From NCBI RefSeq assembly GCF_900114495.1, contig NZ_FOZI01000004.1, positions 186,001 to 250,000 on the forward strand: a stretch of DNA of 64,000 bases. Direction: 5' to 3'. Positions within the stretch are counted from its first letter, which is position 1; each line of letters opens with the position of its first letter. Shown one piece after another: positions 1 through 64,000 of the stretch. Below the pieces are notes generated by a model. It did not search any database and had not been told where the DNA came from. It was given only the letters and a program-made list of their open reading frames with translations. The stretch comes from Dyella sp. OK004. Lineage in GTDB: Bacteria; Pseudomonadota; Gammaproteobacteria; Xanthomonadales; Rhodanobacteraceae. The position numbers were made by a program, and so were the translations under genes.

Positions 1-14
1 CACGCATGCCTAAC

Positions 15-42
15 TGGATTCCGGCCTTCGCCGGAATGACGG
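15..42. repeat. Short inverted repeat (REP-like) at window start
   Basis: The segment reads as a short hairpin, ATTCCGGCC-TTC-GCCGGAAT, of the kind that also starts the longer intergenic repeats near 14.37 kb and 34.76 kb. It lies just downstream of the 3' end of the minus-strand beta-propeller gene. It is probably the edge of another repeat copy that extends beyond the window. Confidence 0.5.
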
Positions 43-79
43 CTTGGAGCTTCATGGAGTGACTGAGGCTCAGGGCTAA

Positions 80-1051
80 TCAGTGGATCCCATGCGCCCG
101 CAGCACATCCCCAATATCCACACGCCAGATATTGCGCGACCCATTGAGCGGCCCGCTTAGCCGCTTCTGCAGCGAGGCCGCATCGTCGCGCGGTTTGGGA
201 AAGCGCACTTCTTCCTGGCGGTTGCTGGATACGTAGAGCTCACCGAAGCCCGGCCCCAGCGTGGGCGCGTTCTCCAGGCTCGCGGTGTTCACGTCGCCGC
301 CCAGGTGTTCAGGCTTGCTCCAACTGCCGTCGGTCTGGTGGAAGGCGATGTAGATGTCGGCGCTGCCAAGTGAGTCGCCTTCGTTTCCGGCGAAGAGCAG
401 GAAGCGGCCTTGCGGATCGACGCAGGGATCCATGCGGTTGTGCGAGAGGTCGCCCAGTTCCACGCGCTGCGGTGCGGAGTAGGCGTTGCCCGCAGGGTGC
501 ACCACGTAGATCTGGTAGAGCTTGCCGGAGTCGGCGCGATGGGCGGAGAAATAGATGTCGCCATTGGCCGCCACCGAGGGGTTGTAGAGCATGGCGCCTT
601 CGTTGAGTGCGCCTTCCACGTGCACGGGTTCGCCCCAGTGGCCGCCGGTCTGGCGCTCGACATACCAGAGGTTGGTGCCTGCAAAGGTCTGTCCGCCCAT
701 CTCGGCAACCACGGGCGCGCCGCCTGCATGCGGCGGACGGTTGGAGACAAAGTACAGGCGCTTGCCGTCTGGCGCGTAGGCGGGTTCGGAGTCGTGCCAT
801 TGGCCGGAGAACGAGGCCACTTCCGGTGCCGACCACCCGTTGCCGCGGCGCTGCGAGACCATGATGGTGTCGTCTTTCTCGGCGAAGTCGGAGCGCAGGA
901 AGTACAGCGTCTTGCCGTCCGGCGACAGTGCGGCGGTGGTCTCCTGCAGGCCGGTGGAAATGACACCGGGGCCGAGCAGTTCGGCGGCTTTCACGGGCCC
1001 GCTGCAGGCCAGCGCAAAAGCTGTGGCCCAGGCAAAGGTTTTCAACGTCAT
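80..1051 (-). CDS. Secreted PD40/TolB-like beta-propeller protein
   Basis: 323 residues. The start chosen is the ATG opening MTLKTFAWATAFALACSG, because it begins a signal peptide ending near KAAE; the frame is open further upstream but that part is Arg/Thr-rich and unlike a protein. The mature part has repeated blades with motifs such as SPDGKTLYFLRS, APDGKRLYFVSNRP and DPQGRFLLFAGN, the WD40-like PD40 repeat family (TolB type). It probably acts in the periplasm or outside the cell as a binding or sensing propeller. It is a clear paralogue of the protein at 3115-4038, and the two enclose a LytTR two-component system. It is the last gene of that minus-strand run, 130 bases after the response regulator. 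The ligand is unknown. Confidence 0.8.
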   Translation of the reverse strand: MTLKTFAWATAFALACSGPVKAAELLGPGVISTGLQETTAALSPDGKTLYFLRSDFAEKDDTIMVSQRRGNGWSAPEVASFSGQWHDSEPAYAPDGKRLYFVSNRPPHAGGAPVVAEMGGQTFAGTNLWYVERQTGGHWGEPVHVEGALNEGAMLYNPSVAANGDIYFSAHRADSGKLYQIYVVHPAGNAYSAPQRVELGDLSHNRMDPCVDPQGRFLLFAGNEGDSLGSADIYIAFHQTDGSWSKPEHLGGDVNTASLENAPTLGPGFGELYVSSNRQEEVRFPKPRDDAASLQKRLSGPLNGSRNIWRVDIGDVLRAHGIH

Positions 1052-1181
1052 GCGTGTTCCCTGTCGGTTGACGGATCGATGCGACCTGCCGTCATCATCG
1101 GCAAGGCGAACACAGCGCGCTGTGGTTTTGTGATGAACGGTGGTTGTGATGTGGCGAGCGGTCGCTTGCGCGGGCGGCCGG

Positions 1182-1946
1182 CTAGGCCATGCCCAGCGCG
1201 CGCCGCGCATGCGTGCGGAAGCGACGGCTCAGACTGAGGCGGGTGCCGTTGTGCAACACCACCTCGGCGTTGCCCTGAAACAGCGGATGGATTTCGCGGA
1301 TGCGCTCCACATTGACCAAGGTGCCGCGATGAATGCGCAGGAAGCGCGCCGGGTCCAGCGTATCCAACAGATGCCGCAGCGTTTCGCGATGCAGGTAGCT
1401 GGTGCCGCCGACGTGGATCTGCACGTAGTTGCCGTCCGCGCGAATCCAGTCGATGTCGTCGGTGGCGATCACGCGGATGCTCTCGCCGATACGCACGCTG
1501 ATGCGTTGCGCATGGCCCGGAGCTGGCGGCGCCTGTGGCATTTCCGGTTTGGCGGTGACGTGCGCTTGCATACCTAGCCACTGCTGCCGCACGCGCGCCA
1601 TCGCCTGATCGAAGCGTGTCTGGTCGATCGGCTTGAGTATGTAATCCAGCGCGTTGGCGTCGAAGGCGCGCAACGCATGCTGGCCGTAGGCGGTGGCAAA
1701 CACCACCATCGGCAAGGTCTCCGGCTTCAGCCGGTGCAGCAGTTTGAACCCGTCCATGCCAGGCATGCGGATGTCCAGGAACAGCAGCGCCGGCTCCAGC
1801 GCAGCGATAGCCTGCATGGCCTCGGCGGCGTTGCCGCATTCGCCCACGATCTCGACATCCGGGTGCGCGGCCAGTGCCTGGCGCAGGGCCAGCCGTGCCA
1901 GCACTTCGTCGTCCACCAGTAGGGTGCGGATTGGCGATGGGTTCAT
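1182..1946 (-). CDS. LytTR-family response regulator (AlgR/LytR type)
   Basis: 254 residues. The N-terminal receiver domain (about 1-120) has the acidic pair in LLVDDE and the likely phospho-acceptor Asp58 in LLFLDIRMPGMDG. The C-terminal part (about 150-250) is a LytTR DNA-binding domain, with IRADGNYVQIHVGG, LDPARFLRIHRGTLVN and a final LSLSRRF. The start overlaps the stop of the sensor kinase gene by four bases (ATGA), so the two are translationally coupled. The family controls extracellular and envelope functions, and a role in regulating the flanking beta-propeller genes is inferred from position only. Confidence 0.92.
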   Translation of the reverse strand: MNPSPIRTLLVDDEVLARLALRQALAAHPDVEIVGECGNAAEAMQAIAALEPALLFLDIRMPGMDGFKLLHRLKPETLPMVVFATAYGQHALRAFDANALDYILKPIDQTRFDQAMARVRQQWLGMQAHVTAKPEMPQAPPAPGHAQRISVRIGESIRVIATDDIDWIRADGNYVQIHVGGTSYLHRETLRHLLDTLDPARFLRIHRGTLVNVERIREIHPLFQGNAEVVLHNGTRLSLSRRFRTHARRALGMA

Positions 1947-3145
1947 GCGGCGGGCTCCGCTACGTATTCGCGAAACGGAAAGCGCAGCTCCACGCGCGTG
2001 CCGCCTTCCGCCTTGCGCGCCAGCGCCACGCTGGCGGCTTCGCCGAACAACACCTGTAGGCGCGCGCGCGTATTGCCCAGGCCCAGGCCTTCGGAAACCC
2101 CTTCCGGCAAGCCCAGGCCATCATCGTCCACGCGCAGATACAGTTGGTCGCCTTCGCGCCGGCTAACCACCTGCAGCAGACCGCGTTCGGGCTTGTCCAG
2201 CAGACCATGGCGCAGCGCGTTCTCCACCAGCGGCTGCAGAATCATGCTGGGCACGGCGGCGCGCACGGTATCCATCGCCACATCCAGATGTGTGCTCAGC
2301 CGGTCCTGAAAACGTACCTGCTGGATATCCAGATAACAGCGCAGCAATTCCAGCTCGCGCGACAGCGGCACCTCCAGTGCGTGGCGTTCTTCCAGCGTCA
2401 GGCGCAGCAGATCGCTGAGCCGGGCGATCATCAGGCGCGCCTGGATTGGGTCGGCCAGCGCGAGCGCAGAAATCGCATTGAGCGTGTTGAACAAAAAATG
2501 CGGCTGCAACTGCACGCGCAGCGTGCGCAGCTGCGACTGCGCCAACTGCGACGCCAGCTGTGCATTGCGCAGGCGTTCGTCGCGCAACCGGCGCTGTGAA
2601 TCCAGACCGCGCAGCACCGCCAGGATCACCCAGTAGATCAACAGGGCGAAGTGATAGTTGAAAGCGAATTGCATGCCCAGGAAGCCACCGAAGGTGGTTA
2701 CCGGCGCACGCCCCGGACCGCACGCGGCCCAGTAGATCGCCAGATGCACCAGCACATGCGCCAGCGCCACGCCAAGGCTGGCCGGCACATGCACGGCGGC
2801 GAAGTGTCGCCAGCCCCGGCCAGCTCCCGCACGGCCCAGCCACGCGACCAGCGGTACCAGCGCCATCCACAAATAGAAGTCGGTGAAGTTCCACACCAGC
2901 ATGCGCGACCAGCGCGCTTCCTCGCCTTCGCTGATCGCGGACAGCCCCGAGCTGAGCGTGTACGACAGCGCAATCAGGGTCCAGAACCCCAGCAACAGGG
3001 CCGGCATAGCCAGCCGGCGTGGCGTAACGCGTGTAAACACCTCACCCTCAACGGCGGCAGCGACAGGCTTGCGCCGGCGCAGTGTGTGACGGCGGACGCG
3101 CGCGGGAAAGTGCCTCACGGCCTGGTTCGGCGCTGTTCCAGCCAC
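1943..3145 (-). CDS. LytS/AlgZ-type sensor histidine kinase
   Basis: Up to 400 residues. Four membrane segments lie between about residues 47 and 180, followed by a His_kinase (PF06580-type) domain with the phospho-acceptor His216 in LQPHFLFNTLN, an N-box (PLVENALRHG) and a G-box (DDDGLGLPEG). It pairs with the LytTR regulator that follows and overlaps it by four bases. The start is uncertain: the frame is open from a GTG at 3145, which overlaps the upstream gene by 31 bases and adds an Arg-rich stretch. An ATG at 3007 starts directly before the first membrane helix and is a good alternative. No extracellular sensor domain is visible, so the secreted propeller proteins on either side could be its sensory partners (inference). 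Confidence 0.88.
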   Translation of the reverse strand: MAGTAPNQAVRHFPARVRRHTLRRRKPVAAAVEGEVFTRVTPRRLAMPALLLGFWTLIALSYTLSSGLSAISEGEEARWSRMLVWNFTDFYLWMALVPLVAWLGRAGAGRGWRHFAAVHVPASLGVALAHVLVHLAIYWAACGPGRAPVTTFGGFLGMQFAFNYHFALLIYWVILAVLRGLDSQRRLRDERLRNAQLASQLAQSQLRTLRVQLQPHFLFNTLNAISALALADPIQARLMIARLSDLLRLTLEERHALEVPLSRELELLRCYLDIQQVRFQDRLSTHLDVAMDTVRAAVPSMILQPLVENALRHGLLDKPERGLLQVVSRREGDQLYLRVDDDGLGLPEGVSEGLGLGNTRARLQVLFGEAASVALARKAEGGTRVELRFPFREYVAEPAA

Positions 3146-4038
3146 GGCGCCAACGACACCTGCCAGATATTGTCGCCCTGCCGGTTCCAGTCGGCCGTTT
3201 CGCCAGACACCCGCCGGTCGCTGTAGAAGTAAAGCGTGCGATGGTCCGGGCCAAGCTGCGCACCCATCGCATGCGTGCCCTCATTCACCGCATCGCCGAG
3301 ATCCTGCGGCGCGCTCCAGCCTTGCGGCGTCGCGAACGCGATCGCCAGTCGATAGGCCTGCTTCGGTGCGCGCTGAACGCTGACCACCATGAAGGATTGA
3401 TCCGGCGCGACGGCAGGATCGCGGATCTGTGCATCGGCGCCACCCAGTGCGACCAGCTCGGGCGCCTGGTAATGGCCATCGCGCAATGCGGCACGCTTCA
3501 GATGCAAGCTGTCGTCCGGTGCGCAGCCGATGTAGTACAGGCTGCCATCGGCGGCGACGCTCGGCGCAAAGCTCATGGAGCAGCTGTTCACTGCATCCGG
3601 CAGTCGTACCGGCGAGCCCCAGCCGCTGCCCTGGCGCGCCACGCGCCACAGGTTCATGCCGTGACCGGGCGTGCGGCGTGTACCGCGCACCGCATCGATC
3701 GGCGCGCCGTCGCCGGAAGCGGGGCGATTGGAGACGAACACCAGATACGAACCATCCGGCGCCATCGCCGGATCGAGATCGCGCCAGTGGCCGGAGAACG
3801 CCGCGGTGCGTGGCGTCGACCAGCGCGTACCGCTGCGGTGCGATTCAAAGATGCTCCCGTCATCGCCCACGCTGCGCATGAAGTACACCGCGCTGCCATC
3901 CGGCGTGAAAGCGGCGGCACCTTCATCGTCCGGACCAGAGATGGTGCCCGGTGCAAACACCGTAGGTGTGGCGACCTCGGCGGCGGCAACAACGCCGCCC
4001 ACAATGAGCAGGAGGGCGAGCATCGGCAAACGGCGCAT
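3115..4038 (-). CDS. Secreted PD40/TolB-like beta-propeller protein
   Basis: 307 residues, beginning with a signal peptide (MRRLPMLALLLIVGGVVAAA). Blade motifs TPDGSAVYFMRS, APDGSYLVFVSNRPA, AADGSLYYIGCAP and GPDHRTLYFYSDRR mark it as a PD40-repeat propeller. It aligns along most of its length with the protein at 80-1051, including shared phrases such as AFSGHWRD/SFSGQWHD. It opens the minus-strand run propeller, kinase, regulator, propeller, and its end overlaps the longest reading of the kinase gene. It probably works in the periplasm; its ligand is not known. Confidence 0.8.
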   Translation of the reverse strand: MRRLPMLALLLIVGGVVAAAEVATPTVFAPGTISGPDDEGAAAFTPDGSAVYFMRSVGDDGSIFESHRSGTRWSTPRTAAFSGHWRDLDPAMAPDGSYLVFVSNRPASGDGAPIDAVRGTRRTPGHGMNLWRVARQGSGWGSPVRLPDAVNSCSMSFAPSVAADGSLYYIGCAPDDSLHLKRAALRDGHYQAPELVALGGADAQIRDPAVAPDQSFMVVSVQRAPKQAYRLAIAFATPQGWSAPQDLGDAVNEGTHAMGAQLGPDHRTLYFYSDRRVSGETADWNRQGDNIWQVSLAPWLEQRRTRP

Positions 4039-4171
4039 GGGGTTTCCTCATCGACGGATAGCCGCGAGGCTAGATCAGGTGCATGCCGCCGTCGCGCTCG
4101 TTGTGACAACCGGTGTCTGCGTGGGGACGAGCGGCATCGCGGCTTAGGTCAACGGGGCGGGTCGGGCTGGA

Positions 4172-6412
4172 TCATTCGGGGCCGCCCAACGTGCGCAGGA
4201 AGAACAGCCTCACGTCATCGTCGTAATAACGACGTGCCTTACCCATGGACGAATGAGTTTCGCCGGGCATCACCAGCAGTTCGAAGCGCTTGCCGGCCTT
4301 GATCAGCGCATCGATCATGCGCAGCGTGGTTGAAAACGGTGCGTTGACGTCGGCGGTGCCGTGCATCAATCGCAAGGTGCCGCGCAGATTGGCGGCGATC
4401 AGTATGTTGGAGCCGTCGCGATAACTGGCGGGCTGTTGGTTGGGGAGGCCGAGATAGGGCTCGTTGATGATCGCTTCTTCTTCGAATGCCCCGGGCGCGC
4501 CCGCATAGCCGGCTTTGAAAAAGTCCGGCGCAGTGAGCATGCCGCGCAGCGCGAAGTAGCCGCCCCAGGAATGGCCGACAATGCCAGCGCGATTCAAGTC
4601 CATGTAAGGCCGATGGATCGCGACCTGCTTTAAGGCGGCGACGTGATCAGGGATCTCGGTCTGGCCGATGCGGCCGTAGTTCGCATCCTGAAAGGCTTTG
4701 CCCCGACCGGGGGTGCCCCGCGCGTCTAGCACCACCGTCACGAAGCCCATCTGCGCCAGCGCTCCGGCAACGAGTGATTCCACCGAGCCGACCGAACTCC
4801 AAGGCACCGCCGTGGTGAATGGGCCGCCGTAAATGCAGTCGATCACGGCGTAGTGCTTCTTTGGATCGAAGTCGTGCGGCTTGTACAGCACGCCGTACAG
4901 ACGGGTCGTGCCGTCGGCGGCCAGTGTGGTGAAAGGCTCCGGTGGTTGATAGTGAATGGCCGCGAGCGCGCTGGCATCGGCCTCCGCATAACGGAACGCG
5001 GTACTTCCATCGGTAGCTATCGCTTCCCACACGCGTGGCTGAGCAATGCTGGAGTGTCCATCCACGAAGTAGCGCCCGGACGGCGACGGAAACAGGCGAT
5101 GCACGCCGGGTGCGGATGCCAGGCGCAACAGGCGGCTGTCGCTAAGCGAGACGCGGTAAGGAAAGCGCTCATAAGGCGTCTCGGGTTCGGCCGAGGCCTG
5201 GATCAGAAGGCTGTCGTGCCCGGGCGTTTCCGCCAGCACCTGATGCACCGGAAAGTCTCCTCGCGTGATCTGCCGCAGCAGCTTGCCGGTGTAGTCATAC
5301 AGATAGGCGTGCCGCCAGCCGTCGCGTTCCGACATCCACACAAATCGCTTGCCGTCCGCGAGTGGAAGCAGCTGCTGCGTCCACCCTTCCAGGGCGAAGT
5401 CGAGTCCAGCGACAAAACTGTGTGGGCGTTCCTCGCGGAGCACCACGCGTGACTTGCCTTCGGCACTCACCGCGACAAGATCGAGCCGTTTGCCATCGCG
5501 CGACAGCTGGAGCACCAGCATTTCGCTGCCGTCTGGGCGCCAGGCCGCCATCCAGCTGTAGGTATCGACAGGGAACGTCATCGCCAGTCGCATGCTGCCG
5601 CTGGTGGGATCGGCCACATACAGTTCGCGGCGCGGTAACGGCGTGCCGGCTTTGGCGTACGGCACCATCGTCACCTTTTCCAGCGCATTGCCGGTATCGA
5701 CGATCGGGATGGTGTGCACGTTGCGGTTGTCGATACGCCATACCGCAAGTTTCCGCCCATCCGGTGACCAGCCTTTACCGGGCAGCTCCCAGCCTTCGTC
5801 TCTTTTCGCCTCGCGGGCAAGGCGCACTTTGCCGTCGCGATCGATCAGGGCGAAGCCATCGCCACGCGGTATGGCGATGACGCGCGCATCAGGCGACCAG
5901 ACGCTCTCGCGCGACAAGCCGAGGGCCATCGCATCGTTGGATGAGAGGGCTGCCAAGTGTCCATCGGCCAGGCCCAGCGCAACCACTTGGTTGCCGCTGC
6001 GGAAAACGATGCTTTGCTGGTCCGGCGCCAGTACAAAGAGTGGCTGCCTCGGCGGAGCATCCGCCTTGTCGGCGGGCTCGGCCAGTTGGCTTCGCAGTGT
6101 GTCGGGCATGGGGATGGGCGTGGATTTCCCGGTGCGCGCATTCACTATCACCCAGTTGCCATGGTGCGATCCCGTCGCAGCCCAGGTCACGAAGCGCTCG
6201 CCATCACGCAGCCACTGCGGCGGCAGCCAGGTATCGCGGATGCGTTCCGGATAATGAAAATACTCGTTGGCCGCATCCAGCTTGGCGCGCAATGCGGTGT
6301 CTGCCTGCAGGTTCCAGTCGCGGTCGCTCAGTCCGATATCGGCGGCACGGGCGAGTGGTGACAGCCACAGCGATATCGCCAGCAACACGCCGGCGTGGAC
6401 ACGGATATTCAT
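4172..6412 (-). CDS. Secreted S9 family peptidase (prolyl oligopeptidase/DPP-IV type)
   Basis: 746 residues with a signal peptide (MNIRVHAGVLLAISLWLSPLA). Residues about 60-480 form a DPP-IV-like propeller (SPDARVIAIPRGD, SPDGRKLAVWR, RPDGSEMLVLQ). The C-terminal alpha/beta hydrolase carries the catalytic triad: Ser615 in GHSWGG, Asp688 in HGTADVN and His720 in PGETHSS. The family removes short peptides from the N-terminus of substrates, often after proline. The gene stands alone and is divergent from the LysR gene at 6537. No active-site residue is missing, and the length is normal for the family. Confidence 0.92.
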   Translation of the reverse strand: MNIRVHAGVLLAISLWLSPLARAADIGLSDRDWNLQADTALRAKLDAANEYFHYPERIRDTWLPPQWLRDGERFVTWAATGSHHGNWVIVNARTGKSTPIPMPDTLRSQLAEPADKADAPPRQPLFVLAPDQQSIVFRSGNQVVALGLADGHLAALSSNDAMALGLSRESVWSPDARVIAIPRGDGFALIDRDGKVRLAREAKRDEGWELPGKGWSPDGRKLAVWRIDNRNVHTIPIVDTGNALEKVTMVPYAKAGTPLPRRELYVADPTSGSMRLAMTFPVDTYSWMAAWRPDGSEMLVLQLSRDGKRLDLVAVSAEGKSRVVLREERPHSFVAGLDFALEGWTQQLLPLADGKRFVWMSERDGWRHAYLYDYTGKLLRQITRGDFPVHQVLAETPGHDSLLIQASAEPETPYERFPYRVSLSDSRLLRLASAPGVHRLFPSPSGRYFVDGHSSIAQPRVWEAIATDGSTAFRYAEADASALAAIHYQPPEPFTTLAADGTTRLYGVLYKPHDFDPKKHYAVIDCIYGGPFTTAVPWSSVGSVESLVAGALAQMGFVTVVLDARGTPGRGKAFQDANYGRIGQTEIPDHVAALKQVAIHRPYMDLNRAGIVGHSWGGYFALRGMLTAPDFFKAGYAGAPGAFEEEAIINEPYLGLPNQQPASYRDGSNILIAANLRGTLRLMHGTADVNAPFSTTLRMIDALIKAGKRFELLVMPGETHSSMGKARRYYDDDVRLFFLRTLGGPE

Positions 6413-6486
6413 GCGGTAAACCCGGTAGGCGGAGTGGGCGCGTGCGGTGGCCGCGGCGTAGCGTCATGCTAGGTGGCGGCATTGTG

Positions 6487-6499
6487 TATATCCAATATA
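6487..6499. promoter_or_regulatory. A/T-rich dyad in a divergent promoter region
   Basis: The dyad TATAT-CCA-ATATA sits in the 124-base gap between the S9 peptidase gene (minus) and the LysR gene (plus). LysR proteins often bind such T-N11-A type sites next to their own gene. The region is clearly AT-richer than its surroundings. Assignment to this LysR is inference. Confidence 0.3.
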
Positions 6500-6536
6500 T
6501 CTTTGCGACTCCATCGATATGTATAAGGTCTCGATC

Positions 6537-7418
6537 ATGGAGTTCCGGCAATTGCAGCTGTTTGTCGCGGTGGCCGAGGAACTGCACTTCGGCCGTGCCG
6601 CCGCACGCGTGCGCATGGCGCAACCGCCTTTCAGTCAACAGATCCGCAAGCTGGAAGAGGAGCTGGGAGCACGATTGCTCGCGCGCTCCAGTCGCCGCGT
6701 GGCGCTGACGCCGGCTGGCATGCAGTTGCTGGAGCACGCACGTGCGTTGCTCGTCAAGCGAGCCGAGGCAGTCACATCGGTGCAACGCGTCGCCGAAGGC
6801 GAGACGGGCATGCTGCGTATTGGCTTTGGTGCTTCGTCTGCGTTTGGCGTGTTGCCTGAGTTGATCCGTGGCTTCCGCGAAAAATATCCTGGCATTGCGC
6901 TGCGCATGGAGGATCGCGATTCGCTGGATATTGGCCACGCGCTGGCGAACGGCGAGCTTGATGTCGCCATTGTGCGCGCACCATTCCGCTATGCAGGCGT
7001 CGATACCGAGTCGTTGCGGCGCGAACGTTTCATGCTCGCTCTGCCGGAAGGGCATCCGATGGCGCAGCGTCGGCGCATCACCCTAGCCAGCCTGGCGAAT
7101 GAACCGTTTGTCTTGTTTCCACGCGATACCGCGCCGGGGCTGCATGACACCATTGTGAGCATCTGCATCGAAGCGGGTTTCTCGCCCGCGGTGATGCACC
7201 AGGCCGTTTCCTGGCCGGCGGTGATCAGCCTGGTCAAGGCCGGCCTGGGCGTGACTATCGCGCCCGCTTCGGCGCAGGCGGTGCTGCCGGGCGGCGTGGT
7301 TTTCAGGAACCTGCCGGGTGTGACGATCCAGGCCGAACTATTACTGGCCCATGCGAGGCATGCGCGTTCGGTGGCGGCAGAACGTTTTCGCGCTGTCGCG
7401 CTGAGTTCCAGGTTGTAG
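6537..7418 (+). CDS. LysR-family transcriptional regulator
   Basis: About 293 residues. The start at MEFRQLQLFVAVAEEL gives the usual family N-terminus; an in-frame ATG 18 bases earlier only adds six residues. The helix-turn-helix is in residues about 2-60 (FGRAAARVRMAQPPFSQQIRKLEEELG), followed by the periplasmic-binding-like effector domain. It is divergent from the S9 peptidase gene, the common LysR arrangement, so that gene is the first candidate target. The stop is only a few bases before a truncated yceI-like fragment. Confidence 0.92.
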   Translation: MEFRQLQLFVAVAEELHFGRAAARVRMAQPPFSQQIRKLEEELGARLLARSSRRVALTPAGMQLLEHARALLVKRAEAVTSVQRVAEGETGMLRIGFGASSAFGVLPELIRGFREKYPGIALRMEDRDSLDIGHALANGELDVAIVRAPFRYAGVDTESLRRERFMLALPEGHPMAQRRRITLASLANEPFVLFPRDTAPGLHDTIVSICIEAGFSPAVMHQAVSWPAVISLVKAGLGVTIAPASAQAVLPGGVVFRNLPGVTIQAELLLAHARHARSVAAERFRAVALSSRL

Positions 7419-7425
7419 TTCCAGG

Positions 7426-7746
7426 GTGGAGGGGAGCGTCCTGCCGGACCGGCTCAAAGTCACCGGCGACCTCAGCGTGCATGGCGTGACCCGGTCGGTC
7501 ACGCTCGACGTGACCATCAACAAGGTCGGCACCAACCCACGGCTCCGCCTGCCGGCGGTGGGCTTCGAGGCGGCCGGTACCCTCAAGCGCTCCGACTTCG
7601 ATCTCGGCAAGTTCGTGCCCCAAGTGAGCGACGAGATCACCCTGCACATCACTTGCCGGGCCAACGAAGCCAAGGGTTATGCCGCGTATCTGAAAGCGGA
7701 TGCGAGAGAAGCAGCGGCAGCAGCCAGGAAGACAGCGAAGAAATAG
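7426..7746 (+). pseudogene. YceI-like protein, C-terminal fragment
   Basis: The readable frame (106 residues, GTG at 7426) matches only the second half of YceI-family lipocalin-like proteins. It begins in the middle of the domain (RLKVTGDLSVHGVTRSVTLDV) and continues through VGFEAAGTLKRSDFDLGKFVPQVSDEITL. The family is normally about 190 residues with a signal peptide, which is absent here. The DNA upstream is the end of the LysR gene, so the 5' half is missing rather than frameshifted. A short Ala/Lys-rich tail follows the domain. It is probably a deletion remnant; production of a stable protein is doubtful. Confidence 0.7.
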
Positions 7747-7815
7747 CCGCGGCTTTCCTTGCAGTGATGTGCGGCGCCCGTCAAGCTAGAACACTTTTAG
7801 CCAAATGGGTGCGCC

Positions 7816-8088
7816 ATGTCAGACCAGGAAACCATCATTCAGATCATGCCCGCCACCGGTTGGGTGGCCGTCTATGACGTGGACGGCGAAGAAAGCGCCG
7901 AGACCATCGTCTGCTTCGCGCTCGTCGAAAGCATTGAGGACGGTGTGAAGCGCCGCGACGTCCGTCCCATGAGCGTGGACGACAAAATCATCGACTTCGC
8001 CGATGAGGCCGAAAACTTCCTGCGTGTGGAAGAGCTTTCGGAGTTCGAGGAAGAAGACGAAGAGGATGAGGAAGAAGTTGGGGCGTAA
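7816..8088 (+). CDS. Small acidic hypothetical protein
   Basis: 90 residues, ATG start. No signal peptide or membrane segment. The first two thirds look like a compact folded domain (IIQIMPATGWVAVYDVDG, IVCFALVESIEDG). The C-terminus is a run of Glu and Asp (EFEEEDEEDEEEVGA). I do not recognise the family. A 12-bp perfect hairpin follows the stop. Confidence 0.6.
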   Translation: MSDQETIIQIMPATGWVAVYDVDGEESAETIVCFALVESIEDGVKRRDVRPMSVDDKIIDFADEAENFLRVEELSEFEEEDEEDEEEVGA

Positions 8089-8098
8089 ATAGGGAAAG

Positions 8099-8138
8099 GC
8101 AGCGTCGTTTGCATTACGCTGGAAACGACGCTGCTCTT
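8099..8138 (+). terminator. Perfect 12-bp hairpin after the acidic-protein gene
   Basis: GCAGCGTCGTTT (8099-8110) pairs exactly with AAACGACGCTGC (8123-8134) around a 12-base loop. The following bases (TCTTGCT) are only weakly T-rich, so it may be a poor intrinsic terminator or an RNA stabiliser. Its position argues that the next gene starts at the ATG at 8187 and not at the in-frame TTG inside the hairpin. Confidence 0.4.
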
Positions 8139-8186
8139 GCTGAGCAACACCTCGCAAGCGTTCCCCGCATACCGGAGCCTCGTCCG

Positions 8187-8633
8187 ATGCTACCCAGCGA
8201 ACCCTTGCGTTACCCAGATCACTATCCACCCACGAACCGATGGAAGAAGTTCTTCATCGGGGTGAGATGGCTTGGCCCCGACCTCTCATTCTTCGGGCAT
8301 CTCCGGCAGCAACAGGCGAGCCGGACGGTGGAGCTGATGGGCATCTGGGGCGGCGGTGAACCCCGGTCGCTCGCGATTGCCGTAGGCGCGATTTTCTCGC
8401 GACATCTTCATTGGGCAAGCCCTTACTTCGTTCCCGATGACCCGCTGTCTGTGGTGGCGGGTGGCCCCAGGTTTGGAGCGATCGATAGCGACCTCGATGT
8501 CAGCGATGCACTTGGCGAGATCGAGGAAATGCTGGGCGTACCATTGGGTCCCGTGTTCTGGCGGGATGCTGCGGGGTGCACGATGGGCGAGTTAGTCGAG
8601 CGTCTGCTGCAAGCGGCTTCGCAGAAGCCGTAG
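8187..8633 (+). CDS. Hypothetical protein
   Basis: 148 residues from the ATG opening MLPSEPLRYPDHYPPTNRW; an upstream TTG lies within a hairpin and is less likely. No signal peptide or membrane helix. Aromatic-rich first half (RWKKFFIGVRWLGPDLSFFGHL), then a segment LAIAVGAIFSRHLHWASPYFVPDDPLSV and a predicted helical C-terminus. The family is not recognised. It converges with the EPS cluster, whose last gene ends 13 bases away on the other strand. Confidence 0.55.
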   Translation: MLPSEPLRYPDHYPPTNRWKKFFIGVRWLGPDLSFFGHLRQQQASRTVELMGIWGGGEPRSLAIAVGAIFSRHLHWASPYFVPDDPLSVVAGGPRFGAIDSDLDVSDALGEIEEMLGVPLGPVFWRDAAGCTMGELVERLLQAASQKP

Positions 8634-8645
8634 CAAAGTTAGCGT

Positions 8646-9425
8646 TCAAACCTCCCCAAGCCACCTTCTCCGCACCAACCGATAAAGCGGCCGCGCCCCG
8701 CGCTTCAACGGCTTCTTGAGATTCCACGTCAGCCATTGCCGCTGGCGCAATGCATCGGTGCCGAGTGCCAGCGAGAGCGCGTTGGCGGATGGCATGTCGC
8801 GCCATAGCGTGTAGCGGCCCAGTACCAGGCAGCCATCCACGCGATGCGTACGGATGGTGGGTTCGGAGGTGAAGAGGTGGCGGATGCCGGCGCGAGCGGC
8901 GGCTTGCACCACGCTGCGCGAATAGAAACCGCCGGGGATGGAGGCGACGGTGATGGGCTCGCCGAGGATCTGTTGCAGGCGGTCCACACTCTCGCGCCAT
9001 TCCCGGTCCAGTGCCGCTGTGTCGAGGCGCGAGATTTCCGCGGGGTGGGTGTGGGAGTGGCTGCCGATGACATGGCCTTCGGCGCGCAGCGCGCGCACGT
9101 CGTCAGCGCTGACGAAACCCGGCGTGCCGATGCGCGCGGTGGTGATCAGGAAATGGCCGGTCATCTGGCGCGCACTGAGTTCCACGCCGACGGATAGCGC
9201 GCTGACGCCGCCATCGTCGAAGGTGAGCAGGCAGCAGCGTGTGTCTGGCCATGGCGCGGCGTTGACGGGCACGAAACGCAGGCCGCTGTTGGCGAGCTCG
9301 CCCAGGTGCCGGAAGAACTCGCCGGTCTCTAGTTTGTAGTGCGCGGCGGCGGCGCCGGGAAAGCCGCTGTCGTCGTCGCGGCCTGGCGCAACGACGTCGT
9401 GGTACATCAGCGCGGCGATGTTCAT
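8646..9425 (-). CDS. NodB-type polysaccharide deacetylase
   Basis: 259 residues from the ATG of MNIAALMYHDVVAPG. NodB motifs are present: LLTFDDGG (metal Asp and catalytic Asp), SHSHTH (metal His pair) and a downstream SIPGGFYS. The frame is open further upstream, but that part is inside the preceding gene. The start overlaps the stop of the formyltransferase-like gene (9422-9425). It is the last gene of the minus-strand EPS cluster. Members remove N- or O-acetyl groups from polysaccharides, so it would expose amines or hydroxyls on the exopolymer. No signal peptide is seen, so it may act on the lipid-linked intermediate in the cytoplasm (inference). Confidence 0.85.
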   Translation of the reverse strand: MNIAALMYHDVVAPGRDDDSGFPGAAAAHYKLETGEFFRHLGELANSGLRFVPVNAAPWPDTRCCLLTFDDGGVSALSVGVELSARQMTGHFLITTARIGTPGFVSADDVRALRAEGHVIGSHSHTHPAEISRLDTAALDREWRESVDRLQQILGEPITVASIPGGFYSRSVVQAAARAGIRHLFTSEPTIRTHRVDGCLVLGRYTLWRDMPSANALSLALGTDALRQRQWLTWNLKKPLKRGARPLYRLVRRRWLGEV

Positions 9426-10210
9426 GGCGCGGCCATTCGCGCGGCGGCGTGTTGCCAGTGCAGGTAGCGGGTGAACCAGGGCTGGCCCCAGCAGGCGCTG
9501 GCGCGATCGTGGGTGTCGAGCGGCTGCGCGCTGCCGTCGGCGATCTCGGCGAAGCGCGTGGCGAGGGCACCGAGGTTTTCCATCACCACGCGGTACTGAA
9601 TCACCACGTGCGATTCGTTGAGCTCGTCGAAGGCATAACGGTAGTAGCCATAGACGGGACCGGTGTCGACCCCGGCATCGACTTTCAGCAAAGTCATGCC
9701 GACGCGATCCAGGTCGCGCTGCGCGAGTGCCCAGAAGCAGCCGTGCGCGTTGCGGTATTCCGGACAGATACCCGGATGCAGCACAAAGCAACCCACCTTT
9801 GGCAACGCAATCAGTTTCTTCTTGAGCAATTGCTTGCAGCGCGCCAGCACCAGATCGGGTTTGGCCTGGCGCAGGAAGGCAAGCACCTTAGTGTCGTTGA
9901 CGTCGGTCGCGATGATCTGCGGTACGTCGGGCGTCGGGCCGTAACGCCGCCGCAAGATCGCCAATGCCTGCTTCAGCCAGGCGCGGTCGCGTCCCGCCAG
10001 CGCGATGTGCTGGTAGACGCGCATGGCGACCACGTCGACAAAACGCAGCAGGCCGACACGGCGCAATTCACGCCGCACACGCGCACGCCGCTGCGTGCGG
10101 GTTTCATCCAGCACCACTACGCCGACGAGTTCGGTGAAGGATGCCAGCCATGCGGCCAGCCCTTCGCGATCGAACGCATCTGCGGCATGGCAGATCAGCA
10201 CACTGCGCAT
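9422..10210 (-). CDS. Formyltransferase-like protein of the EPS cluster
   Basis: 262 residues. The C-terminal half carries formyltransferase-fold motifs: VGCFVLHPGICPEYRNAHG and VDAGVDTGPVYGYY, the latter matching the D-TG-I/V region. In Fmt-like enzymes the first motif normally reads N-x-H; here Val replaces the Asn, so formyl transfer may be impaired or altered. The N-terminal third (MRSVLICHAADAFDREGLAAWL) is a Rossmann-like segment. The gene overlaps its upstream neighbour by 16 bases and the downstream deacetylase by four. A role in N-formylating or otherwise acylating an amino sugar is plausible from context; hydroxymethyl/formyl transfer specificity is not known. Confidence 0.7.
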   Translation of the reverse strand: MRSVLICHAADAFDREGLAAWLASFTELVGVVVLDETRTQRRARVRRELRRVGLLRFVDVVAMRVYQHIALAGRDRAWLKQALAILRRRYGPTPDVPQIIATDVNDTKVLAFLRQAKPDLVLARCKQLLKKKLIALPKVGCFVLHPGICPEYRNAHGCFWALAQRDLDRVGMTLLKVDAGVDTGPVYGYYRYAFDELNESHVVIQYRVVMENLGALATRFAEIADGSAQPLDTHDRASACWGQPWFTRYLHWQHAAARMAAP

Positions 10211-11379
10211 GATCGTTCCATCGCGAGACAGGGTGGCGGCTGAATCTCGAAATCGCGCCACTCCCCCGGGTTGCCGCGCTTGCCCGCCTCGGCGGCCTTG
10301 GCGATGTTGTACATCTCGCGCGCAGTGACGTAGTGCAGCATGTAGCGCTCGCCGTCGTTGTAGGCGCGTTCGAGATGGTCGTGCATCGCGTGCATGGCCG
10401 GACCCAGCAAGGTATCCATGTCGCGTTCCTGCGTGCCATGCGTATGCACTTTGACGAATACCCACTCCGGGCGGCCTTCGACATGGATGCCGGTGCGTAC
10501 CCATGCATCCACGCGCGCTGGCGTAGGCGGGCAGGCGCGGCGCACATCGGCGTTCTCGATGCGCGGGATCAGGCCAAAGCGCCGCTCGCGCCAGTTCAGG
10601 CCAAGCGGGCCCTGGATAATCATCAGGTCACCGCTGGGCTGGCCACCGACGCGCACCGGCACACCATCGTCGTGCGAGCGCGGTTGGCCGGGCTTGTCGG
10701 CGGCGTAATAGATCGAGTTGACCCTGCGCGTCTGCGTGTCGCTGGGTGCGGAGGGCAGGGTGAAGTCGGCGTAGCAGCCGAGCTCGCGCAGCAGCACCAG
10801 CTCGTTGTTGATACCGCACCAGCGGCCGTCCGCGCGCGAGTTGCACAGGCTCCAGTTGCCGTGGATGAAGCCGAAGCGCAGTTGGCCGGTGCGTGGGTCG
10901 CGTGACAACGCGCCATGCTTCGCGTGCAGCAGCTGGTTGAAGCGCTGCAAGGTAGCGACGAAATTCTCGGCATAGTCATTGTCGTGGTGCAGGTGAATCT
11001 CGACCTCGCCATAGCCATCCGCGCATAGCGCCGACACTTTCTCCAGATGCTCCTCGAGGTATTCCTCCTCGGGATAGAAAAACGTGTGCTGCGGCGGGCA
11101 GCCATCGGCATCGCGATGCACCGCGGCCAGCGCGCGGTAGTCGTGGCACCAGCGGTCCACGCGCTGGCGCTGCGTGGCCAGATCCACGCGGCCCCAGGCC
11201 GGCTCAAAGTGATCGACAAAGCAAAACATCACATGCACCGGGCCGGCGACTTTCGGCGGCCGGCGCCGGCGCAGATAACTGCCCAGCCAGATCTGCATAT
11301 GACGCGCGCGGATCGCCCAGGCAAGCAGGGCGCCGGCCGCGCATACCAGCAGCAGGAAGGCCAGGGCGAGATAGAGCAT
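10195..11379 (-). CDS. Membrane-anchored deacetylase-like protein of the EPS cluster
   Basis: 394 residues from the ATG of MLYLALAFLLLVCAAGALLAWA, an N-terminal membrane anchor. The body contains VMFCFVDHFEPAWG, VEIHLHHDNDY and FGFIHGNWSLCNS, a pattern of His and Asp residues compatible with a NodB-like metal site, although the classical TFDDG motif is absent. I take it to be a divergent relative of polysaccharide deacetylases often found in EPS loci. The start shares one base with the stop of the upstream GT4 gene (TGATG), showing tight coupling. Its reaction is not established. Confidence 0.6.
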   Translation of the reverse strand: MLYLALAFLLLVCAAGALLAWAIRARHMQIWLGSYLRRRRPPKVAGPVHVMFCFVDHFEPAWGRVDLATQRQRVDRWCHDYRALAAVHRDADGCPPQHTFFYPEEEYLEEHLEKVSALCADGYGEVEIHLHHDNDYAENFVATLQRFNQLLHAKHGALSRDPRTGQLRFGFIHGNWSLCNSRADGRWCGINNELVLLRELGCYADFTLPSAPSDTQTRRVNSIYYAADKPGQPRSHDDGVPVRVGGQPSGDLMIIQGPLGLNWRERRFGLIPRIENADVRRACPPTPARVDAWVRTGIHVEGRPEWVFVKVHTHGTQERDMDTLLGPAMHAMHDHLERAYNDGERYMLHYVTAREMYNIAKAAEAGKRGNPGEWRDFEIQPPPCLAMERSCAVC

Positions 11380-12545
11380 CACGACGAACCTCCCGCCGGC
11401 ACCAGGGTCAGCAGCTGCTCGGCGTTGTTGCGCCACTGGCGCTCGCGCACGATGTAGTCGCGCGCGGCACGGCCAATGCGGCGGCGCTCGTCCTCGTGCG
11501 CCGCGAGGTCCAGCACGCGCTGTACGCACAGCGCAGTCTCGCCGCGCGGGAACAGCCAGCCGGTGCTGCCGTCCTCAATCACCTCGGCGACTGGCGCGTA
11601 ATCCGGCGCCACCACCGCCACGCCCATCGCCATCAGCTCGAACAGCTTCATCGGCGAGCCGTACTGATTGGAATCGGGCAACACGGCGTAGTCCATGCAG
11701 GCGATCCAGCCGGCGATCTCGTCGTGCGGCACGCGGCCCGGCAGCAGCACGCGATCCGACAGGCCGCGCTGCGCCACCAGTTCGCGCACGGCCGGCAGGG
11801 TGCGGCCGTCACCGACAAAGACCAGGGCCAGCTCCGGTGCTTCGGACAGCCGTGCGGCGATCGCTTCGACAAAACCGTCCACGCCATGCCAGTGCGCGAA
11901 TACGCCGATATGTCCGCACACCACGCGCCCTTCCAGTCCGCGCTCGGCGCGCAGGCGGGCGTGATCGAACTTGTCCGGATCGAAGCGAGAGAGATTCGCC
12001 GCGTTGGGCGAAATCACCGATGGCGCCAGTGCGCCATACGCCACCTCGGCGTGGTCGCGGAAATAGTTGGAGATAAACACCAGTCCCGTAGCGCGGCGAA
12101 GGCACCAGCTTTCGATGCGTCGCGCCAGTTTCTTCAGGCGCAACGGGCGCACGCGCTGCACCAGCGCGGAATCGTTGATCTCCAGCACCAGCGGTATGCC
12201 GTGCCGCCGAGCCAACCACACCGTGGCAAACAGGAACAGCGAATAGCGCTCGTAGATCAGTTGCGGCCGCAGGCGGCGGATCGCCGTGCTCAGGCGCAGC
12301 AGCGTCACCAGGTTGTAGCCGAGCTCAAGGACTTCAAACAGCACGCCGGGCAGCCGTGCGATAGCGCTGCCGATCCGGCCGCGTTTCGCGTTCACCTGCA
12401 CTACCGGTTCGTGTTCCGGATCGGCGCCGGGAAAAGAAATCACCGTGACCTGATGGCCCAGCTCGCGCAGCGCATGCACGATGCCGCGAATGTGCACGCC
12501 CTCCACATGCCGGCCCTGCGTGCGGTGGTGATAGATGATGTTCAT
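11379..12545 (-). CDS. Glycosyltransferase family 4
   Basis: 388 residues starting MNIIYHHRTQGRHVEGVHIRG. GT-B fold: the N-terminal acceptor domain ends near residue 190, then GHIGVFAHWHGVDGF and VFVGDGRTLPAVRELV, with the nucleotide-sugar motif SPMKLFELMAMGVAVVAP (E-x7-E region). No membrane helix. It transfers a sugar from a nucleotide donor to the lipid-linked repeat unit on the cytoplasmic face. It overlaps neighbours on both sides by one to four bases, so it belongs to the same transcript as the deacetylases. Confidence 0.9.
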   Translation of the reverse strand: MNIIYHHRTQGRHVEGVHIRGIVHALRELGHQVTVISFPGADPEHEPVVQVNAKRGRIGSAIARLPGVLFEVLELGYNLVTLLRLSTAIRRLRPQLIYERYSLFLFATVWLARRHGIPLVLEINDSALVQRVRPLRLKKLARRIESWCLRRATGLVFISNYFRDHAEVAYGALAPSVISPNAANLSRFDPDKFDHARLRAERGLEGRVVCGHIGVFAHWHGVDGFVEAIAARLSEAPELALVFVGDGRTLPAVRELVAQRGLSDRVLLPGRVPHDEIAGWIACMDYAVLPDSNQYGSPMKLFELMAMGVAVVAPDYAPVAEVIEDGSTGWLFPRGETALCVQRVLDLAAHEDERRRIGRAARDYIVRERQWRNNAEQLLTLVPAGGSS

Positions 12546-13183
12546 GGCATCACCGCGGGCAATACGCGGAATCGATAGCCCGCCGTCAGCCACTCCGGCA
12601 GCACCGTGCGCAAGGCGTTGGATGCCTTGTCGCTGTCGTCGTGCATCAGCACGATGTCGCCGGGCTGTGGCGGCATCGTGCGCAAGCGTGCCAGCAAGGC
12701 TTCTTCGGACGCTTCCTGATAATCCAGGCTGTCGTACGACCAATGCACCAGCAGGCGCCGATGGGTGGCGAAGTACCACAGCAACGATGGCGCCATATCA
12801 CCGCGCGGCGGACGCATCGGGTGATGGCGCAGGCCGTCGAAGGGGTAGAGCAGCTCGTCGGTGTGATTAACCTCGTACAGCTTCTTTTCCAGCGACATCG
12901 GCCGGAACGAGTAGTGGCTGTACGAGTGATTGCCCAGCCGATGGCCCTCGGCCACGATGCGCTCGACTAGCGCGGGGTGGCGCTCCACCTTCTCGCCGAT
13001 CAGAAAGAACGTGGCGTGCACCTGATGGGCGGCAAGCAGATCGAGCAGGCGCGGCGTGTGCGCCGGCTCGGGACCATCGTCGAAGGTGAGGTAGCGTGCT
13101 CCGCCCGTGCGCGGGCCGCGCACCATCACCAGCGACTCCGGCAGCAGACCCAGCAGCTGTTGTTTTTTCGGCCTCATGTTCAT
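12542..13183 (-). CDS. NodB-type polysaccharide deacetylase
   Basis: 213 residues, MNMRPKKQQLLGLLPESL start. Complete NodB core: YLTFDDGPEPAHTPRLLDLL, HATFFLIGEKVERHP, HRLGNHSYSH (metal His residues), MRPPRGDMAPSLLWY and IVLMHDDSDKASNAL. This is the most canonical of the deacetylases in the cluster. No signal peptide is seen. ATGA-type overlap (13180-13183) with the upstream GT4. Probably deacetylates an N-acetylated sugar in the repeat unit. Confidence 0.92.
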   Translation of the reverse strand: MNMRPKKQQLLGLLPESLVMVRGPRTGGARYLTFDDGPEPAHTPRLLDLLAAHQVHATFFLIGEKVERHPALVERIVAEGHRLGNHSYSHYSFRPMSLEKKLYEVNHTDELLYPFDGLRHHPMRPPRGDMAPSLLWYFATHRRLLVHWSYDSLDYQEASEEALLARLRTMPPQPGDIVLMHDDSDKASNALRTVLPEWLTAGYRFRVLPAVMP

Positions 13184-14352
13184 GCGGGCGCACCGATAGA
13201 AGCAGCGGCTGGCGTGATGGCCTGTTGCAGGATGCCGGCCAGCCGGTTGACGTTGTCTTCCCAGCGGAAAGTTGAGGCATGCGCGGTGATCGCGGCGCTG
13301 TCCCATGCGCGTTCACTCGCTTCCAGCAGGGCAGCGGACAAGGCGGCGCGGTCCTTCACCGGCACCAGGATGCCGGCCTGCGCTGGAACCACTTCTGGAA
13401 TGCCGCCCACGCGTGTCGCTACCACGGGCGTGCCACAAGCCATCGCTTCCAGCACCACGTTGGGTACGCCTTCGTTGTGGCTGGGCAGGCACAGCAGGTC
13501 GGCGGCGCGGAACCAGTCGCCCAGCGCGTCGTGTTGAATCGCGCCCTTCAGTTCCACGCGCTCAGCACAGCCCAGCGCGGCAGCACGTTGCAGCAGTTCC
13601 GCGCGGCAGGGGCCGTCGCCGATGTAGAGCAGGCGCGCCAGCGGTTTCGCGGCGAGCAGGGCAGGGAAGGCTTCGAGCAGATCGATACAGCCCTTGCTGG
13701 CTTTCAGGTTGCCGACGTAGAGAAGCAGGGGCGCGTCTGCCGGAAGCTGCAGGCGTTGTCGCGCTTCATCGCGTGGGCCGGGCGCGAACAAGTGGTTGTC
13801 GACGCCGTTGTAGAGCACGTGGACATGCGCTGGATTCGCGCCGAGTGCTATCGCTTTCTCCGCCAATGCACGGCTCACCGCGACTACGCCGTTGGCGTGA
13901 CGCAGTGCCGAGCGGATCTGCATCCGGCGCAGGGCGAAGGCCGCCTGTACGTTGATGTCGCTGCCGTGCAGTTTCATCACGTAGGGCACGCCCAGTTTGC
14001 GCGCGAGCCAACTGACGGCAACGGCGTCGGGGTAGGCCCAGCTGGCGAGCAGGCAGTCGTAGTGGGCGTTGCGAATCTTGCTGCCGCGCTGCCAGAGCAG
14101 GGAGAGTAGCCAGCAGATGGCGTGCAGACTGCGGCCGACCAGTGGTGGGTAGACGTAGATGAAGTGGTCGGTGTGGAGGTGGGCGATGTTTAGGTCGCTG
14201 CGCTGGTTGGATAGGCGCTCGCGGAAGTCGACGGCGGTGAGGGTGTGGACGTTATGGGTGCGGGCGAGGCGTTCGAATTGTTGGCGGTTGAAGGGGGCGC
14301 GGTTGGGGGCCCAGGGGGTGGGAAAGAGGTTGGTGAGGGCCAGGATTTTCAT
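13180..14352 (-). CDS. Glycosyltransferase family 4
   Basis: 390 residues, starting MKILALTNLFPTPWAPNRAPFNRQQ. GT-B signature VMKLHGSDINVQ in the first domain and LLYVGNLKASKGCIDLLEAF, LLYIGDGPCRAEL and SHNEGVPNVVLEAMACGTPVV in the second. This resembles the EPS-type sugar transferases of exosortase and EPS loci. First gene of the block that follows the repeat at 14.37-14.81 kb; the block continues without gaps to 8646. Confidence 0.92.
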   Translation of the reverse strand: MKILALTNLFPTPWAPNRAPFNRQQFERLARTHNVHTLTAVDFRERLSNQRSDLNIAHLHTDHFIYVYPPLVGRSLHAICWLLSLLWQRGSKIRNAHYDCLLASWAYPDAVAVSWLARKLGVPYVMKLHGSDINVQAAFALRRMQIRSALRHANGVVAVSRALAEKAIALGANPAHVHVLYNGVDNHLFAPGPRDEARQRLQLPADAPLLLYVGNLKASKGCIDLLEAFPALLAAKPLARLLYIGDGPCRAELLQRAAALGCAERVELKGAIQHDALGDWFRAADLLCLPSHNEGVPNVVLEAMACGTPVVATRVGGIPEVVPAQAGILVPVKDRAALSAALLEASERAWDSAAITAHASTFRWEDNVNRLAGILQQAITPAAASIGAPA

Positions 14353-14365
14353 GGCGCCACCTGAC

Positions 14366-14812
14366 TCGTCATTCCGGCGTAGGCCGGAATCCAGTGGTGT
14401 TGTCGCTCGGCTGTCGCGTTGTTGCGCACGGGTTCGCCTGCGGCGGGCTTTCGAACCGTTGCCGCGGTCCGAGTTACTTTTCTTTGCTTGCCCAACCCCC
14501 CGAGGGGGCCTAGAGAAAAGTAACCAAAAGAAAAGGCACCCCGGTTGCGCGCCCTCCGGCTTCGCCTGCGGGTCCGTGAGGGTTGGCCGGGCTTTTCGAC
14601 AGGACATCCATGTCCTGTCGAAAAGGCATCGACGTCCTGTCGATGCCCCCTTCGGGGCCTGATCGTCCAACCCTCACCGCTCCACAGGGGACCCGTTACG
14701 GGCTCGCTTGCGCATCGCCCAACACGAGCAATAGCGACCGCTCCCTCTCCCCTCCGGGGAGAGGGTTGGGGTGAGGGGTGGGTGCTCGGGATCGCGTTGC
14801 TACTTCGCGGGC
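14366..14812. repeat. Long intergenic repeat, family A, copy 1 (whole gene-free gap)
   Basis: This fills the gap between two GT4 genes. Parts in order: REP-like ATTCCGGCGTAGGCCGGAAT; the core around GAACCGTTGCCGCGGTCC; an inverted repeat ACTTTTCTTT/AGAGAAAAGT with a long loop; a 32-base palindrome at 14593-14624 (TTTTCGACAGGACAT-CC-ATGTCCTGTCGAAAA); a second hairpin GGCATCGAC-GTCCT-GTCGATGCC; GATCGTCCAACCCTCACCG; and a closing CCCTCTCCCC...GGGGAGAGGG hairpin with GGGTGCTCGG. Copies at 17.4 and 21.4 kb share this order. Short frames inside it are not conserved and are not taken as genes. Confidence 0.85.
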
Positions 14813-14859
14813 TTTGGTAAGCACCCACGAATTCGAGCGTCGCCGCATTGGTCAGCCAC

Positions 14860-15984
14860 CTACCCATGCTGCCCCCTTGCCACGCCGCCTTCATAAAGCT
14901 GCGCATAGCGCTTCGCCATCGCTTCGAGCGAGCCATGCTGTTCTACCCACGCGCGTGCGGCGTGTCCCCAGGCGGTGGCTTGGCCCAGTTCGTGGAGCAT
15001 GCCGAGGATGGCGTCGGCGAGGGCTTGGGAATCGTTGGGGGGGATGATGCGGCCGGTGCGGCCGTCGTGGACGATTTCGGCGTTGCCGCCGACGTCGGTG
15101 GCGATGATGGGAAGGGCGACGGCACAGGCTTCGAGCAGCGCCATGGAGTAGCCCTCGGTGATGGAGGAGAGCACGAACAGGTCGAGGCCTTGCAGCAGGT
15201 CGTGGACGTCGTTGCGGTCGCCGAGGAAGTAGACGCTGTCGGCGACGCCTTCGTCGTGGGCGCATTGCTGGAGTTCGGCGCGCAGTTCGCCGTCGCCGAT
15301 CAGCACCAGGGCGGTGTCGGGGCGTTGGGCGTGGACGTGGCGGAAGGCGCGGATCAGGCCGCTCTGGTCTTTGGTCCAGTTGAGGCGGCCGACGTTGCCG
15401 ATCAGGCGGCGCTGCGGCGGCAGGCTGAGGGCTTGCAGCAGGCGGTGGCGCATGTCGTCGGTGGCGGGCTGGAAATGGTCGACGCGGATGCCGTTGGGGA
15501 CCACGCGGGTTTTTTCGCGCGGCAGGATGCCGCGTGCGATGGCGTCGCGTCGCGAGGCTTCGCAGACAGCGACGACCGTGTCGGTGCCGGCGAGTGCGCG
15601 GCGATACAGCCATTCGCGCCGGCCGGTGTGGCGATTGCCACCCATGCCGTGGCGAGTGTTGAGTATGTGCTTAATACGCAGGCCGACGCTGGCCAGCACC
15701 GCCTGGTAATGCGCCACCGCGTTGTGGGTGTGCAGTACGTCGGTGCGGTGATGGCGGATGCAGTGACGCAGACGCAGCAGTACGCGCAGATCGAGACCAT
15801 CGCGCTTGCCGCAGGCGATCACCGGAATACCCAGCGCCTGCAGCTCGCCGGCCTGCGCGCCGGCATCGAACAGACACACCACCTGGCAGCAATGACCCTG
15901 GCGCTGTTGCAGCTTGGCCAGCTCCAGCACCATGCGCTCGAGGCCGCCGCGGTCCAGGTTCTCGACCACATGGGTAATGTTCAT
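14860..15984 (-). CDS. Glycosyltransferase family 4
   Basis: 374 residues, starting MNITHVVENLDRGGLERMVLELAKLQ. The N-terminal glycine-rich DRGGLERM loop and C-terminal SITEGYSMALLEACAVALPIIATDVGGNAEIVHDG are typical of GT4 enzymes, as are LIGNVGRLNWTKDQ and LIGDGELRAEL. Cytoplasmic. Its start overlaps the stop of the CapK-like gene by four bases. It is followed by the family A repeat, so it ends its sub-operon. Confidence 0.92.
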   Translation of the reverse strand: MNITHVVENLDRGGLERMVLELAKLQQRQGHCCQVVCLFDAGAQAGELQALGIPVIACGKRDGLDLRVLLRLRHCIRHHRTDVLHTHNAVAHYQAVLASVGLRIKHILNTRHGMGGNRHTGRREWLYRRALAGTDTVVAVCEASRRDAIARGILPREKTRVVPNGIRVDHFQPATDDMRHRLLQALSLPPQRRLIGNVGRLNWTKDQSGLIRAFRHVHAQRPDTALVLIGDGELRAELQQCAHDEGVADSVYFLGDRNDVHDLLQGLDLFVLSSITEGYSMALLEACAVALPIIATDVGGNAEIVHDGRTGRIIPPNDSQALADAILGMLHELGQATAWGHAARAWVEQHGSLEAMAKRYAQLYEGGVARGQHG

Positions 15985-17333
15985 GACGGCAGCTCGGAGA
16001 CGGTGACGCGCAATTTGCCGCTTGGCGTCAGTGGAATGTCGTCGACGAAATGGCAATGCAACTCCATCCGCCCACCCAGCACCTTGCCGGCTTCGCGGCG
16101 GATATACGCCAGCGAGTCGTCGTTGAAGGCGCGGCCGCGCACGATGGAAAGATCAAGACTCTCTAGACGCCGCTGCACCAGCTGAAAGCGCTCGATACCG
16201 GCGACATCCTTCAGCATGTGCGGGAAAAACTCGCCCGGCAGGTAATGCCCATCCGGTGTGCGGATGGCATCGAGCACGCGCCCGTCCACCCGCTTCAGCA
16301 GCGGCAGGCCACGACCGCAATCGCAGTTATGCGCAGCCGCGGTCGCCATATCGCCATTGAGATAGCGCAGCAATGGCATGCCGTAGTTGAACAGATCAGT
16401 CAGCACCACCTCGCCCGCCCGCGTGCTGCCAGCATCCGGCTTGAGCAATTCCACCACCAGATGATCCGCATTGATATGCAGCCCCTGCCGATGCTCACAC
16501 TCCGCCGCTATCAACATCACCTCGCGGCAGCCATACGTGTTGTACGCCGGACAACCGAACGCCTGTTCCACGATGCGCCGCTGAAACTCATGCAACGCCT
16601 CCGCGCCGCCAATGATCGCGCGCGGCCGATGGATCTTCCGCCCACTATCAATCAACCACTGCGCCAACCGCACCAGCGGCCCGACATAAGCCACGATGAT
16701 TTCCGGCCGATAACGATCAATGGCATCCGCATACTCCGCCATATTCGTATCAGTCATATGGAAACTGTTGAGCACCCGCCGCGCAAAAGCCGCGTTAAAC
16801 ACCCGCTCCTTCCACTGATGCACCCGCGTCGGCTCCCCCACCGCTCCGCCCCACAAATACAACGTGCGCCGCCCCATCCGCGAACCGGCCCACTCATAAC
16901 CCCGCCACATCACCGCCGTGCGGCGGTCATTGCTTTCGCGGGTATAGCCGAATCGCACGGGTTCGCCGGTGGAGCCGCCAGTGGCTTTGTATAGAAGACG
17001 ATCGCGCCAGGACTGCGCTTTCAATGCGTCGAAGTGATTGCGGATATCCGCCTTCGTCAGCACTGGTAAGCGCGTGTAGTCATCAAGGCTGCGGATATCG
17101 GCGGCGGTGACGCCGAGCTCGCGCCAAAGATTGCGGTAGAAGGGGACCTCGCGCTCACAGTGTTCGAGGAGCCGCTTGAGACGTTGCCATTGCAGCGCGG
17201 CGATTTCATCTGACGACAACCACTGATCGTGTTGATAGTCGGCGAGATAGGCGAGTGTGTGACGACGGCGGAGACCGCTTTCATAAGCGGGATAGAGCAC
17301 GCGCTGGAAGGCTGTCTCGTACCAGCCGCTCAT
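15981..17333 (-). CDS. CapK/PaaK-like adenylate-forming enzyme
   Basis: 450 residues. The ATP-binding loop is YKATGGSTGEPVRFGY; further on are AIIGGAEALHEFQRRIVEQAFG, CPAYNTYGCREVMLIAAEC and LTDLFNYGMPLLRYLNGD, matching phenylacetate-CoA ligase-like CapK proteins of capsule loci. A C-terminal segment ends LTPSGKLRVTVSELPS with the conserved catalytic Lys region. Such proteins activate a carboxylic acid as the adenylate, but substrates in capsule clusters are generally unknown. Here it could supply an acyl or aminoacyl group for decorating the polymer, or help use the NRPS/PKS product (inference). It is coupled to the GT4 gene at 14860. Confidence 0.82.
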   Translation of the reverse strand: MSGWYETAFQRVLYPAYESGLRRRHTLAYLADYQHDQWLSSDEIAALQWQRLKRLLEHCEREVPFYRNLWRELGVTAADIRSLDDYTRLPVLTKADIRNHFDALKAQSWRDRLLYKATGGSTGEPVRFGYTRESNDRRTAVMWRGYEWAGSRMGRRTLYLWGGAVGEPTRVHQWKERVFNAAFARRVLNSFHMTDTNMAEYADAIDRYRPEIIVAYVGPLVRLAQWLIDSGRKIHRPRAIIGGAEALHEFQRRIVEQAFGCPAYNTYGCREVMLIAAECEHRQGLHINADHLVVELLKPDAGSTRAGEVVLTDLFNYGMPLLRYLNGDMATAAAHNCDCGRGLPLLKRVDGRVLDAIRTPDGHYLPGEFFPHMLKDVAGIERFQLVQRRLESLDLSIVRGRAFNDDSLAYIRREAGKVLGGRMELHCHFVDDIPLTPSGKLRVTVSELPS

Positions 17334-17359
17334 GGCGTGATACTCCGTGCAAAACCATC

Positions 17360-17868
17360 CAAGCTACGTAGCTGCGCTGTCTCGAGCACCCACACCCCAC
17401 CCCGGCCCTCCCCTGCAAGCAGGGGAGGGAGCAGTTGCTCATCTAGGCGATGCGAAGCGAGCCAGTAACCGGGTCCCCTATGGAGCGGTGAGGGTTGGAC
17501 GATCAGGCCCCGAAGGGGGCGGCGGCATGGATGCCGACGCCTTTTCGACAGGACAGGGATGTCCTGTCGAAAAGCCCGGCCAAGCCTCACGGACCCGCAG
17601 GCGAAGCCGGAGGGCGCGGAAGAGGGGTGCCTTTTCTTTTGGTTACTTTTCTCTAGGCCCCCTCGGGGGGTTGGGCAAGCAAAGAAAAGTGACTCGGCCT
17701 CCGGCAGGAGGACGAAAGCCCGCCGCAGGCGGACCAGAGCACGCAGACGCGACAACCCAGCGACAACACCACTGGATGATTCGCTTCGCTCACCCCTCCG
17801 GGGCCGCCCTACGGGCGTTCTTCGCGCTACGCGCTCGTCCTGCCTACACAGGGATGACGACTCTGTAG
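17360..17868. repeat. Long intergenic repeat, family A, copy 2 (inverted; fills gap)
   Basis: Same element as at 14.37 kb in reverse orientation, between the polymerase and CapK-like genes. Its 32-base palindrome (17542-17573) is TTTTCGACAGGACA-GGGA-TGTCCTGTCGAAAA. The long-loop version of the ACTTTTCT inverted repeat is present, with an inner hairpin of C/G runs. The adjacent second hairpin has a different sequence (CGGCAT-GG-ATGCCG). An additional segment near 17.78-17.85 kb (CTCCGGGGCCGCCCTACGGG) is shared with copy 3. Confidence 0.85.
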
Positions 17869-17883
17869 CGTGGATGCGAATCA

Positions 17884-19134
17884 TCACTTCGCCGTCCTCA
17901 ACAAAATCGCCGCCAACACATACAACACCGTAATACTCCCCATAGAGGCCGGCACCCACCTCCACCACCCTTCCGCCAAACTGAAAGCCGGCAACGCAGC
18001 CTCCCGCTGCCGCGCCCCCACGTAATACCCAGTCACCATCGCCGCAATCAGATAAAGCACGATCATGTAACTGCGGCTAAGGAAAAACGCCGCAGCAAAC
18101 AAACCGCACAAAGACAGCAGCAAGGTAAGCGCCATACGCTTTTCGGTTTGGGTTTCCACAGTGGACACGGGCGGTTGATAACGCAGCACACCCAGCATCA
18201 TCCAGAAGCTGTAACCCACGAAAGCTAGCCAAAGGAAGTAGCCGACAAAGCCAGTCTCGGCCAGCACCAGCACAAAGGAGTTGTGCGCCGTAAGTTCGTT
18301 GTACTCGGTGAAATTGCCCGCGCCCACGCCAAACACCGGGTTGGACAGGAACATGTGCAGACCCTCGTACCAGGCCTCGACGCGGCCATTGGCGGATTCC
18401 TCGCCGGCATCGAGTTCCTGCATGCGCGACGACAGGAACTGCATGGCGACCAGGCCGACCGCACCAAGGCTGGCGGCGGTGAACAGACCACGGCGATACC
18501 ACACATAACCCCCAGCGACGATCAGCACCGCCAGCAGCGCGCCGCGCGAGTTGGTCAGGTACACGCCGTACAACAGCAGCGCCGCGCCGGCATACCACAG
18601 CAGCTTGCCGATGAAGTGGCTGCGGTTGGCCAGGAAGCAGGCCATGGGCAGAGTCGCCACGAACAGCAGACCGAGGTCGTTGGGGTCGTTGAAGATGCCG
18701 ACGTATTGGATGCGCCCTTCATCGCCCAGCGGTATGCCGGTCCAGCCCACGCCGGTCTGCACCTGGCCTATGCCATGCAGCGCGAGCAACACCGCGCACA
18801 GCACGAATACTTTCATCGCGGTCACCACATGGCGCTGAGTAGTGCAGCCGGCGGCGAACACAAAGAAGGCGATCACGGCAGGACCGAAGCGTTCGAGCTC
18901 GTCCAGCGCACCGCCGCTCCAGCCGTTGGTCACCTGCGAAATCATCAGGGTGACCAGGAACGCGGGCAGCAGCAGGAACTGCGGGGCGGCAAAGGTCTTG
19001 GCGCTGGAGAACAGCCAGCTAAGGAACGCCAGCCCCAGCACCGCGGGTAGCAGCGGCACGCCGGTCAGCGCCGGGATGTAGTCCTGCGGGCGCACGATGG
19101 TGAGCACCACATAGAGCAGGATCAGCGGGAACAT
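17884..19134 (-). CDS. O-antigen polymerase/ligase-like membrane protein (Wzy type)
   Basis: 416 residues, mostly hydrophobic, with about ten to eleven predicted membrane helices. The periplasmic loop motif region (GVGAGNFTEYNELTAHNSFVLVLAETG) matches the Wzy_C family, where a conserved His follows a GxGxxN segment. The first helices are MFPLILLYVVLTIV and VPLLPAVLGLAFLSWLF. It would polymerise lipid-linked repeat units in the periplasm. Its start overlaps the end of the upstream deacetylase gene by 13 bases. Confidence 0.88.
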   Translation of the reverse strand: MFPLILLYVVLTIVRPQDYIPALTGVPLLPAVLGLAFLSWLFSSAKTFAAPQFLLLPAFLVTLMISQVTNGWSGGALDELERFGPAVIAFFVFAAGCTTQRHVVTAMKVFVLCAVLLALHGIGQVQTGVGWTGIPLGDEGRIQYVGIFNDPNDLGLLFVATLPMACFLANRSHFIGKLLWYAGAALLLYGVYLTNSRGALLAVLIVAGGYVWYRRGLFTAASLGAVGLVAMQFLSSRMQELDAGEESANGRVEAWYEGLHMFLSNPVFGVGAGNFTEYNELTAHNSFVLVLAETGFVGYFLWLAFVGYSFWMMLGVLRYQPPVSTVETQTEKRMALTLLLSLCGLFAAAFFLSRSYMIVLYLIAAMVTGYYVGARQREAALPAFSLAEGWWRWVPASMGSITVLYVLAAILLRTAK

Positions 19135-20234
19135 GTGGGCGCCTCGTCGATCGAGTGCGTGCGGTGGACGGTGGGATAGCTCATCAGGTGCGGCATGGTC
19201 AGCATCGCGGCGAACCAGCCCAGGCCCATATTGCGTTCCACCGGCAGACGGTTGAGCGCGTAGCGGTTGCTCTCGGGGTGCGGGTTGGTGCCGGAGATAT
19301 ACGCGCAGGCCAGCTCGTAGCCGGCGGCGCGCGTGGTTTCGATCACCCGGGCATTGAAGGCGCGGTCGCCGCCCACCGGGTAGGACATCAGCATCGGCGA
19401 CGGGCCCAACTCGCGGTCGAGCGTGGCTTTCGAGTGGCGCACTTCATAGGCCAGCTCGGACGGCGGCAGCTTGGACAGCATGCGGTGGTGCACGCCATGC
19501 GAACCGATCTCGAAACCCGCCGCATGCATCTCGCGCACCTGCGCCCAGCTCATCGGCAGGCAGTCGGCCGGCGCGGTGCCGGAGGGCATCTGCCACTCGT
19601 CTTCCAGCCGTGCGATCAGCGCCGACTGCGCGATGGCGTCCAGTTCCTTCATATACGTCAGCACGCTGCCGGCCAACGCGCGGCGTTCCGTGCGCGACGC
19701 CGGCAGCGGCATGTCGATGCCTAGCTCCGGCAGCCGTAGCCGTTCGGCGCGGGTGCGCAGGATCATGTGCACCACCCAGTCGTAGGCATACGGGCGGCCG
19801 CTGTCGATATGACCGGTGGAGACAAAGAACGTGGCCGGCACGCCGAGCTCGCGCAGGATCGGAAAGGCGATGCGGTAGTTGTCGATGTAGCCGTCGTCGA
19901 AAGTCACCACCACCGTGTCGGCGGGTACTTCCTTGCCGGCGTTGATCAGTGCAGCGACATCGCTGAGCCGCATCGGCAGGTAGTGCTGCTTGAGCCACTG
20001 CATCTGCTGGCGGAATTGCTGCGGTGTGGCGCTGATCAGTTCCAGGTCGAAATCGAAATGCTCGGGGTCGGGCAGCTCCATCACGCGGTGGTAAGCCAGG
20101 ATGCGCAGATCCTTGCGCCACCACGAGCGCATCCGCTGCAGCGAATGCAGCAGGCCGCTGCTGTAGCACAGCTCGCCCAGCCGCCCACGCAGGCCGGCCG
20201 GACGTCCACTGTCTTGCGCCTGGATCATCACCAT
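19122..20234 (-). CDS. NodB-type polysaccharide deacetylase
   Basis: About 370 residues. Motifs ILAYHRVMELPDPEHFD, VVTFDDGYIDNYRIAFPIL, ATFFVSTGHI, FEIGSHGVHHRMLSKL and PMLMSYPVGGDRAFN form a complete NodB-like site (TFDDG, SHGVHH). This is the type associated with EPS clusters carrying Wzy. Start choice: ATG at 20234 (seven-base overlap with the upstream gene) or ATG at 20228 (one-base overlap). No signal peptide. Confidence 0.88.
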   Translation of the reverse strand: MVMIQAQDSGRPAGLRGRLGELCYSSGLLHSLQRMRSWWRKDLRILAYHRVMELPDPEHFDFDLELISATPQQFRQQMQWLKQHYLPMRLSDVAALINAGKEVPADTVVVTFDDGYIDNYRIAFPILRELGVPATFFVSTGHIDSGRPYAYDWVVHMILRTRAERLRLPELGIDMPLPASRTERRALAGSVLTYMKELDAIAQSALIARLEDEWQMPSGTAPADCLPMSWAQVREMHAAGFEIGSHGVHHRMLSKLPPSELAYEVRHSKATLDRELGPSPMLMSYPVGGDRAFNARVIETTRAAGYELACAYISGTNPHPESNRYALNRLPVERNMGLGWFAAMLTMPHLMSYPTVHRTHSIDEAPTCSR

Positions 20235-21358
20235 AAATGCAGCCCCCGGTTGCGGGCGAAGGCGATCAGTGCCTGCGCGGCGAAAAGGTTGAGGTAATAG
20301 AACGCCATCGCCAGGCGCACCGGCAGCCAGCGGCCCAGCATCGGCAGCAGGCGGCCGGCGATCACCAGCAAGGCGCCGGCGATCAATGCGGCCAGCGTCA
20401 GCGCGCACACCAGATGGCGCGTCACCAACAGCGCGGAGGTCGCGGCCAGACCCAGCAACAGCCACGGCGCCAGCAGGCGCAGTAGCTTGTGGCTGACAAA
20501 ACGGAACCACAGCGGATTGCGCCACGGCGACAACAGCCAGGGCGCCAGCTGGATCAGCTGGCAATTGCCGGCGAGCGTGCGGATCTTGCGGCGGCGCTCT
20601 TCCATCGGCTGCTGCGACAGCCGGTCCCACGCCAGCGCGCGCGGCTCGAACACCACACGGCGGCCGCTCGACACCACATGCATCGGGATCAGCACATCGT
20701 CCAGCACTGTGCCGTGCGGAATCGGCCAGTACAGTTCGCGCCGCAGTGCGTACAGCGCGCCGCTCACGCCGACGGTGGAGCCGGACTGGCTTTCGGCGTA
20801 GCGGATCAGTTTCTCGTAGCGCCAGTACGCATCCACCCCGTGCGCGAAACCGGTCCGCGCATCCGCCAGCAGCAATTCGCCGCTGACCGCGCCGACGTTG
20901 GGATCGCCGAGGTTGGCGACCAGTTCGCGCAAGGCGATTGGGGCCAACTTCTGGCGCACGTCGGTGAACAGCAGCACCTCACCTTGCGCGCTGGCGATGG
21001 CGTCGTTGAGGCAGGCCGCTTTGCCGCGGCGCGCAACGTATTTCAGTACGCGTACGCGCGGGTCGCCGAAGCGTTCGGCGAGGCGCGCGGTGGCGTCGCG
21101 GCAGCCGTCGCAGGCGATGATGATTTCGATGCGGTCGCGCGGGTAGGCGAGGGTGCCGAGGTTAGCGAGTTTGGCCTGGATGTAGTGAGCGCCGTCGTGG
21201 ACGGCGATGACGATGGAGACGGTGGGGGTGATGGGTTGTTTGTTGATGGGTTGTGGGCGCAGGCGGGCCTGGAGCCAGATCCATGCGGGGTAGCCGATGA
21301 AGACGTGGAGGAGGAGGAGGGTGCAGGTCCAGTAGGTGGCGTAGGCGAGGGTGCTCAT
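20228..21358 (-). CDS. Membrane glycosyltransferase family 2
   Basis: 376 residues. An N-terminal helix (ATYWTCTLLLLHVFIGYPAWIW), then the GT2 domain with SIVIAVHDGAHYI, IIACDGCRDAT, a modified DxD region in LLFTDVRQKL, and QPMEERRRKIRTLAGN resembling the QxxRW-type region. Three to four C-terminal helices follow. It resembles cellulose-synthase/HAS-like processive enzymes in outline, although here it may add a single sugar. It opens the block GT2, deacetylase, Wzy. Confidence 0.87.
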   Translation of the reverse strand: MSTLAYATYWTCTLLLLHVFIGYPAWIWLQARLRPQPINKQPITPTVSIVIAVHDGAHYIQAKLANLGTLAYPRDRIEIIIACDGCRDATARLAERFGDPRVRVLKYVARRGKAACLNDAIASAQGEVLLFTDVRQKLAPIALRELVANLGDPNVGAVSGELLLADARTGFAHGVDAYWRYEKLIRYAESQSGSTVGVSGALYALRRELYWPIPHGTVLDDVLIPMHVVSSGRRVVFEPRALAWDRLSQQPMEERRRKIRTLAGNCQLIQLAPWLLSPWRNPLWFRFVSHKLLRLLAPWLLLGLAATSALLVTRHLVCALTLAALIAGALLVIAGRLLPMLGRWLPVRLAMAFYYLNLFAAQALIAFARNRGLHLW

Positions 21359-21370
21359 GGGCTGCACCTC

Positions 21371-21930
21371 TCTGTTTTGCTCCCTCTCCCCTTGGGGGAG
21401 AGGGGAGGGGTGAGGGGTGGGTGCTCGCGACATCCTTTCCTACTCGTCATCCCTGCGTAGGCAGGATGAGCGCGTAGCGCGAAGAACGCCCGTAGGGCGG
21501 CCCCGGAGGGGTGAGCAAAGCGAATCATCCAGTAGTGAAGCGCTTCGATGTTCGCGTTGTTGCAACCGGGTTCGCCTGCGGCGAGCTTTCGTCCTCCTGC
21601 CGGAGGCCGAGTCACTTTTCTTTGCTTGCCCAAAGAAAAGTAACCAAAAGAAAAGGCACCCCGGTTGCGCGCTCTCCGGGCTTCGCCCTCCGAGTCCGTG
21701 AGGGTTGGCCGGGCTTTTCGACACGACGTCCCTGTCGTGTCGAAAAGGCGCAGGCATCCCTGCCTGCGCCCCCTTCGGGGCCTGATCGTCCAACCCTCAC
21801 CGCTCCACAGGGGACCCGTCACGGGCTCGCTTGCGCATCGCCCAACACGAGCAACAGCAACTACTCCCTCTCCCCTCCGGGGAGAGGGTTGGGGTGAGGG
21901 GTGGGTGCTCGGGATAGCGTTACAACTGTG
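21371..21930. repeat. Long intergenic repeat, family A, copy 3 (fills gap)
   Basis: This lies between the NRPS gene and the GT2 block. Its main palindrome (21715-21746) differs from copies 1 and 2 on both arms at matching positions: TTTTCGACACGAC pairs with GTCGTGTCGAAAA. The second hairpin is again rebuilt from other bases (GGCGCAGGCA-TCC...TGCCTGCGCC). The ACTTTTCTTT/AAAGAAAAGT repeat has the short loop here (GCTTGCCC). Two copies of the C/G-rich end hairpin bracket the element. The remaining bases to 21997 hold nothing recognised. Confidence 0.85.
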
Positions 21931-21997
21931 CAACCCAAAGTTGGCAAGCCAACTCCTGCGTGTATCGGCCATCCCCCATGGCATTGAGCGGCTCATC

Positions 21998-24900
21998 TCA
22001 CCGCCTCCCGAACAACCCGCGCAGCTTCTGTCCGAGTGATTCGCCTTTGTCTGTTTTCGCCGGTGCGTTATCCAGCTCGGCCGCCAACGTACCGAGACTG
22101 CCGTTGGCGATGTCGAGGAGGTTGAGGCGGATGCCGGTCTCTTGCTGGACGCGGGTGGCCATTTCCACGGCGAGGAGGGAGTGGCCGCCGATGTCGAAGA
22201 AGTTGTCGCTGGTGCGGATTTGGTCGACGTCGAGCAGCGTCTGCCAAATCGCGGCGAGGCGCTGTTCGCTTGTGGTTTTGGGTGTGGCGGCGACGGGTGA
22301 CGCGCTGGCGGCCGGTTCGCTTTCCTCGTCGGAGGTGATGAGGCGGTTGCGAAGGGTCTGGATACCGGCTTGGGTATGCAGCGTTCCGATGGTCTGCTGT
22401 GGGTTCTCGCCGATGCGGGTCATAAGGCTGAGGTAGTTGTCGCGCAGGAGGCGGGCGGTGTCGGCTTCGAGGATGTCGGCGTTGTAGGTGACGCCGCCGA
22501 GCATGCCCTTGGTGTTTTCCAGGAACCACAGGCCGAGGTCTTCGGTGGCGCCGCTCTGGAACAGCAGGATCTGTTCGTGGCGCAGGCCGCCCCAGTCGAC
22601 GATGCGCTGGCGTGCGTCCTGGAAGGAGAACAGGGCCTGGTAGAGCACGGCGCCGTTGCCATGCTCGCTACGCAGTTCGCGCTGCAGGTATTCGAGAGGG
22701 ACGTCGGGGTAGCCAAAGCTTTCGATGGCGGCGGCTTTGACCTGGCGTACGAAGTCGATGAAGGGCAGTGCCGGGTCGACGCTCATATGCAGCGGCAGCA
22801 GATTGTTGAAGTAGCCCATGACGGACTCGACTTCGGTCTGGTTGCGCGCACGCACGGGTGTGCCTACCACCAGGTGTTCCTGGTCGGCGACGCCGCTGAG
22901 CAGTACGTAGTACAGCGCCAGCAGGGTCATGTTGAGGGTGGCGTCGGCCTGGCGCGCGACCTCATGCATGGTGTCGGTGACGGCCTTGTCCACGCGGATC
23001 CATTCGGTGCGGCCGACGCCGGACATGCCAGGGCGGCGCGGATGGTCGGTGGGCAGGGCGCGCGTGGTGGCGACCTGGGTCAGGCGTTCGCGCCAGAATG
23101 CGAGTTGTTCCTGGAACTGCGGGCCTTGCAGCCACTGTGCGTGCCATGCGGCGAAGTCGCCGTAGCTCACCGGCAGCGGCGGCAGCGGCGAGGGTTTGCC
23201 TTCGGCGAAGGCGCGGTAGATCTGCGACAGCTCGGCGTAGAGGATGTCGAACGACCAGCCGTCCCAGATGATGTGGTGCGGCATGAAGAAGAACACGTGT
23301 TCATCGGCCGCCATGCGGAACATGCGTGCGCTGAACAGCGGTGCGCGGGTGAGGTCGAACGGGGTGTCGGTGAGCATGCGCAGGCGCTGCATCAGCACCG
23401 TCTCGCGCTCGGTTTCCGGCAGCGCGGAAAGATCCTCGGCCGGGAACAGTTGCAGATCGACCTGCTCGTGCACCACCTGCACCGCTTCATCGCCATGGTG
23501 CTGGATCGAGGTGCGCATGCTGGGCTGGCGCTGCATCAGTTCCTGCATGGCGCGCTCGAACGCGGCTTCGTCCATCGGTCCGCTGAGGCGGTGCGCGGAG
23601 GGTGCGTTGTAGGTGACGCGGCCGGGCTGCAGTTCTTCCAGCGCCCACAGGCGCTGCTGCATCAGCGACAGCGGAGCACGGCTCTGGTTATCGCGACGCA
23701 GGATTGGCGCGGCGACATTGGCCTTGCCGCTGGCGCGTTGCTGGTCGATGGCGACGGATAGCGCTTCGATGGTGGGCGCATCGAAAAGGGTGCGGAAGGA
23801 CAGAGTGATCTCGAACTCGCGGTTGAGCCGCGCGGTGAGCTGCGCGGCCAGCAATGAGTGACCGCCCAGCGCGAAGAAGTTGTCGCGCACATCCAGCTCG
23901 GGCAGTGCCAGTACGGTTTCCATCGCGGCGGCGACGCGGTGCTCGGTGTCGTTGCGCGGCGCCAGGCGCTCGCCGCTTGCCGCGACCGATTGCACCGGCG
24001 GCGCAGGCAGCGCCTTGCGGTCGATCTTGCCGTTGGGCAGCAGCGGAATCACCTCCAGCATCATCAGGTGCTGGGGCAGCATGTATTCGGGCAGGCGCTG
24101 TTTTAGGCGCGCCTGTAGTTCGTTCTCATCCAGACGGGCGCCGTCGCGCGGTACTACGTAGGCGACCAGACGCACGTCGCCGGAGCGGTCTTCACGCGCC
24201 AGCACGACGGCGCGTGCCACGCTGGGGATGTCGGCAAGCACCGCTTCGATCTCGCCGAGTTCGATGCGGTAGCCACGCACCTTCACTTGGAAATCCAGCC
24301 GGCCCAGATGTTCGAGCTGGCCGTTGGCGAGCCAGCGGCCGCGGTCGCCGGTGCGGTACATGCGTGTGCCGGGTGTGGTGGCTAACGGATCAGGCAGGAA
24401 GCGTTCGGCGGTCAGTTCCGGGCGATTGAGATAACCCAGCGTGACGCCGGCACCGCCGATCACAATTTCGCCCGGCATGCCGAGCGGGCACGGCGCCTGC
24501 CGCTCGTCGAGGATATGCACGGTGGTGTTGGCCACCGGCTTGCCGATAAAGATGCCCGCGCGCGGTTCGGCCACGCGCCAGTACGTCGAATACACCGTGG
24601 TCTCGGTGGGGCCGTAGCCGTTCCACACTTCGCCGCAACGCTGCAGCAGGGCTTCGGCCAGATCCACCGGCAGCGGTTCACCACCGGAGACGGCGCGGAA
24701 ACCCGCGCGGCCGTTCCAGCCGGATTCGACCAGGATGCGCCAGCCGGCGGGCGTGGCCTGCATCATGCTGGCGCCACTGTGTTCCACCAGCGTGCGCAAG
24801 GCTGCGCCGTCGCGCACGTCGTCGTGATCCGCCACCACGATGGCGGCGCCCACGCTCAGCGGCAGCATCAGTTCCATAAAGGCGATGTCGAAGGACAGCG

Positions 24901-26956
24901 TGGTCACCGCCACCAGGCGGTCGTCGGCACCGATGCCGGGCACGCGCTGCATGCTGGTGAGGAAGTTGGAGGTGCTGCGGTGAGGCACGCGCACGCCCTT
25001 GGGGCGGCCGGTGGAGCCGGAGGTGAAGATCACATAGGCGACGGAGTCGGGCGCGGCTCCGGTTTCATCGCGCGGCAGGCGCACGTCGCCGGCGGCGTCA
25101 ATCTCCGCCGCATCGCGTTGCAGTGACAGCACGTGCGAAGCTGGATAGTCGAATGCCGTGGGCACGACATCGTCCACCACCAGCGCAGCAAGCGCGGCGT
25201 CCTGCGCCATGAAGGCCAGGCGATCGGCAGGGAAACAGGGGTCGAGCGGCACATAGCCCGCACCGGCTTTCAGCACGGCGAGTACGGCGGCGACCATATC
25301 GGCACCGCGCTTTAGCGACAGACCCACCAGTGCGCCGCGACCCACGCCGCGTGCGCGCAGCACGTGGGCGAGGCGATTGGCGCGCGCTTCCAGCGCCGCG
25401 TAGCTCATGGGCGTGTCGCGATGGATCACCGCGGTGCGCGCGGGTGTGAGGTCGGCCTGCTGTTCGAAGTACTCATGCGCGAGCTGCAGCTCGGGATACG
25501 GGGTGGGTGCCGCTTGCAGGGACTGCAGCGCATCACGCGCTTCCGCGGACAACAGGCCGAGCGCATAGGCAGCTTCGTCCGGCGTCGCGATAGCGCTGCG
25601 TAGCAGAGTCTCGTACGCATCCAGCCAGCCGCGGATGGTTTCCGCGCGGAACAGATCGCAGTTGTACTGGCACTCCAGCCGCACGCCGCCTTCCACCTGC
25701 ACGGCGTTGACGAACAGCTCGAAGTTTTCGAACGCGCGTGGATTGCCGGCGAACTCGAAGCTCAGTCCCGGGAAGGTCACCGTGCGCTCATCCAGCGCCT
25801 GATCCAGATTGAACAGCACGCTGACCAGCGGCAGCCGGCTCGGGTCGCGCGGCAGTGCCAGGCGGGCGAGCAGGCTGCCTAAGGTGTACTGCTGATGCTC
25901 AAAGGCATCGAGCAAATCACCGCGTACCTGCTTGAGCGCATCGGCGAACGGCGCCTGCGCGTCGATCGACACGCGCAGCGGAAGCACGTTGACGCAATGG
26001 CCGACCAATGCATCGTGACCGCCCGCGGCCTGACCGGCGGAGGGAATGCCGATCACCACATCGTCCTGCCCACTCAGGCGCTGCAGCAGCAGACCGAAAC
26101 CCGTCAGAAGACTGGCGTAGAGGCTGGTGCCGCGTGTGGCGCCCATGCGCTTGAGCTCGCCGATCAGCGCGGCGTCCAGCGTGCGGTCTTCGCGTTGAGA
26201 GGCGAAGCTGCGCTGGCGCGGGCGGACGCGATCGGTGGGGAGGTCCAGCGACGGACTGCAGCCGCCGAAGCGCTGCAGCCAGTACCGCTCGGCGGCGCGG
26301 CCGTCGGTGCTCTGTGCATGCGCGGCCTGGTCCAGTGCGAACTGGGAGAACGGATCGGCCGGCGCAGGCGCGTCGCCATGGCTTCTGTGCTGCGCATAGA
26401 GCGCGGCGAGATCGCGCACAATCACACCGAACGACCAGCCGTCGCAGATGATGTGGTGCGCGGTGAGCACCAGCAGATGGTCCTGCGCGCCGAGGCGCAG
26501 CAGTTCGGCGCGCAGCAGTGGGCCGGCTTCCAGATCGAATGGTTCGGTCACGACGCGTTGCAGGGTGGCGGCGATGTCGGCATCGCGCGCCGTCTGATCG
26601 AGCGCACTCAGGTCGCGCAACGGGCAAGGCAGGTTGAGCTGGGCGGCGATATAGAGTTCGTCGCCATCTATGCTCAGGGTGGAGCGCAGTGCTTCGTGGC
26701 GGTCGGCCAGCCCCTGCACTGCGGCCTGCAAGGCGCTGACATCCAGTGGGCCGTGCAACCGCAGCGAGATCGATTCGTTGTAGGCCAGCGACGCTTCGCG
26801 TTCGAGTTTGGCGGCGAGCCAGATCTCGCGCTGCGGCGCCATCGCCGGCACCACGCGGGCCAGCGTCGCACCAGCGAACGGGTCGTAGTCCACCGCTACC
26901 GAAGACGGCGCCACGGCAGATGGTGCCGCTGCGCCCGACATCTCATGCGCGCTCAT
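21998..26956 (-). CDS. Nonribosomal peptide synthetase, C-A-T-C-T, no thioesterase
   Basis: 1652 residues. C1 (about 30-460) has an intact HHIICDG (167-173). A domain (about 495-985): FTSGSTGRPKG, NGYGPTETT, YRTGDRGR, RGYRIELGEIE, NGKIDRKAL. The ten specificity positions read D690, I691, M694, Q733, V756, G758, G780, V788, Y789, K977. T1 has Ser1034 in GGHSLLA. C2 (about 1085-1540) has HHIIWDG (1227-1233). T2 has Ser1593 in GGHSLLA. The protein ends GLFGRR with no thioesterase, reductase or further A domain. Its start overlaps the upstream PKS/NRPS gene by four bases, so the two form one line. The closest familiar substrate code is the glycine type, but only about half the positions match. 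Confidence 0.95.
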   Translation of the reverse strand: MSAHEMSGAAAPSAVAPSSVAVDYDPFAGATLARVVPAMAPQREIWLAAKLEREASLAYNESISLRLHGPLDVSALQAAVQGLADRHEALRSTLSIDGDELYIAAQLNLPCPLRDLSALDQTARDADIAATLQRVVTEPFDLEAGPLLRAELLRLGAQDHLLVLTAHHIICDGWSFGVIVRDLAALYAQHRSHGDAPAPADPFSQFALDQAAHAQSTDGRAAERYWLQRFGGCSPSLDLPTDRVRPRQRSFASQREDRTLDAALIGELKRMGATRGTSLYASLLTGFGLLLQRLSGQDDVVIGIPSAGQAAGGHDALVGHCVNVLPLRVSIDAQAPFADALKQVRGDLLDAFEHQQYTLGSLLARLALPRDPSRLPLVSVLFNLDQALDERTVTFPGLSFEFAGNPRAFENFELFVNAVQVEGGVRLECQYNCDLFRAETIRGWLDAYETLLRSAIATPDEAAYALGLLSAEARDALQSLQAAPTPYPELQLAHEYFEQQADLTPARTAVIHRDTPMSYAALEARANRLAHVLRARGVGRGALVGLSLKRGADMVAAVLAVLKAGAGYVPLDPCFPADRLAFMAQDAALAALVVDDVVPTAFDYPASHVLSLQRDAAEIDAAGDVRLPRDETGAAPDSVAYVIFTSGSTGRPKGVRVPHRSTSNFLTSMQRVPGIGADDRLVAVTTLSFDIAFMELMLPLSVGAAIVVADHDDVRDGAALRTLVEHSGASMMQATPAGWRILVESGWNGRAGFRAVSGGEPLPVDLAEALLQRCGEVWNGYGPTETTVYSTYWRVAEPRAGIFIGKPVANTTVHILDERQAPCPLGMPGEIVIGGAGVTLGYLNRPELTAERFLPDPLATTPGTRMYRTGDRGRWLANGQLEHLGRLDFQVKVRGYRIELGEIEAVLADIPSVARAVVLAREDRSGDVRLVAYVVPRDGARLDENELQARLKQRLPEYMLPQHLMMLEVIPLLPNGKIDRKALPAPPVQSVAASGERLAPRNDTEHRVAAAMETVLALPELDVRDNFFALGGHSLLAAQLTARLNREFEITLSFRTLFDAPTIEALSVAIDQQRASGKANVAAPILRRDNQSRAPLSLMQQRLWALEELQPGRVTYNAPSAHRLSGPMDEAAFERAMQELMQRQPSMRTSIQHHGDEAVQVVHEQVDLQLFPAEDLSALPETERETVLMQRLRMLTDTPFDLTRAPLFSARMFRMAADEHVFFFMPHHIIWDGWSFDILYAELSQIYRAFAEGKPSPLPPLPVSYGDFAAWHAQWLQGPQFQEQLAFWRERLTQVATTRALPTDHPRRPGMSGVGRTEWIRVDKAVTDTMHEVARQADATLNMTLLALYYVLLSGVADQEHLVVGTPVRARNQTEVESVMGYFNNLLPLHMSVDPALPFIDFVRQVKAAAIESFGYPDVPLEYLQRELRSEHGNGAVLYQALFSFQDARQRIVDWGGLRHEQILLFQSGATEDLGLWFLENTKGMLGGVTYNADILEADTARLLRDNYLSLMTRIGENPQQTIGTLHTQAGIQTLRNRLITSDEESEPAASASPVAATPKTTSEQRLAAIWQTLLDVDQIRTSDNFFDIGGHSLLAVEMATRVQQETGIRLNLLDIANGSLGTLAAELDNAPAKTDKGESLGQKLRGLFGRR

Positions 26957-29900
26957 GCGCTCACCCTCATGTACTTGCCCGGCGCTTCCGGGTTCGGCAC
27001 GAACCAGGCCGGATGGCCCTCGGCGTCCTTGCCGAGGCGCGCACCGGTAACTGGCGGACGGCTGGCGTCGAACGCCAGCGCTTCGACGTTCTTGTGGCGC
27101 GGCAGGAATTCGGCTTCCTGCAGTTCAAGTACGGATTCGCGGAAAGCGTTGGTGATCGCGGCGAAGTCCTGCTCGCTATGCGCGGTGGTGAAGAAGCACG
27201 GGAAGTTATCCAGCACGTGGATACCGCGGCTGCGCATCATGGCGAACAGCAGCTCTTGTAGCGGATGGTCTTCGGTGAAGCCGACCTTCCACACCGAGGC
27301 GAAATGCACCAGCTTGATCGGCGCACCCACACTGGCGCAGAACGCGTTGAGCCCGTCGATGAACGCACCAGTGCGCGCGTTGAGCCGCTCCTGAAGGGCC
27401 GAACCGTTGGCCTTGAGATGCGTGAGTACCGCATGCGCGGCCGCGAGAGCCAAGGGGTGGCGCACGAAGGTGCCGGCGAAATAGGTGACACCCACCGTCG
27501 GAATGGAGGCATCGCCGTACTGCCAGCCGCCACCGTCCAGCGCATCCATGTATTTGCGCTTGCCGGCGATCACGCCGATCGGGAAACCGCCGCCGACTAC
27601 CTTGCCGTAGGAGGCGAGGTCGGCGTCGATGCCGAGCACCTGCTGCGCGCCGCGCGGATGCGAGCGGAAGCCGGTGACCACTTCGTCGAAGATCAGCAAC
27701 GCACCGGCGTCGCTGGTGATCGCACGAAGTTCCTTGAGGAATTCGCGCGGCTGGAAATCCGGCCGGCGGCTCTGCACCGGCTCGACCAGCACGGCGGCGA
27801 TGGTATGTGCGCGCTCGCGGATGATCGCCAGCGATTCCGGTGTGCCGTAATCCAGCACCAGCACGTTCTCGGAGGTGTTGCGCAGGATGCCCGGCGCGGC
27901 CGGCACCGAGTGCAGCTTCTTGGTACCGCGCACGATCACTTCGTCGAAGATGCCGTGATACGAGCCGGTGAAGATCACCAGCGTGTCGCGCCCAGTGACG
28001 GTGCGTGCGATGCGCACGGTGCCCATCACCGCTTCGGAGCCGGTGTTGCACAGCGCAGCGCGGTCGAAGCCAGTGAGTTCGCAGATCTGCTCGGCGACTT
28101 CGCCGGCCAGCGGATGCTGCGGGCCGATCTCGTAGCCGGCATCCAGCTGCTGGCGCACCGCGTCGAGCACAAAGTCCGGCTGCCAGCCGAACAGATTCAT
28201 GCCGAAGCCGTTGAGGGCGTCGACGTATTCGTTGCCGTCCAGGTCCCACACGCGCGAGCCCTTCGAGCGCTCCACCACGATCTGGTAGATCATTTCCTTC
28301 AGCAGCGGGCGGAAGCCGTTGACCACGCGCGGGTCGGCCAGGTGTCCGCGATGCTTGGTGGTGTATTCCTTGGAGCGCCGCGTGCGCTCGATATAGCGGC
28401 GCATGAAGGCATCCAGCCGCGCGCGCTGGCGTTCGCTCAGTTCGGTCTGGGTGGAATGGATGCGCGCGATGGCGCCGAAGGCTTTCTTGACGTCGTAGGT
28501 GGTGTGCGCGAGCGCGGCTTCCTCGTCCTGCGTGGGAGCTTCAGCCGTCATAGCAGTTGCAGCCGGCGCGGCGGAAGGTACGGGTGCCGCAGGCGCAGCG
28601 GCAGCCATGGCCGGCATGGGTGCCGCTGGCATCTGCATGCCCGCACCGGCAAGCAAGGCCAGTTGCTGCTGCATGATCAGCATCTGCTGCTGGATCACCT
28701 GTTGCATCGCGCTGCCGCCGGCCATCGCCATCATCGGCATGGTGGCGGCCATCGGCACTGCGGCCTGAGTAGGTGTGGCAGGGGCGGCCGGTGCGCTAGT
28801 TTCCGGCGGCAACAGTTGATCGATATGCATGGCGAGTCGCTCGAAAGAAGAGAAGGACTCCATCAGCTCGCGGAAGGTGATCTTCAGCGCAAAGGTCTTT
28901 TGCAGCTGCAGGGCCACCTGGGTCAGGGCCAGCGAGTCGAGGCCGAGTTCGACGAAGTGGGCGGCGGGATCGGTCCCGGCGAACTCGGTGCCGGCGACGT
29001 CCTCGAACAAATCGGTGAGCTGGACGATCAGGCGCCCGCGACGGTCATTGCCGGCGCTGGCGCCGGAGAGGTTGGCTTCCATGGGGCTCTCCGCAGGAGG
29101 TGCTGGTGGTGCGAGGTAGGTGACGGTGGCGAGCGGCGCCGCCGTGATGGCAGGGGTCTCGATCGCAGCAGTGACGCCGGGGCGGGCGTCGATCCAGTGG
29201 CGCTTGCGCTCGAACGGATAGGTGGGCAACCGCACGCGCAGCTTGCGCTGGCGATGGTCGAGCGCGGCAACATCCAGTGGCGCGCCGAGACTCCACAGTT
29301 GGCCGGCCGCATCCAGCCACGCGGCGTGCTCGCTCTCAGGCGCATCGGCCAGCGAAGGCAGCGCGATGCGGCCGCGGCTTTGCGGGTGCTGGCGTAGCAA
29401 GGTGGTGAGCGCGGCGCGCGGGCCGACTTCGAGGAACGCGTGTGTGCTGCCGTCGAGCAGTTGCGTGACGGCGGACGAGAAGCGCACGGTGCCGCGCAGG
29501 TGACGGGTCCAGTAGTCGGCCGAGGTCGCTTCCGCGTCGCTGAGCGGGTTGCCGGTGAGCGTGGAGATGATGGCGATCGACGGCGCGGCCAGCGTGATGT
29601 CCGCGACTTCGCGGCGGAACGGTTCCAGCGCGGGATCCATCATCGCGGAGTGGAACGCGTGCGAGGTGTGCAGCAGGCGGCTGGCGATGCCGGTGCCTTC
29701 GAGCTCCGCGCGGAAGGCCTCAACGCGCGTGGTTTCGCCGCTGACCACGCAGGCGTTTGGCGCATTCTCGGCGGCCAGTTGCAGGTAGGCGGGCAGGCGC
29801 GCGGCCAGTTGGTTGGCGTCCAGCCGCACCGACAACATCGAGCCGGCCGGCAGTGCCTGCATCAGGCGTCCGCGCCGCGCGACCAGGCGCGCGCCGTCGG

Positions 29901-32900
29901 CGAGGCTCATCACGCCGGCGATTACCGCCGCTACGAATTCGCCGACGCTGTGGCCGACCATCGCCACCGGGCGGATGCCCAGGCTCATCCACAGTCGCGC
30001 CATCGCGTATTCGATGGCAAAGGTGGCGGGTTGAGTTAACGAGGTCTCACGCAGCGCATCAGCGTCGTCGGCGAACAGCCGCTCGCGCAGGTCGAAGCCC
30101 AGTTCACCGGCCAGGGTCGCCGCGACGTCGTCCAGGGCGGCGTGGAACGCGGGTTCGGCGGCGTACAGTGCGCGGCCCATGCCGGCGTACTGCGAACCTT
30201 GGCCGGGGAACAGGAACGCGATGCCGGGCGCCGGTTGCGCCGCGGCGCGCACGGCAGGTGCCGCGCCAAGTTTTTCGATGGCTTCTTCAACGCTGCCCAC
30301 CACCACATGCAGGCGCTGCCCGAAAGCTTTACGGCCGGCGGCGAGGGTATGCGCCACGTCGGCGAGATTGACTGTCGGTTCGTCGGCGAGGTGCTGGCGC
30401 AGTCGCGCAGCAGCGTGCGCGGCGGCTTCCGGCGAACGTGCCGACAACAACAGCAACTGTCCACCGGTGGCTTCATCGGAAGCGGTGCGGCAAGGCGCTT
30501 CTTCCAGAATCACATGCGCATTGGTGCCGCCCACGCCGAACGAACTGATGCCGGCACGCAGCGGACCTTCTCCGTCCGGCCACGCGCGCAGGCTGTCGTT
30601 GACCACGAACGGCGAATGCGCGAAATCGATCTTGGGGTTATGCGCGCTGAAGTGCAGCGACGGTGGCAGCTGGCGTTCGCGCAGCGACAGCGCGGTCTTG
30701 ATCACGCCCGCCACGCCCGCGGCCATTACCGTATGGCCGACATTGCTCTTCACCGAGCCCACCGCGCAGAAACCGCAGTCGTCGGTGTGCTGGCGGAAGG
30801 CCTGGGTCAGGCCTTCGATCTCGATCGGATCGCCCAGCGGCGTGGCGGTGCCGTGGGTTTCGACATAGGAAATGGAGCGCGCGTCGACACCGGCATTGTC
30901 CAGCGCCATGGTGATCACGGCGGCCTGGCCGGCGCTGCTCGGCGCGGTGAAGCTGGCCTTGATGCCGCCGTCGTTGTTCACCGCCACGCCGCGGATCACC
31001 GCAATGATGGCGTCGTCGTCGCGCTGTGCGTCGCTCAAGCGCTTCAGCAGCACCGCGGCGGCGCCATCGCTGAACACGGTGCCGCGCGCATCGACATCGA
31101 AGGTGCGCGTGTGGCCGTCCGGCGACAGCATCGAGCCTTCCTGCGACAGGTAACCGCTGCGCGGCGGACAGCTCACCGACGAACCGCCGGCCAATGCCAT
31201 GTCGCACAGCCCTGCGCGCAGCGCCGCCACCGCCTGGCAGATCGCCACCAGCGAGGTGGAGCAGGCGGTGTTCATGCTGATTGCCGGCCCGGTGAGGTTG
31301 AGCTTGTGCGCTACACGCGTGGCGAGATAGTCCTTCTCGTTGGCCAGCATCACCTGGAACGCACCGAACTTCTCGATCAGGTCCGGCCGCGTGCTGAGAT
31401 GGCGCTGGAAGTAGGTGGCGTTGTGCATGCCGCCGAACACGCCGACCGGCTGCTGCTGCGCATCCGGCACATAGCCGCCGCGCTCCAGGCATTCCCAGCA
31501 CAGCTCCATGAACAGGCGTTGCTGCGGGTCGGTCAGCTCGGCTTCGCGCGGTGACATGCCGAAGAAGGCGGCGTCGAACAGCTCGACGTCGTCGATCACG
31601 CCGCGTGCGGCCACATAGTCGGCGTCATGGCGTTCGGTCAGCGCAATCGACGGATCGAGTCCATCGTTGCCGAAGAAGGTGATCGACTCGCGACCCTCGC
31701 ACAGGTTCTGCCAGAACGTTTCGACATCGCGGGCACCCGGCAGGCGCGCGGCGGCAGCGATGATGGCGATGGGTTCGGCCTGGTCGGCGCCTTTGCCGCG
31801 CCCGATGCGCGCAGCGAGTGCGGCGCGGCGATCGGCCTTGCCTTCGATAGCAGCGGCCAGCGCGGCCGGGGTGGGGTCGCCGAAGAACAGCGGGATGGTG
31901 GGAATCGTCGACAGCTCGGCATGGATGCGCGCTACCGTCTTTACCGCCAGCAGCGAGTGGCCGCCGAGGTCGAAGAACTGATCGTGGCGGCCGACCTGAT
32001 CCAGTCCCAGCATGTCGGCGAACAGCGCGCACAGGCGCTGCTCGAGCGCGCCTTCCGGCGGGACATAGGCATCGGCGAGTTCGGGTCGGCGGCGGTCCGG
32101 CGCCGGCAGTGCGCGGCGGTCCAGCTTGCCGTTGGTGGTGACCGGCAGCGCGTCGAGGCGCAGGTAGATCGCCGGCACCATGAACTCCGGCAGCGCCTGC
32201 GCAAGCTGCTCGCGCAGACGGCGTGCGGTGACGCTGTCGTGCTCGGCGACGTAGTAGGCGACCAAACGCTTCTGGTCCGGCCGATCCTGTCGCGCCAGCA
32301 CCGCACAGGCGCGCATGCCGTCGAGGCGTTGCAAGGCGGCTTCGATTTCGCCGAGCTCAATGCGATAGCCGCGGATCTTCACCTGATGGTCGGCGCGACC
32401 GATGAATTCGATCACGCCTTCCGGCAGCCAGCGCACCAGATCGCCGGTGCGGTACAGGCGTTCGCCGTCGGCAGTGAAGGGTGCCGGCACGAAGCGCTCG
32501 CAGGTCAGCTCGGGACGGCCGAGATAACCGCGCGCCAGGCCCGCGCCGCCGATATACAGCTCGCCCGCCACGCCGACCGGTACATGTTCGCCACGCGCGT
32601 TCAGTACATGCAATGTGGTGTCGGCGATCGGGCGGCCGATCGGCACCGAGCGCAGCCCCTCAGCCAGCGCGCGCGGAATGGGATAGGTGGTGGAGAACGT
32701 GGTGCATTCGGTCGGACCGTAGCCGTTGAAGATGGTCACGTCGGGCAGGGCGGCATAGGCCTTGCGCACATGCGCCACTGATACCGCCTCGCCGCCGATC
32801 AGCAGCTGGCGCAGGCCGCGCAGCTTGCTGGCGTCGTCGTCGACGATGGCGTTGAACAGTGCGGCGGTGAGCCAGGCGATACGCGCATCGTGCGTGCCGA

Positions 32901-34164
32901 TAGTGCGCGCCAGGCCGCAGCCGCTGGGAATTTTTTCGTCGTGGATAATGCAGGTGCCGCCGTTGAGCAGTGCGCCCCAGATCTCCAGCGTTGACGCGTC
33001 GAAGCCCAGCGGTGCCGCATGCAGCAGGCGCGGATGGTCGTCGAGATCGACGTAGTCGACACCGCACACCAGGCGGATGATCGCGCGGTGCAGGATCTCG
33101 GTGCCCTTCGGCGTGCCGGTGGAGCCGGAGGTGTACATCACATAGGCGAGCGCGCCGCCGTCCAGCGTGGGGGGCGATGTCAGCGGCTCGCCCGACGCCA
33201 GTTGCGACATCGTCAGCGTCGGTACGTCGATACCTTGCAGCGTGGCTGCGCCTTCGGGCGCGATCACCAGTGCGGCATGCGCGTCGTTGATGGCGAAGGC
33301 GAGGCGTTCGGCGGGGTGGCTGGCATCGAGCGGCAAGTACGCTGCACCCGTCTTGAGAATGCCGAGAATGGCAACGATGGCTTCCGCGGAGCGCTCCAGC
33401 AGCAGGGCCACCGGCGCACCGATGCCGACACCGGCGGCGAGCAGACTGGCAGCGACGCGGTTGGCGCGCGCATCGAGTTCGCTGTAGGAGAGCGATCCAT
33501 CGCGCCATGTAATGGCTGTGAGATCAGGATGCTGCTGGACGCGGGCGGCGAACAGACCATGCACGGTGTCGCTTGCCTGACGTGGAACGGCAGTGGCGTT
33601 CCAGTGATTGAGCAGCTGGTCGCGTTCGGCGGGATCGAGGATGTCGATGGTCGCCAGCGTTTCGTCGCCCGGCGTTGCGAGTGCGATCAAGGCGCGCTGC
33701 GCGCAGCGGGCGAACAGGTCGATGGATTCGGCGTGGAAGGGCGAGCGGAAACGCACATGCAGGGTCTGCCCCGCGAGCGACCAGATACTGGCGCTGTCGT
33801 CGTCCGTGATTCCGGTGTCGTCTGCGGTCCATGCATGGCGGCAGCTTGCTTTGTTGCCGCGTGCATCGCGTAACGCAGCCAGCCATTCCGCGCGCGTGGC
33901 GTTGCGCGGCACCGTGACGAGTGTCTGGGTGATGTCGTCGTTCACGCCACGCGTCGCGACGACGGTGTCGGCTCCCGTGAGCAGCGATTCGGTCAGTGCG
34001 AGCGCGGCATACAACAGGTCATGGTTCAGCGCGTGCACGCGGTCGAGTGCGTAGTCGCGAGATTGCCAGCCGGCATCGGTGATGTCGGTGCGGGTCGGCA
34101 GCACATCGAACAACCGCATGGCGGCAGTCTCGACATCCTGGATTTCGGCCATGCTCGCGTTCAT
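26953..34164 (-). CDS. Hybrid NRPS/PKS with aminotransferase: A-T-KS-AT-T-AMT
   Basis: 2403 residues. Residues 1-190 resemble the tail of a condensation domain without HHxxxDG. A domain about 195-690 (YTSGSTGTPKG, NGYGPTECTT, NGKLDRRAL; code D389 A390 L393 W431 L455 G457 G481 T489 F490 K680). T1 Ser737. KS about 795-1225 with Cys968 (TACSTS), His1104 and His1144. AT about 1310-1600 with Ser1406 (GHSVGE) and HAFH (1502-1505), the malonyl-CoA signature. ACP Ser1744. A Met/Ala/Pro/Gln-rich linker to about 1880. Class III aminotransferase about 1915-2350 with Lys2188 for PLP. No KR, DH or ER. The last 50 residues match the linker that in McyE-type proteins joins AMT to C, so the line is split exactly there. 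Confidence 0.95.
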   Translation of the reverse strand: MNASMAEIQDVETAAMRLFDVLPTRTDITDAGWQSRDYALDRVHALNHDLLYAALALTESLLTGADTVVATRGVNDDITQTLVTVPRNATRAEWLAALRDARGNKASCRHAWTADDTGITDDDSASIWSLAGQTLHVRFRSPFHAESIDLFARCAQRALIALATPGDETLATIDILDPAERDQLLNHWNATAVPRQASDTVHGLFAARVQQHPDLTAITWRDGSLSYSELDARANRVAASLLAAGVGIGAPVALLLERSAEAIVAILGILKTGAAYLPLDASHPAERLAFAINDAHAALVIAPEGAATLQGIDVPTLTMSQLASGEPLTSPPTLDGGALAYVMYTSGSTGTPKGTEILHRAIIRLVCGVDYVDLDDHPRLLHAAPLGFDASTLEIWGALLNGGTCIIHDEKIPSGCGLARTIGTHDARIAWLTAALFNAIVDDDASKLRGLRQLLIGGEAVSVAHVRKAYAALPDVTIFNGYGPTECTTFSTTYPIPRALAEGLRSVPIGRPIADTTLHVLNARGEHVPVGVAGELYIGGAGLARGYLGRPELTCERFVPAPFTADGERLYRTGDLVRWLPEGVIEFIGRADHQVKIRGYRIELGEIEAALQRLDGMRACAVLARQDRPDQKRLVAYYVAEHDSVTARRLREQLAQALPEFMVPAIYLRLDALPVTTNGKLDRRALPAPDRRRPELADAYVPPEGALEQRLCALFADMLGLDQVGRHDQFFDLGGHSLLAVKTVARIHAELSTIPTIPLFFGDPTPAALAAAIEGKADRRAALAARIGRGKGADQAEPIAIIAAAARLPGARDVETFWQNLCEGRESITFFGNDGLDPSIALTERHDADYVAARGVIDDVELFDAAFFGMSPREAELTDPQQRLFMELCWECLERGGYVPDAQQQPVGVFGGMHNATYFQRHLSTRPDLIEKFGAFQVMLANEKDYLATRVAHKLNLTGPAISMNTACSTSLVAICQAVAALRAGLCDMALAGGSSVSCPPRSGYLSQEGSMLSPDGHTRTFDVDARGTVFSDGAAAVLLKRLSDAQRDDDAIIAVIRGVAVNNDGGIKASFTAPSSAGQAAVITMALDNAGVDARSISYVETHGTATPLGDPIEIEGLTQAFRQHTDDCGFCAVGSVKSNVGHTVMAAGVAGVIKTALSLRERQLPPSLHFSAHNPKIDFAHSPFVVNDSLRAWPDGEGPLRAGISSFGVGGTNAHVILEEAPCRTASDEATGGQLLLLSARSPEAAAHAAARLRQHLADEPTVNLADVAHTLAAGRKAFGQRLHVVVGSVEEAIEKLGAAPAVRAAAQPAPGIAFLFPGQGSQYAGMGRALYAAEPAFHAALDDVAATLAGELGFDLRERLFADDADALRETSLTQPATFAIEYAMARLWMSLGIRPVAMVGHSVGEFVAAVIAGVMSLADGARLVARRGRLMQALPAGSMLSVRLDANQLAARLPAYLQLAAENAPNACVVSGETTRVEAFRAELEGTGIASRLLHTSHAFHSAMMDPALEPFRREVADITLAAPSIAIISTLTGNPLSDAEATSADYWTRHLRGTVRFSSAVTQLLDGSTHAFLEVGPRAALTTLLRQHPQSRGRIALPSLADAPESEHAAWLDAAGQLWSLGAPLDVAALDHRQRKLRVRLPTYPFERKRHWIDARPGVTAAIETPAITAAPLATVTYLAPPAPPAESPMEANLSGASAGNDRRGRLIVQLTDLFEDVAGTEFAGTDPAAHFVELGLDSLALTQVALQLQKTFALKITFRELMESFSSFERLAMHIDQLLPPETSAPAAPATPTQAAVPMAATMPMMAMAGGSAMQQVIQQQMLIMQQQLALLAGAGMQMPAAPMPAMAAAAPAAPVPSAAPAATAMTAEAPTQDEEAALAHTTYDVKKAFGAIARIHSTQTELSERQRARLDAFMRRYIERTRRSKEYTTKHRGHLADPRVVNGFRPLLKEMIYQIVVERSKGSRVWDLDGNEYVDALNGFGMNLFGWQPDFVLDAVRQQLDAGYEIGPQHPLAGEVAEQICELTGFDRAALCNTGSEAVMGTVRIARTVTGRDTLVIFTGSYHGIFDEVIVRGTKKLHSVPAAPGILRNTSENVLVLDYGTPESLAIIRERAHTIAAVLVEPVQSRRPDFQPREFLKELRAITSDAGALLIFDEVVTGFRSHPRGAQQVLGIDADLASYGKVVGGGFPIGVIAGKRKYMDALDGGGWQYGDASIPTVGVTYFAGTFVRHPLALAAAHAVLTHLKANGSALQERLNARTGAFIDGLNAFCASVGAPIKLVHFASVWKVGFTEDHPLQELLFAMMRSRGIHVLDNFPCFFTTAHSEQDFAAITNAFRESVLELQEAEFLPRHKNVEALAFDASRPPVTGARLGKDAEGHPAWFVPNPEAPGKYMRVSA

Positions 34165-34209
34165 CGCTCCTCCGCGCTCGTCGGTGAGGGTCAGGACCTG
34201 GTCATGCGG

Positions 34210-34488
34210 TCAGTTCCTCACCGCAGGGCCCGCGCCGCGCGAAGGCGGTAGCGCGAAAGGTAGGTTGTCCATGCGAAGGCATTCGCCGGATGCGTCGTTG
34301 CGTGGTTTCAGGCTGACGGTGATCGACGGCGTGCCGTTGGTGTCGATCATTTCCGGTGAGGGCAGCAGGATCCGCGCGGTGCCGTGGTGGATCTGCGCGA
34401 CGACGGGTTTGCGATGTTCGTGCCGGGTGCGCGACAGGGTGCTACCTGTCGATACCGATAGGGTGAGTGTGGTTTTGCTGGCATGCAT
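34210..34488 (-). CDS. Small hypothetical protein upstream of the NRPS/PKS genes
   Basis: 92 residues from the ATG of MHASKTTLTLSVSTG; an upstream in-frame start adds six residues. It ends 45 bases before the NRPS/PKS start. No signal peptide, membrane helix or known domain; it is not an MbtH protein (the expected conserved Trp residues are absent). The middle segment ARILLPSPEMIDTNGTPSITVSLKPRN could be a short beta structure. It may be a real small gene or just the leader of the operon. Confidence 0.4.
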   Translation of the reverse strand: MHASKTTLTLSVSTGSTLSRTRHEHRKPVVAQIHHGTARILLPSPEMIDTNGTPSITVSLKPRNDASGECLRMDNLPFALPPSRGAGPAVRN

Positions 34489-34634
34489 GACGTCCACCCT
34501 CCCCACGTGCGGCGGAACTGGCCGGTATTGGATTCCGTGCCCCTGTGTTTGGTGCGAATCGCGGCATGGCGGCGAGGCCGTTATGTCTGGGATTCGGCTT
34601 GGATTGTGGGCTATTCGGGGTGGGATTCCTTTAC

Positions 34635-34651
34635 GGCATACCGGCTATGCC
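34635..34651. promoter_or_regulatory. Palindrome upstream of the NRPS/PKS operon
   Basis: GGCATA-CCGGC-TATGCC is a perfect 6-bp dyad with a 5-base centre, about 150 bases before the small ORF and 470 before the NRPS/PKS start. It sits in the only repeat-free DNA ahead of the operon, so it could be an operator. The regulator is unknown. Confidence 0.3.
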
Positions 34652-34689
34652 CGGACCTATTTCTTTCTGCCTATGGGGTGACTTTTTTT

Positions 34690-35112
34690 CCTCCCTCTCC
34701 CCTTTGGGGAGAGGGTTGGGGTGAGGGGTGGGTGCTCGGCTTACCGTCTCTACTTCGTCATTCCGGCGAAGGCCGGAGGCGCTTCACAACAGCGAAGCTG
34801 GTCATCCAGTGCCTTATCGCTCGGTTGTCGCGACTGCGTGCCCTGGCTCGCCTGCCGCGGGCTTCCGAACCGCTGCCGCGGTCCGGGTCACTTTCTCTTT
34901 GCTGGCCCAAAGAGAAAGTAACCAAAGAGAAATGGCCTGAAGAGCAGGCGGTGCGCTTTGTAGCTGCGCCTTTTCCAGTGTCAGGCGTCGGAATGATTTT
35001 CTTCTAGGCCTGATCATCCAGCACTCACCGTCGCACCGCGCTTTTGCTCCCTCCCCTGCTAGCAGGGGAGGGTTGGGGAGGGGTAATGGGTGCTCGGGAG
35101 AGCGTTGCTACG
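34690..35112. repeat. Long intergenic repeat, family B, copy 1 (fills gap)
   Basis: Between the oxygenase and NRPS genes. Parts in order: CCCTCTCCCC/GGGGAGAGGG hairpin; REP-like ATTCCGGCGAAGGCCGGA; TTCACAACAGCGAAGCTGG; core GAACCGCTGCCGCGGTCCGGGTC; the exact 11-bp inverted repeat ACTTTCTCTTT (34890-34900)/AAAGAGAAAGT (34909-34919) with an 8-base loop; then TGGCCTGAAGAGCAGGCGG, CTTTTCCAGTGTCAGGCGTCGG, and a final CCCCTGCTAGCAGGGG hairpin. Family A shares the core but has a different 3' half. Confidence 0.85.
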
Positions 35113-35120
35113 CAGCGCTT

Positions 35121-36056
35121 TCAGGCGTCGGCTTCTACGGGCGCCAGCATGCGGTGTACACGCTGGCCGATTCGCGCCAGATTGCATTTGGTTTGGTCGA
35201 TGAGTGCGCTTTTGCCGATGGGGCGTGGGTGTAGGCCGAGTTTGCGCAGCCTTGCATTAAACCGATGCGCATCGGTCCACATGTCGGATTGTCTGGTGCG
35301 GAAGGTGATGGCGAGGGAGATGGAGAGGTTGGGGCCGGTGTGGACGCGGTGGGGGGCGATGAAGGGGTGGTGGACGCCTAGGCCGGGAGCCAGTTGGTAG
35401 GTCATGGCTTTGGCTTCGAAGTCGGGGCTGTAGCGGGGGCGGCTGCCGATGCGGGAGAGGAGCAGGTCTTTTTGTTCGGGGCTCATGATGTCGTCGTCGT
35501 CCTGGTCCCACAGGTGCACGGTTTTGGCGCCGCGGATCTGCAGCAGGAAGTTCATTTCGCGGTCCATGTGGTACGGCGTGACGGCGTCGCGGGTGGAGAT
35601 GAAGATGTAGGTGGAGTACCAGCTGATCCACGGATCCATGGGGTCAATCTGTGCGGCGACTTCGCCGAGCAGGCCTTCGATGATGGGTTGGTATTCGGGA
35701 TCGCGCTCGGGGTTGTTGATGCAGATGTAGGCCTGGCGTTCCACGAAGTGGTCGAGGGTATCGGCGAGAGTGAGGTCGCGTTTGTAGCGGTCGTAAGAGG
35801 TTTCGAGTTCGGCGTCGCCGGGGATGTTGCCGACGCGGAACAGGATCTGTTCCTGCGGCATGCGGCGGCACAGGGTGAACAGCGAGTCCAGCGAGAACAG
35901 TGGATGGGCGGTGAGCTGGTGTTGGACCAGGAACGGTTTGCGGTTGTAGCTGCTGCGCATCACCTCGGGTTCGAAATGCAGCAGGGCGGCGCTGCGGTGC
36001 TGGCCGCGCGCGAGCAGTTCGGTGTAGTTCTCGGCGGAAACGAATCGGCCCAGCAT
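35121..36056 (-). CDS. JmjC/cupin-type Fe(II)/2-oxoglutarate oxygenase-like protein
   Basis: 311 residues, no signal peptide. The cupin_8/JmjC core has the metal motif H163-x-D165 (VTPYHMDREMNFLLQIRGAKTVHLW) and a distal His at 236 or 239 in APHRVHTGPNLSISLAI. The family hydroxylates proteins or small molecules using iron and 2-oxoglutarate. It lies between the NRPS operon and the initiating sugar transferase, each side separated by gene-free DNA or a short spacer. It could tailor the peptide, for example by hydroxylating an amino acid, or modify another product of the locus (inference). Confidence 0.8.
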   Translation of the reverse strand: MLGRFVSAENYTELLARGQHRSAALLHFEPEVMRSSYNRKPFLVQHQLTAHPLFSLDSLFTLCRRMPQEQILFRVGNIPGDAELETSYDRYKRDLTLADTLDHFVERQAYICINNPERDPEYQPIIEGLLGEVAAQIDPMDPWISWYSTYIFISTRDAVTPYHMDREMNFLLQIRGAKTVHLWDQDDDDIMSPEQKDLLLSRIGSRPRYSPDFEAKAMTYQLAPGLGVHHPFIAPHRVHTGPNLSISLAITFRTRQSDMWTDAHRFNARLRKLGLHPRPIGKSALIDQTKCNLARIGQRVHRMLAPVEADA

Positions 36057-36091
36057 GTCGCTCTCCCTGTATTGCGGGTGTGCGGATCAGG

Positions 36092-36811
36092 TTATTTGGC
36101 CTGGAAGGCGAAGAGCCAGAGGATGGCGCCCTGGATCGGGGAGCCTACCCAGCTGACGTGATAGGTGCCGGCAGTGGTGACTTGCCGGGAGGCGACGGCG
36201 ACCTGCACGCCGCTGTTGTCGGGCAGCAGCAGGTAGCTGTCGATCACGGTGAAGTCGTTGTCGGGGCGCGCGGTCATGTGCTTTACGCCACCGTCGCCCC
36301 ACCACACCGCGATCAAGGTGGCGGGGCCGGTGGTAGTGACGTTGCCGCTGGTGAGTACCAGGCCGGTCTCGGGGTAGTTCTGCGCCACGTCCTGCAGCAC
36401 GCCGGCCTGCTTTACCTCGATAAAGGGCACGGAGATTTCGCCGCTCGCATTGCCAGGTTTGTCGATGCGCACCGTGTGCTGCGCGCCGCCCTTGGCATTT
36501 AGTGCGACATAGGCGCTGACGTTGAAGCTGCCGCCGTAGCCGTTGTAGTAGACGCTTCGCCCCAGCTGTTTCCAGCGGTTGGCGTAGCTGTCGACCGGGC
36601 GAGCGTCGTTGCTGGCGTAGCCGCCGTTGAACACGATCAGCGCGCTGCCGCTGGGCTGGGTGTCGAGCGGTTCGGTTACCGCCGGGCTTTTGCCCATGCC
36701 TTCGGAATGGGTGAGCAAGGTGTGCGCGCCGAGCACCGGCGCATCCATCGCGTGCGCGGCGGCGGAACCGGCGAGCAGCAGGGCGACGATGGCGTGACGG
36801 CGGATCGGCAT
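36092..36811 (-). CDS. Secreted protein of unknown function in the EPS cluster
   Basis: 239 residues from the ATG of MPIRRHAIVALLLAGSAAAHA, a clear signal peptide; the longer upstream frame runs into repeat DNA. The mature part is rich in beta-prone segments and Gly/Asn/Thr (SALIVFNGGYASND, SVYYNGYGGSFNVSAYVALN, GLVLTSGNVTTTGPATLIAVWWG). No lipobox, anchor or known domain. It ends 35 bases before the oxygenase gene, so the two are probably cotranscribed. It may be an exported matrix or surface component. Confidence 0.65.
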   Translation of the reverse strand: MPIRRHAIVALLLAGSAAAHAMDAPVLGAHTLLTHSEGMGKSPAVTEPLDTQPSGSALIVFNGGYASNDARPVDSYANRWKQLGRSVYYNGYGGSFNVSAYVALNAKGGAQHTVRIDKPGNASGEISVPFIEVKQAGVLQDVAQNYPETGLVLTSGNVTTTGPATLIAVWWGDGGVKHMTARPDNDFTVIDSYLLLPDNSGVQVAVASRQVTTAGTYHVSWVGSPIQGAILWLFAFQAK

Positions 36812-36825
36812 GCAGGATTCTCCAC

Positions 36826-37163
36826 TGGTTTCTGCTCCCTCCCCTGCGTGTCCCACGGGGACTACTTCGGTCGTAGCAGGGGAGGGTTGGGGTGGGGTCG
36901 AGCCCCTCAAGTTTTGTAGCGGTATCGCAAGGGTTTACCCCCTCCCAGCCTCCCCCTGCGAGCAGGGGGAGGAGTAAATCCATGCTTCTCTACTCCTCTC
37001 CTTATTTTGAAAGGGAGGGGCAGAGCGAAAGAGCGACAGGTGAGTAGCGAGGGCGCCGGAATTCTGCTCGGCCGGTTCACCGACAGGAGCCTAGCCACGC
37101 GCCATGGGCTGACTGTGCACGCACAGGCTTGTGCCCTCGTTACTCGCCTCTCGCTCCTCCTGG
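36826..37163. other. Gene-free stretch with partial repeats and hairpins
   Basis: It holds two truncated pieces of the C/G-rich end hairpin of the long repeats (around 36838-36892 and 36940-36975, the latter CCTCCCCCTGC-GAG-CAGGGGGAGG). After these come two imperfect inverted copies of GAGTAGCGAGGGC (near 37041 and, reversed, near 37131), flanking about 75 bases that include CTGTGC-AC-GCACAG. The last part is the 3' flank of the initiating transferase gene and could include its terminator. No coding sequence is supported. Confidence 0.5.
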
Positions 37164-38564
37164 TTATCGGGCACCGCGTCCGAACAGAACGACTTCCACG
37201 GTCTGGATCAGGATCAGCAGATCGAACAGCAGGTTGTGGTTCTTCACGTAGAACAGGTCGTATTTGAGTTTCTCGGCCGCCTCTTCCACCGAAGCGCCGT
37301 AGGGGTAGCTGATCTGCGCCCAGCCGGCGAGGCCGGGTTTGAGGCAATGGCGCACGCTGTAGTAGCGGATCTTGTCGGTGAGGTCGGCTACCAGCTGCGG
37401 GCGTTCCGGGCGCGGGCCGACAATGCTCATGTCGCCCTTGAACACATTCCACAGCTGTGGCAGTTCGTCGATGCGCAGCTTGCGGCTGATGCGGCCGACG
37501 CGCGTCACGCGGTCGTCGTTCTTGCAGGCCCAGCGCACCACGCCATCGCGTTCGGCGTCGGTGCGCATGCTGCGGAATTTCAGCAAGGAGAATGTCTTGC
37601 CGCGCTCGCCGACGCGTTCCTGCCGATACAGGATCGGCTGACCGGCGCCGGATTCCAGGCGGATCGCCAGCGCTTCCAGCAGCATCAGCGGCCAGCACAG
37701 CAGCATCAGCACGACGGCCATGGTGAGGTCGAAGCAGCGTTTGCTCAGCCGGCGCAGCGGCGTAGCGTTGAAGCCGCCGGAGAACACCAGCCATGACGGC
37801 TCCAGCAAAGTCAGCTGCACGCGGCCGGATTCGCGTTCGAAGAAAGTGGTGAGATCGGTGATGGTGATGCCGAGCTGGCGGCACTCCAGCAAATCGTCCA
37901 TCGGCAGGTGGCCGCGGCGGTCGTCGACGCCGACGACGACTTCATCGATCGCTTCGCGCTGTACCAGCTGCGACAGCGGTGCCTCGGCGGAAAGCACGCG
38001 TTCGTTCTCGACGACGATGGGCTCGCCTTGCCGCGGCAGATAACCCACCACATTGAAACCACGGCGGTCCGAACGGCGGCGCATCAAATTATGGAACTGC
38101 GCCGCGCGCATGCCGGCGCCGAGAATCAGCACGCGCCGCTTCAGTGCATCCAGTTCGACCAGGCGCATGAACAGGAGGCGGAAGGTAGTGACGGCGATAA
38201 AGCCAAGCACCAGCGCGATGCCCAACACGCCGCGTCCCACATAGGCCTGCGGCACCACGTAGTACGCCACCACCAGACCCAGTCCGCCCAGCACGAACGC
38301 CACGGCCTGATGCGCGAGCAAACCGAAACGCGTCATGCGCATATGTGCCTGGTATTGGCCCAGTGCGACCATCGCGAGCACGATGATCAGGGCGAACACC
38401 AGCGAGCGTTCCGGCATGTGCGCGGAGAACTCGGTCAGTTCATCGGTAGAGCGGAAATAGCGCAGCTGCATGGCGAGATTGAGCGAAGCCGCCAGTAGCA
38501 GCAGTTCGCAGCCACCGAGCAGAAGCAGCCAGCGCGCAGCTTGCCGTCGCAGGAAATGGAGCAT
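37164..38564 (-). CDS. Undecaprenyl-phosphate hexose-1-phosphate transferase (WcaJ/GumD/EpsB type)
   Basis: 466 residues from the ATG of MLHFLRRQAARWLLLLGG. Four N-terminal membrane helices (about 10-30, 50-70, 85-105, 115-135), a CoA-binding-like Rossmann domain (VLILGAGMRAAQFHNLM), a fifth helix and the catalytic sugar transferase domain (RQERVGERGKTFSLLKFRSMRTDAE, IDELPQLWNVFKGDMSIVGPRPERP, KPGLAGWAQISYPYGAS). It starts assembly by placing a sugar phosphate on the C55 lipid. The upstream region carries a 17-base motif also found before the UDP-sugar dehydrogenase gene. The C-terminal domain is of the type often found with EPS loci. Confidence 0.93.
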   Translation of the reverse strand: MLHFLRRQAARWLLLLGGCELLLLAASLNLAMQLRYFRSTDELTEFSAHMPERSLVFALIIVLAMVALGQYQAHMRMTRFGLLAHQAVAFVLGGLGLVVAYYVVPQAYVGRGVLGIALVLGFIAVTTFRLLFMRLVELDALKRRVLILGAGMRAAQFHNLMRRRSDRRGFNVVGYLPRQGEPIVVENERVLSAEAPLSQLVQREAIDEVVVGVDDRRGHLPMDDLLECRQLGITITDLTTFFERESGRVQLTLLEPSWLVFSGGFNATPLRRLSKRCFDLTMAVVLMLLCWPLMLLEALAIRLESGAGQPILYRQERVGERGKTFSLLKFRSMRTDAERDGVVRWACKNDDRVTRVGRISRKLRIDELPQLWNVFKGDMSIVGPRPERPQLVADLTDKIRYYSVRHCLKPGLAGWAQISYPYGASVEEAAEKLKYDLFYVKNHNLLFDLLILIQTVEVVLFGRGAR

Positions 38565-38672
38565 CCGACTTCCCCTTGTGTTCGACCCGGATGCGGCGAG
38601 AGATCCGTCCGGCATGGTGAGGCTATGCCGTTGGGTTCTTGGGTGTCGATGTAACTTAGGTAAGAGTTGGGG

Positions 38673-38690
38673 TAGGCCGTAGGGGGGTTG
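38673..38690 (-). promoter_or_regulatory. Motif shared by two EPS promoters, copy 1
   Basis: On the minus strand it reads CAACCCCCCTACGGCCTA, about 110 bases before the sugar transferase start. Except for one C it is identical to the motif before the nucleotide-sugar dehydrogenase gene (44243-44259). The match lies outside the repeat elements. It is probably a regulator binding site or promoter element, but the protein is not identified. Confidence 0.4.
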
Positions 38691-38735
38691 CCATGTGGGT
38701 GTTGCGGGGGTGATACATGTTTTGTTTTTTTCTCT

Positions 38736-39141
38736 CGCCCTCTGAGAGAGGGCTGAGGTGAGGGTTCGGTCTTGAGCCAATCCCTCCTACTTCGTCATTC
38801 CGGCGAAGGCCGGAGGCGCTTCACAACAGCGAAGCTGGTCATCCAGTGGCGTTATCGCCTGGCTGTCGCGCCTGCGTGTCCTGGCTCGCCTGCCGCGGGC
38901 TTCCGAACCGCTGCCGCGGCTCGGGTCACTTTCTCTTTGCTGGCCCAAAGAGAAAGTAACCAAAGAGAAATGGCCTGAAGAGCAGGCGGCGCGCTTTGTA
39001 GCTACGCTTTTTCCAGTGTCAGGCGTCGGGATGGTGTTCTTCGACTTGATGGTCTGTCTCGCCTTGAAGCGCAACATCTCCCTCTCCCCTCCGGGGAGAG
39101 GGTTGGGGTGAGGGGTGGGTGCTCGGGATAACGTTGCTATG
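38736..39141. repeat. Long intergenic repeat, family B, copy 2 (fills gap)
   Basis: Same order of parts as the 34.7 kb copy, with the REP-like ATTCCGGCGAAGGCCGGA, TTCACAACAGCGAAGC, core GAACCGCTGCCGCGG, the ACTTTCTCTTT/AAAGAGAAAGT inverted repeat with the 8-base loop, GCCTGAAGAGCAGGCGGC, CCAGTGTCAGGCGTCGG and a closing C/G-rich hairpin plus GGGTGGGTGCTCGGGATAACGTTGCTA. The end is like family A, so the families share modules. It separates the PPTase operon from the sugar transferase. The remaining bases to 39245 hold nothing recognised. Confidence 0.85.
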
Positions 39142-39245
39142 GAGCGTCGGTAGGAAGGCACCCTGTGCGCGATCCATGCCGGCAAGGCGATGGGAAGAGC
39201 GGTCGCCCACAGAGCCTGCCCCGAACTTGATTCGGGGGTGGGCTC

Positions 39246-40085
39246 CTACATTTCTTCCAGCACGTGCACCTCAAGTCGCTGCACCGCTATCGGCATCGCT
39301 ACCGCGCCTACCAACCCCGGCGGCAACTCCAGGTCACGCACGCGGCACGGTGGTTGTGCGGCGGCGCTCAGGGGTGGGGTGATGGGGGTGTTGGTGGTGA
39401 TGGGGAAGGTGGAGGGGGCAAGGGTGAGGCCGACGCCGAAGGCTTTGAGGGCGGCTTCTTTGCGGGTCCATAGCTGCAGCAGGGCGCGTTCGCGTTCGCG
39501 GCGGGGGAGTTCGCGCAGTTCGCGGGCTTCGGTGGGGGTGCAGACGCTGGTGAGGAGGTCGTCGAGGGTGAGGGTGGAGAAAGTGCGTTCGATGTCGACG
39601 CCGATGCTGCGTGCATTGGCGATGGCCACGGCGACCCAGCGGCCGCTATGGCTGAGGCTGGTGGCGAAGTCGGTGCCGGGGAGCAGGGGTTGGCCGATGG
39701 GCGTGTTGGTGAGGGGGACGTCGGCGGGATCGACGTCGAGGCAGAGGCTTAGCAGCAGGCGCCACATGGCGTGGGCGAGGACATAGGTGACGTAGTCGTG
39801 GCCGTGGCGAAAGCGTGCGGCGCGCATGCGTTCGCGACTGTCGAGCAGGGCGTGGGCGGCCGCCGTGTGGGCGCGCCAGTGGATGCTGTCGAACACCAGC
39901 ACGCGGGCTTCGCCTTCGGCGGGTGCGGTGAAGGCAACGCGGGCGATGGCGAGATCGGCGGCGTGTTCGAAATGCCATGGCGTGACGGCGGTGTCGGCAG
40001 GTGCGGCAGTGGCACTCGCACCGATCATGGCATCGATGATGCGGCCGAGGTGTTCGTTGGGCGGCGGGGGTTTGTATTCGTACAT
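39246..40085 (-). CDS. 4'-phosphopantetheinyl transferase (Sfp type)
   Basis: 279 residues. Sfp-family motifs: SLSHSGRWVAVAIA (about 143-156), IGVDIE with metal-binding Asp164 and Glu166, and LLQLWTRKEAALKAFG with Trp206, Lys209, Glu210 and Lys214. It transfers phosphopantetheine from CoA to the serine of carrier domains. Five carrier domains are encoded next to it (two T domains in the NRPS; T and ACP in the hybrid), and this is the only PPTase in the window, so it most likely activates that line. It follows the GMC oxidoreductase gene by 11 bases, so it is expressed with the nucleotide-sugar genes. Confidence 0.9.
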   Translation of the reverse strand: MYEYKPPPPNEHLGRIIDAMIGASATAAPADTAVTPWHFEHAADLAIARVAFTAPAEGEARVLVFDSIHWRAHTAAAHALLDSRERMRAARFRHGHDYVTYVLAHAMWRLLLSLCLDVDPADVPLTNTPIGQPLLPGTDFATSLSHSGRWVAVAIANARSIGVDIERTFSTLTLDDLLTSVCTPTEARELRELPRRERERALLQLWTRKEAALKAFGVGLTLAPSTFPITTNTPITPPLSAAAQPPCRVRDLELPPGLVGAVAMPIAVQRLEVHVLEEM

Positions 40086-40096
40086 GGCGGGCGGCC

Positions 40097-41788
40097 TTAC
40101 AGAATGCCAGTGGATACAGCGCTCATCAGCGCGCCGCGCAGGTGTTCGGCCAGGCGCAGGCTCAGCGCGACGATGGTGAAGGTGGGAAACGCCCAGCCGC
40201 CGGTGGGAAATACCGAGCTTCCGGCGATGTGCAGGTTATCGATGCCGTGCACACGGCAGTGGCGGTCCACCACGCCGCTGCGCGGGTCGTCGGACATGCG
40301 CGTGGTGCCGATGTGGTGTGCGGTGCCGCGCATTAGCGGCGGTGTGTCTTCGGTCACCCACGGTTCGGGCTCAAAGCGGCCGCCGCAGGCTTGCGCCAGT
40401 TCGCTGCCGAACAGCGCCGCGGCGGTGCGGTAGGTGCGCAGGTCGAGTGGGGTGAGCCGCCAGTCGACGCATACTTTGCGTTGGCCCAGCGCATCGAGTT
40501 CGTGGCCAAGCGTGATACGGCTGTCGGGATTGGGCGCCTGTTCGAAGTAGCCGATCAGGTCGACATGGCTAGCACCCACCGTGGGTTTATCGGTGAGTTT
40601 GTGTAGAAAGGCTTTGGCGATATCGCCGGCACCGAGGCCGAGGCGCAGCACCAGGGTGCCGAGACTTTCCACTGGCGCGGCGGTGACACCGTCGAGGCGC
40701 GTCGAGCCGTTTTTCATTGCGGCGCACAGGCGAGCTTCCAGTAGTGAGCCCTCGTCCTGCACCGAAGGGCGCAGTGCGGCGCGCAGGTCGCGCAAAGCGC
40801 GGATGCCATTGGGAATCGGGCCTTCGACGGCAAACGGATGCACGCGGCCGTTCAAGAGTTTGTGCGTTTTCTGCGCTTCATGCGCCAGGCCGATTTCAGG
40901 AAAAGTCGGTCGCGGGCCTTTGCCCAGTTCGCGATCGTAAGGGCGGGTGAGGCGATGCGGTTCGTCGGTATGCACCGTGCCCAGCTTGCCGCTGGGGTGA
41001 TCCATGAAGAAGCGGCCAACCAGATCGTGCTCATTGCCCAGCCCCTGCGGCACAGAGCTGTCGGAAAGCAGCAACAGGCGCGCATTCTCGATGCCACCGC
41101 ATGCCAGCACGTAATGCCGCGCCCGTACCGTGCCGCGATGGCCGTCGAGCGAGGCGATGTGCGCTTCGCGCACGTAAGACCCGCCGGGCGAGGCTTCCAG
41201 TTCGAGCAGATTGGTGTGCAGCAGGACCTTGATGTTGTCGGCGCGCTCCAGCTCCGGGCGATACGCCTCGCCGAACAGGATCGGGCTGCGCGCAAAGATC
41301 TGATTCACCAGCGTGCCGTCATCGAAGGCAAGTGGCGGTCGCGACAACGGCGTGAGGAAGGAGCCATCGTCGAAGTCGTGGCTGTCGATCTGGCAGAACG
41401 AGCGTGCGCGCGTGTAGTACGGCTTGAGCTCGCCGTACGATAGGGGCCAGCCACTATGCGGCACCCACTCGCGCTCGCTCAGGTCCTGCCGGCTCAGCGG
41501 AATGCAGCCGCCACCCCACAGGTTGCAGCTGCCGCCGAATACGCGCATGCGCGAGGTGCCGGGATCGAACGGCGTGGAGCCGACCGAGCTGCCCTCGTAC
41601 AGTTGCTGGTTGCGTTGTTCGCCGGACAGGCCGCCGCTTTCGATCATGCACACGCTTACCGGCGTGCCGATGAAGGTGCGCGCGATGGCGATGCCGGCGG
41701 CGCCGGCGCCGATGATGCACAGGTCGGCTTCGATGCTGTCCGGATGGCTTCCACTTAAGTAGTCGATGATCACGCCATCCCCCATCAC
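40097..41788 (-). CDS. GMC-family FAD oxidoreductase
   Basis: 563 residues (or 562 from the second Met). FAD-binding ADLCIIGAGAAGIAIA at about 22-37, a second family motif FGGSCNLWGGGCIPLS, HYVLACGGIENARLLL, and the C-terminal HHIGTTRM plus SSVFPTGGWAFPTFTIV. GMC enzymes oxidise alcohols of sugars, sterols or small molecules with FAD. It carries no signal peptide. It lies between the epimerase and the PPTase, so a sugar or the NRPS/PKS product are both possible substrates; the sequence does not decide between them. Confidence 0.88.
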   Translation of the reverse strand: MMGDGVIIDYLSGSHPDSIEADLCIIGAGAAGIAIARTFIGTPVSVCMIESGGLSGEQRNQQLYEGSSVGSTPFDPGTSRMRVFGGSCNLWGGGCIPLSRQDLSEREWVPHSGWPLSYGELKPYYTRARSFCQIDSHDFDDGSFLTPLSRPPLAFDDGTLVNQIFARSPILFGEAYRPELERADNIKVLLHTNLLELEASPGGSYVREAHIASLDGHRGTVRARHYVLACGGIENARLLLLSDSSVPQGLGNEHDLVGRFFMDHPSGKLGTVHTDEPHRLTRPYDRELGKGPRPTFPEIGLAHEAQKTHKLLNGRVHPFAVEGPIPNGIRALRDLRAALRPSVQDEGSLLEARLCAAMKNGSTRLDGVTAAPVESLGTLVLRLGLGAGDIAKAFLHKLTDKPTVGASHVDLIGYFEQAPNPDSRITLGHELDALGQRKVCVDWRLTPLDLRTYRTAAALFGSELAQACGGRFEPEPWVTEDTPPLMRGTAHHIGTTRMSDDPRSGVVDRHCRVHGIDNLHIAGSSVFPTGGWAFPTFTIVALSLRLAEHLRGALMSAVSTGIL

Positions 41789-41837
41789 CTGCGCATTGTT
41801 GTTGGTTGTGCTTCGGTGCTTGCCTGGCGTGTGGATG

Positions 41838-42848
41838 TCACGCGCCGTAGTAGTCGAGGTACCAGCGTACGAAGTTGGCTATGCCGGTTTCTATCGAGAC
41901 CTGCGGCCTATACCCAACGGCCTGTATCAGGCTTGTTACATCCGCTTCAGTGTCCGGCACATCGCCGGCCTGCAGCGGCAGCATCTCCATGGTGGCCTTG
42001 CGGCCGAGACACTGCTCCAGCACTTCGATGTACTGCATCAGCTCCACCGGACGTTCGTTGCCGATGTTGAAGAGCCGGTACGGCGCCACGCCGCTGCTGG
42101 CAGGGTCCGGCGCCAGGCTGTCCCAGCGCGCGTCTTTGGTCGGCACCGCGTCGAGCGTGCGCAGCACGCCTTCCACGATGTCGTCGATGTAAGTGAAGCT
42201 GCGTTTGTGTCGCCCGTGGTTGAACACCTTGATCGGCTCGCCCGCGAGGATCGCCTGGGTGAACAGGAACAGAGCCATATCCGGCCGGCCCCACGGGCCA
42301 TACACGGTAAAGAAGCGCAACCCCGTGCACGGAATGCCGTACAGATGTGCGTAGCTGTGCGCCATCTGCTCGTTGGCCTTCTTGGTAGCCGCGTAGAGCG
42401 TGAGCGGATGCTCAGCGGAGCGATGTTCGGAGAACGGCATGTCGGTATTGGCACCGTAGACCGAGCTGGTGGAAGCGAACACCAGATGTTCCACCAGATG
42501 CTGCCGGCAACCCTCCAGCACGTGCAGGAAGCCGGTGACATTGCTGCTCGTGTACACATGCGGGTTTTGCGCGGCGTAGCGCACGCCAGCCTGCGCGGCG
42601 AGATGTACCACGCGTTGCGGCCGGTAGGTAGCGAAGGCGTGTTCCATCGCGGCACGATCGGACAAATCAATCTGCAGGTGCGTGTAATGCGGATGCTCGA
42701 GAAAGCGCGCGAGCCGCGCGCGTTTCAGGGTGACGTCGTAATAGTCATTGAGGTTGTCAATACCGATCACGCGCTCGCCACGCTCCAGCAGGCGCTGCGC
42801 TACATGGGACCCGATGAAACCGGCGGTGCCGGTGACCAGCACACTCAT
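41838..42848 (-). CDS. NAD-dependent nucleotide-sugar epimerase (UDP-glucuronate 4-epimerase type)
   Basis: 336 residues. Short-chain extended Rossmann signature TGTAGFIGSH (6-15), DNLNDYYDVTLKRARL typical of CapI/LspL enzymes, FASTSSVYG with the catalytic Ser, and Y152-x3-K156 (LYAATKKANEQ). The conserved RFFTVYGPWGRPDMALF follows. These enzymes interconvert UDP-glucuronate and UDP-galacturonate. Coupled to the dehydrogenase upstream by a two-base gap, so the pair probably supplies a uronic acid to the polymer. Confidence 0.9.
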   Translation of the reverse strand: MSVLVTGTAGFIGSHVAQRLLERGERVIGIDNLNDYYDVTLKRARLARFLEHPHYTHLQIDLSDRAAMEHAFATYRPQRVVHLAAQAGVRYAAQNPHVYTSSNVTGFLHVLEGCRQHLVEHLVFASTSSVYGANTDMPFSEHRSAEHPLTLYAATKKANEQMAHSYAHLYGIPCTGLRFFTVYGPWGRPDMALFLFTQAILAGEPIKVFNHGRHKRSFTYIDDIVEGVLRTLDAVPTKDARWDSLAPDPASSGVAPYRLFNIGNERPVELMQYIEVLEQCLGRKATMEMLPLQAGDVPDTEADVTSLIQAVGYRPQVSIETGIANFVRWYLDYYGA

Positions 42849-42850
42849 GA

Positions 42851-44128
42851 CTACAATCTCCCGTCCACCTCGTTGCGCGGCAGCACGTACTTCACGTCGT
42901 AGATCACTGCGCCCGGCTTGCCGTAGGCGCGGATGCCGACTGCGCCCAGCGCGACAAACTCGCGATGGCCGACGGCGACGATCACGGCGTCATAGCTGCC
43001 GGCCTGCGGCTGCGCGACCGGCGTGATGGCGTACTCGTGTTCCGCCTCGGCAGGGTTGACCCACGGATCGTGTACGTCGATCTCCGCGTTGTAGCCGCGC
43101 AGCGCCTGCACGATGTCGACCACGCGCGTATTGCGCAGGTCTGGGCAGTTTTCCTTGAAGGTGAGGCCGAGCAACAGTACACGCGCGCGCACCGGGTTGA
43201 TGCCCTTGCGCACCATCAGCCGGATCACCTCGCCAGCGATGTATGGACCCATGCCGTCATTGGTGCGGCGTCCTGCGAGAATCACATCGGGGTGATGACC
43301 GACTTCCTGCGCCTTGTGCGTGAGGTAGTACGGATCGACGCTGATGCAGTGGCCGCCGACCAGGCCGGGGCGAAACGGCAGGAAATTCCACTTGGTACCT
43401 GCCGCCTGCAGCACTTCCAGCGTGTCGATGCCGAGCTTGTTGAACAGGATGGAGAGATCGTTGACCAGGGCGATGTTGAGGTCGCGCTGAGTGTTCTCGA
43501 TCACCTTGGCCGCTTCCGCCACCTTGATGCAGCTGGCCCTATGCGTGCCGGCGGTGATGATCGAGCCGTACAGGCGATCGACGAAGTCAGCGGTCTCCGG
43601 CGTGGAGCCGGAAGTGACCTTGAGAATGCTGGTGACGCGGTGTTCCTTGTCGCCCGGGTTGATGCGCTCCGGGCTGTAGCCCGCGAAGAAATCGCGGTTG
43701 AACACCAGGCCGGAGCCCTGTTCCAGGATCGGCACGCACACTTCCTCGGTGCAGCCGGGGTAGACCGTAGATTCATACACCACGATGTCGCCGCGCTTGA
43801 GTACCTTGCTCAGCGATTCGCTGGCGCGGATCAGTGGGCGCAGGTCCGGCCGTTTGGCCGCGTCGATCGGCGTGGGTACGGTGACGATGTAGACGTTGCG
43901 GTCGCGCAGATCGTCCAGCGCGGCGCTGAAGCGCAAGTGCGCGACCGAGGCCAGTTCGGCGGCATCCACTTCCAGCGTGCTGTCGCGCCCTTTGCGCAGT
44001 TCGTCGATACGCGATTGGTTGATGTCGAAACCGACGGTGTCGTAGTGCTTGCCAAATTCCACGGCCAGCGGCAGGCCGACATAGCCCAGTCCGACGATGG
44101 CGAGTTTGGTGTCTTCCAGGTTCCGCAT
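42851..44128 (-). CDS. Nucleotide-sugar dehydrogenase (UDP-sugar 6-dehydrogenase, TviB/WbpO-like)
   Basis: 425 residues from the ATG of MRNLEDTKLAIVGLGYVGLPLAV; an upstream extension to 44212 is low-complexity. NAD-binding GxGxxG, VTVPTPID, YESTVYPGCTEE, and the catalytic Cys261 in GLVGGHCISVDPYYLT, which resembles the enzymes acting on UDP-N-acetylhexosamines more than UDP-glucose 6-dehydrogenase. The C-terminal third domain has LTFKENCPDLRNTRV. It oxidises C6 of a UDP-sugar to the uronic acid. First gene of the EPS cluster, with a motif at 44243 shared with the sugar transferase promoter. Confidence 0.92.
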   Translation of the reverse strand: MRNLEDTKLAIVGLGYVGLPLAVEFGKHYDTVGFDINQSRIDELRKGRDSTLEVDAAELASVAHLRFSAALDDLRDRNVYIVTVPTPIDAAKRPDLRPLIRASESLSKVLKRGDIVVYESTVYPGCTEEVCVPILEQGSGLVFNRDFFAGYSPERINPGDKEHRVTSILKVTSGSTPETADFVDRLYGSIITAGTHRASCIKVAEAAKVIENTQRDLNIALVNDLSILFNKLGIDTLEVLQAAGTKWNFLPFRPGLVGGHCISVDPYYLTHKAQEVGHHPDVILAGRRTNDGMGPYIAGEVIRLMVRKGINPVRARVLLLGLTFKENCPDLRNTRVVDIVQALRGYNAEIDVHDPWVNPAEAEHEYAITPVAQPQAGSYDAVIVAVGHREFVALGAVGIRAYGKPGAVIYDVKYVLPRNEVDGRL

Positions 44129-44242
44129 ACGAACACCCTGTTCGCGGGTTGGACTGCTGGGCGGTTGTTGCCGGACGGCGCCCGGTTGGGGGCGGCTGTG
44201 CGTGGTGGGCAAAGGCTAGCAGGGTGGGGGGTGGATGCCTGA

Positions 44243-44259
44243 TAGGCCGTAGGGGGTTG
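44243..44259 (-). promoter_or_regulatory. Motif shared by two EPS promoters, copy 2
   Basis: On the minus strand it reads CAACCCCCTACGGCCTA, 115 bases before the dehydrogenase start. It matches the motif at 38673-38690 apart from one C. See that entry. Confidence 0.4.
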
Positions 44260-44310
44260 GCCGGATGGCCGATCCGTTTTTCTCTCTCTCCTTTCCCTGC
44301 CGGGTGATCC

Positions 44311-44712
44311 GATGCTCCCTCTCCCTTTGGGGAGAGGGTTGGGGTGAGGGTTCGGCTCTTGCGATATCCCCTCCTACTTCGTCATCCCTGCGCAGGCAGG
44401 GATCCAGTAGTGAAGCGCTTCGATGGTCGCGTTGTCGCGACCGGGCTCGCCTGCCGCGGGCTTCCGAACCGCTGCCGCGGTCCGGGTCACTTTCTCTTTG
44501 CTGGCCCAAAGAGAAAGTAACCAAAGAGAAATGGCCTGAAGAGCAGGCGGTGTGCTCTGTAGCTGCGCCCTTTCCAGTGTCAGGCGTCGGGATGACTTTC
44601 TTGCGGACCTGATCTTTCAGCACTCACGTCGCACAGGGGCTCAGAGATCAAGAGCCATACCCAGAGCAAAACGCGTCTTCCCCTCCCCCTGCTTGCAGGG
44701 GGGGCGGGAGGG
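44311..44712. repeat. Long intergenic repeat, family B, copy 3 (most of a 935-base gap)
   Basis: Head CCCTCTCCCTTTGGGGAGAGGG, then the version CATCCCTGCGCAGGCAGGGATCCAGTAGTGAAGCGCTTCGATGG (shared in part with family A copy 3), the common core, the ACTTTCTCTTT/AAAGAGAAAGT inverted repeat with an 8-base loop, GCCTGAAGAGCAGGCGG and CCAGTGTCAGGCGTCGG. It ends near CCCTGCTTGCAGGG. This copy is therefore a mosaic of A and B segments. 44713-45063 holds no supported gene; it includes the leader of the small secreted protein gene. Confidence 0.8.
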
Positions 44713-45063
44713 AGCCAACAGCTCACAGCCGAGATTCGACGCCAATCAGGTCGGCTTGAGAGATGGGAGGCATCTCTATGCCTATCGGCACGGGCTGGCT
44801 TTTGACACTTGAGTGGGTTTCTTTCTTGCTGCTAGTTTCCACGACCATCCGCGGGCTGGTTGATGACGCCAGCGGTATGGGGGATCGGTCCAGGTGATCG
44901 GTCGAGAGTGACAAGGCAGTTGATTCCGGGGTGCCTGACTCCGGTGCACAGGGGATGTGGGGATTGATACCACAGTCGTTTTGCATCGCCGGTCAAACGG
45001 ACGGCTGGACCGTTGGCGGAGCCAGCGGTTTTTATTTTCTTTGATGAAATCGGGGGAGATTCC

Positions 45064-45450
45064 ATGAAAGGTTTTGAACGCTTCAAGATCGGCAGCCATG
45101 CGCGTCGCGCCAGTTTCTCCAGGAGCGTCGCGATGGTGACCCTTGGTCTTTGTGGTGTGGCGGCATTTACCACGGCACAGGCGCAAGGCACCACGGCATC
45201 CATTTTTGGCCAGGCGCCCGCCGGTGCAACCGTCACCGTGAGCAGTGTGACGGGTCTCCATCGTCATATCACCGTGGATGCCAAGGGCCGCTACAAGCTT
45301 GCGTTGCCGGTCAGCGTTTACTCGGTGATGCTGGAGAAGGACGGGAAAACTGTCGACACGCGCGCGAATATCCCGCTGACTGTGGGCCGGGGCATGGAGA
45401 TCGATTTTGCCTGCCCCAACGATCAGTGTGCGGTGTCTGAGGGCGGTTGA
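45064..45450 (+). CDS. Small secreted protein with a carboxypeptidase-regulatory-like domain
   Basis: 128 residues from the ATG after GGGGGAGATTCC, a good ribosome binding site. A long signal peptide runs to AQAQ. The mature part is a single small beta-sandwich-like domain (SIFGQAPAGATVTVSS, ITVDAKGRYKLALPVSVYSVMLEKDGKTVDT) that closely resembles the N-terminal domain of Oar-type TonB-dependent receptors of Xanthomonadales, but the barrel is missing. It ends with a Cys pair (FACPNDQCAV). A strong terminator follows. Function unknown. Confidence 0.75.
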   Translation: MKGFERFKIGSHARRASFSRSVAMVTLGLCGVAAFTTAQAQGTTASIFGQAPAGATVTVSSVTGLHRHITVDAKGRYKLALPVSVYSVMLEKDGKTVDTRANIPLTVGRGMEIDFACPNDQCAVSEGG

Positions 45451-45488
45451 GCCTGCCGGTTACGCTTAACTCGTTATCGCATCCGTCT

Positions 45489-45530
45489 ACAACATGCCCG
45501 GTACTGAAAAGTGCCGGGCATGTTGTTTTC
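45489..45530 (+). terminator. Intrinsic terminator
   Basis: AACATGCCCGGTACT (45491-45505) pairs with AGTGCCGGGCATGTT (45510-45524), one G-T pair, loop GAAA, followed by GTTTTC. It closes the small secreted protein gene and faces the convergent gene ending at 45538. Confidence 0.8.
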
Positions 45531-45537
45531 CGCATCA

Positions 45538-46011
45538 TCAGTTCGCGGCGGCGGATGTCTTCGGTACGTTGGTATCGATCCATCCGGTAATGAAGTCTTC
45601 GAGTGTCACGCGCGGCGGTATTTCGATACCGGCCTCCCGTACGAACGCAGCGGCGGCCTTGAGGAAGGATTGCTTCGATATATTGGAGGCTTGCCGCGCG
45701 GCAGCCTGCTTCTGCCGCAGCTGGACAATATGCGGCGATGGCTGTCCCGGTTTGGCAAACTTCTGATAGCGGCGCAGCTCGTCGGCCGCCAGCTCCGTGT
45801 CGAACGCGGCTTGCAGTCGCGCCTGTTGTGCCTTGAGTAGTTGGATCAACCAGCCGGCGGCCTCTGTCAGGGGCCTGGTTTCATCCGACGTCAAAAGTAG
45901 GCGGGACAATGACGGCGACAGTGACGCGACTGCAGCGGCAGGTGCGGAATCGGCGAGCAACTCAAGCTGGCTAAGAAAGCCTGCGTGAGGAAAGGGCGTC
46001 TGCGTTGCCAT
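45538..46011 (-). CDS. Hypothetical protein, helical
   Basis: 157 residues, ATG start. No signal peptide or membrane segment; mostly Ala/Gln/Leu-rich helices (AAGWLIQLLKAQQARLQAAFDTELAADELRRYQKF) and a C-terminal segment VREAGIEIPPRVTLEDFITGWIDTNVP. The family is not recognised. It is flanked by convergent and divergent small genes. Confidence 0.6.
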   Translation of the reverse strand: MATQTPFPHAGFLSQLELLADSAPAAAVASLSPSLSRLLLTSDETRPLTEAAGWLIQLLKAQQARLQAAFDTELAADELRRYQKFAKPGQPSPHIVQLRQKQAAARQASNISKQSFLKAAAAFVREAGIEIPPRVTLEDFITGWIDTNVPKTSAAAN

Positions 46012-46122
46012 GGGGAGCCTGATGCGGGGGAGTGCGAACGATAGGTCTTACCGAGGCATGTCGCCAGCCATGGTGTGCAGTACCCTCGGCGCGACAGACC
46101 GTCCGCAACGGAGGTTCGTGAC

Positions 46123-46419
46123 ATGCGCGCACCAGCCGGTTCGATCGTGGGACTTTGTGCAGCCTCCGCCACCATGTGTGCGATAGGCATGGCGTTTCTG
46201 GGTTATTGGGGAGTACACGAACCCTCGCCATGGCACTGGAACGAGGTGTTGGTGGTCATCCTGGCTTTCGTAGGTTTTGCGGTGCTGGCCTCGACACCGT
46301 GGATCGTCACCACGCCGGTTGAGGAGGAGAGCGCCGAGCGTGTCGTAACTGCGAGGCGCACTTTTGCTATCGGGACAGCTTTGATCTGGCTGGCTGCGTT
46401 GGTGGCTGTTTTTGGGTAG
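46123..46419 (+). CDS. Small membrane protein
   Basis: 98 residues from the ATG preceded by GGAGG; a GTG 48 bases earlier is a weaker option. Three hydrophobic segments: SIVGLCAASATMCAIGMAFLG, EVLVVILAFVGFAVLASTPW and FAIGTALIWLAALVAVFG, separated by short charged loops. The family is not known to me. The 255 bases after it contain no supported gene. Confidence 0.65.
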   Translation: MRAPAGSIVGLCAASATMCAIGMAFLGYWGVHEPSPWHWNEVLVVILAFVGFAVLASTPWIVTTPVEEESAERVVTARRTFAIGTALIWLAALVAVFG

Positions 46420-46674
46420 TCGTTGGGTGGAATGCGAAGACCGGCCTGTTATGGATGTGTTCGCTGCGTGACTCTTGCCCGTTCGAGGGCGGCCGGAAAA
46501 ATCGAAGCGACCTTCATCGCGTGTTCGTATATCAGGATGCTTTCGTGGAATGACAGCCGATGGTGGTCGTTGAGATCAGATTGGAATTGTCTCGTATCGC
46601 GCGTGGCAACGGTTCACTAGGCTTCTCCCGTTCCGTATCCGGAACATGCCTCTTCCATTCCCGGAGTATGTGTT

Positions 46675-47103
46675 ATGGAAATTCAGCCCTACCTCTTCTT
46701 CAATGGCCGCTGTGAAGAAGCGATCGCCTTCTACCGAGAAGCGCTTGGCGCACAAGAGTTGATGAAGATGCGCTTCAAGGATGCGCCTCCCGGCGACGGC
46801 TACCAGCCATCGCCCGAGGTCGCCGACAAGATCATGCACGCCACGCTGGCTGTCGGCAGAACGCATCTGATGATGTCGGACGGCCAGGGCGGCGAAGCCG
46901 AGGTGGCGCATTCCGGCTTCAGCCTTTCGATTACTGCGGCAGACGTGGCTTCCGGCGAAAAATACTTCAATGCCATGGTGAAGGGCGGCCAGGTCACTAT
47001 GCCGTTCCAGAAGACCTTCTGGACCGACGGCTTTGGCATGCTGGTGGACAAGTTCGGTGTGCCATGGATGGTGAATGTGCAGCACAAGGGCGACACCGCA
47101 TAA
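46675..47103 (+). CDS. VOC-superfamily protein, PhnB-like
   Basis: 142 residues. The fold signature is MEIQPYLFFNGRCEEAIAFYREALGA at the start and TDGFGMLVDKFGVPWMVN at the end, typical of the PhnB/3-demethylubiquinone-methyltransferase-like branch of the glyoxalase/bleomycin-resistance superfamily. Cytoplasmic, probably dimeric. The substrate is not known; the family includes many enzymes and binding proteins of uncertain role. Confidence 0.88.
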   Translation: MEIQPYLFFNGRCEEAIAFYREALGAQELMKMRFKDAPPGDGYQPSPEVADKIMHATLAVGRTHLMMSDGQGGEAEVAHSGFSLSITAADVASGEKYFNAMVKGGQVTMPFQKTFWTDGFGMLVDKFGVPWMVNVQHKGDTA

Positions 47104-47184
47104 GCGGTGCTGAGGCAGAAAGAGACTGTCGGTTGCGGTGGCGCATGCGCCACCGCAGTGTTTATGCGGCGATTGCCGCTCGGC

Positions 47185-47409
47185 AACGGCGGTGCCGAAG
47201 CGCATCGGATGCTCGGTGATCCAGTTATCCGGAGCAGAGGTCCACATGAATGCCAGTGCTTTGATGTGATCGGGAATGCCTCGGGTGGTGTGGTCGTCCG
47301 GGTAGTGCACGAGGATGTCTTGTGCGTGACTCTTGTGAAGGTTCTCCCACTGCTGGCCGGTGTAAACGTGGAAGTCGAGGTCGTCGAAGTTGGCCAGCTT
47401 TTTTGGCAA
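47185..47409 (-). pseudogene. Ester-cyclase (SnoaL/NTF2-like) fragment
   Basis: The frame PKKLANFDDLDFHVYTGQQWENLHKSHAQDILVHYPDDHTT continues to HIKALAFMWTSAPDNWITEHPMRFGTAVAE. This matches the first half of secreted SnoaL-like ester cyclases, which are about 150-180 residues with a signal peptide. A stop codon lies just upstream in frame, and the C-terminal half is missing, so both ends are lost. A 9-bp perfect hairpin (TAGCGGCCC/GGGCCGCTA, 47414-47436) marks the N-terminal break. Its other side is 80 bases from the VOC gene. Confidence 0.6.
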
Positions 47410-47533
47410 GCGTTAGCGGCCCTTGCCGGGCCGCTAGTCGGACGCGGAGGCATTTGGGCCTCCTGCGACATCGCATCAGACCCGAACCTGCATTGACTGC
47501 ACGTGCAGCCCGGGTGCTTTTATCGGCAGCGCT

Positions 47534-48466
47534 TCAAAGATCCCGCTTCCAGATCTGCCCCACCAGATCATGACCAAAGCTGTGGTGACGCTCTTCCTTG
47601 ACGAGTGCGAAACCGGCACCTTCGTAGATGCGGCGGGCTGAGGTCAGTACATCGTTGGTCCATAGCAACATGCTGGTGTAGCCGGCGGTTTTCGCGAAGG
47701 CCAGGCATTCGTCGACGAGGCGTTTGCCGACGCCGAGGCCACGCCCTTTCGGATCGACGAGCAGACAGCGTAGTTGCGCGATGGTGGGATCTTCTTCGTT
47801 GCGAACCACGAAGACGCAGCCGACGCGTTCGCCATCGACTTCGGCGATCCAGCAGCGCTCCGCGTCGGGATCGTGCTTGGTGGCGAAGCGCGCGAACAGG
47901 GTGGCGACCAGGGCTTCGAAGTCGTCGTTCCAGCCGAATTCGTCGGTGTAGATGCGGGCATGGCGTTCGATGGCCCAGCCGATGTCGCCGGCACGGTGTG
48001 TGCGAATGGTGAGTGTGCCGTCACCGGCTTCGTGTGACAGGGTGCGCTGGAGGTCCTGCATCAACGTCAGCGCGCGCGCGCGGCGCGGCGTCGATAGTCC
48101 TGAAAGATGGGACGCTGCGACGGCATGGGATTTCTTATCAAGGTCCCGGAACACCTTGCGCCCTTCGGGGGTGAGGGAGAGCACGATCTGGCGGCCGTCA
48201 TCGGGCGAGGACTCGCGCCGGATGAGCCCTTGCGAAGCGAAGTTCTGCACGATGCGGCTCAGGTAGCCGGCATCGAGACCGAGGACGTCGCCGATCTCGC
48301 GCGCCGTCACCGCTTTGCGGATGCCCAGCTCGAACAGCACCCGCGCCTGCGTCAAGGTAAACGGGCTGGCCAGGAGTCCTTCGTCGAGCACCCCGATCTG
48401 CCGGGTGTAGAACCGGTTGAAGCCGCGAACGGTTTCGGCCTGTGAATTCAGCAAATCATCGGTCAT
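47534..48466 (-). CDS. MarR-type regulator fused to a GNAT acetyltransferase
   Basis: 310 residues. N-terminal MarR winged helix (about 1-145: FTLTQARVLFELGIRKAVTAREIGDVLGLDAGYLSRIVQNF, RRESSPDDGRQIVLSLTPEGRKVF). C-terminal GNAT domain (about 152-310) with the acetyl-CoA loop in LLVDPKGRGLGVGKRLVDECLAFA and LWTNDVLTSARRIYEGAGF. Fusions of this type occur widely; the acetyl acceptor is unknown. A 37-base near-perfect palindrome lies 31 bases upstream and is the likely autoregulatory operator. Confidence 0.93.
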   Translation of the reverse strand: MTDDLLNSQAETVRGFNRFYTRQIGVLDEGLLASPFTLTQARVLFELGIRKAVTAREIGDVLGLDAGYLSRIVQNFASQGLIRRESSPDDGRQIVLSLTPEGRKVFRDLDKKSHAVAASHLSGLSTPRRARALTLMQDLQRTLSHEAGDGTLTIRTHRAGDIGWAIERHARIYTDEFGWNDDFEALVATLFARFATKHDPDAERCWIAEVDGERVGCVFVVRNEEDPTIAQLRCLLVDPKGRGLGVGKRLVDECLAFAKTAGYTSMLLWTNDVLTSARRIYEGAGFALVKEERHHSFGHDLVGQIWKRDL

Positions 48467-48496
48467 GGCGCACCTCGTGACGGCGAGGCGCTAGTT

Positions 48497-48533
48497 CACC
48501 CCATATAATTGACTGAGTCAACTATATGGGGTG
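48497..48533. promoter_or_regulatory. 37-base palindrome, likely MarR operator
   Basis: CACCCCATATA at the left end pairs with TATATGGGGTG at the right; the centre is at 48515 (GACTGAGTC). Only two positions per arm mismatch. It lies between the NQO-type gene end and the MarR-GNAT start, over the probable promoter of the latter. MarR proteins bind such dyads and commonly repress their own genes. Confidence 0.7.
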
Positions 48534-48558
48534 AGGGATGGACGGCCCCCGGGTTCTT

Positions 48559-49365
48559 TCAACCCTTCGCTGCGATACGAAGCGCGGGCTGCGCGACGTG
48601 TGCGGCGAAGCCGACTTCACCCGGCGCGATGTCGGCGCGCAAAGTGCATTCGGGGATGTCGTAGGCGCCGGTGTTCTGCGGGTAGAACGGAATCGGCTGC
48701 GTCTTCCACAGGTCATCGAGACGTTGGCCGAGCGCGTCGCGGATGTTTGAGAAGCGCGCCTCGTCGGTGCGGCTGACACGGTAGACCACGAACGGCGGCA
48801 GCACGTCGAAGCCGGGGTAGTAGAGGATGCCGTGCTGGATGGGGAACAGCAGATCGTCGATGGGGCCATTGATGCCGCGTGGGCCGTAATGCGATTCCCA
48901 GCCGCCGGCGGTGACCATCAGCATCGCGCGCTTGCCCGCCAGCGTGCCTTCGCCGTAGCGGTTGCCCCAGCGCGTGTCGGAGTGTTCGCCCACGCCATAG
49001 CCGAAGCCGTAGGCGTAGACGCGTTCCACCCAGCCTTTGAGGATCGCCGGCATCGAGAACCACCACAGCGGAAACTGCAGGATGACCGCGTCGGCCCAGC
49101 GCAGCTTGTCCTGTTCGAGCGCGATGTCCGGAGTTTGCAGGCCGTTCTCGAAGGCGTACTTGGAGTCGCGCTCTGGATGGAAGGGTTCGCTGTCCTTTCG
49201 TTCCAGTACGTCGTCAGCGTCGAGCGCCGCTTTCCATTGCATGGCGTACAGGTCGGAGACCTGGACGGTGTGGCCGGCGGCTTCGAGGCGCTTGACGGTG
49301 AAATCCTTCAGCGCGCCGTTCAATGACTTGGACTCGGGGTGAGCGTAGACGAGAAGCACATGCAT
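48559..49365 (-). CDS. NAD(P)H:quinone oxidoreductase, flavodoxin-fold (NQO1/MdaB-like)
   Basis: 268 residues from the ATG of MHVLLVYAHPESKSLNGAL. FMN/FAD-binding VYAHPESKS loop, ILQFPLWWFSMPAILKGWVERV and MVTAGGWESHYGPRG are diagnostic of the NQO1/KefF family. It reduces quinones by two electrons with NAD(P)H. The C-terminus is longer than MdaB (about 60 residues more), as in mammalian NQO1-like proteins. Divergent from the LysR gene at 49451, with a dyad in the 85-base gap. Confidence 0.9.
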   Translation of the reverse strand: MHVLLVYAHPESKSLNGALKDFTVKRLEAAGHTVQVSDLYAMQWKAALDADDVLERKDSEPFHPERDSKYAFENGLQTPDIALEQDKLRWADAVILQFPLWWFSMPAILKGWVERVYAYGFGYGVGEHSDTRWGNRYGEGTLAGKRAMLMVTAGGWESHYGPRGINGPIDDLLFPIQHGILYYPGFDVLPPFVVYRVSRTDEARFSNIRDALGQRLDDLWKTQPIPFYPQNTGAYDIPECTLRADIAPGEVGFAAHVAQPALRIAAKG

Positions 49366-49413
49366 GGTGGGGCCCTCAGACTTGGATGAGGGCAAGCTAG
49401 GGTGCCGGCAGGT

Positions 49414-49437
49414 ATATTGGAAATGAATTTCTAATAT
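49414..49437. promoter_or_regulatory. LysR-type operator dyad
   Basis: ATATTGGAAATG-AATTTCTAATAT is a near-perfect palindrome in the divergent promoter of the quinone reductase and LysR genes. Three positions differ. It contains the T-N11-A pattern expected of LysR binding sites, so the LysR protein probably regulates both genes from here. Confidence 0.6.
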
Positions 49438-49450
49438 TCCAGGTATTGCC

Positions 49451-50344
49451 ATGAATAATCTGCGTCGGCTGGATCTGAATCTGCTGGTCACGCTGGATGT
49501 GCTGCTGTCGGAGCACAACGTAACGCGTACCGCACAGCGCCTGAATTTCTCGCAGCCTTCGGTAAGCGTCCACCTTGCCAAGCTGCGGGATATTTTCGGG
49601 GACCCGCTGTTGTTGCCGGGGCCGCGCGGCATGCGGCCCACGGCACGGGCCGAGGCGTTGCGCGAACCGTTGCGGCTGGCGCTCGATGCGCTGGAAAACG
49701 CGGTGTCGCCCGCAAGTCCCTTCGACCCGGCCAAGGCCAGTGATATCTGGCGTGTCGCTGCGTCGGACTATGGCGAGTCGACCATTGTGCTGCCGGTCTT
49801 GCGCGGATTGCGTTCGGTGGCGTCAGGTACTCGATTGGCGGTGCTGGAACTCGCGCCACGGCGCATCGCCCGACAGGCAGAGCAAGGGGAGATCGATCTC
49901 GCTTTTCACACCACGGAGGGAGCGCCCCCTGGCATGCGGCGCCGGGCGTTGTTTACGGAGCGGTATGTACTGGTGGGGCGTGTGGGTCATCCGCGACTAA
50001 AAAGACGGCCGACGCTGGCGCAGTTCTGCAAGCTGGACCATGTGATGGTGTCGCCAGATGGCGGGGGTTTCCACGGTGTCACGGACGAGGCGCTCGCCAA
50101 GGTCGGTCTGACGCGGCGGGTGGTGCTTTCGGTGCCGCACTTTCTGTTCGTGAGATCAGTGCTGGCCACTACCGATCTGGTGGCGATGTTGCCTGCACGT
50201 CTGGTTCGCGATGTGAGCGAGCTACAGGTGGTGGAGCCGCCGGTGGATGTGCCGGGTTACCAGATGGCGATGCTGTGGCACGAACGCTCCCATCGCGATC
50301 CGGCGCATCAGTGGTTGCGGGAGTACATCGCCGGAGCGGTGTGA
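49451..50344 (+). CDS. LysR-family transcriptional regulator (NodD/NahR-like)
   Basis: 297 residues. The N-terminus MNNLRRLDLNLLVTLDVLLSEHNVTRTAQRLNFSQPSVS is typical of the NodD/NahR/LeuO branch. The effector domain runs from about 95 to the end (VLPVLRGLRSVASG, AFHTTEGAPP, HFLFVRSVLATTDLVAMLPARL). It is likely to regulate the divergent quinone reductase, presumably in response to an aromatic or quinone compound (family knowledge). Confidence 0.92.
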   Translation: MNNLRRLDLNLLVTLDVLLSEHNVTRTAQRLNFSQPSVSVHLAKLRDIFGDPLLLPGPRGMRPTARAEALREPLRLALDALENAVSPASPFDPAKASDIWRVAASDYGESTIVLPVLRGLRSVASGTRLAVLELAPRRIARQAEQGEIDLAFHTTEGAPPGMRRRALFTERYVLVGRVGHPRLKRRPTLAQFCKLDHVMVSPDGGGFHGVTDEALAKVGLTRRVVLSVPHFLFVRSVLATTDLVAMLPARLVRDVSELQVVEPPVDVPGYQMAMLWHERSHRDPAHQWLREYIAGAV

Positions 50345-50452
50345 TCTTGCGGTATGGCAGGAAGTGGCCCAGGACAGGGCGCGTAAATGGCTCTTCCCGC
50401 CTTCGCTACCGAGGTGCACTTTTTGCGCTGGCTTCCGATGGAAGGTGGGCGC

Positions 50453-51061
50453 ATGGCTTTCTCCTGTTCGCTGACGCGTTGTGGTGCGTTGATCGGAGTC
50501 TTCGTTGGTATTAGTGCCGGGTGTTTGCTGGCGGTGCCGGCGCATGCCTTGCCGGCGGGCGGTGCGGTGACCAGGCCGGCGGCGGCCGTCGATCACGTGC
50601 ATGACTTCGATATGTTCTTTGGTACCTGGCATTCGAAGCAGCGGCGTTTGAAGGAGCGGCTGGCGGGGAGCACGGCGTGGGAGGAGTTCGACGGCACCCA
50701 AGTGGTGCGCCCACTGCTCGACGGGCGCGGCAATATGACGGAGAACGTGTTCACCATGCCGGATGGGACGGTCCATCGCGGGGTGACGTTGCGCGCGTTT
50801 GATCCCGAGTCACAGCGATGGTCGATCTGGTGGCTGGACGGAAACCATCCGACCAGCATCGATGTGCCGGTGGTCGGTAGTTTCGAGAATGGGGTGGGGA
50901 CGTTTTATTCGGACGATACGTTTGACGGCAAACCCATCAAGGTGCGCTTCCAGTGGTCGCACATGACGCACACCACCTTGCAGTGGGAGCAGGCGTACTC
51001 GCCCGATGGCGGCAAGACCTGGGAAACGAACTGGGTGGCGTATTTCACCCGGACGCGATGA
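50453..51061 (+). CDS. Secreted protein, DUF1579-like beta-barrel
   Basis: 202 residues. The start is the ATG after GAAGGTGGGC because it opens a signal peptide (CGALIGVFVGISAGCLLAVPAHA); the longer frame lacks one. The mature part has HVHDFDMFFGTWHSKQRRLKER, VVRPLLDGRGNMTENV, LRAFDPESQRWSIWWLDGNHP and WEQAYSPDGGKTWETNWVAYFTR, a calycin-like fold known as DUF1579. The role is unknown. It follows the LysR gene by about 100 bases. Confidence 0.75.
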   Translation: MAFSCSLTRCGALIGVFVGISAGCLLAVPAHALPAGGAVTRPAAAVDHVHDFDMFFGTWHSKQRRLKERLAGSTAWEEFDGTQVVRPLLDGRGNMTENVFTMPDGTVHRGVTLRAFDPESQRWSIWWLDGNHPTSIDVPVVGSFENGVGTFYSDDTFDGKPIKVRFQWSHMTHTTLQWEQAYSPDGGKTWETNWVAYFTRTR

Positions 51062-51079
51062 AGCGTACCGCGCTGTCGC

Positions 51080-51979
51080 TCAGCGGACGTCCTTCATCAT
51101 CTCCGCCAGCCAGTCAATAAACACACGCAGGCGCAACGATTGCTGGCGCTGGCGCAGGTACAGCACGTTCAGCGGCAGTAAGGGCGGCGGTGATGCCGGC
51201 AACAGTTCGCGCAACTCACCGCGAGCCAGTGCCTGGCGGATGCGGTAGCGCGGGAACTGCGCTATGCCAAGGCCCGCCTCGCAGCAGGCGATGTAGGCAT
51301 CGGAGCCGTTGACCGTGACCTGGGACGGCATGGTCACTTCGCGTAGCTTGCGTCCGACCATGAATTCCAGCGGTGTCGAACGACGCGTGTTGGGTGACGC
51401 CCAGTTCACCGCGACATGCCCTTCATGCAGCGCGGCCAGCGTCTCCGGCATGCCGTGCTTCTTCACATAGGCCGCGCTGGCCACGGTGACCTGTTCCAGC
51501 ACCGCGACGCGGCGCGCGACCATGCTCGAATCGCTCAGTTCGCCGGAACGCAGCACGCAGTCGACGCCTTCCTGCACCAGATCCACGAAGCGGTCGCTGG
51601 TGCCTATATCGAGTTCGATGTGCGGATAGCGCGCAAAGAATGCCGGCAGGGCCGGCGCCAGCAGATGTCGCGCCAGCGTAGCCGGTACATCCACGCGGAT
51701 GCGTCCTTTCGGTTGTATGGCCGCTTCGCGGAAATCCGCTTCGACTTCGTCGAGGTCGGCCAGCAGGCGCACGCAGTGGCTGTAATACCTCTCGCCATCG
51801 CGGGTGGCGCGGACGCTGCGGGTGGTCCGCTGCAGCAGGTGCGCGCCCAGGTGTGTTTCCAGCCGCTTGATGGTGTGGGTGAGGGTGGCGCGCGGCAGGC
51901 TGAGGTCGTCGGCAGCGCGGGTGAAGCTGCCGAGTTCGACGATGCGCGTGAAGACCCGCATGGCTTGGAGCTGGTCCAT
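51080..51979 (-). CDS. LysR-family transcriptional regulator
   Basis: 299 residues. MDQLQAMRVFTRIVELGSFTRAADDLSLPRATLTHTIKRLE is the HTH region of the large DmlR/CrgA-like branch; the effector domain follows with VDCVLRSGELSDSSMVARRV and ACCEAGLGIAQFPRYRIRQAL. It is divergent from the aldo/keto reductase gene, with a dyad between, so that gene is its likely target. Confidence 0.93.
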   Translation of the reverse strand: MDQLQAMRVFTRIVELGSFTRAADDLSLPRATLTHTIKRLETHLGAHLLQRTTRSVRATRDGERYYSHCVRLLADLDEVEADFREAAIQPKGRIRVDVPATLARHLLAPALPAFFARYPHIELDIGTSDRFVDLVQEGVDCVLRSGELSDSSMVARRVAVLEQVTVASAAYVKKHGMPETLAALHEGHVAVNWASPNTRRSTPLEFMVGRKLREVTMPSQVTVNGSDAYIACCEAGLGIAQFPRYRIRQALARGELRELLPASPPPLLPLNVLYLRQRQQSLRLRVFIDWLAEMMKDVR

Positions 51980-51989
51980 GGCACCTGCC

Positions 51990-52014
51990 TTTCCAATTGT
52001 TGGTTAATTTGAAA
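51990..52014. promoter_or_regulatory. LysR-type operator dyad
   Basis: TTTCCAATT (51990-51998) pairs with AATTTGAAA (52006-52014), one mismatch, seven-base centre. It lies in the divergent region between the LysR and aldo/keto reductase genes, close to the LysR start. Confidence 0.55.
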
Positions 52015-52100
52015 CAGATATGGCGATTATTGAGCATTTATCCACAAGGCGCACAAGCGCAGGATGTGCTCACTTTCCCCACCCACCAGGAACTTCTGTC

Positions 52101-53093
52101 ATGCAAACGCGATTGCTTGGCCGTAACGGCCCCAAGGTTTCCGCCCTCGGACTGGGCTGCATGGGTATGAGTGAGTTCTACGGCGTGCGCGACGACGCCG
52201 AATCGATCGCCACCATCCACCACGCGCTGGAGCGCGGCTTCAATCTGCTGGACACGGCCGATGTCTACGGCCCGCACACCAACGAAGTCTTGGTCGGCAA
52301 AGCGATTCGCGATCGCCGCGACCAGGCGTTTATCGCCACCAAGTTCGGCATCGTGCGTAAGGAAGACAATGCGCAATTTCGTGGCGTGAACGGCAGCCCC
52401 GACTATGTGCGCAGTTCCGTCGAAGGCAGCCTGCAGCGGCTGGGTATCGACCATATCGATCTGTATTACCAGCACCGCACCGACACCAAGGTGCCGATCG
52501 AGGAAACCGTCGGCGCCATGGCCGAACTGGTGGCCGCCGGCAAAGTGCGCCACCTCGGCCTTAGCGAAGTCTCCGCCGCCAACCTCGAGCGTGCGCATGC
52601 GGTGCATCCCATCGCCGCGGTGCAGAGCGAATTCTCGTTGTGGACGCGCGACCCGGAAGAGAACGATGTACTGGCAACCTGCCGCCGTCTCGGCATCGCC
52701 TTCGTCGCCTATTCCCCGCTGGGGCGCGGCTTCCTCACCGGCGCCATCACCACGCCCGACGATTTCGAAGCGGATGACTACCGCCGCACCAGTCCGCGCT
52801 TCCAGGGCGAAAACTTCGCCCGCAACCTGGCGCTGGTCGATCGAGTCAAACAGCTCGCCAAGGACAAAGGCTGCACCGCTGCGCAGCTCGCCCTGGCCTG
52901 GGTGCTGGTGCAAGGCGACGACATCATCGGCATCCCGGGCACCAAGCGCCGCGACCGTCTCGACGAAAACCTCGGCGCGCTAGAGGTGAAACTCAGTGCC
53001 GCCGAACTCGCCGCCATCGACGCCATCTTTCCGCCGAATGCCGTAGCAGGTCCTCGCTATACCGAGGCGATGTTGAAGCTCCTCAATGCTTGA
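52101..53093 (+). CDS. Aldo/keto reductase
   Basis: 330 residues from the ATG of [28 protein letters not shown]; an earlier in-frame start is not supported by a typical N-terminus. Catalytic tetrad: Asp and Tyr in [14 protein letters not shown], Lys in ATKFGIVR, His in [15 protein letters not shown]-binding [10 protein letters not shown] and [13 protein letters not shown] are present. It belongs to the YdhF/YakC-like AKR branch that reduces aldehydes. Divergent LysR control is likely. Confidence 0.93.
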
Positions 53094-53100
53094 GTTTGAG

Positions 53101-53566
53101 GGGTATCGCAAGAGCGTTACCCCTCCCCAGCCCTCCCCTGCGAGCAGGGGAGGGGGCAAGAGCATGGTGCAGCGGTGAGGACTGGACGATCAGGCCGAAG
53201 AGAATTATCCCGACGTCTGACACTGGAAAAGGCGTAGCTACAAAGCCCACCGCCTGCTTTCAGGCCATTTCTCTTTGGTTACTTTCTCTTTACTCCGGGC
53301 ATCCATGCTCTCCGCCCTTCGGGCCAGCTGCGCTGTTCGCACCCGCTCCTGCGGGTGCGTGGGCCAGCAAAGAGAAAGTGACTCGGACCGCGGCAGCGGT
53401 TCGAAAGCCCGCGGCAGGCGAGCCAGCGCACGCAGACGCGACAACCGAGCGATAACGCCACTGGATGACCAGCTTCGCTGTTGAAAAGCGCCTCCGGCCT
53501 ACGCCGGAATGACGAAGTAGGCAAAGGTGTCGCAAGGGCCGAACCCTCGCCCCACCCTCTCAGCGC
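53101..53566. repeat. Long intergenic repeat, family B, copy 4 (inverted, long loop; fills gap)
   Basis: Reverse orientation of the family B order. The inverted repeat ACTTTCTCTTT (53281-53291)/AAAGAGAAAGT (53369-53379) encloses a 77-base loop instead of 8. The loop holds three nested hairpins: GCACCCGCAGGAGCGGGTGC, GGCCCGAAGGGC-like, and GGGCATGGATGCCC-like. It ends with the REP-like ATTCCGGCGTAGGCCGGA next to queF. Confidence 0.85.
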
Positions 53567-53585
53567 ATTCCACTAAAATGCGCCC

Positions 53586-54410
53586 ATGACCACCCCAGAA
53601 CACTCCCCCCTAGGCAAAACCACCCCCTACGCCGACCACTACGATCCCAGCCTGCTGTTCCCCATCCCCCGCAGCATCAAGCGCGAAGAGATCGGCATCA
53701 GCGAGCCACTGCCCTTCCACGGCGTGGACATCTGGAACGCCTACGAACTGTCATGGCTGGATGCGCGCGGCAAACCGGTGGTGGCGCTGGCCGAGTTCCG
53801 TGTGCCGGCGACGTCGCCGAACATCATCGAATCGAAGTCGTTCAAGCTTTACCTCAACGGCTTCGCACAGGAGCGCATCGCGAGTGCGACGGAGATGATC
53901 GATACGCTGAGCCGCGATCTCTCCGCCGCAGCCGGCGCAACGGTGGATGTGCTGCTCAGTGCCGCCAGCGAGCAAGGTCACGCCATCGCCGATCTGGATG
54001 GCGAGCTGATCGATATGCTGGAGATCGACATCGACGATTACGGCCCGCCGAAGGCAGAGCATCTGCGCACCGGTGCGCCGGGCGATGTGGTGGAAGAAAC
54101 CCTGGTATCGAATTTGCTTCGTTCCAACTGTCCGGTGACCGGGCAGCCGGATTGGGGCAGTGTGCAGATCCGCTATCGCGGTGAGCGCATCGATGCGTCG
54201 GGGCTATTGCGTTATCTGGTGTCGTTCCGCAACCACAACGAATTCCATGAACAGTGCGTGGAGCGCATCTTTGTGGATGTGATGGCGCGCTGCGCACCGC
54301 AGGAGCTGAGTGTGTACGCGCGCTACACGCGGCGCGGCGGGCTGGATATCAATCCGTTCCGCAGCAGTGTGGATATGGTGCCGGGTAATCCGCGCGGCGC
54401 GCGTCAGTAA
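53586..54410 (+). CDS. queF: NADPH-dependent 7-cyano-7-deazaguanine reductase (long form)
   Basis: 274 residues. Two tandem T-fold halves as in gammaproteobacterial QueF. The substrate/QueF motif is [14 protein letters not shown] (about 80-93), the catalytic nucleophile is Cys182 in [12 protein letters not shown] with Asp189, and [12 protein letters not shown] carries the conserved Glu. It reduces preQ0 to preQ1 for queuosine in tRNA. Stands alone; no preQ1 riboswitch is visible because the upstream DNA is a repeat. Confidence 0.95.
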
Positions 54411-54561
54411 GCTGAATTGGCGCGAACGCATTCGTAAAGGCCATGTCGTTGCGGACGCTGGGCTAACCATAACTTCATGCTTGGGGTCCTAGTTTCTGTG
54501 ACTTGGGGGCGATCGGTGCTTGTTCCGGTCGCTAGTGACTCATCGACTAAAGGATGCCGCC

Positions 54562-55164
54562 ATGAAATCTTCCATCCCCCACGTCGCCCTGTATGCCGCG
54601 ACGCTCGCCGGCCTGCTGATGCTCAGCGGCTGCGGCAAGCACGAAGAGACGCCGCCGGCGGCGAATGCGCCCGCCGCGCCAGCAAGTACACCGGCCACCA
54701 CGCCGCCCGCGAACCCTGCGCCGAGTAGCACCGCGCCCGCACCGAGCAGCACGACCAATTCACCCGCAACGAAGCCGGCCACCACTGGCACATCGCCGAC
54801 GACGGCGGTGCCCGCCAGCACGGAATTTCGCATTGCGGCGGTGACAGTCGGTAACCAGGTGGCCGACGATCATCGCGTCAGCGAGGCGAAGAATCATTTC
54901 GCGCCGAACGACAAAGCCATCTATGCCAGCGTCGCCACCCAGGGCAATACCAAAGGCGTCACACTCAACGCCACTTGGACCTATCTGGAGGGCCAGGCGC
55001 GACCGATCACTAGCACTAGTCAATCGATCGCTACCGATGGGCCGGCCGTAACGACGTTCGAGGTACGCAACCCGAGCCTGTGGCCGGCCGGCAAATATCA
55101 GGTGGTGATTTCCCTCGACGGCAAGCCGGTAAGTACACAGGGATTTGACGTGGCGAAGATCTGA
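54562..55164 (+). CDS. Lipoprotein with Ala/Pro/Thr-rich linker
   Basis: 200 residues from the ATG of MKSSIPHVALYAATLAGLLMLSGCGKHEE; lipobox LSGC. A low-complexity Pro/Ala/Thr/Ser segment (about 31-85) leads to a C-terminal beta-rich domain (EFRIAAVTVGNQVADDHRVSEAKNHFAPNDKAIYASVATQG, VTTFEVRNPSLWPAGKYQVVISLDG). Probably on the inner face of the outer membrane. The family is unknown; the domain resembles immunoglobulin-like binding domains in pattern only. A strong terminator follows. Confidence 0.75.
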   Translation: MKSSIPHVALYAATLAGLLMLSGCGKHEETPPAANAPAAPASTPATTPPANPAPSSTAPAPSSTTNSPATKPATTGTSPTTAVPASTEFRIAAVTVGNQVADDHRVSEAKNHFAPNDKAIYASVATQGNTKGVTLNATWTYLEGQARPITSTSQSIATDGPAVTTFEVRNPSLWPAGKYQVVISLDGKPVSTQGFDVAKI

Positions 55165-55182
55165 GCAGAGCGGATCGATAGC

Positions 55183-55220
55183 AAAACGCCGCAGGCCGGG
55201 GCTGGCCTGCGGCGTTTTTT
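55183..55220. terminator. Bidirectional intrinsic terminator
   Basis: AAAACGCCGCAGGCC (55183-55197) pairs exactly with GGCCTGCGGCGTTTT (55204-55218), loop GGGGCT, flanked by A-run and T-run. It serves the lipoprotein gene (plus) and the thioesterase gene ending at 55250 (minus). Confidence 0.92.
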
Positions 55221-55249
55221 ATGCGCGGCGTTTCAGTCCCGGCACGCTC

Positions 55250-55642
55250 CTACGCGGTTAGCGGGGGGATGTGGGTGGGCGAGCCGTTGGAATCGAGTGC
55301 CACCATCACGAAGCGGCCGGTGGTGCAGACACGGCGGTCGCCGGTGAGCGGATCTTCGGCGGTCATTTCCACTTCGACATGCATGGAGCTGCGGCCGACG
55401 CTGACGATGCGCGCCACCAGTTCCACCAGCTGGCCGTTGCCTACGGGCACGCGGAAGTTCACTTCCTCCGAGCGCGCGGTGACTACGGTGCGTCGCGCGT
55501 GGCGCGAGGCGACGATGAAGGCGGCCTTGTCCATCCACGCCAGTGCCTGGCCGCCGAACAGCGTGCCGAGGTGGTTGGTGTGGTCGGGGAAGACCATTTC
55601 CAGCAGGCGGGCTTCGGGCAAGGGGGTAGTGGGCTCGGTCAT
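55250..55642 (-). CDS. Acyl-CoA thioesterase, hotdog fold (YciA-like)
   Basis: 130 residues. VFPDHTNHLGTLFGGQALAWMDKAAFIVASRHA is the hotdog helix region with the family Asn/Asp, followed by VVTARSEEVNFRVPVGNGQLVELVARI and the strand VCTTGRFVMVALD. It hydrolyses acyl-CoAs in the cytosol. It is divergent from the mdtJI pair and convergent with the lipoprotein gene. No link to the NRPS line is indicated. Confidence 0.9.
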   Translation of the reverse strand: MTEPTTPLPEARLLEMVFPDHTNHLGTLFGGQALAWMDKAAFIVASRHARRTVVTARSEEVNFRVPVGNGQLVELVARIVSVGRSSMHVEVEMTAEDPLTGDRRVCTTGRFVMVALDSNGSPTHIPPLTA

Positions 55643-55697
55643 GGGGGTCCTGGAGATGTGAGCGGTTACGATGGCCGAAACGCAAAAGGAGCATGCA

Positions 55698-56063
55698 ATG
55701 CGTCACTGGCTTTTCATGGCGGTCGCCATTTTGACCGAAGTCGCTGGCACCTTGGCGATGAAATACGGCGCTCATCACGACACTCGCACGGCGGGGCTGG
55801 CGGTGATGTACGTGATGCTGGTGCTCTCGTACACCACGCTCGCGCTGGCGGTGAAACGGATTCCGCTGGCGGTGGCCTATGGTGCGTGGGAGAGCTTGGG
55901 GCTGGTGCTGATCACCCTGTGCAGCGCGTGGCTGTTTGCCGAGTCGCTCAACCTGACCAAGGTGGTGGCTATCGCGGTGATCATCACTGGCATTGTGTTG
56001 CTGGAGCACGGTACTGAGGAGGCGCCGCGCCGGCCGGGCGAGGGTGGGCATCATGCTGCCTGA
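55698..56063 (+). CDS. mdtJ: SMR-family transporter subunit, MdtJ-like
   Basis: 121 residues from the ATG after AAAAGGAGCATGCA; an ATG 27 bases earlier is less likely. Four membrane helices. MRHWLFMAVAILTEVAGTLAMKYG with the essential Glu in helix 1, LSYTTLALAVKRIPLAVAYGAWESLG and LFAESLNLTKVVAI match MdtJ of the heteromeric MdtJI spermidine exporter. The C-terminus is an extended hydrophilic tail, as in MdtJ. The stop overlaps the next start by 11 bases. Confidence 0.85.
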   Translation: MRHWLFMAVAILTEVAGTLAMKYGAHHDTRTAGLAVMYVMLVLSYTTLALAVKRIPLAVAYGAWESLGLVLITLCSAWLFAESLNLTKVVAIAVIITGIVLLEHGTEEAPRRPGEGGHHAA

Positions 56064-56385
56064 GTTCGCGCCTATCCATTTGTTGTATCTCGCTATCGCC
56101 ATTGCGCTGGAGGTGGTGGCGAATGTGTTGATGAAGTTGTCGCACGGGTTTGAGCGCAAGGGGCCGGCGTTGGCGGCGATTGGTTGTGCGCTGGCGGCGT
56201 TTACTGCGTTGAGTTATGCAATTGAGGGGATTGAGTTGTCGGTGGCTTATGGGGTGTGGGGTGGGGTTGGGTTGGTTGCTACGGCGGTGTCTGGCATCGT
56301 GATGTTTCACGAGCGATTGCGGCCTAGTGGGTGGCTGGGGCTGGCGCTGATCATGGCGGGGGTGGTGTTGATGAAATTTGCTTGA
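56053..56385 (+). CDS. mdtI: SMR-family transporter subunit, MdtI-like
   Basis: 110 residues. Helix 1 has LAIAIALEVVANVLMKLSHGFERKG, helices 2-4 have LAAFTALSYAIEGIELSVAYGVWGGVGLVATAVSG, matching MdtI. It overlaps mdtJ by 11 bases, so the two are coupled to form the heterodimer. Function in spermidine or drug export is by family assignment. A repeat starts 27 bases after the stop. Confidence 0.85.
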   Translation: MLPEFAPIHLLYLAIAIALEVVANVLMKLSHGFERKGPALAAIGCALAAFTALSYAIEGIELSVAYGVWGGVGLVATAVSGIVMFHERLRPSGWLGLALIMAGVVLMKFA

Positions 56386-56411
56386 AGGGGGAAGAAGCGT
56401 GCCCCCCTTGC

Positions 56412-56806
56412 AAAGAGCCTTCCTACTTCGTCACCCCGGCGTAGGCCGGGGTCCAGTGCCTTATCGCCGGGTCTTAGCGTCTGCGTGCCCTGGCTCGCCT
56501 GCCGCGGGCTTTCGAACCGCTGCCGCGGTCCGGGTCACTTTCTCTTTGCTGGCCCACGCACCCGCAGGAGCGGGTGCGAACAGCGCAGCTGGCCCGAAGG
56601 GCGGAGGGCATGGATGCCCGGAGTAAAGAGAAAGTAACCAAAGAGAAATGGCCTGAAGAGCAAGCGGCGGGCTTTGTAGCTGCGCCTTTTCCAGTGTCAG
56701 GCGTCGGGATGGTTCTCTTTGAGGCCTGATCGTCTAGTCCTCACATGGCGTCGCGCTTTTGCTCCCTTCCCTGCTAGCAGGGGAGGGCTGGGGAGGGGTA
56801 AGGCCC
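56412..56806. repeat. Long intergenic repeat, family B, copy 5 (long loop; most of a 573-base gap)
   Basis: Head CACCCCGGCGTAGGCCGGGGTCC, the GCCTGCCGCGGGC and GAACCGCTGCCGCGG core, then ACTTTCTCTTT (56537-56547)/AAAGAGAAAGT (56625-56635) with the same 77-base loop as copy 4 (one base differs), GCCTGAAGAGCAAGCGG, CCAGTGTCAGGCGTCGG and a closing CCCTGCTAGCAGGG hairpin. 56807-56958 holds the leader of the next peptidase gene (GGGGAGTAGAGC before the ATG) and nothing else recognised. Confidence 0.85.
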
Positions 56807-56958
56807 TTGCGCCAACCCCCATGTCCCCATCAGGGACTTCTGGCAGGGGTCGCCCCATGACCTCCGGACTACGATCGAAGGGTTTGGACTGATCGGCCAT
56901 GGCCGGCTTTCGCTGTAACGCTCCGGTGTGTCCGGGGTTTTTCCTTGGGGAGTAGAGC

Positions 56959-59304
56959 ATGGGTTTGAAGATGGACGGGTCGCGCCTGTTGGGTGCGCTG
57001 GTGTTGAGTGCGCTATCGGCGGGTGTTGCCGCGCAGACGACGACGTTGACGGCGGATGATTACGCCAAGGCCGAGCGCCTGATGGGTTACAACACGGTGC
57101 CGCTGGTCGATCACGTGGTGCAGAACGTGACGTGGCTGGACGATGGCCATTTCGGTTATCGCGAGCATGACGCGGGTGGCGATCACTATCTGCGTATGGA
57201 CGCCGCCACCGGCAAGGCCGAGCCGGCGTTTGATCAGGCCAAGTTGGCGACCGCGCTTACTGCCGTCCTCAACAAGCCGGTGGATGCCAAGAAGCTTGGC
57301 ATCACTGATTTCAGCATGACCGCCGATGGCCGTCTCGATGTGAATCTGCGCGGCAAGCACTATCTGTGCGACCTGAAGGACAAAGGTGTGTGCGTTGCCG
57401 GCAAGGGCGCCAAGGAGAAGGCTGGCGCGAAGGAAGGTAGCGAGCCGGGTGTGCTGTCGCCGGACAAGAAGACGGAAGCTTTTATCCGCCATTGGAATCT
57501 GTGGCTGCGCGACGTTGCCACCCGCACCGAGACTCAGCTCACCACCGACGGTGTGGAAGATTTCGGCTACGCAACCGACAACGCCGGTTGGAAGCATTCG
57601 GACGAGGCGATTCTGGTGTGGTCGCCGGATTCGAAGCAGATCGCTACGTTCCAGCAGGATCAGCGCAAGACCGGCGAGATGTATCTGGTCACCACCAATG
57701 TGGGCCACCCCAAGCTGGAGAAGTGGAAGTACCCGCTGGTAGGCGACGAGAACGTCACCATGATCGAGCGCGTGATCATCGACGTGCCGGGCAAGAAAGT
57801 GGTGCGCCTGAAGATGGCACCGGATCAGCACCGCTCCACTTTGTGCGATGACGTGAGCTGCGGCCGCGATGGCGGCTGGGACGACGTGCAGTGGGCCGGC
57901 GACGGTAAGACGCTGGCGTTTGTGTCTTCCTCGCGCGATCACAAGCAAGCGTGGTTCCGCATTGCCGATGCCACGACCGGCACGGTGCGTACCGTGTTCG
58001 ACGAGAAAGTGCCGACCTACTACGAGAGTGGCAACGGCAAGGTCAACTGGAGCTATCTGCCGGAGACCAACGAGGCGATCTGGTTCAGCGAACGCAACAA
58101 CTGGGGCAACCTTTACCTGTACGACCTGAAGAGCGGCAAGCTCAAGCGCGCGATCACCACCGGCAACGGCAATGTCACCGAGGTGCTGCGGGTCGATCCG
58201 AAGAGCCGCACGCTGTGGTTCCGCGGCGTAGGCCGTGCCAATGGCGTGAACCCGTATTACCAGCAGTTCTGGAAGGTGAGCCTGGACGGTGGCAAGCCGA
58301 CCTTGTTGACACCGGAGCCCTCCGATCACACCGTGATGCTGTCGCCGGATGGACGTCTGTTTGTGGATACCTATTCCACGCCGACCGTGCCGCCGGTGAC
58401 CGTGCTGCGTTCGTCCGCTGACGGCAGTACCGTGGCCGAGATTGCGAAGGCTGATATCAGCCGCTTGGTTGCCGCGGGCTGGAAGGCGCCGGAGCCGTTT
58501 ACGGTGAAGGGCCGCGACGGCAAGACCGATCTGTACGGTCTGATGTTCAAGCCGACGCATTTCGATGCCAGCAAGAAATACCCGATCGTCGATTACGTGT
58601 ATCCGGGCCCGCAGACCGGTTCGGTCGGTACGCGCAGCTTCACGCCTGCACGCGGCGATCATCAGGCACTCGCCGAGCTGGGCTTTATCGTGGTTGCCAT
58701 CGACGGCATGGGTACGCCGTGGCGCTCCAAGGCGTTTCATGATGCGTACTTCGGCAACATCATCGACAACACGCTGCCGGATCAGGTCGCCGGTTTGAAG
58801 GAGCTGGGCAAGCGTAATGCGTGGATCGAAATGGATCGCGTGGGCATGTGGGGCCACTCCGGCGGCGGCAACGCCACGGTGGGCGCGATGTTCATGTATC
58901 CGGATTTCTTCAAGGTCGGTATCGCTGAGAGCGGCAATCACGACAACCGCAACTACGAAGACGACTGGGCCGAGAAGTGGCAGGGCCTGCTGGTGAAGGA
59001 CAAGGACGGCAACAGCAATTACGACAAGCAGGCCAACCAGGTCTATGCCGACAAGCTCAAGGGGCATTTGTTGCTCGCCCACGGCACCATGGACGACAAC
59101 GTGCCGCCGTATCAGACCCTGCTGATAGTGGATGCGCTGATCAAGGCCAACAAGGATTTCGATCTGTTGCTGATCCCTAATGCGCATCACGGCTACGGCG
59201 ATGCCAGCTTGTATATGACGCGCAAGCGCTGGGATTACTTCGTGCGCAACCTGATGGGTGGTACGCCGCCGAAGGAATACGTGTTGAAGATGCCGAAGGA
59301 CTGA
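56959..59304 (+). CDS. Secreted S9 family peptidase (DPP-IV type)
   Basis: 781 residues with a signal peptide (DGSRLLGALVLSALSAGVAAQ). DPP-IV N-terminal propeller (about 100-500: SPDKKTEAFIRHWNLWLRD, YATDNAGWKHSDEAILVWSPDSKQIATFQQDQR) and alpha/beta hydrolase with Ser634 (WGHSGGG), Asp712 or 713 (HGTMDDNVPP) and His743/744 (NAHHGYG). It probably releases N-terminal dipeptides outside the cytoplasm. The ribosome binding site GGGGAG is well placed. Terminator at 59318. Distinct from the 4172 gene, which shares the family but little sequence. Confidence 0.94.
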   Translation: MGLKMDGSRLLGALVLSALSAGVAAQTTTLTADDYAKAERLMGYNTVPLVDHVVQNVTWLDDGHFGYREHDAGGDHYLRMDAATGKAEPAFDQAKLATALTAVLNKPVDAKKLGITDFSMTADGRLDVNLRGKHYLCDLKDKGVCVAGKGAKEKAGAKEGSEPGVLSPDKKTEAFIRHWNLWLRDVATRTETQLTTDGVEDFGYATDNAGWKHSDEAILVWSPDSKQIATFQQDQRKTGEMYLVTTNVGHPKLEKWKYPLVGDENVTMIERVIIDVPGKKVVRLKMAPDQHRSTLCDDVSCGRDGGWDDVQWAGDGKTLAFVSSSRDHKQAWFRIADATTGTVRTVFDEKVPTYYESGNGKVNWSYLPETNEAIWFSERNNWGNLYLYDLKSGKLKRAITTGNGNVTEVLRVDPKSRTLWFRGVGRANGVNPYYQQFWKVSLDGGKPTLLTPEPSDHTVMLSPDGRLFVDTYSTPTVPPVTVLRSSADGSTVAEIAKADISRLVAAGWKAPEPFTVKGRDGKTDLYGLMFKPTHFDASKKYPIVDYVYPGPQTGSVGTRSFTPARGDHQALAELGFIVVAIDGMGTPWRSKAFHDAYFGNIIDNTLPDQVAGLKELGKRNAWIEMDRVGMWGHSGGGNATVGAMFMYPDFFKVGIAESGNHDNRNYEDDWAEKWQGLLVKDKDGNSNYDKQANQVYADKLKGHLLLAHGTMDDNVPPYQTLLIVDALIKANKDFDLLLIPNAHHGYGDASLYMTRKRWDYFVRNLMGGTPPKEYVLKMPKD

Positions 59305-59317
59305 CCGGCAAGAAGGT

Positions 59318-59351
59318 AAAAAAACGGCGGCCTCGATGGCCGCCGTTTTTG
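59318..59351. terminator. Bidirectional intrinsic terminator
   Basis: AAAAACGGCGGCC (59320-59332) pairs exactly with GGCCGCCGTTTTT (59338-59350), loop TCGAT, with A- and T-runs on the two sides. It lies between the peptidase gene and the convergent operon ending at 59371. Confidence 0.92.
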
Positions 59352-59370
59352 TTGATGCCTGCGTAGCGCG

Positions 59371-60267
59371 TCAGTTCGCGCTGACCGGTTGCGCCACGCC
59401 CTGGGCCTGGGCCTCGGCGATCAGTTTCCGCAGCTGTTCGTTGGCCTGCTCGGTGGCGCGTTGCTGGTGCTTGCCCAGGGCCTCCTGCTCAGCACCCAGC
59501 GCTTCCTGCTGCTCGCCGAGCAGGGCTTGCTGGTGGCCGAGCGCTTCTTGCTGGTCGCCCAGCGATTTCTGCTGGGTTTCGAGTTCCGCCTGGGCGGTGG
59601 CAAGTTGCTTGCGTCCCGCCGCGATATCGCTAGCCGGCTTGCCCTGGGCTTCGAGGGATGCGAGTTCGGCTTCGCGACTGGCGAGCATGGCCTGCTTGCT
59701 GGCCAGTGCGCCCTGGCGCGAGCCGAGCGCGCCTTGTTCGGCGCCGAGCTTGCCCTGTTGTCCGCCGAGCTTGCCTTGCTTGCCGCCGAGTTTGCCTTGC
59801 TCGTGGCCGATCGCTTCCACTTCGGCATAGGCGGCCTTGGCTCGCGCAAGGTAGGCGGGATCGCGGATCACCCACGCTTTGTCGCCGCGACGGAACCACA
59901 GGAAGGCGGATTGTTTGCTCTGCAACAGGCGGATGGTGTTCACGTCCTGCTCGGAGCCATCGATGGTGACCGAGTCGCCGTCGACCAGCGCAAAGCCATC
60001 GCTGGCGCCATGGGTATGGATGGAAATGTGGCGGCCGGTGAGCCCCGCCGTATAGGCCGGCGGCGCTGGCGGTGCCAAAGGTGCTGGCGGCGGAGGTGGT
60101 GGCGTGGGTGGTGTAGGTGGTACGGGCGGTGGTGGCGGCACATCGGTGTGCTGGCCGCCGGACGCACTGGCGCCGCTGACGGGCATCACGCAGAGCAGGG
60201 CGGCGAACATCGCCGGTATCCAGCGCGCGCGGGACGGCGAACGGAGAGACAGGTAGCGCTGCGGCAT
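59371..60267 (-). CDS. Secreted protein related to the BlaR1 tail, with coiled-coil repeats
   Basis: 298 residues. Signal peptide (MFAALLCVMPVSGASA), a Pro-rich run (about 43-70), a compact domain (HISIHTHGASDGFALVDGDSVTIDGSEQDVNTIRLLQSKQSAFLWFRRGDKAWVIRDPAYLARAKAAY) and a long helix of near-heptad repeats (QGKLGGKQGKLGGQQ, then QQEALGHQQ). It closely matches the C-terminal half of the neighbouring BlaR1-type protein, down to the ending LIAEAQAQGVAQP versus LLNEALAQGVAQP. It lies 35 bases after that gene in the same direction, so it is part of the blaI-blaR1 operon. It may compete with or modulate the sensor. Confidence 0.75.
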   Translation of the reverse strand: MPQRYLSLRSPSRARWIPAMFAALLCVMPVSGASASGGQHTDVPPPPPVPPTPPTPPPPPPAPLAPPAPPAYTAGLTGRHISIHTHGASDGFALVDGDSVTIDGSEQDVNTIRLLQSKQSAFLWFRRGDKAWVIRDPAYLARAKAAYAEVEAIGHEQGKLGGKQGKLGGQQGKLGAEQGALGSRQGALASKQAMLASREAELASLEAQGKPASDIAAGRKQLATAQAELETQQKSLGDQQEALGHQQALLGEQQEALGAEQEALGKHQQRATEQANEQLRKLIAEAQAQGVAQPVSAN

Positions 60268-60302
60268 GGCAAGGAATCTCCTGACAAAAGTGGATGGACT
60301 GC

Positions 60303-62408
60303 TCAGCGGCTGCCCGCGGGTTGAGCGACGCCCTGGGCCAGTGCTTCGTTGAGCAGCTTGTCCATCTGCTCATCCTCACGAAGCGATATCTCGCCCTGGT
60401 GTTTGGACATCTCCGCCTGCTGGCGCGACAGATCGGCTTGCTGCCGGTTGAGCTCGGCCTGTTCGCGTTGGATGTCGGCCTGCTGGCGATCGAGATCCCT
60501 GAACTGGCTGTCGATGCCGCTCAGGCGTCCATCGATCGCGGCGTTCTGGGCGTCGATGTTTGCTTCGCTAGCCCCGCCACTGGCTAGCCGCGCAAGGCGC
60601 AGACTTTCGCGCTCCCGACTGATGGCGACGCGGCGCGTATCGAGTTCCACGCGTCGCGCGGAAAGCGCGCCCAATCGTGCGGACAGTCCACCCTCGCGGC
60701 CTGCCAGCTCGCCTTGCCTGCCGGCCAGTTCACCCTGCCGTTGCGCCATCTCTTTGGTTGGCGCGTAAGCGGCCTTCGCGCGCTGAATGAAGTCGCGGTC
60801 GCGCACTACATACGTGTCGCTGCCGCGCCGGAACCACAGCATGGCTTCCGAGGACGAGCTGCGCAGGCGCTTGGCGATTTTCAGATCCTCGGTGTCGCCG
60901 TTCATGGTGATGCTGTCGTGGTCGAACAGCGCGAAGCCACGCTCGGCGCCGGTATACACATCGATATCCACGTGGCGCGCGTTGCCCAGGTCTGCGGCAT
61001 AAGGCGCGGCCGGTGTCGGCGGCGTGGGAGGGGTCGGCGGTGTGGGAGGCGTTGCCGGTGTGGCTGGAGTAGCTGGTGTCGCTGGCACAGGCGGCACCGC
61101 GGGTATCGGATAGGGCCGCGGTGTCGGGGTGGCCGCTATAACCTCGCGCGGCGCGGAGGCCGGCCTGGGTGCGATGGCTGGTGCAGGAGTCGGGGTCGGT
61201 GCTGGATGCACCGCGCCGCGCGGCGGCGGGATATCCGGCATCGGTGGAGGCGGCGGCACTTCGTCCGTCGTCGTCGCAGTGCTGTCGGTGGCGCGCTTGG
61301 CTGGCGTCGCGTCCTGCGCATTTTCACCCGCGCTTTCACTCATGCCGGGATTGACGTTGCTGTTGTTGATTTCCATGCCGCGTGCAGTGACGCGGTAGGG
61401 CAGCACACCGGCCGCCGCCACCAGCACCACCAGCAGCCAGCCGCGCACGCGCGGCGTGGTGTCGTTGACGGAGTGCTGCAACATGAGCAGTCGCCTTTTC
61501 AGGTTCTGGAACGTGGGCGATGCGCCAGCCAGGCCGGAGGGCACCGGAAAAGCCACACCGAGGCGCAGCAGCAGGCGGCCGTAGTCTTGCGGTTCGGCAC
61601 GCGCCTGCTGCAATACCTGTACATCGCAGGCGGCTTCGCGATGGAACGCGTACTCGCGCATCGCCCATCCCACCAGCGGATGGAAGAAGAACACGCGTTG
61701 CGCGATAGCCGGCACCCAACCAAGCCACAGATCGCCACGACGCAGATGGGCCAGTTCGTGCGCGAGTGCCATCGCCGCTTCTGCCGGGGCCAACGTGTGC
61801 TCCGCCGGCAGCAGCACCAGCGGTCGCCAAAGGCCGGTGACCTGCGGCGACACGATGGCATCGGACTGGCGCAATTCGGGACAGCGGCGCAGGCCGAGTA
61901 CGCGTGCCTGCTGTGCGCAGAGCGTGTGCAGGGTTTCATCGTGCAGCGATGTCGAGTTGCGGATCACGTCGCGCGTTTCGCGCCACTGACGCAGGGCGAG
62001 CAACAGTTGCATAGCCATGCCGAGCAACCACAGCGCCATCAGCGTTTCGCGCCACGGCAACGGTGCGGCTGGGGCGTCGTGAGTCGCGATCACGACAGGC
62101 GAAGCGATCGCTGTGGTCTCGATGGGCTGGACGATTTCGGTGCGATCGCGATGCGCCACGGCAACATGGGTGACGTCGGGCAAGGCGGATGGCGGTGCCA
62201 GCAGCGGCAGCTCCACGGGTTTGGCCAGCAGCAGGCCGAGCAGTAACTGTAGTGCTACCAGCCACCACATCATGCAGCGCATGGCGGGCGACAGGCGCGG
62301 TATGCGGCGGCCGATCCACCACAGTGCCGCGATCAGCACGGCGGCCTGGATGGACGTCCAGACTAGGCGAGGGAAAACGGCGTTGGCAAAAACGCTGAAG
62401 CTATCCAT
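60303..62408 (-). CDS. BlaR1/MecR1-type M56 membrane metalloprotease-sensor
   Basis: 701 residues. Membrane helices at about 17-33, 46-62, 119-139, 235-250 and 325-345 surround the zinc site His217-Glu218-x2-His221 (AHELAH) and the second ligand region HREAACD. The C-terminal 350 residues are not the penicillin-binding sensor of BlaR1: a Pro/Thr/Ala-rich linker leads to DIDVYTGAERGFALFDHDSITM...MLWFRRGSDTYVVRDRDFI and a coiled coil of Gln/Arg/Glu repeats. The proteolytic domain presumably cleaves the BlaI repressor encoded one base upstream. The signal may not be a beta-lactam. Confidence 0.85.
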   Translation of the reverse strand: MDSFSVFANAVFPRLVWTSIQAAVLIAALWWIGRRIPRLSPAMRCMMWWLVALQLLLGLLLAKPVELPLLAPPSALPDVTHVAVAHRDRTEIVQPIETTAIASPVVIATHDAPAAPLPWRETLMALWLLGMAMQLLLALRQWRETRDVIRNSTSLHDETLHTLCAQQARVLGLRRCPELRQSDAIVSPQVTGLWRPLVLLPAEHTLAPAEAAMALAHELAHLRRGDLWLGWVPAIAQRVFFFHPLVGWAMREYAFHREAACDVQVLQQARAEPQDYGRLLLRLGVAFPVPSGLAGASPTFQNLKRRLLMLQHSVNDTTPRVRGWLLVVLVAAAGVLPYRVTARGMEINNSNVNPGMSESAGENAQDATPAKRATDSTATTTDEVPPPPPMPDIPPPRGAVHPAPTPTPAPAIAPRPASAPREVIAATPTPRPYPIPAVPPVPATPATPATPATPPTPPTPPTPPTPAAPYAADLGNARHVDIDVYTGAERGFALFDHDSITMNGDTEDLKIAKRLRSSSSEAMLWFRRGSDTYVVRDRDFIQRAKAAYAPTKEMAQRQGELAGRQGELAGREGGLSARLGALSARRVELDTRRVAISRERESLRLARLASGGASEANIDAQNAAIDGRLSGIDSQFRDLDRQQADIQREQAELNRQQADLSRQQAEMSKHQGEISLREDEQMDKLLNEALAQGVAQPAGSR

Positions 62409-62409
62409 G

Positions 62410-62796
62410 TCAGTTCTCCTTGCGCCGCGATTGCAACTGGTTCACCAGCGCTTCCAGCTCGGCCAGCTCGTGGTCGCTGACTTCGGCCTTCTCCGACATC
62501 CACGCCACGAATGGAGAGACTGAGCCGGACAACGTGTTTTCCACGAACTGCCCCACGGCTTGCCGCATGGCTTCGCCGGGGCCGGTGGAGGTGCTGTAGC
62601 GATACATGCCGCTGGCCTGGCGCCGGCGCAGATAACCCTTGCTGCGCAGGCGTTCCATCATGGTCAGCACGGTGGAGCGCGCCAGGCCGCGCGGTTCGCC
62701 GAAGCCGCTGGCGACCTCGCCCACGGAGGCGGGTTCGTGTTCTGCCAGGTAGTGCAGCAGCGCGAGTTCCTGGTCGCCGATGGAAGGCTTGATCAT
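62410..62796 (-). CDS. blaI: BlaI/MecI-family transcriptional repressor
   Basis: 128 residues from the ATG of MIKPSIGDQELALLHYLAEHEPASVGEVASG, chosen because AAGGA lies eight bases ahead. Winged helix (GLARSTVLTMMERLRSKGYLRRR), then the dimerisation and cleavage part. Family members bind TACAnnTGTA, exactly the element found upstream. It is one base from the sensor gene. The target genes beyond its own operon are unknown. Confidence 0.92.
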   Translation of the reverse strand: MIKPSIGDQELALLHYLAEHEPASVGEVASGFGEPRGLARSTVLTMMERLRSKGYLRRRQASGMYRYSTSTGPGEAMRQAVGQFVENTLSGSVSPFVAWMSEKAEVSDHELAELEALVNQLQSRRKEN

Positions 62797-62813
62797 GGCG
62801 GGCATCCTTGTGA

Positions 62814-62825
62814 CTACAGTTGTAG
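62814..62825. promoter_or_regulatory. BlaI operator 1
   Basis: CTACAGTTGTAG contains TACA-GT-TGTA, the classic BlaI/MecI recognition dyad. It is 18 bases upstream of the chosen blaI start. Confidence 0.8.
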
Positions 62826-62840
62826 GCACGCTACGCCTGA

Positions 62841-62852
62841 CTACAGGTGTAG
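62841..62852. promoter_or_regulatory. BlaI operator 2
   Basis: CTACAGGTGTAG, extended to GACTACAGGTGTAGTC (62839-62854). Its centre is exactly 27 bases from that of operator 1, near two and a half helical turns, so two dimers can bind side by side. It lies on the promoter of the blaI operon. Confidence 0.8.
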
Positions 62853-62856
62853 TCAA

Positions 62857-63176
62857 TAGGTCGGGCGGCAGGGCAAGGCGGCAATGTAATTACGTTGCAG
62901 ATTTGCGCCGGCGGATTTTTTCGGGAGTAGAATCCGCGGCCGTCGTCACCCACACAGCGCGCACTGAGGTGCGCTTATGAAGACTCTCGACGTTCGTCGC
63001 TTGCTTCGTTGTCCACGCTGCGCACCGCAGCGGACCTTTGCCCTCATCGGACCCGCGACCACGGCCTAGCCGCTTCCCGCGTACACCGACACCACGCTTG
63101 CACCGTCTCTCCGGCCATTGACCGGAGCAGCGCGCGGCCGCGTCCGTCACGCACGAATCACTCCTGGAGTTACGCC
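62857..63176. other. Leader region of the small membrane protein and SPFH genes
   Basis: No gene is supported. A 30-codon frame (62977-63069, MKTLDVRRLLRCPRCAPQRT...) has no clear ribosome binding site. A strong hairpin GCGCAC-TGAG-GTGCGC (near 62959-62974) lies before it. The sequence elements GGGAGTAG, GTCGTCA and GGACCTTTGCC appear in the order seen in yybP-ykoY manganese riboswitches, but the expected P1 pairing with CCTTTGC is missing and the spacing is too short, so this is only a weak possibility. Confidence 0.3.
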
Positions 63177-63374
63177 ATGAATACGTTCTTCGAGCGAGTA
63201 GCACGCAGCCCGTGGCTGCTGGCGCTATGCATCGCGCTCTACATCGGTTTTATCGGACCGCAACTGATCTCCGCCACGAATACGTTCGCCGTGATCGTCG
63301 GCTTGATTCTGTTCGGCCTGCTTGCGGCATGGAGCTATCGCTTTCTGCGCCGCGTTCTTAGTCATAAGGAATGA
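63177..63374 (+). CDS. Small two-helix membrane protein
   Basis: 65 residues from the ATG after CTGGAGTTACGCC; the longer frame upstream is without a typical start. Two membrane segments (SPWLLALCIALYIGFIGPQLI and FAVIVGLILFGLLAAWSYRF) and a basic C-terminus. Eight bases before the SPFH lipoprotein gene, so they probably form an operon. Function unknown. Confidence 0.65.
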   Translation: MNTFFERVARSPWLLALCIALYIGFIGPQLISATNTFAVIVGLILFGLLAAWSYRFLRRVLSHKE

Positions 63375-63381
63375 TCGAACC

Positions 63382-64000
63382 ATGAAACGCCCGTTGATGA
63401 TGTGTCTCGCGCTTTCGACCCTGATGCTCGCCGCCTGCGACAAGGTGCCGGCGGGCCATGTCGGCGTGAAGTTCCAGATGTACGGCGACGGCAAAGGCTC
63501 GCTGCAGGAATTGCCGCCCGGCCGCTATTGGGTGGGCTGGGGTTACGAGATGTATACGTTCCCCACCTTCACCCAGACCTATACGTTTACCCGTTCGGCG
63601 AATGAAGGGCGCCCGGTGGATGAGTCGCTGAGCTTTCAGACCGCGCAGGGCCTGATCGTGAACGCCGATGTCGGTATCACCTATCACATCGATCCGGCCA
63701 AGGTGACGCTGATCTTCCAGAAGTACCGCAAGGGCATCGACGAGATCACCGACATCTATCTGCGCAACATGGTCCGCGATGCGCTGGTGAAAGAAGCCTC
63801 CGGCCTGGAGATCGAATCGGTCTACGGCAAGGGCAAGGCGCGCCTGATCGATGCCGTGCAGCAAGACGTCGCTGCGGAGGTGGCGCCGGTCGGCATCGTG
63901 GTCGAGAAAATCTACTGGGTCGGCGAACTGCGCCTGCCTGACAACGTAGTGCAATCGATCAACGCCAAGATTCAGGCGACGCAGATGGCCGAGCAACGCC
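63382..64000 (+). CDS. SPFH/prohibitin-domain lipoprotein, truncated by window end
   Basis: At least 206 residues, open at the window edge. Lipobox LMLAACDK within the first 20 residues. The rest is the SPFH (Band 7) domain: PAGHVGVKFQMYGDGKGSLQELPPGRYWVGWG, SLSFQTAQGLIVNADVGITYHIDPAKVTLIFQKYRKG, IRNM-like RNMVRDALVKEASG, and DVAAEVAPVGIVVEKIYWVGELRLPDNVVQSINAKIQA. Proteins of this class form membrane-associated ring assemblies. Preceded by a small membrane protein in the same operon. Confidence 0.85.
   Translation, partial: MKRPLMMCLALSTLMLAACDKVPAGHVGVKFQMYGDGKGSLQELPPGRYWVGWGYEMYTFPTFTQTYTFTRSANEGRPVDESLSFQTAQGLIVNADVGITYHIDPAKVTLIFQKYRKGIDEITDIYLRNMVRDALVKEASGLEIESVYGKGKARLIDAVQQDVAAEVAPVGIVVEKIYWVGELRLPDNVVQSINAKIQATQMAEQR

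Follow-up and report, generated by a model that had tools for sequence, protein, structure and literature searches.

A nonribosomal peptide/polyketide assembly line linked to an exopolysaccharide locus in Dyella and other Rhodanobacteraceae

Introduction

Hybrid assembly lines of the McyE (microcystin) and MycA (mycosubtilin) type carry an aminotransferase (AMT) domain and are loaded with a fatty-acyl or aryl starter. To our knowledge, neither of these clusters is part of an exopolysaccharide (EPS) locus. Thiotemplate and glycan enzymes do occur together in capsule loci that encode PKS/FAS-like proteins (RkpA, WcbR), for which a start or anchor role has been proposed, and in mycobacterial glycopeptidolipid loci; both kinds of locus make a lipid or lipopeptide part. 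The Dyella locus described here is likened to them by description only, in that thiotemplate and glycan enzymes share one locus. A precedent for an amino acid on an EPS is the Vibrio cholerae polysaccharide, which bears amide-linked Gly (PMC11637428), but this is a single amino acid and the accessible part of that source mentions no nonribosomal peptide synthetase (NRPS). The accessible part of a paper on Leptothrix/Sphaerotilus sheath glycoconjugates (PMC11087309) offered nothing usable as a precedent. A search of the literature on NRPS genes in EPS loci, which for the most part did not extend to subscription papers, returned no paper on this locus.

Results

The window analyzed here is a 64,000-nucleotide stretch of the Dyella sp. 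OK004 genome (L126), and the features of its gene run are collected in Table 1. A first-pass annotation had described two coupled genes encoding A-T-KS-AT-T-AMT and C-A-T-C-T that lie on one strand between the initiating sugar transferase and a GT2/deacetylase/Wzy block, with an Sfp-type phosphopantetheinyl transferase (PPTase), a GMC oxidoreductase and a JmjC-type protein in the same run. Pfam returned the domains as described, the two reading frames share 4 bases, the coordinates and common strand agree with the proposed site, and the three accompanying genes are present, the JmjC protein with a score below its Pfam cut-off. The run contains repeat-filled gaps, which may interrupt its transcription. 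The initiating sugar transferase (SugT) is the only PF02397 match found in the genome. Weak matches to JMJD5/FIH (E 0.012-0.06) were obtained for the JmjC/cupin_8 protein. No relatives of it were found in viral contigs, and a 30% relative is present on plasmids in two Paraburkholderia largidicola records, one of which was inspected and has no annotated features at the site.

Table 1. Features of the gene run in the window, listed from the upstream end of the minus strand
Feature	Coordinates	Strand	Remarks
UDP-glucose/GDP-mannose dehydrogenase	42851..44212	-	
NAD-dependent nucleotide-sugar epimerase	41838..42848	-	
GMC oxidoreductase	40097..41788	-	closest solved relatives are sugar dehydrogenases
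Sfp/HetI-type PPTase	39246..40085	-	HetI model below cut-off
EpsB_2 (TIGR03013) initiating sugar transferase (SugT)	37164..38780	-	562 bits, cut-off 393
Sec240, predicted secreted orphan protein	36092..36811	-	239 aa; signal peptide by eye
JmjC/cupin_8 Fe(II) oxygenase-like protein	35121..36056	-	Pfam 24.9 bits, just under cut-off 27.4
NRPS1, A-T-KS-AT-T-AMT	26953..34164	-	2403 aa; A1 code DALWLGGTF
NRPS2, C-A-T-C-T, without thioesterase	21998..26956	-	1652 aa; A2 code DIMQVGGVY
GT2 glycosyltransferase	20228..21433	-	
Polysaccharide deacetylase	19122..20630	-	PgaB-like stretches, below cut-off
Wzy_C/O-antigen-ligase-type polymerase or ligase	17884..19134	-	
PaaK/CapK-like adenylate-forming ligase	15981..17333	-	models below cut-off
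GT4 glycosyltransferase	14860..16056	-	
GT4 glycosyltransferase	13180..14670	-	
Polysaccharide deacetylase	12542..13306	-	
GT4 glycosyltransferase	11379..12779	-	
Unk444, conserved orphan protein	10195..11529	-	EPS backbone marker
Formyltransferase	9422..10504	-	
Polysaccharide deacetylase	8646..9791	-	

Pfam resolved NRPS1 into AMP-binding (residues 205-548), ketoacyl synthase (797-1172), acyltransferase (1317-1595) and class-III aminotransferase (1961-2275) domains plus two PP-binding stretches. NRPS2 consists of two Condensation, one AMP-binding and two PP-binding domains and ends in a basic tail; the Pfam search found no thioesterase in it, unlike free-peptide NRPS clusters that release their product by a fused one. 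Active-site motifs were read from the window proteins and compared with relatives. The KS Cys, the AT GHSxGEF and HAFH motifs, the AMT Lys and the carrier Ser are kept, and HHxxxDG is found in both C domains of NRPS2. The KS-AT-T-AMT order on one protein is that of McyE and MycA, and the AMT matches the MycA aminotransferase structure (6kfm) with 421 bits. The comparison with these hybrids made in the first-pass annotation holds for this part only. NRPS1 opens with an A domain of the amino-acid type, which scores 417 bits against the adenylation model TIGR01733 (cut-off 317); the line also differs from them in ending with C-T without a thioesterase and in lying inside an EPS locus.

Adenylation codes were taken by an alignment-based reading. 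The A1 code is predicted to be Val-like in this genome and Pro- or Thr-like in some relatives, and an aryl substrate may also be conceivable. The A2 code is close to that for Gly and predicts a small residue. A terminal A domain (A3) is absent from NRPS2 here, and among relatives some have an intact A3, some a decayed one and some none; it decays while C2 and T4 persist, and the terminal module as a whole may also be swapped. The PaaK/CapK-like ligase was considered as a loader of the A-less last carrier and dropped, because it is also found in the G018 locus, where A3 is intact, and in NRPS-less loci.

The distribution of the line was surveyed in 147 Rhodanobacteraceae genomes, with the EPS backbone scored by the Unk444 marker. 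An NRPS orthologue is present in 51 of the 147, and 45 of these 51 carry the EPS marker. The two are on one contig in 40 genomes, where the EPS block is always downstream (40/40) at a distance of 13-39 kb and on the same strand in 39. Conversely, 49 of the 55 EPS-positive genomes have the orthologue or a divergent AMT-type NRPS; the ten without the orthologue include four with a divergent AMT-NRPS 14-15 kb upstream (G008 read). Co-occurrence across related genomes had been named beforehand as the check on a link between NRPS and EPS genes, and these counts bear it out. Insertion at unrelated sites, which had been set against such a link, is seen in one genus, g24 (G028; L076/G151); the position is fixed in the genomes that have both on one contig. 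The g24 line has a fused thioesterase and lies outside the backbone block. On the G028 contig, Wzx and Wza matches are 27 kb and 41 kb off, respectively, and a deacetylase homologue (31%) is ~15 kb from the line.

Unrelated NRPS loci served as a control in ten genomes with draft contigs. Nine EPS-block NRPS loci have a sugar transferase at a distance of 9.4-14.7 kb, and none of 11 unrelated NRPS loci in the same genomes lies within 50 kb of one. The G028 orthologue is also farther than 50 kb from a sugar transferase (199 kb). By this control, the linkage of NRPS and EPS genes is not due to chance. Divergence of the NRPS is shared with that of SugT (Mantel r = 0.82), Wzy (0.66), Deac1 (0.54) and Sec240 (0.53); 0 of 999 permutations reached the observed r, and the survey p-values are not independent tests because the genomes are related to each other.

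Two partner genes follow the line. Sec240 is present in 41 of the 45 EPS-positive genomes with the NRPS orthologue and in none of the ten without it; Pfam, PHROGs and PDB profile searches gave no match worth following for its family. The second partner belongs to an α/β-hydrolase pair (hydr1/hydr2) in the export operon. In the Dyella genome 77 kb separate this pair from the AMT, and it falls outside the window by 50 kb. hydr2 is found in 49 of the 51 genomes with the orthologue, and the other two (G028 and G151) have a fused PF00975 thioesterase (111.9 and 119.9 bits). Among EPS-positive genomes, hydr2 accompanies the AMT-NRPS in 49/49 and is present in 1/6 without one; four genomes with far AMT-NRPS matches (G001, G032, G064, G137; 453-532 bits) all lack it. 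In the 44 loci in which both hydrolases were read, hydr1 has Cys, Asp, Asp and His in every case, with Cys as the nucleophile, and hydr2 has Arg at the nucleophile position in 43. Fused PF00975 domains were found in G028, G151 and L104 and, by similarity, in L076, L093 and L097. Fused thioesterase and pair are not mutually exclusive, since both occur together in three Lysobacter loci that adjoin a sugar transferase (Pfam for L104).

Eighty public loci, 59 with full and 21 with short flanks, extended the comparison beyond the family. The pair is directly behind NRPS2 in 22 of the 59 full-flank loci, in some with an adjoining PPTase gene. No polysaccharide gene was recognized within 10 kb in 8/59, including Luteimonas L095, where the upstream end carries an alanyl-tRNA synthetase gene; neither a window-type block nor the pair is within 10 kb in 6/59. 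A thioesterase was recognized in 4 of all 80 loci, 21 of which have short flanks. In Variovorax paradoxus VAI-C the same line is found, with genes for a PPTase, the hydrolase pair, Wza, Wzc and a sugar transferase as its neighbors. Within 20 kb of the Variovorax RA8 and WDL1 lines there is neither a hydrolase pair nor a thioesterase nor an EPS block.

The Wza, chain-length, kinase and Wzx genes of the Dyella genome are on the same contig, ~45-54 kb before the start of the window. The export protein (TIGR03027, 200.8 bits versus 180) and chain-length protein (TIGR03007, 377.8 versus 278.85) exceed their NCBIfam cut-offs, as SugT does, and these three liken the locus to XrtA/PEP-CTERM EPS loci. 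The tyrosine autokinase stays below its cut-off (TIGR03018, 169 versus 230.65). hydr1 and hydr2 are distantly related to hydrolases 1 and 2 of XrtA loci: Dyella hydr2 scores 91.3 bits against TIGR03101 (cut-off 202.75, exceeded in 0/14 genomes) and G025 hydr1 scores 83.3 against TIGR03100 (cut-off 168.45). The Dyella genome differs from the XrtA type in these sub-threshold hydrolases, in having no exosortase match (PF09721) and in its two-gene NRPS/PKS. By gene content, the host locus is assigned as a Wzx/Wzy-type EPS locus of an XrtA-like kind.

Discussion

The view that the NRPS and EPS genes form one system in Rhodanobacteraceae is well supported at the genomic level, because position and strand are fixed across genera, divergence is shared, partner genes follow the NRPS and other NRPS loci are unlinked. 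The first-pass annotation had suggested a conjugate or a co-regulated product; the single system stands, and the conjugate is its best reading, with the linkage shown and the attachment of a peptide to the polymer inferred. Retention of the line at the same locus in many related species suggests that the polymer is decorated by a small nonribosomal peptide. An EPS system with a built-in nonribosomal line that decorates the polymer by hydr1/hydr2 transfer is the explanation favored here, with a probability of roughly 0.55. Besides the linkage data, the VAI-C locus, the place of the pair behind NRPS2 in public loci, the decay of A3 with C2 and T4 kept, the amidotransferase and AMP ligase of two NRPS-less backbones and the Gly of the Vibrio polysaccharide speak for it. 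Counting against it are the public loci with no polysaccharide gene or no pair nearby, the RA8 and WDL1 lines, the Lysobacter loci with both thioesterase and pair, the four far AMT-NRPS genomes that lack hydr2, the sub-threshold scores of the hydrolases and the distance between pair and line in Dyella.

In the proposed mechanism, A1 would load an amino acid onto NRPS1, KS-AT would append one malonyl unit, and the AMT would convert the β-ketone to a β-amine. The C-A-T module of NRPS2 would add a small residue and the terminal C-T, its own A domain intact, decayed or absent by species, would end the line with a short β-amino-containing peptide on the NRPS. The last carrier of the thioesterase-free NRPS2 would give up its peptidyl group to hydr1, with its Cys, and the nucleophile-less hydr2. 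Still in the cytoplasm and ahead of Wzx export, these would transfer the group to the lipid-linked repeat unit, at a hydroxyl or at an amino group that the deacetylases had exposed. Sec240 would act outside, on the decorated polymer.

A free small peptide, serving as a signal, chelator or matrix-binding compound, released by the hydrolase pair and merely co-regulated with EPS, is an unlikely but serious competitor. The g24 line, with its fused thioesterase and its place outside the backbone, makes it plausible that a close relative yields a free product, and the Luteimonas loci combine PPTase, NRPS and hydrolase pair without recognized EPS genes within 10 kb; the EPS-less surroundings of the RA8 and WDL1 lines point the same way. 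α/β-Hydrolases can serve as trans thioesterases, but a Cys nucleophile favors acyl transfer over hydrolysis. The fixed EPS-backbone site in the sampled Rhodanobacteraceae and the rarity of thioesterases among the public loci also argue against release, and none of the genes annotated in the window run was seen to encode a peptide exporter, receptor or regulator.

It is doubtful that the NRPS/PKS line makes a head group on which the polymer starts or an anchor that attaches it to the cell. PKS-like genes are known in polysaccharide loci and the line is near the initiating sugar transferase, but the predicted product is short and of small residues, the first A domain matches an amino-acid model, and the locus has a Bac_transf enzyme to prime synthesis on undecaprenyl phosphate. 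The line is mobile, since it also turns up in other contexts, among them Burkholderiales genomes and Variovorax plasmids, but its fixed place and strand, the shared divergence and two partner genes whose presence tracks that of the line, one in another operon, make it very improbable that the EPS locus is a mere insertion hot spot without a shared product.

If polymer decoration is correct, a large group of bacteria from soil and water would use thiotemplate peptide synthesis in making its matrix polymer, and some supposed secondary-metabolite clusters would be polymer-modification machines. The side chain would be modular and evolving, given Val-, Pro- or Thr-like A1 codes and a variable terminal module. 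The pair would represent a new carrier-to-sugar acyltransferase and suggest a function for the XrtA-associated hydrolases. A wider proposal is possible, if somewhat short of probable: nonribosomal-peptide-decorated EPS would be a family widespread in Lysobacterales and Burkholderiales, the Cys hydrolase with its dead Arg partner would be a peptidyl-carrier-to-glycan transferase and, by extension, XrtA/PEP-CTERM loci would have, in their hydrolases 1 and 2 and acyl ligase, the simple form of the same carrier-to-glycan acylation machine. Four NRPS-less loci were read, two of them annotated. In the NRPS-less backbones G009 and G034 the corresponding region encodes an AMP ligase together with an Asn-synthase-like amidotransferase, and the G009 ligase is near ligase_PEP_1 of the XrtA type.

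An assembly line within an exopolysaccharide locus

The first-pass annotation described two coupled genes for a peptide-polyketide line, and both are confirmed with their positions and domain orders; NRPS1, which ends in an aminotransferase domain (AMT), overlaps NRPS2 by 4 bases (Table). On the 5' side, in the direction of transcription, are genes for a nucleotide-sugar dehydrogenase, an epimerase, a GMC oxidoreductase, an Sfp-type PPTase, an EpsB_2 sugar transferase (SugT), a predicted secreted orphan (Sec240) and a JmjC/cupin_8 protein. The 3' side encodes a GT2, a deacetylase, a Wzy_C protein, a PaaK-like ligase, three GT4s, two more deacetylases, the orphan Unk444 and a formyltransferase.

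Features of the NRPS and exopolysaccharide locus (window coordinates, except where a contig is named)
Feature	Position	Strand	Description
Unk444	10195-11304		orphan, backbone marker
NRPS2	21998-26956	-	C-A-T-C-T
NRPS1	26953-34164	-	A-T-KS-AT-T-AMT
Sec240	36092-36811		predicted secreted orphan
Gaps between the genes of the run	14389-14804, 17334-17883, 21434-21997, 34691-35120, 38732-39146, 44315-44634		related interspersed repeats, about 400 bp
Genes around the locus	1182-3145, 4172-6412, 56959-59304, 60303-62408		LytTR-type two-component pair, two S9 peptidases, BlaR1-type M56 peptidase
hydr2	G000:C7:135913-136686		hydrolase of the own genome, 50 kb before the window

The catalytic residues are retained in related NRPS1 sequences, with the KS cysteine in 77/78 and the AT serine and AMT lysine in 78/78, as read from the commonest motif strings; the remaining KS lies outside the strings listed. 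The AT domain of NRPS1 carries HAFH, which we take to be malonyl-type. The KS-AT-T-AMT order is shared with MycA and McyE, a likeness that covers this part of the line, starter loading aside. The AMT of the own genome (4.96 Mb, 8 contigs) falls among Dyella in the AMT tree. Its genus code (g1) is not that of G018 (g14), taken here as Dyella amyloliquefaciens, and the own genome is treated as a member of the Rhodanobacteraceae near Dyella. A 401-base piece of one gap repeat has at least 65 full or partial matches across this genome (40 of 192 candidates scored).

The line co-occurs with the EPS backbone

Unk444 was used as the marker of the exopolysaccharide (EPS) backbone (EPS+). It has no NCBIfam or Pfam match and a weak local PDB match to PaiB, and is 73-84% identical in the other 54 genomes having it, except one at 61%. 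A sample of 147 genomes of the family was drawn evenly from a larger group, and NRPS1 orthologues were called at a threshold of at least 968 bits (the next group scores at most 676). Orthologues are present in 51 genomes, Unk444 in 55 and both in 45. The conserved co-occurrence across related genomes that had been proposed as a check is borne out: 45 of the 51 orthologue genomes are EPS+, and in the 40 of these 45 with both genes on one contig Unk444 is always downstream, 13-39 kb away and on the same strand in 39.

Six orthologue genomes lack Unk444. The NRPS lies on short contigs in G006 and G031; G121 and G153 retain Sec240, G153 together with Ugd, an epimerase and a Wza-like gene; G028 and G151 are members of genus g24. 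The orthologue is missing from ten EPS+ genomes. Four of these, all from genus g4, carry a divergent AMT-NRPS located 14-15 kb upstream; in G008 it is a single frame of 3280 aa. Among the other six, G009, G034, G122 and G030 were read, G162 was read around the backbone only and G144 was left out. The backbone is present and the NRPS missing in all four loci read, and three encode an AMP-ligase homologue; the G030 stretch ends early. The NRPS-less region of G009 encodes an asparagine-synthase-like amidotransferase, an NAD-synthase-like protein and an AMP ligase that scores 362 bits against ligase_PEP_1, under the cut-off of 592. Pfam identifies an Asn_synthase/GATase protein and an AMP ligase in G034. 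A collagen-like protein lies near the sugar transferase in G009 (L113-L114).

Sec240 is found in 45/147 genomes and, among EPS+ genomes, in 41/45 with the NRPS orthologue versus 0/10 without it. G021 and G083 have Sec240 with neither the orthologue nor the EPS marker. The protein has no Pfam, PHROG or PDB family match, and two copies (G135:C1:2246664 and G156:C1:3057405) contain one internal TAG.

A search of 61 genomes for orthologues returned ten besides the own genome at 1118 bits or more and 56-77% identity; the next best match reaches 897 bits and 39%. The sugar transferase and EPS block surround the NRPS in broadly the same order in seven of eight loci read over 40 kb, the exception being G028; one of the seven, G010, has no GT2 and ligase matches. 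Proximity was compared in a control set of ten genomes, in which grouping at 30 kb gives 21 condensation-domain loci; Bac_transf genes number 13. Each of the nine EPS-block NRPS loci has a Bac_transf gene at a distance of 9.4-14.7 kb. For the remaining 12 (the G028 orthologue and 11 unrelated NRPS), such a gene is at least 50 kb off or the contig has none; some of these contigs may be short, so that a nearby gene on another contig would be missed in draft genomes. The only Bac_transf match in the own genome is the one in the window.

Pairwise AMT distances correlate with those of SugT, the EPS-block protein Wzy, the EPS-block deacetylase Deac1 and Sec240 (r = 0.82, 0.66, 0.54 and 0.53; n = 36, 31, 31 and 34), and 0 of 999 permutations were as high. 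This is the outcome expected of shared inheritance and no proof of shared function.

Neighborhood of more distant relatives

A scan of public genomes with the C-terminal 524 residues of NRPS1 found 239 relatives. The best 80 of these were analyzed and come from Dyella, Luteibacter, Frateuria, Rhodanobacter, Pinirhizobacter, Dokdonella, Lysobacter, Pseudoxanthomonas, Luteimonas, Thiomonas, Rubrivivax, Rhodocyclaceae and other assemblies. Both 10-kb flanks are present for 59 of the best 80; window and Variovorax queries recognized at least one polysaccharide gene in 51 of these loci and none within 10 kb in 8. The same 59 divide into 31 with the window-type block (Deac1/Wzy), 22 with two alpha/beta-hydrolases behind NRPS2, 0 with both within the flanks and 6 with neither. 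A PPTase gene adjoins the two hydrolases in L090 and L074, and in Thiomonas L110 UDP-GlcNAc 2-epimerase, Wzz-like and kinase-like genes lie directly upstream. The NRPS pair of Variovorax paradoxus VAI-C adjoins a PPTase, two hydrolases, Wza, Wzc and a sugar transferase. On the Variovorax RA8 (L030) and WDL1 (L031) plasmids, the NRPS pair and a 2OG-Fe(II) oxygenase gene sit beside TIGR04325 methyltransferase and copper-resistance genes; one glycosyltransferase is near the WDL1 pair, and there is no hydrolase pair within 20 kb of the line on either plasmid.

A hydrolase pair accompanies the line

The two genes behind NRPS2 in VAI-C come near the NCBIfam families 'hydrolase 2' and 'hydrolase 1, exosortase A system-associated', below cut-off. 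In a TIGR03101 search of 14 genomes, 9/9 with an EPS-block NRPS had a match of 73-92 bits close to the Wza gene; the best elsewhere, in four EPS+ genomes without the NRPS and in G028, was 33 bits. The pair (hydr1 and hydr2) is flanked on one side by an outer-membrane-protein gene, annotated in G025 as TIGR03016-like, and on the other by a gene that in G025 is galE. Homologues of the pair were not found in the stretches that were read of G028, G151, RA8, WDL1 and the four NRPS-less loci. In several relatives, such as L129 (G025) and L130 (G018), the EPS export genes (Wza, chain length, kinase, outer-membrane protein, hydrolase pair and Wzx) follow the NRPS half at short distance; in the own genome (L126) they precede the start of the window by about 45-54 kb.

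Searching with a hydr2 alignment matched 61/147 genomes: 49/51 with the orthologue and 11/15 with a divergent AMT-NRPS. The remaining match is G162, which has no AMT-NRPS of any kind; this assembly is 77% complete, and backbone and hydrolase pair share a 19-kb contig. The orthologue genomes without hydr2, G028 and G151, both have a fused thioesterase domain (PF00975). hydr2 is also missing from four far AMT-NRPS genomes (G001, G032, G064 and G137). Among the rows listed, eight genera show both states (g1, g5, g6, g9, g18, g19, g22 and g26), and line and hydr2 are concordant in them except in G001. L104 combines the hydrolase pair with a fused thioesterase that is followed by another carrier; L093 and L097 appear to have the same combination.

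The nucleophile position of hydr1 is Cys in 44/44 loci where both hydrolases were read, with Asp and His kept in all 44; the same position in hydr2 is Arg in 43/44 and Gly in 1/44. A Cys nucleophile is known in acyl-transferring alpha/beta-hydrolases, among them PHA synthase and certain NRPS thioesterases. This Cys/Arg pattern, the linkage, the architecture and the partner genes are established by sequence. We infer the substrate identity and the order of steps; the peptide would be passed to the glycan in the cytoplasm, since neither hydrolase has an apparent signal peptide at its N terminus by eye, deacetylases would free amino groups on the glycan, and Sec240 may have a role in the EPS-peptide system.

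The backbone of the own genome passes three models of the XrtA/PEP-CTERM EPS system, but falls under the kinase cut-off, and an exosortase was not found in the own genome; the backbone is therefore XrtA-like and not a complete XrtA system. Searches of open-licence literature brought up no account of an NRPS forming a conserved part of an EPS locus in these bacteria, which does not prove that there is none. The individual enzymes belong to known kinds; their combination, and the hydrolase pair as a release or transfer device for the line, look new.

Predicted product and a variable terminal module

A-domain codes were read by alignment to the window A1, with some species counted twice under genome and locus handles; the code positions follow the Stachelhaus scheme. 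A1 reads DA[LF]W.GGTF, near the Val code, in 58/78, the Pro code in 9 and the Thr code in 3. Most A2 domains have the code DIMQVGGVY or one resembling the Gly code DILQ.G..W; Ser codes occur in 4/88, and intact A3 domains have Gly codes. From these codes, the line would yield a short peptide of one amino acid with a malonate extension, aminated, and one or two small residues.

Of 89 rows, 83 were scorable for the terminal A3: 26 have it intact, 22 carry a decayed copy and 35 lack it, with L068 scored as lacking it though degenerate A3 pieces are present. The A3 state changes at least 13 times on the AMT tree (quick method). Loss of A3 leaves C2 and T4 in place. Members of the Dyella-Luteibacter group share 70-81% identity with the window in C2, and their decayed A3 is 39-54% identical to G025 A3. 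One Dyella group with an intact A3 (L037, L039-L043) has a C2-A3-T4 segment strongly unlike that of its closest relatives (C2 about 50% versus about 79%), and this sequence divergence likely reflects a module swap.
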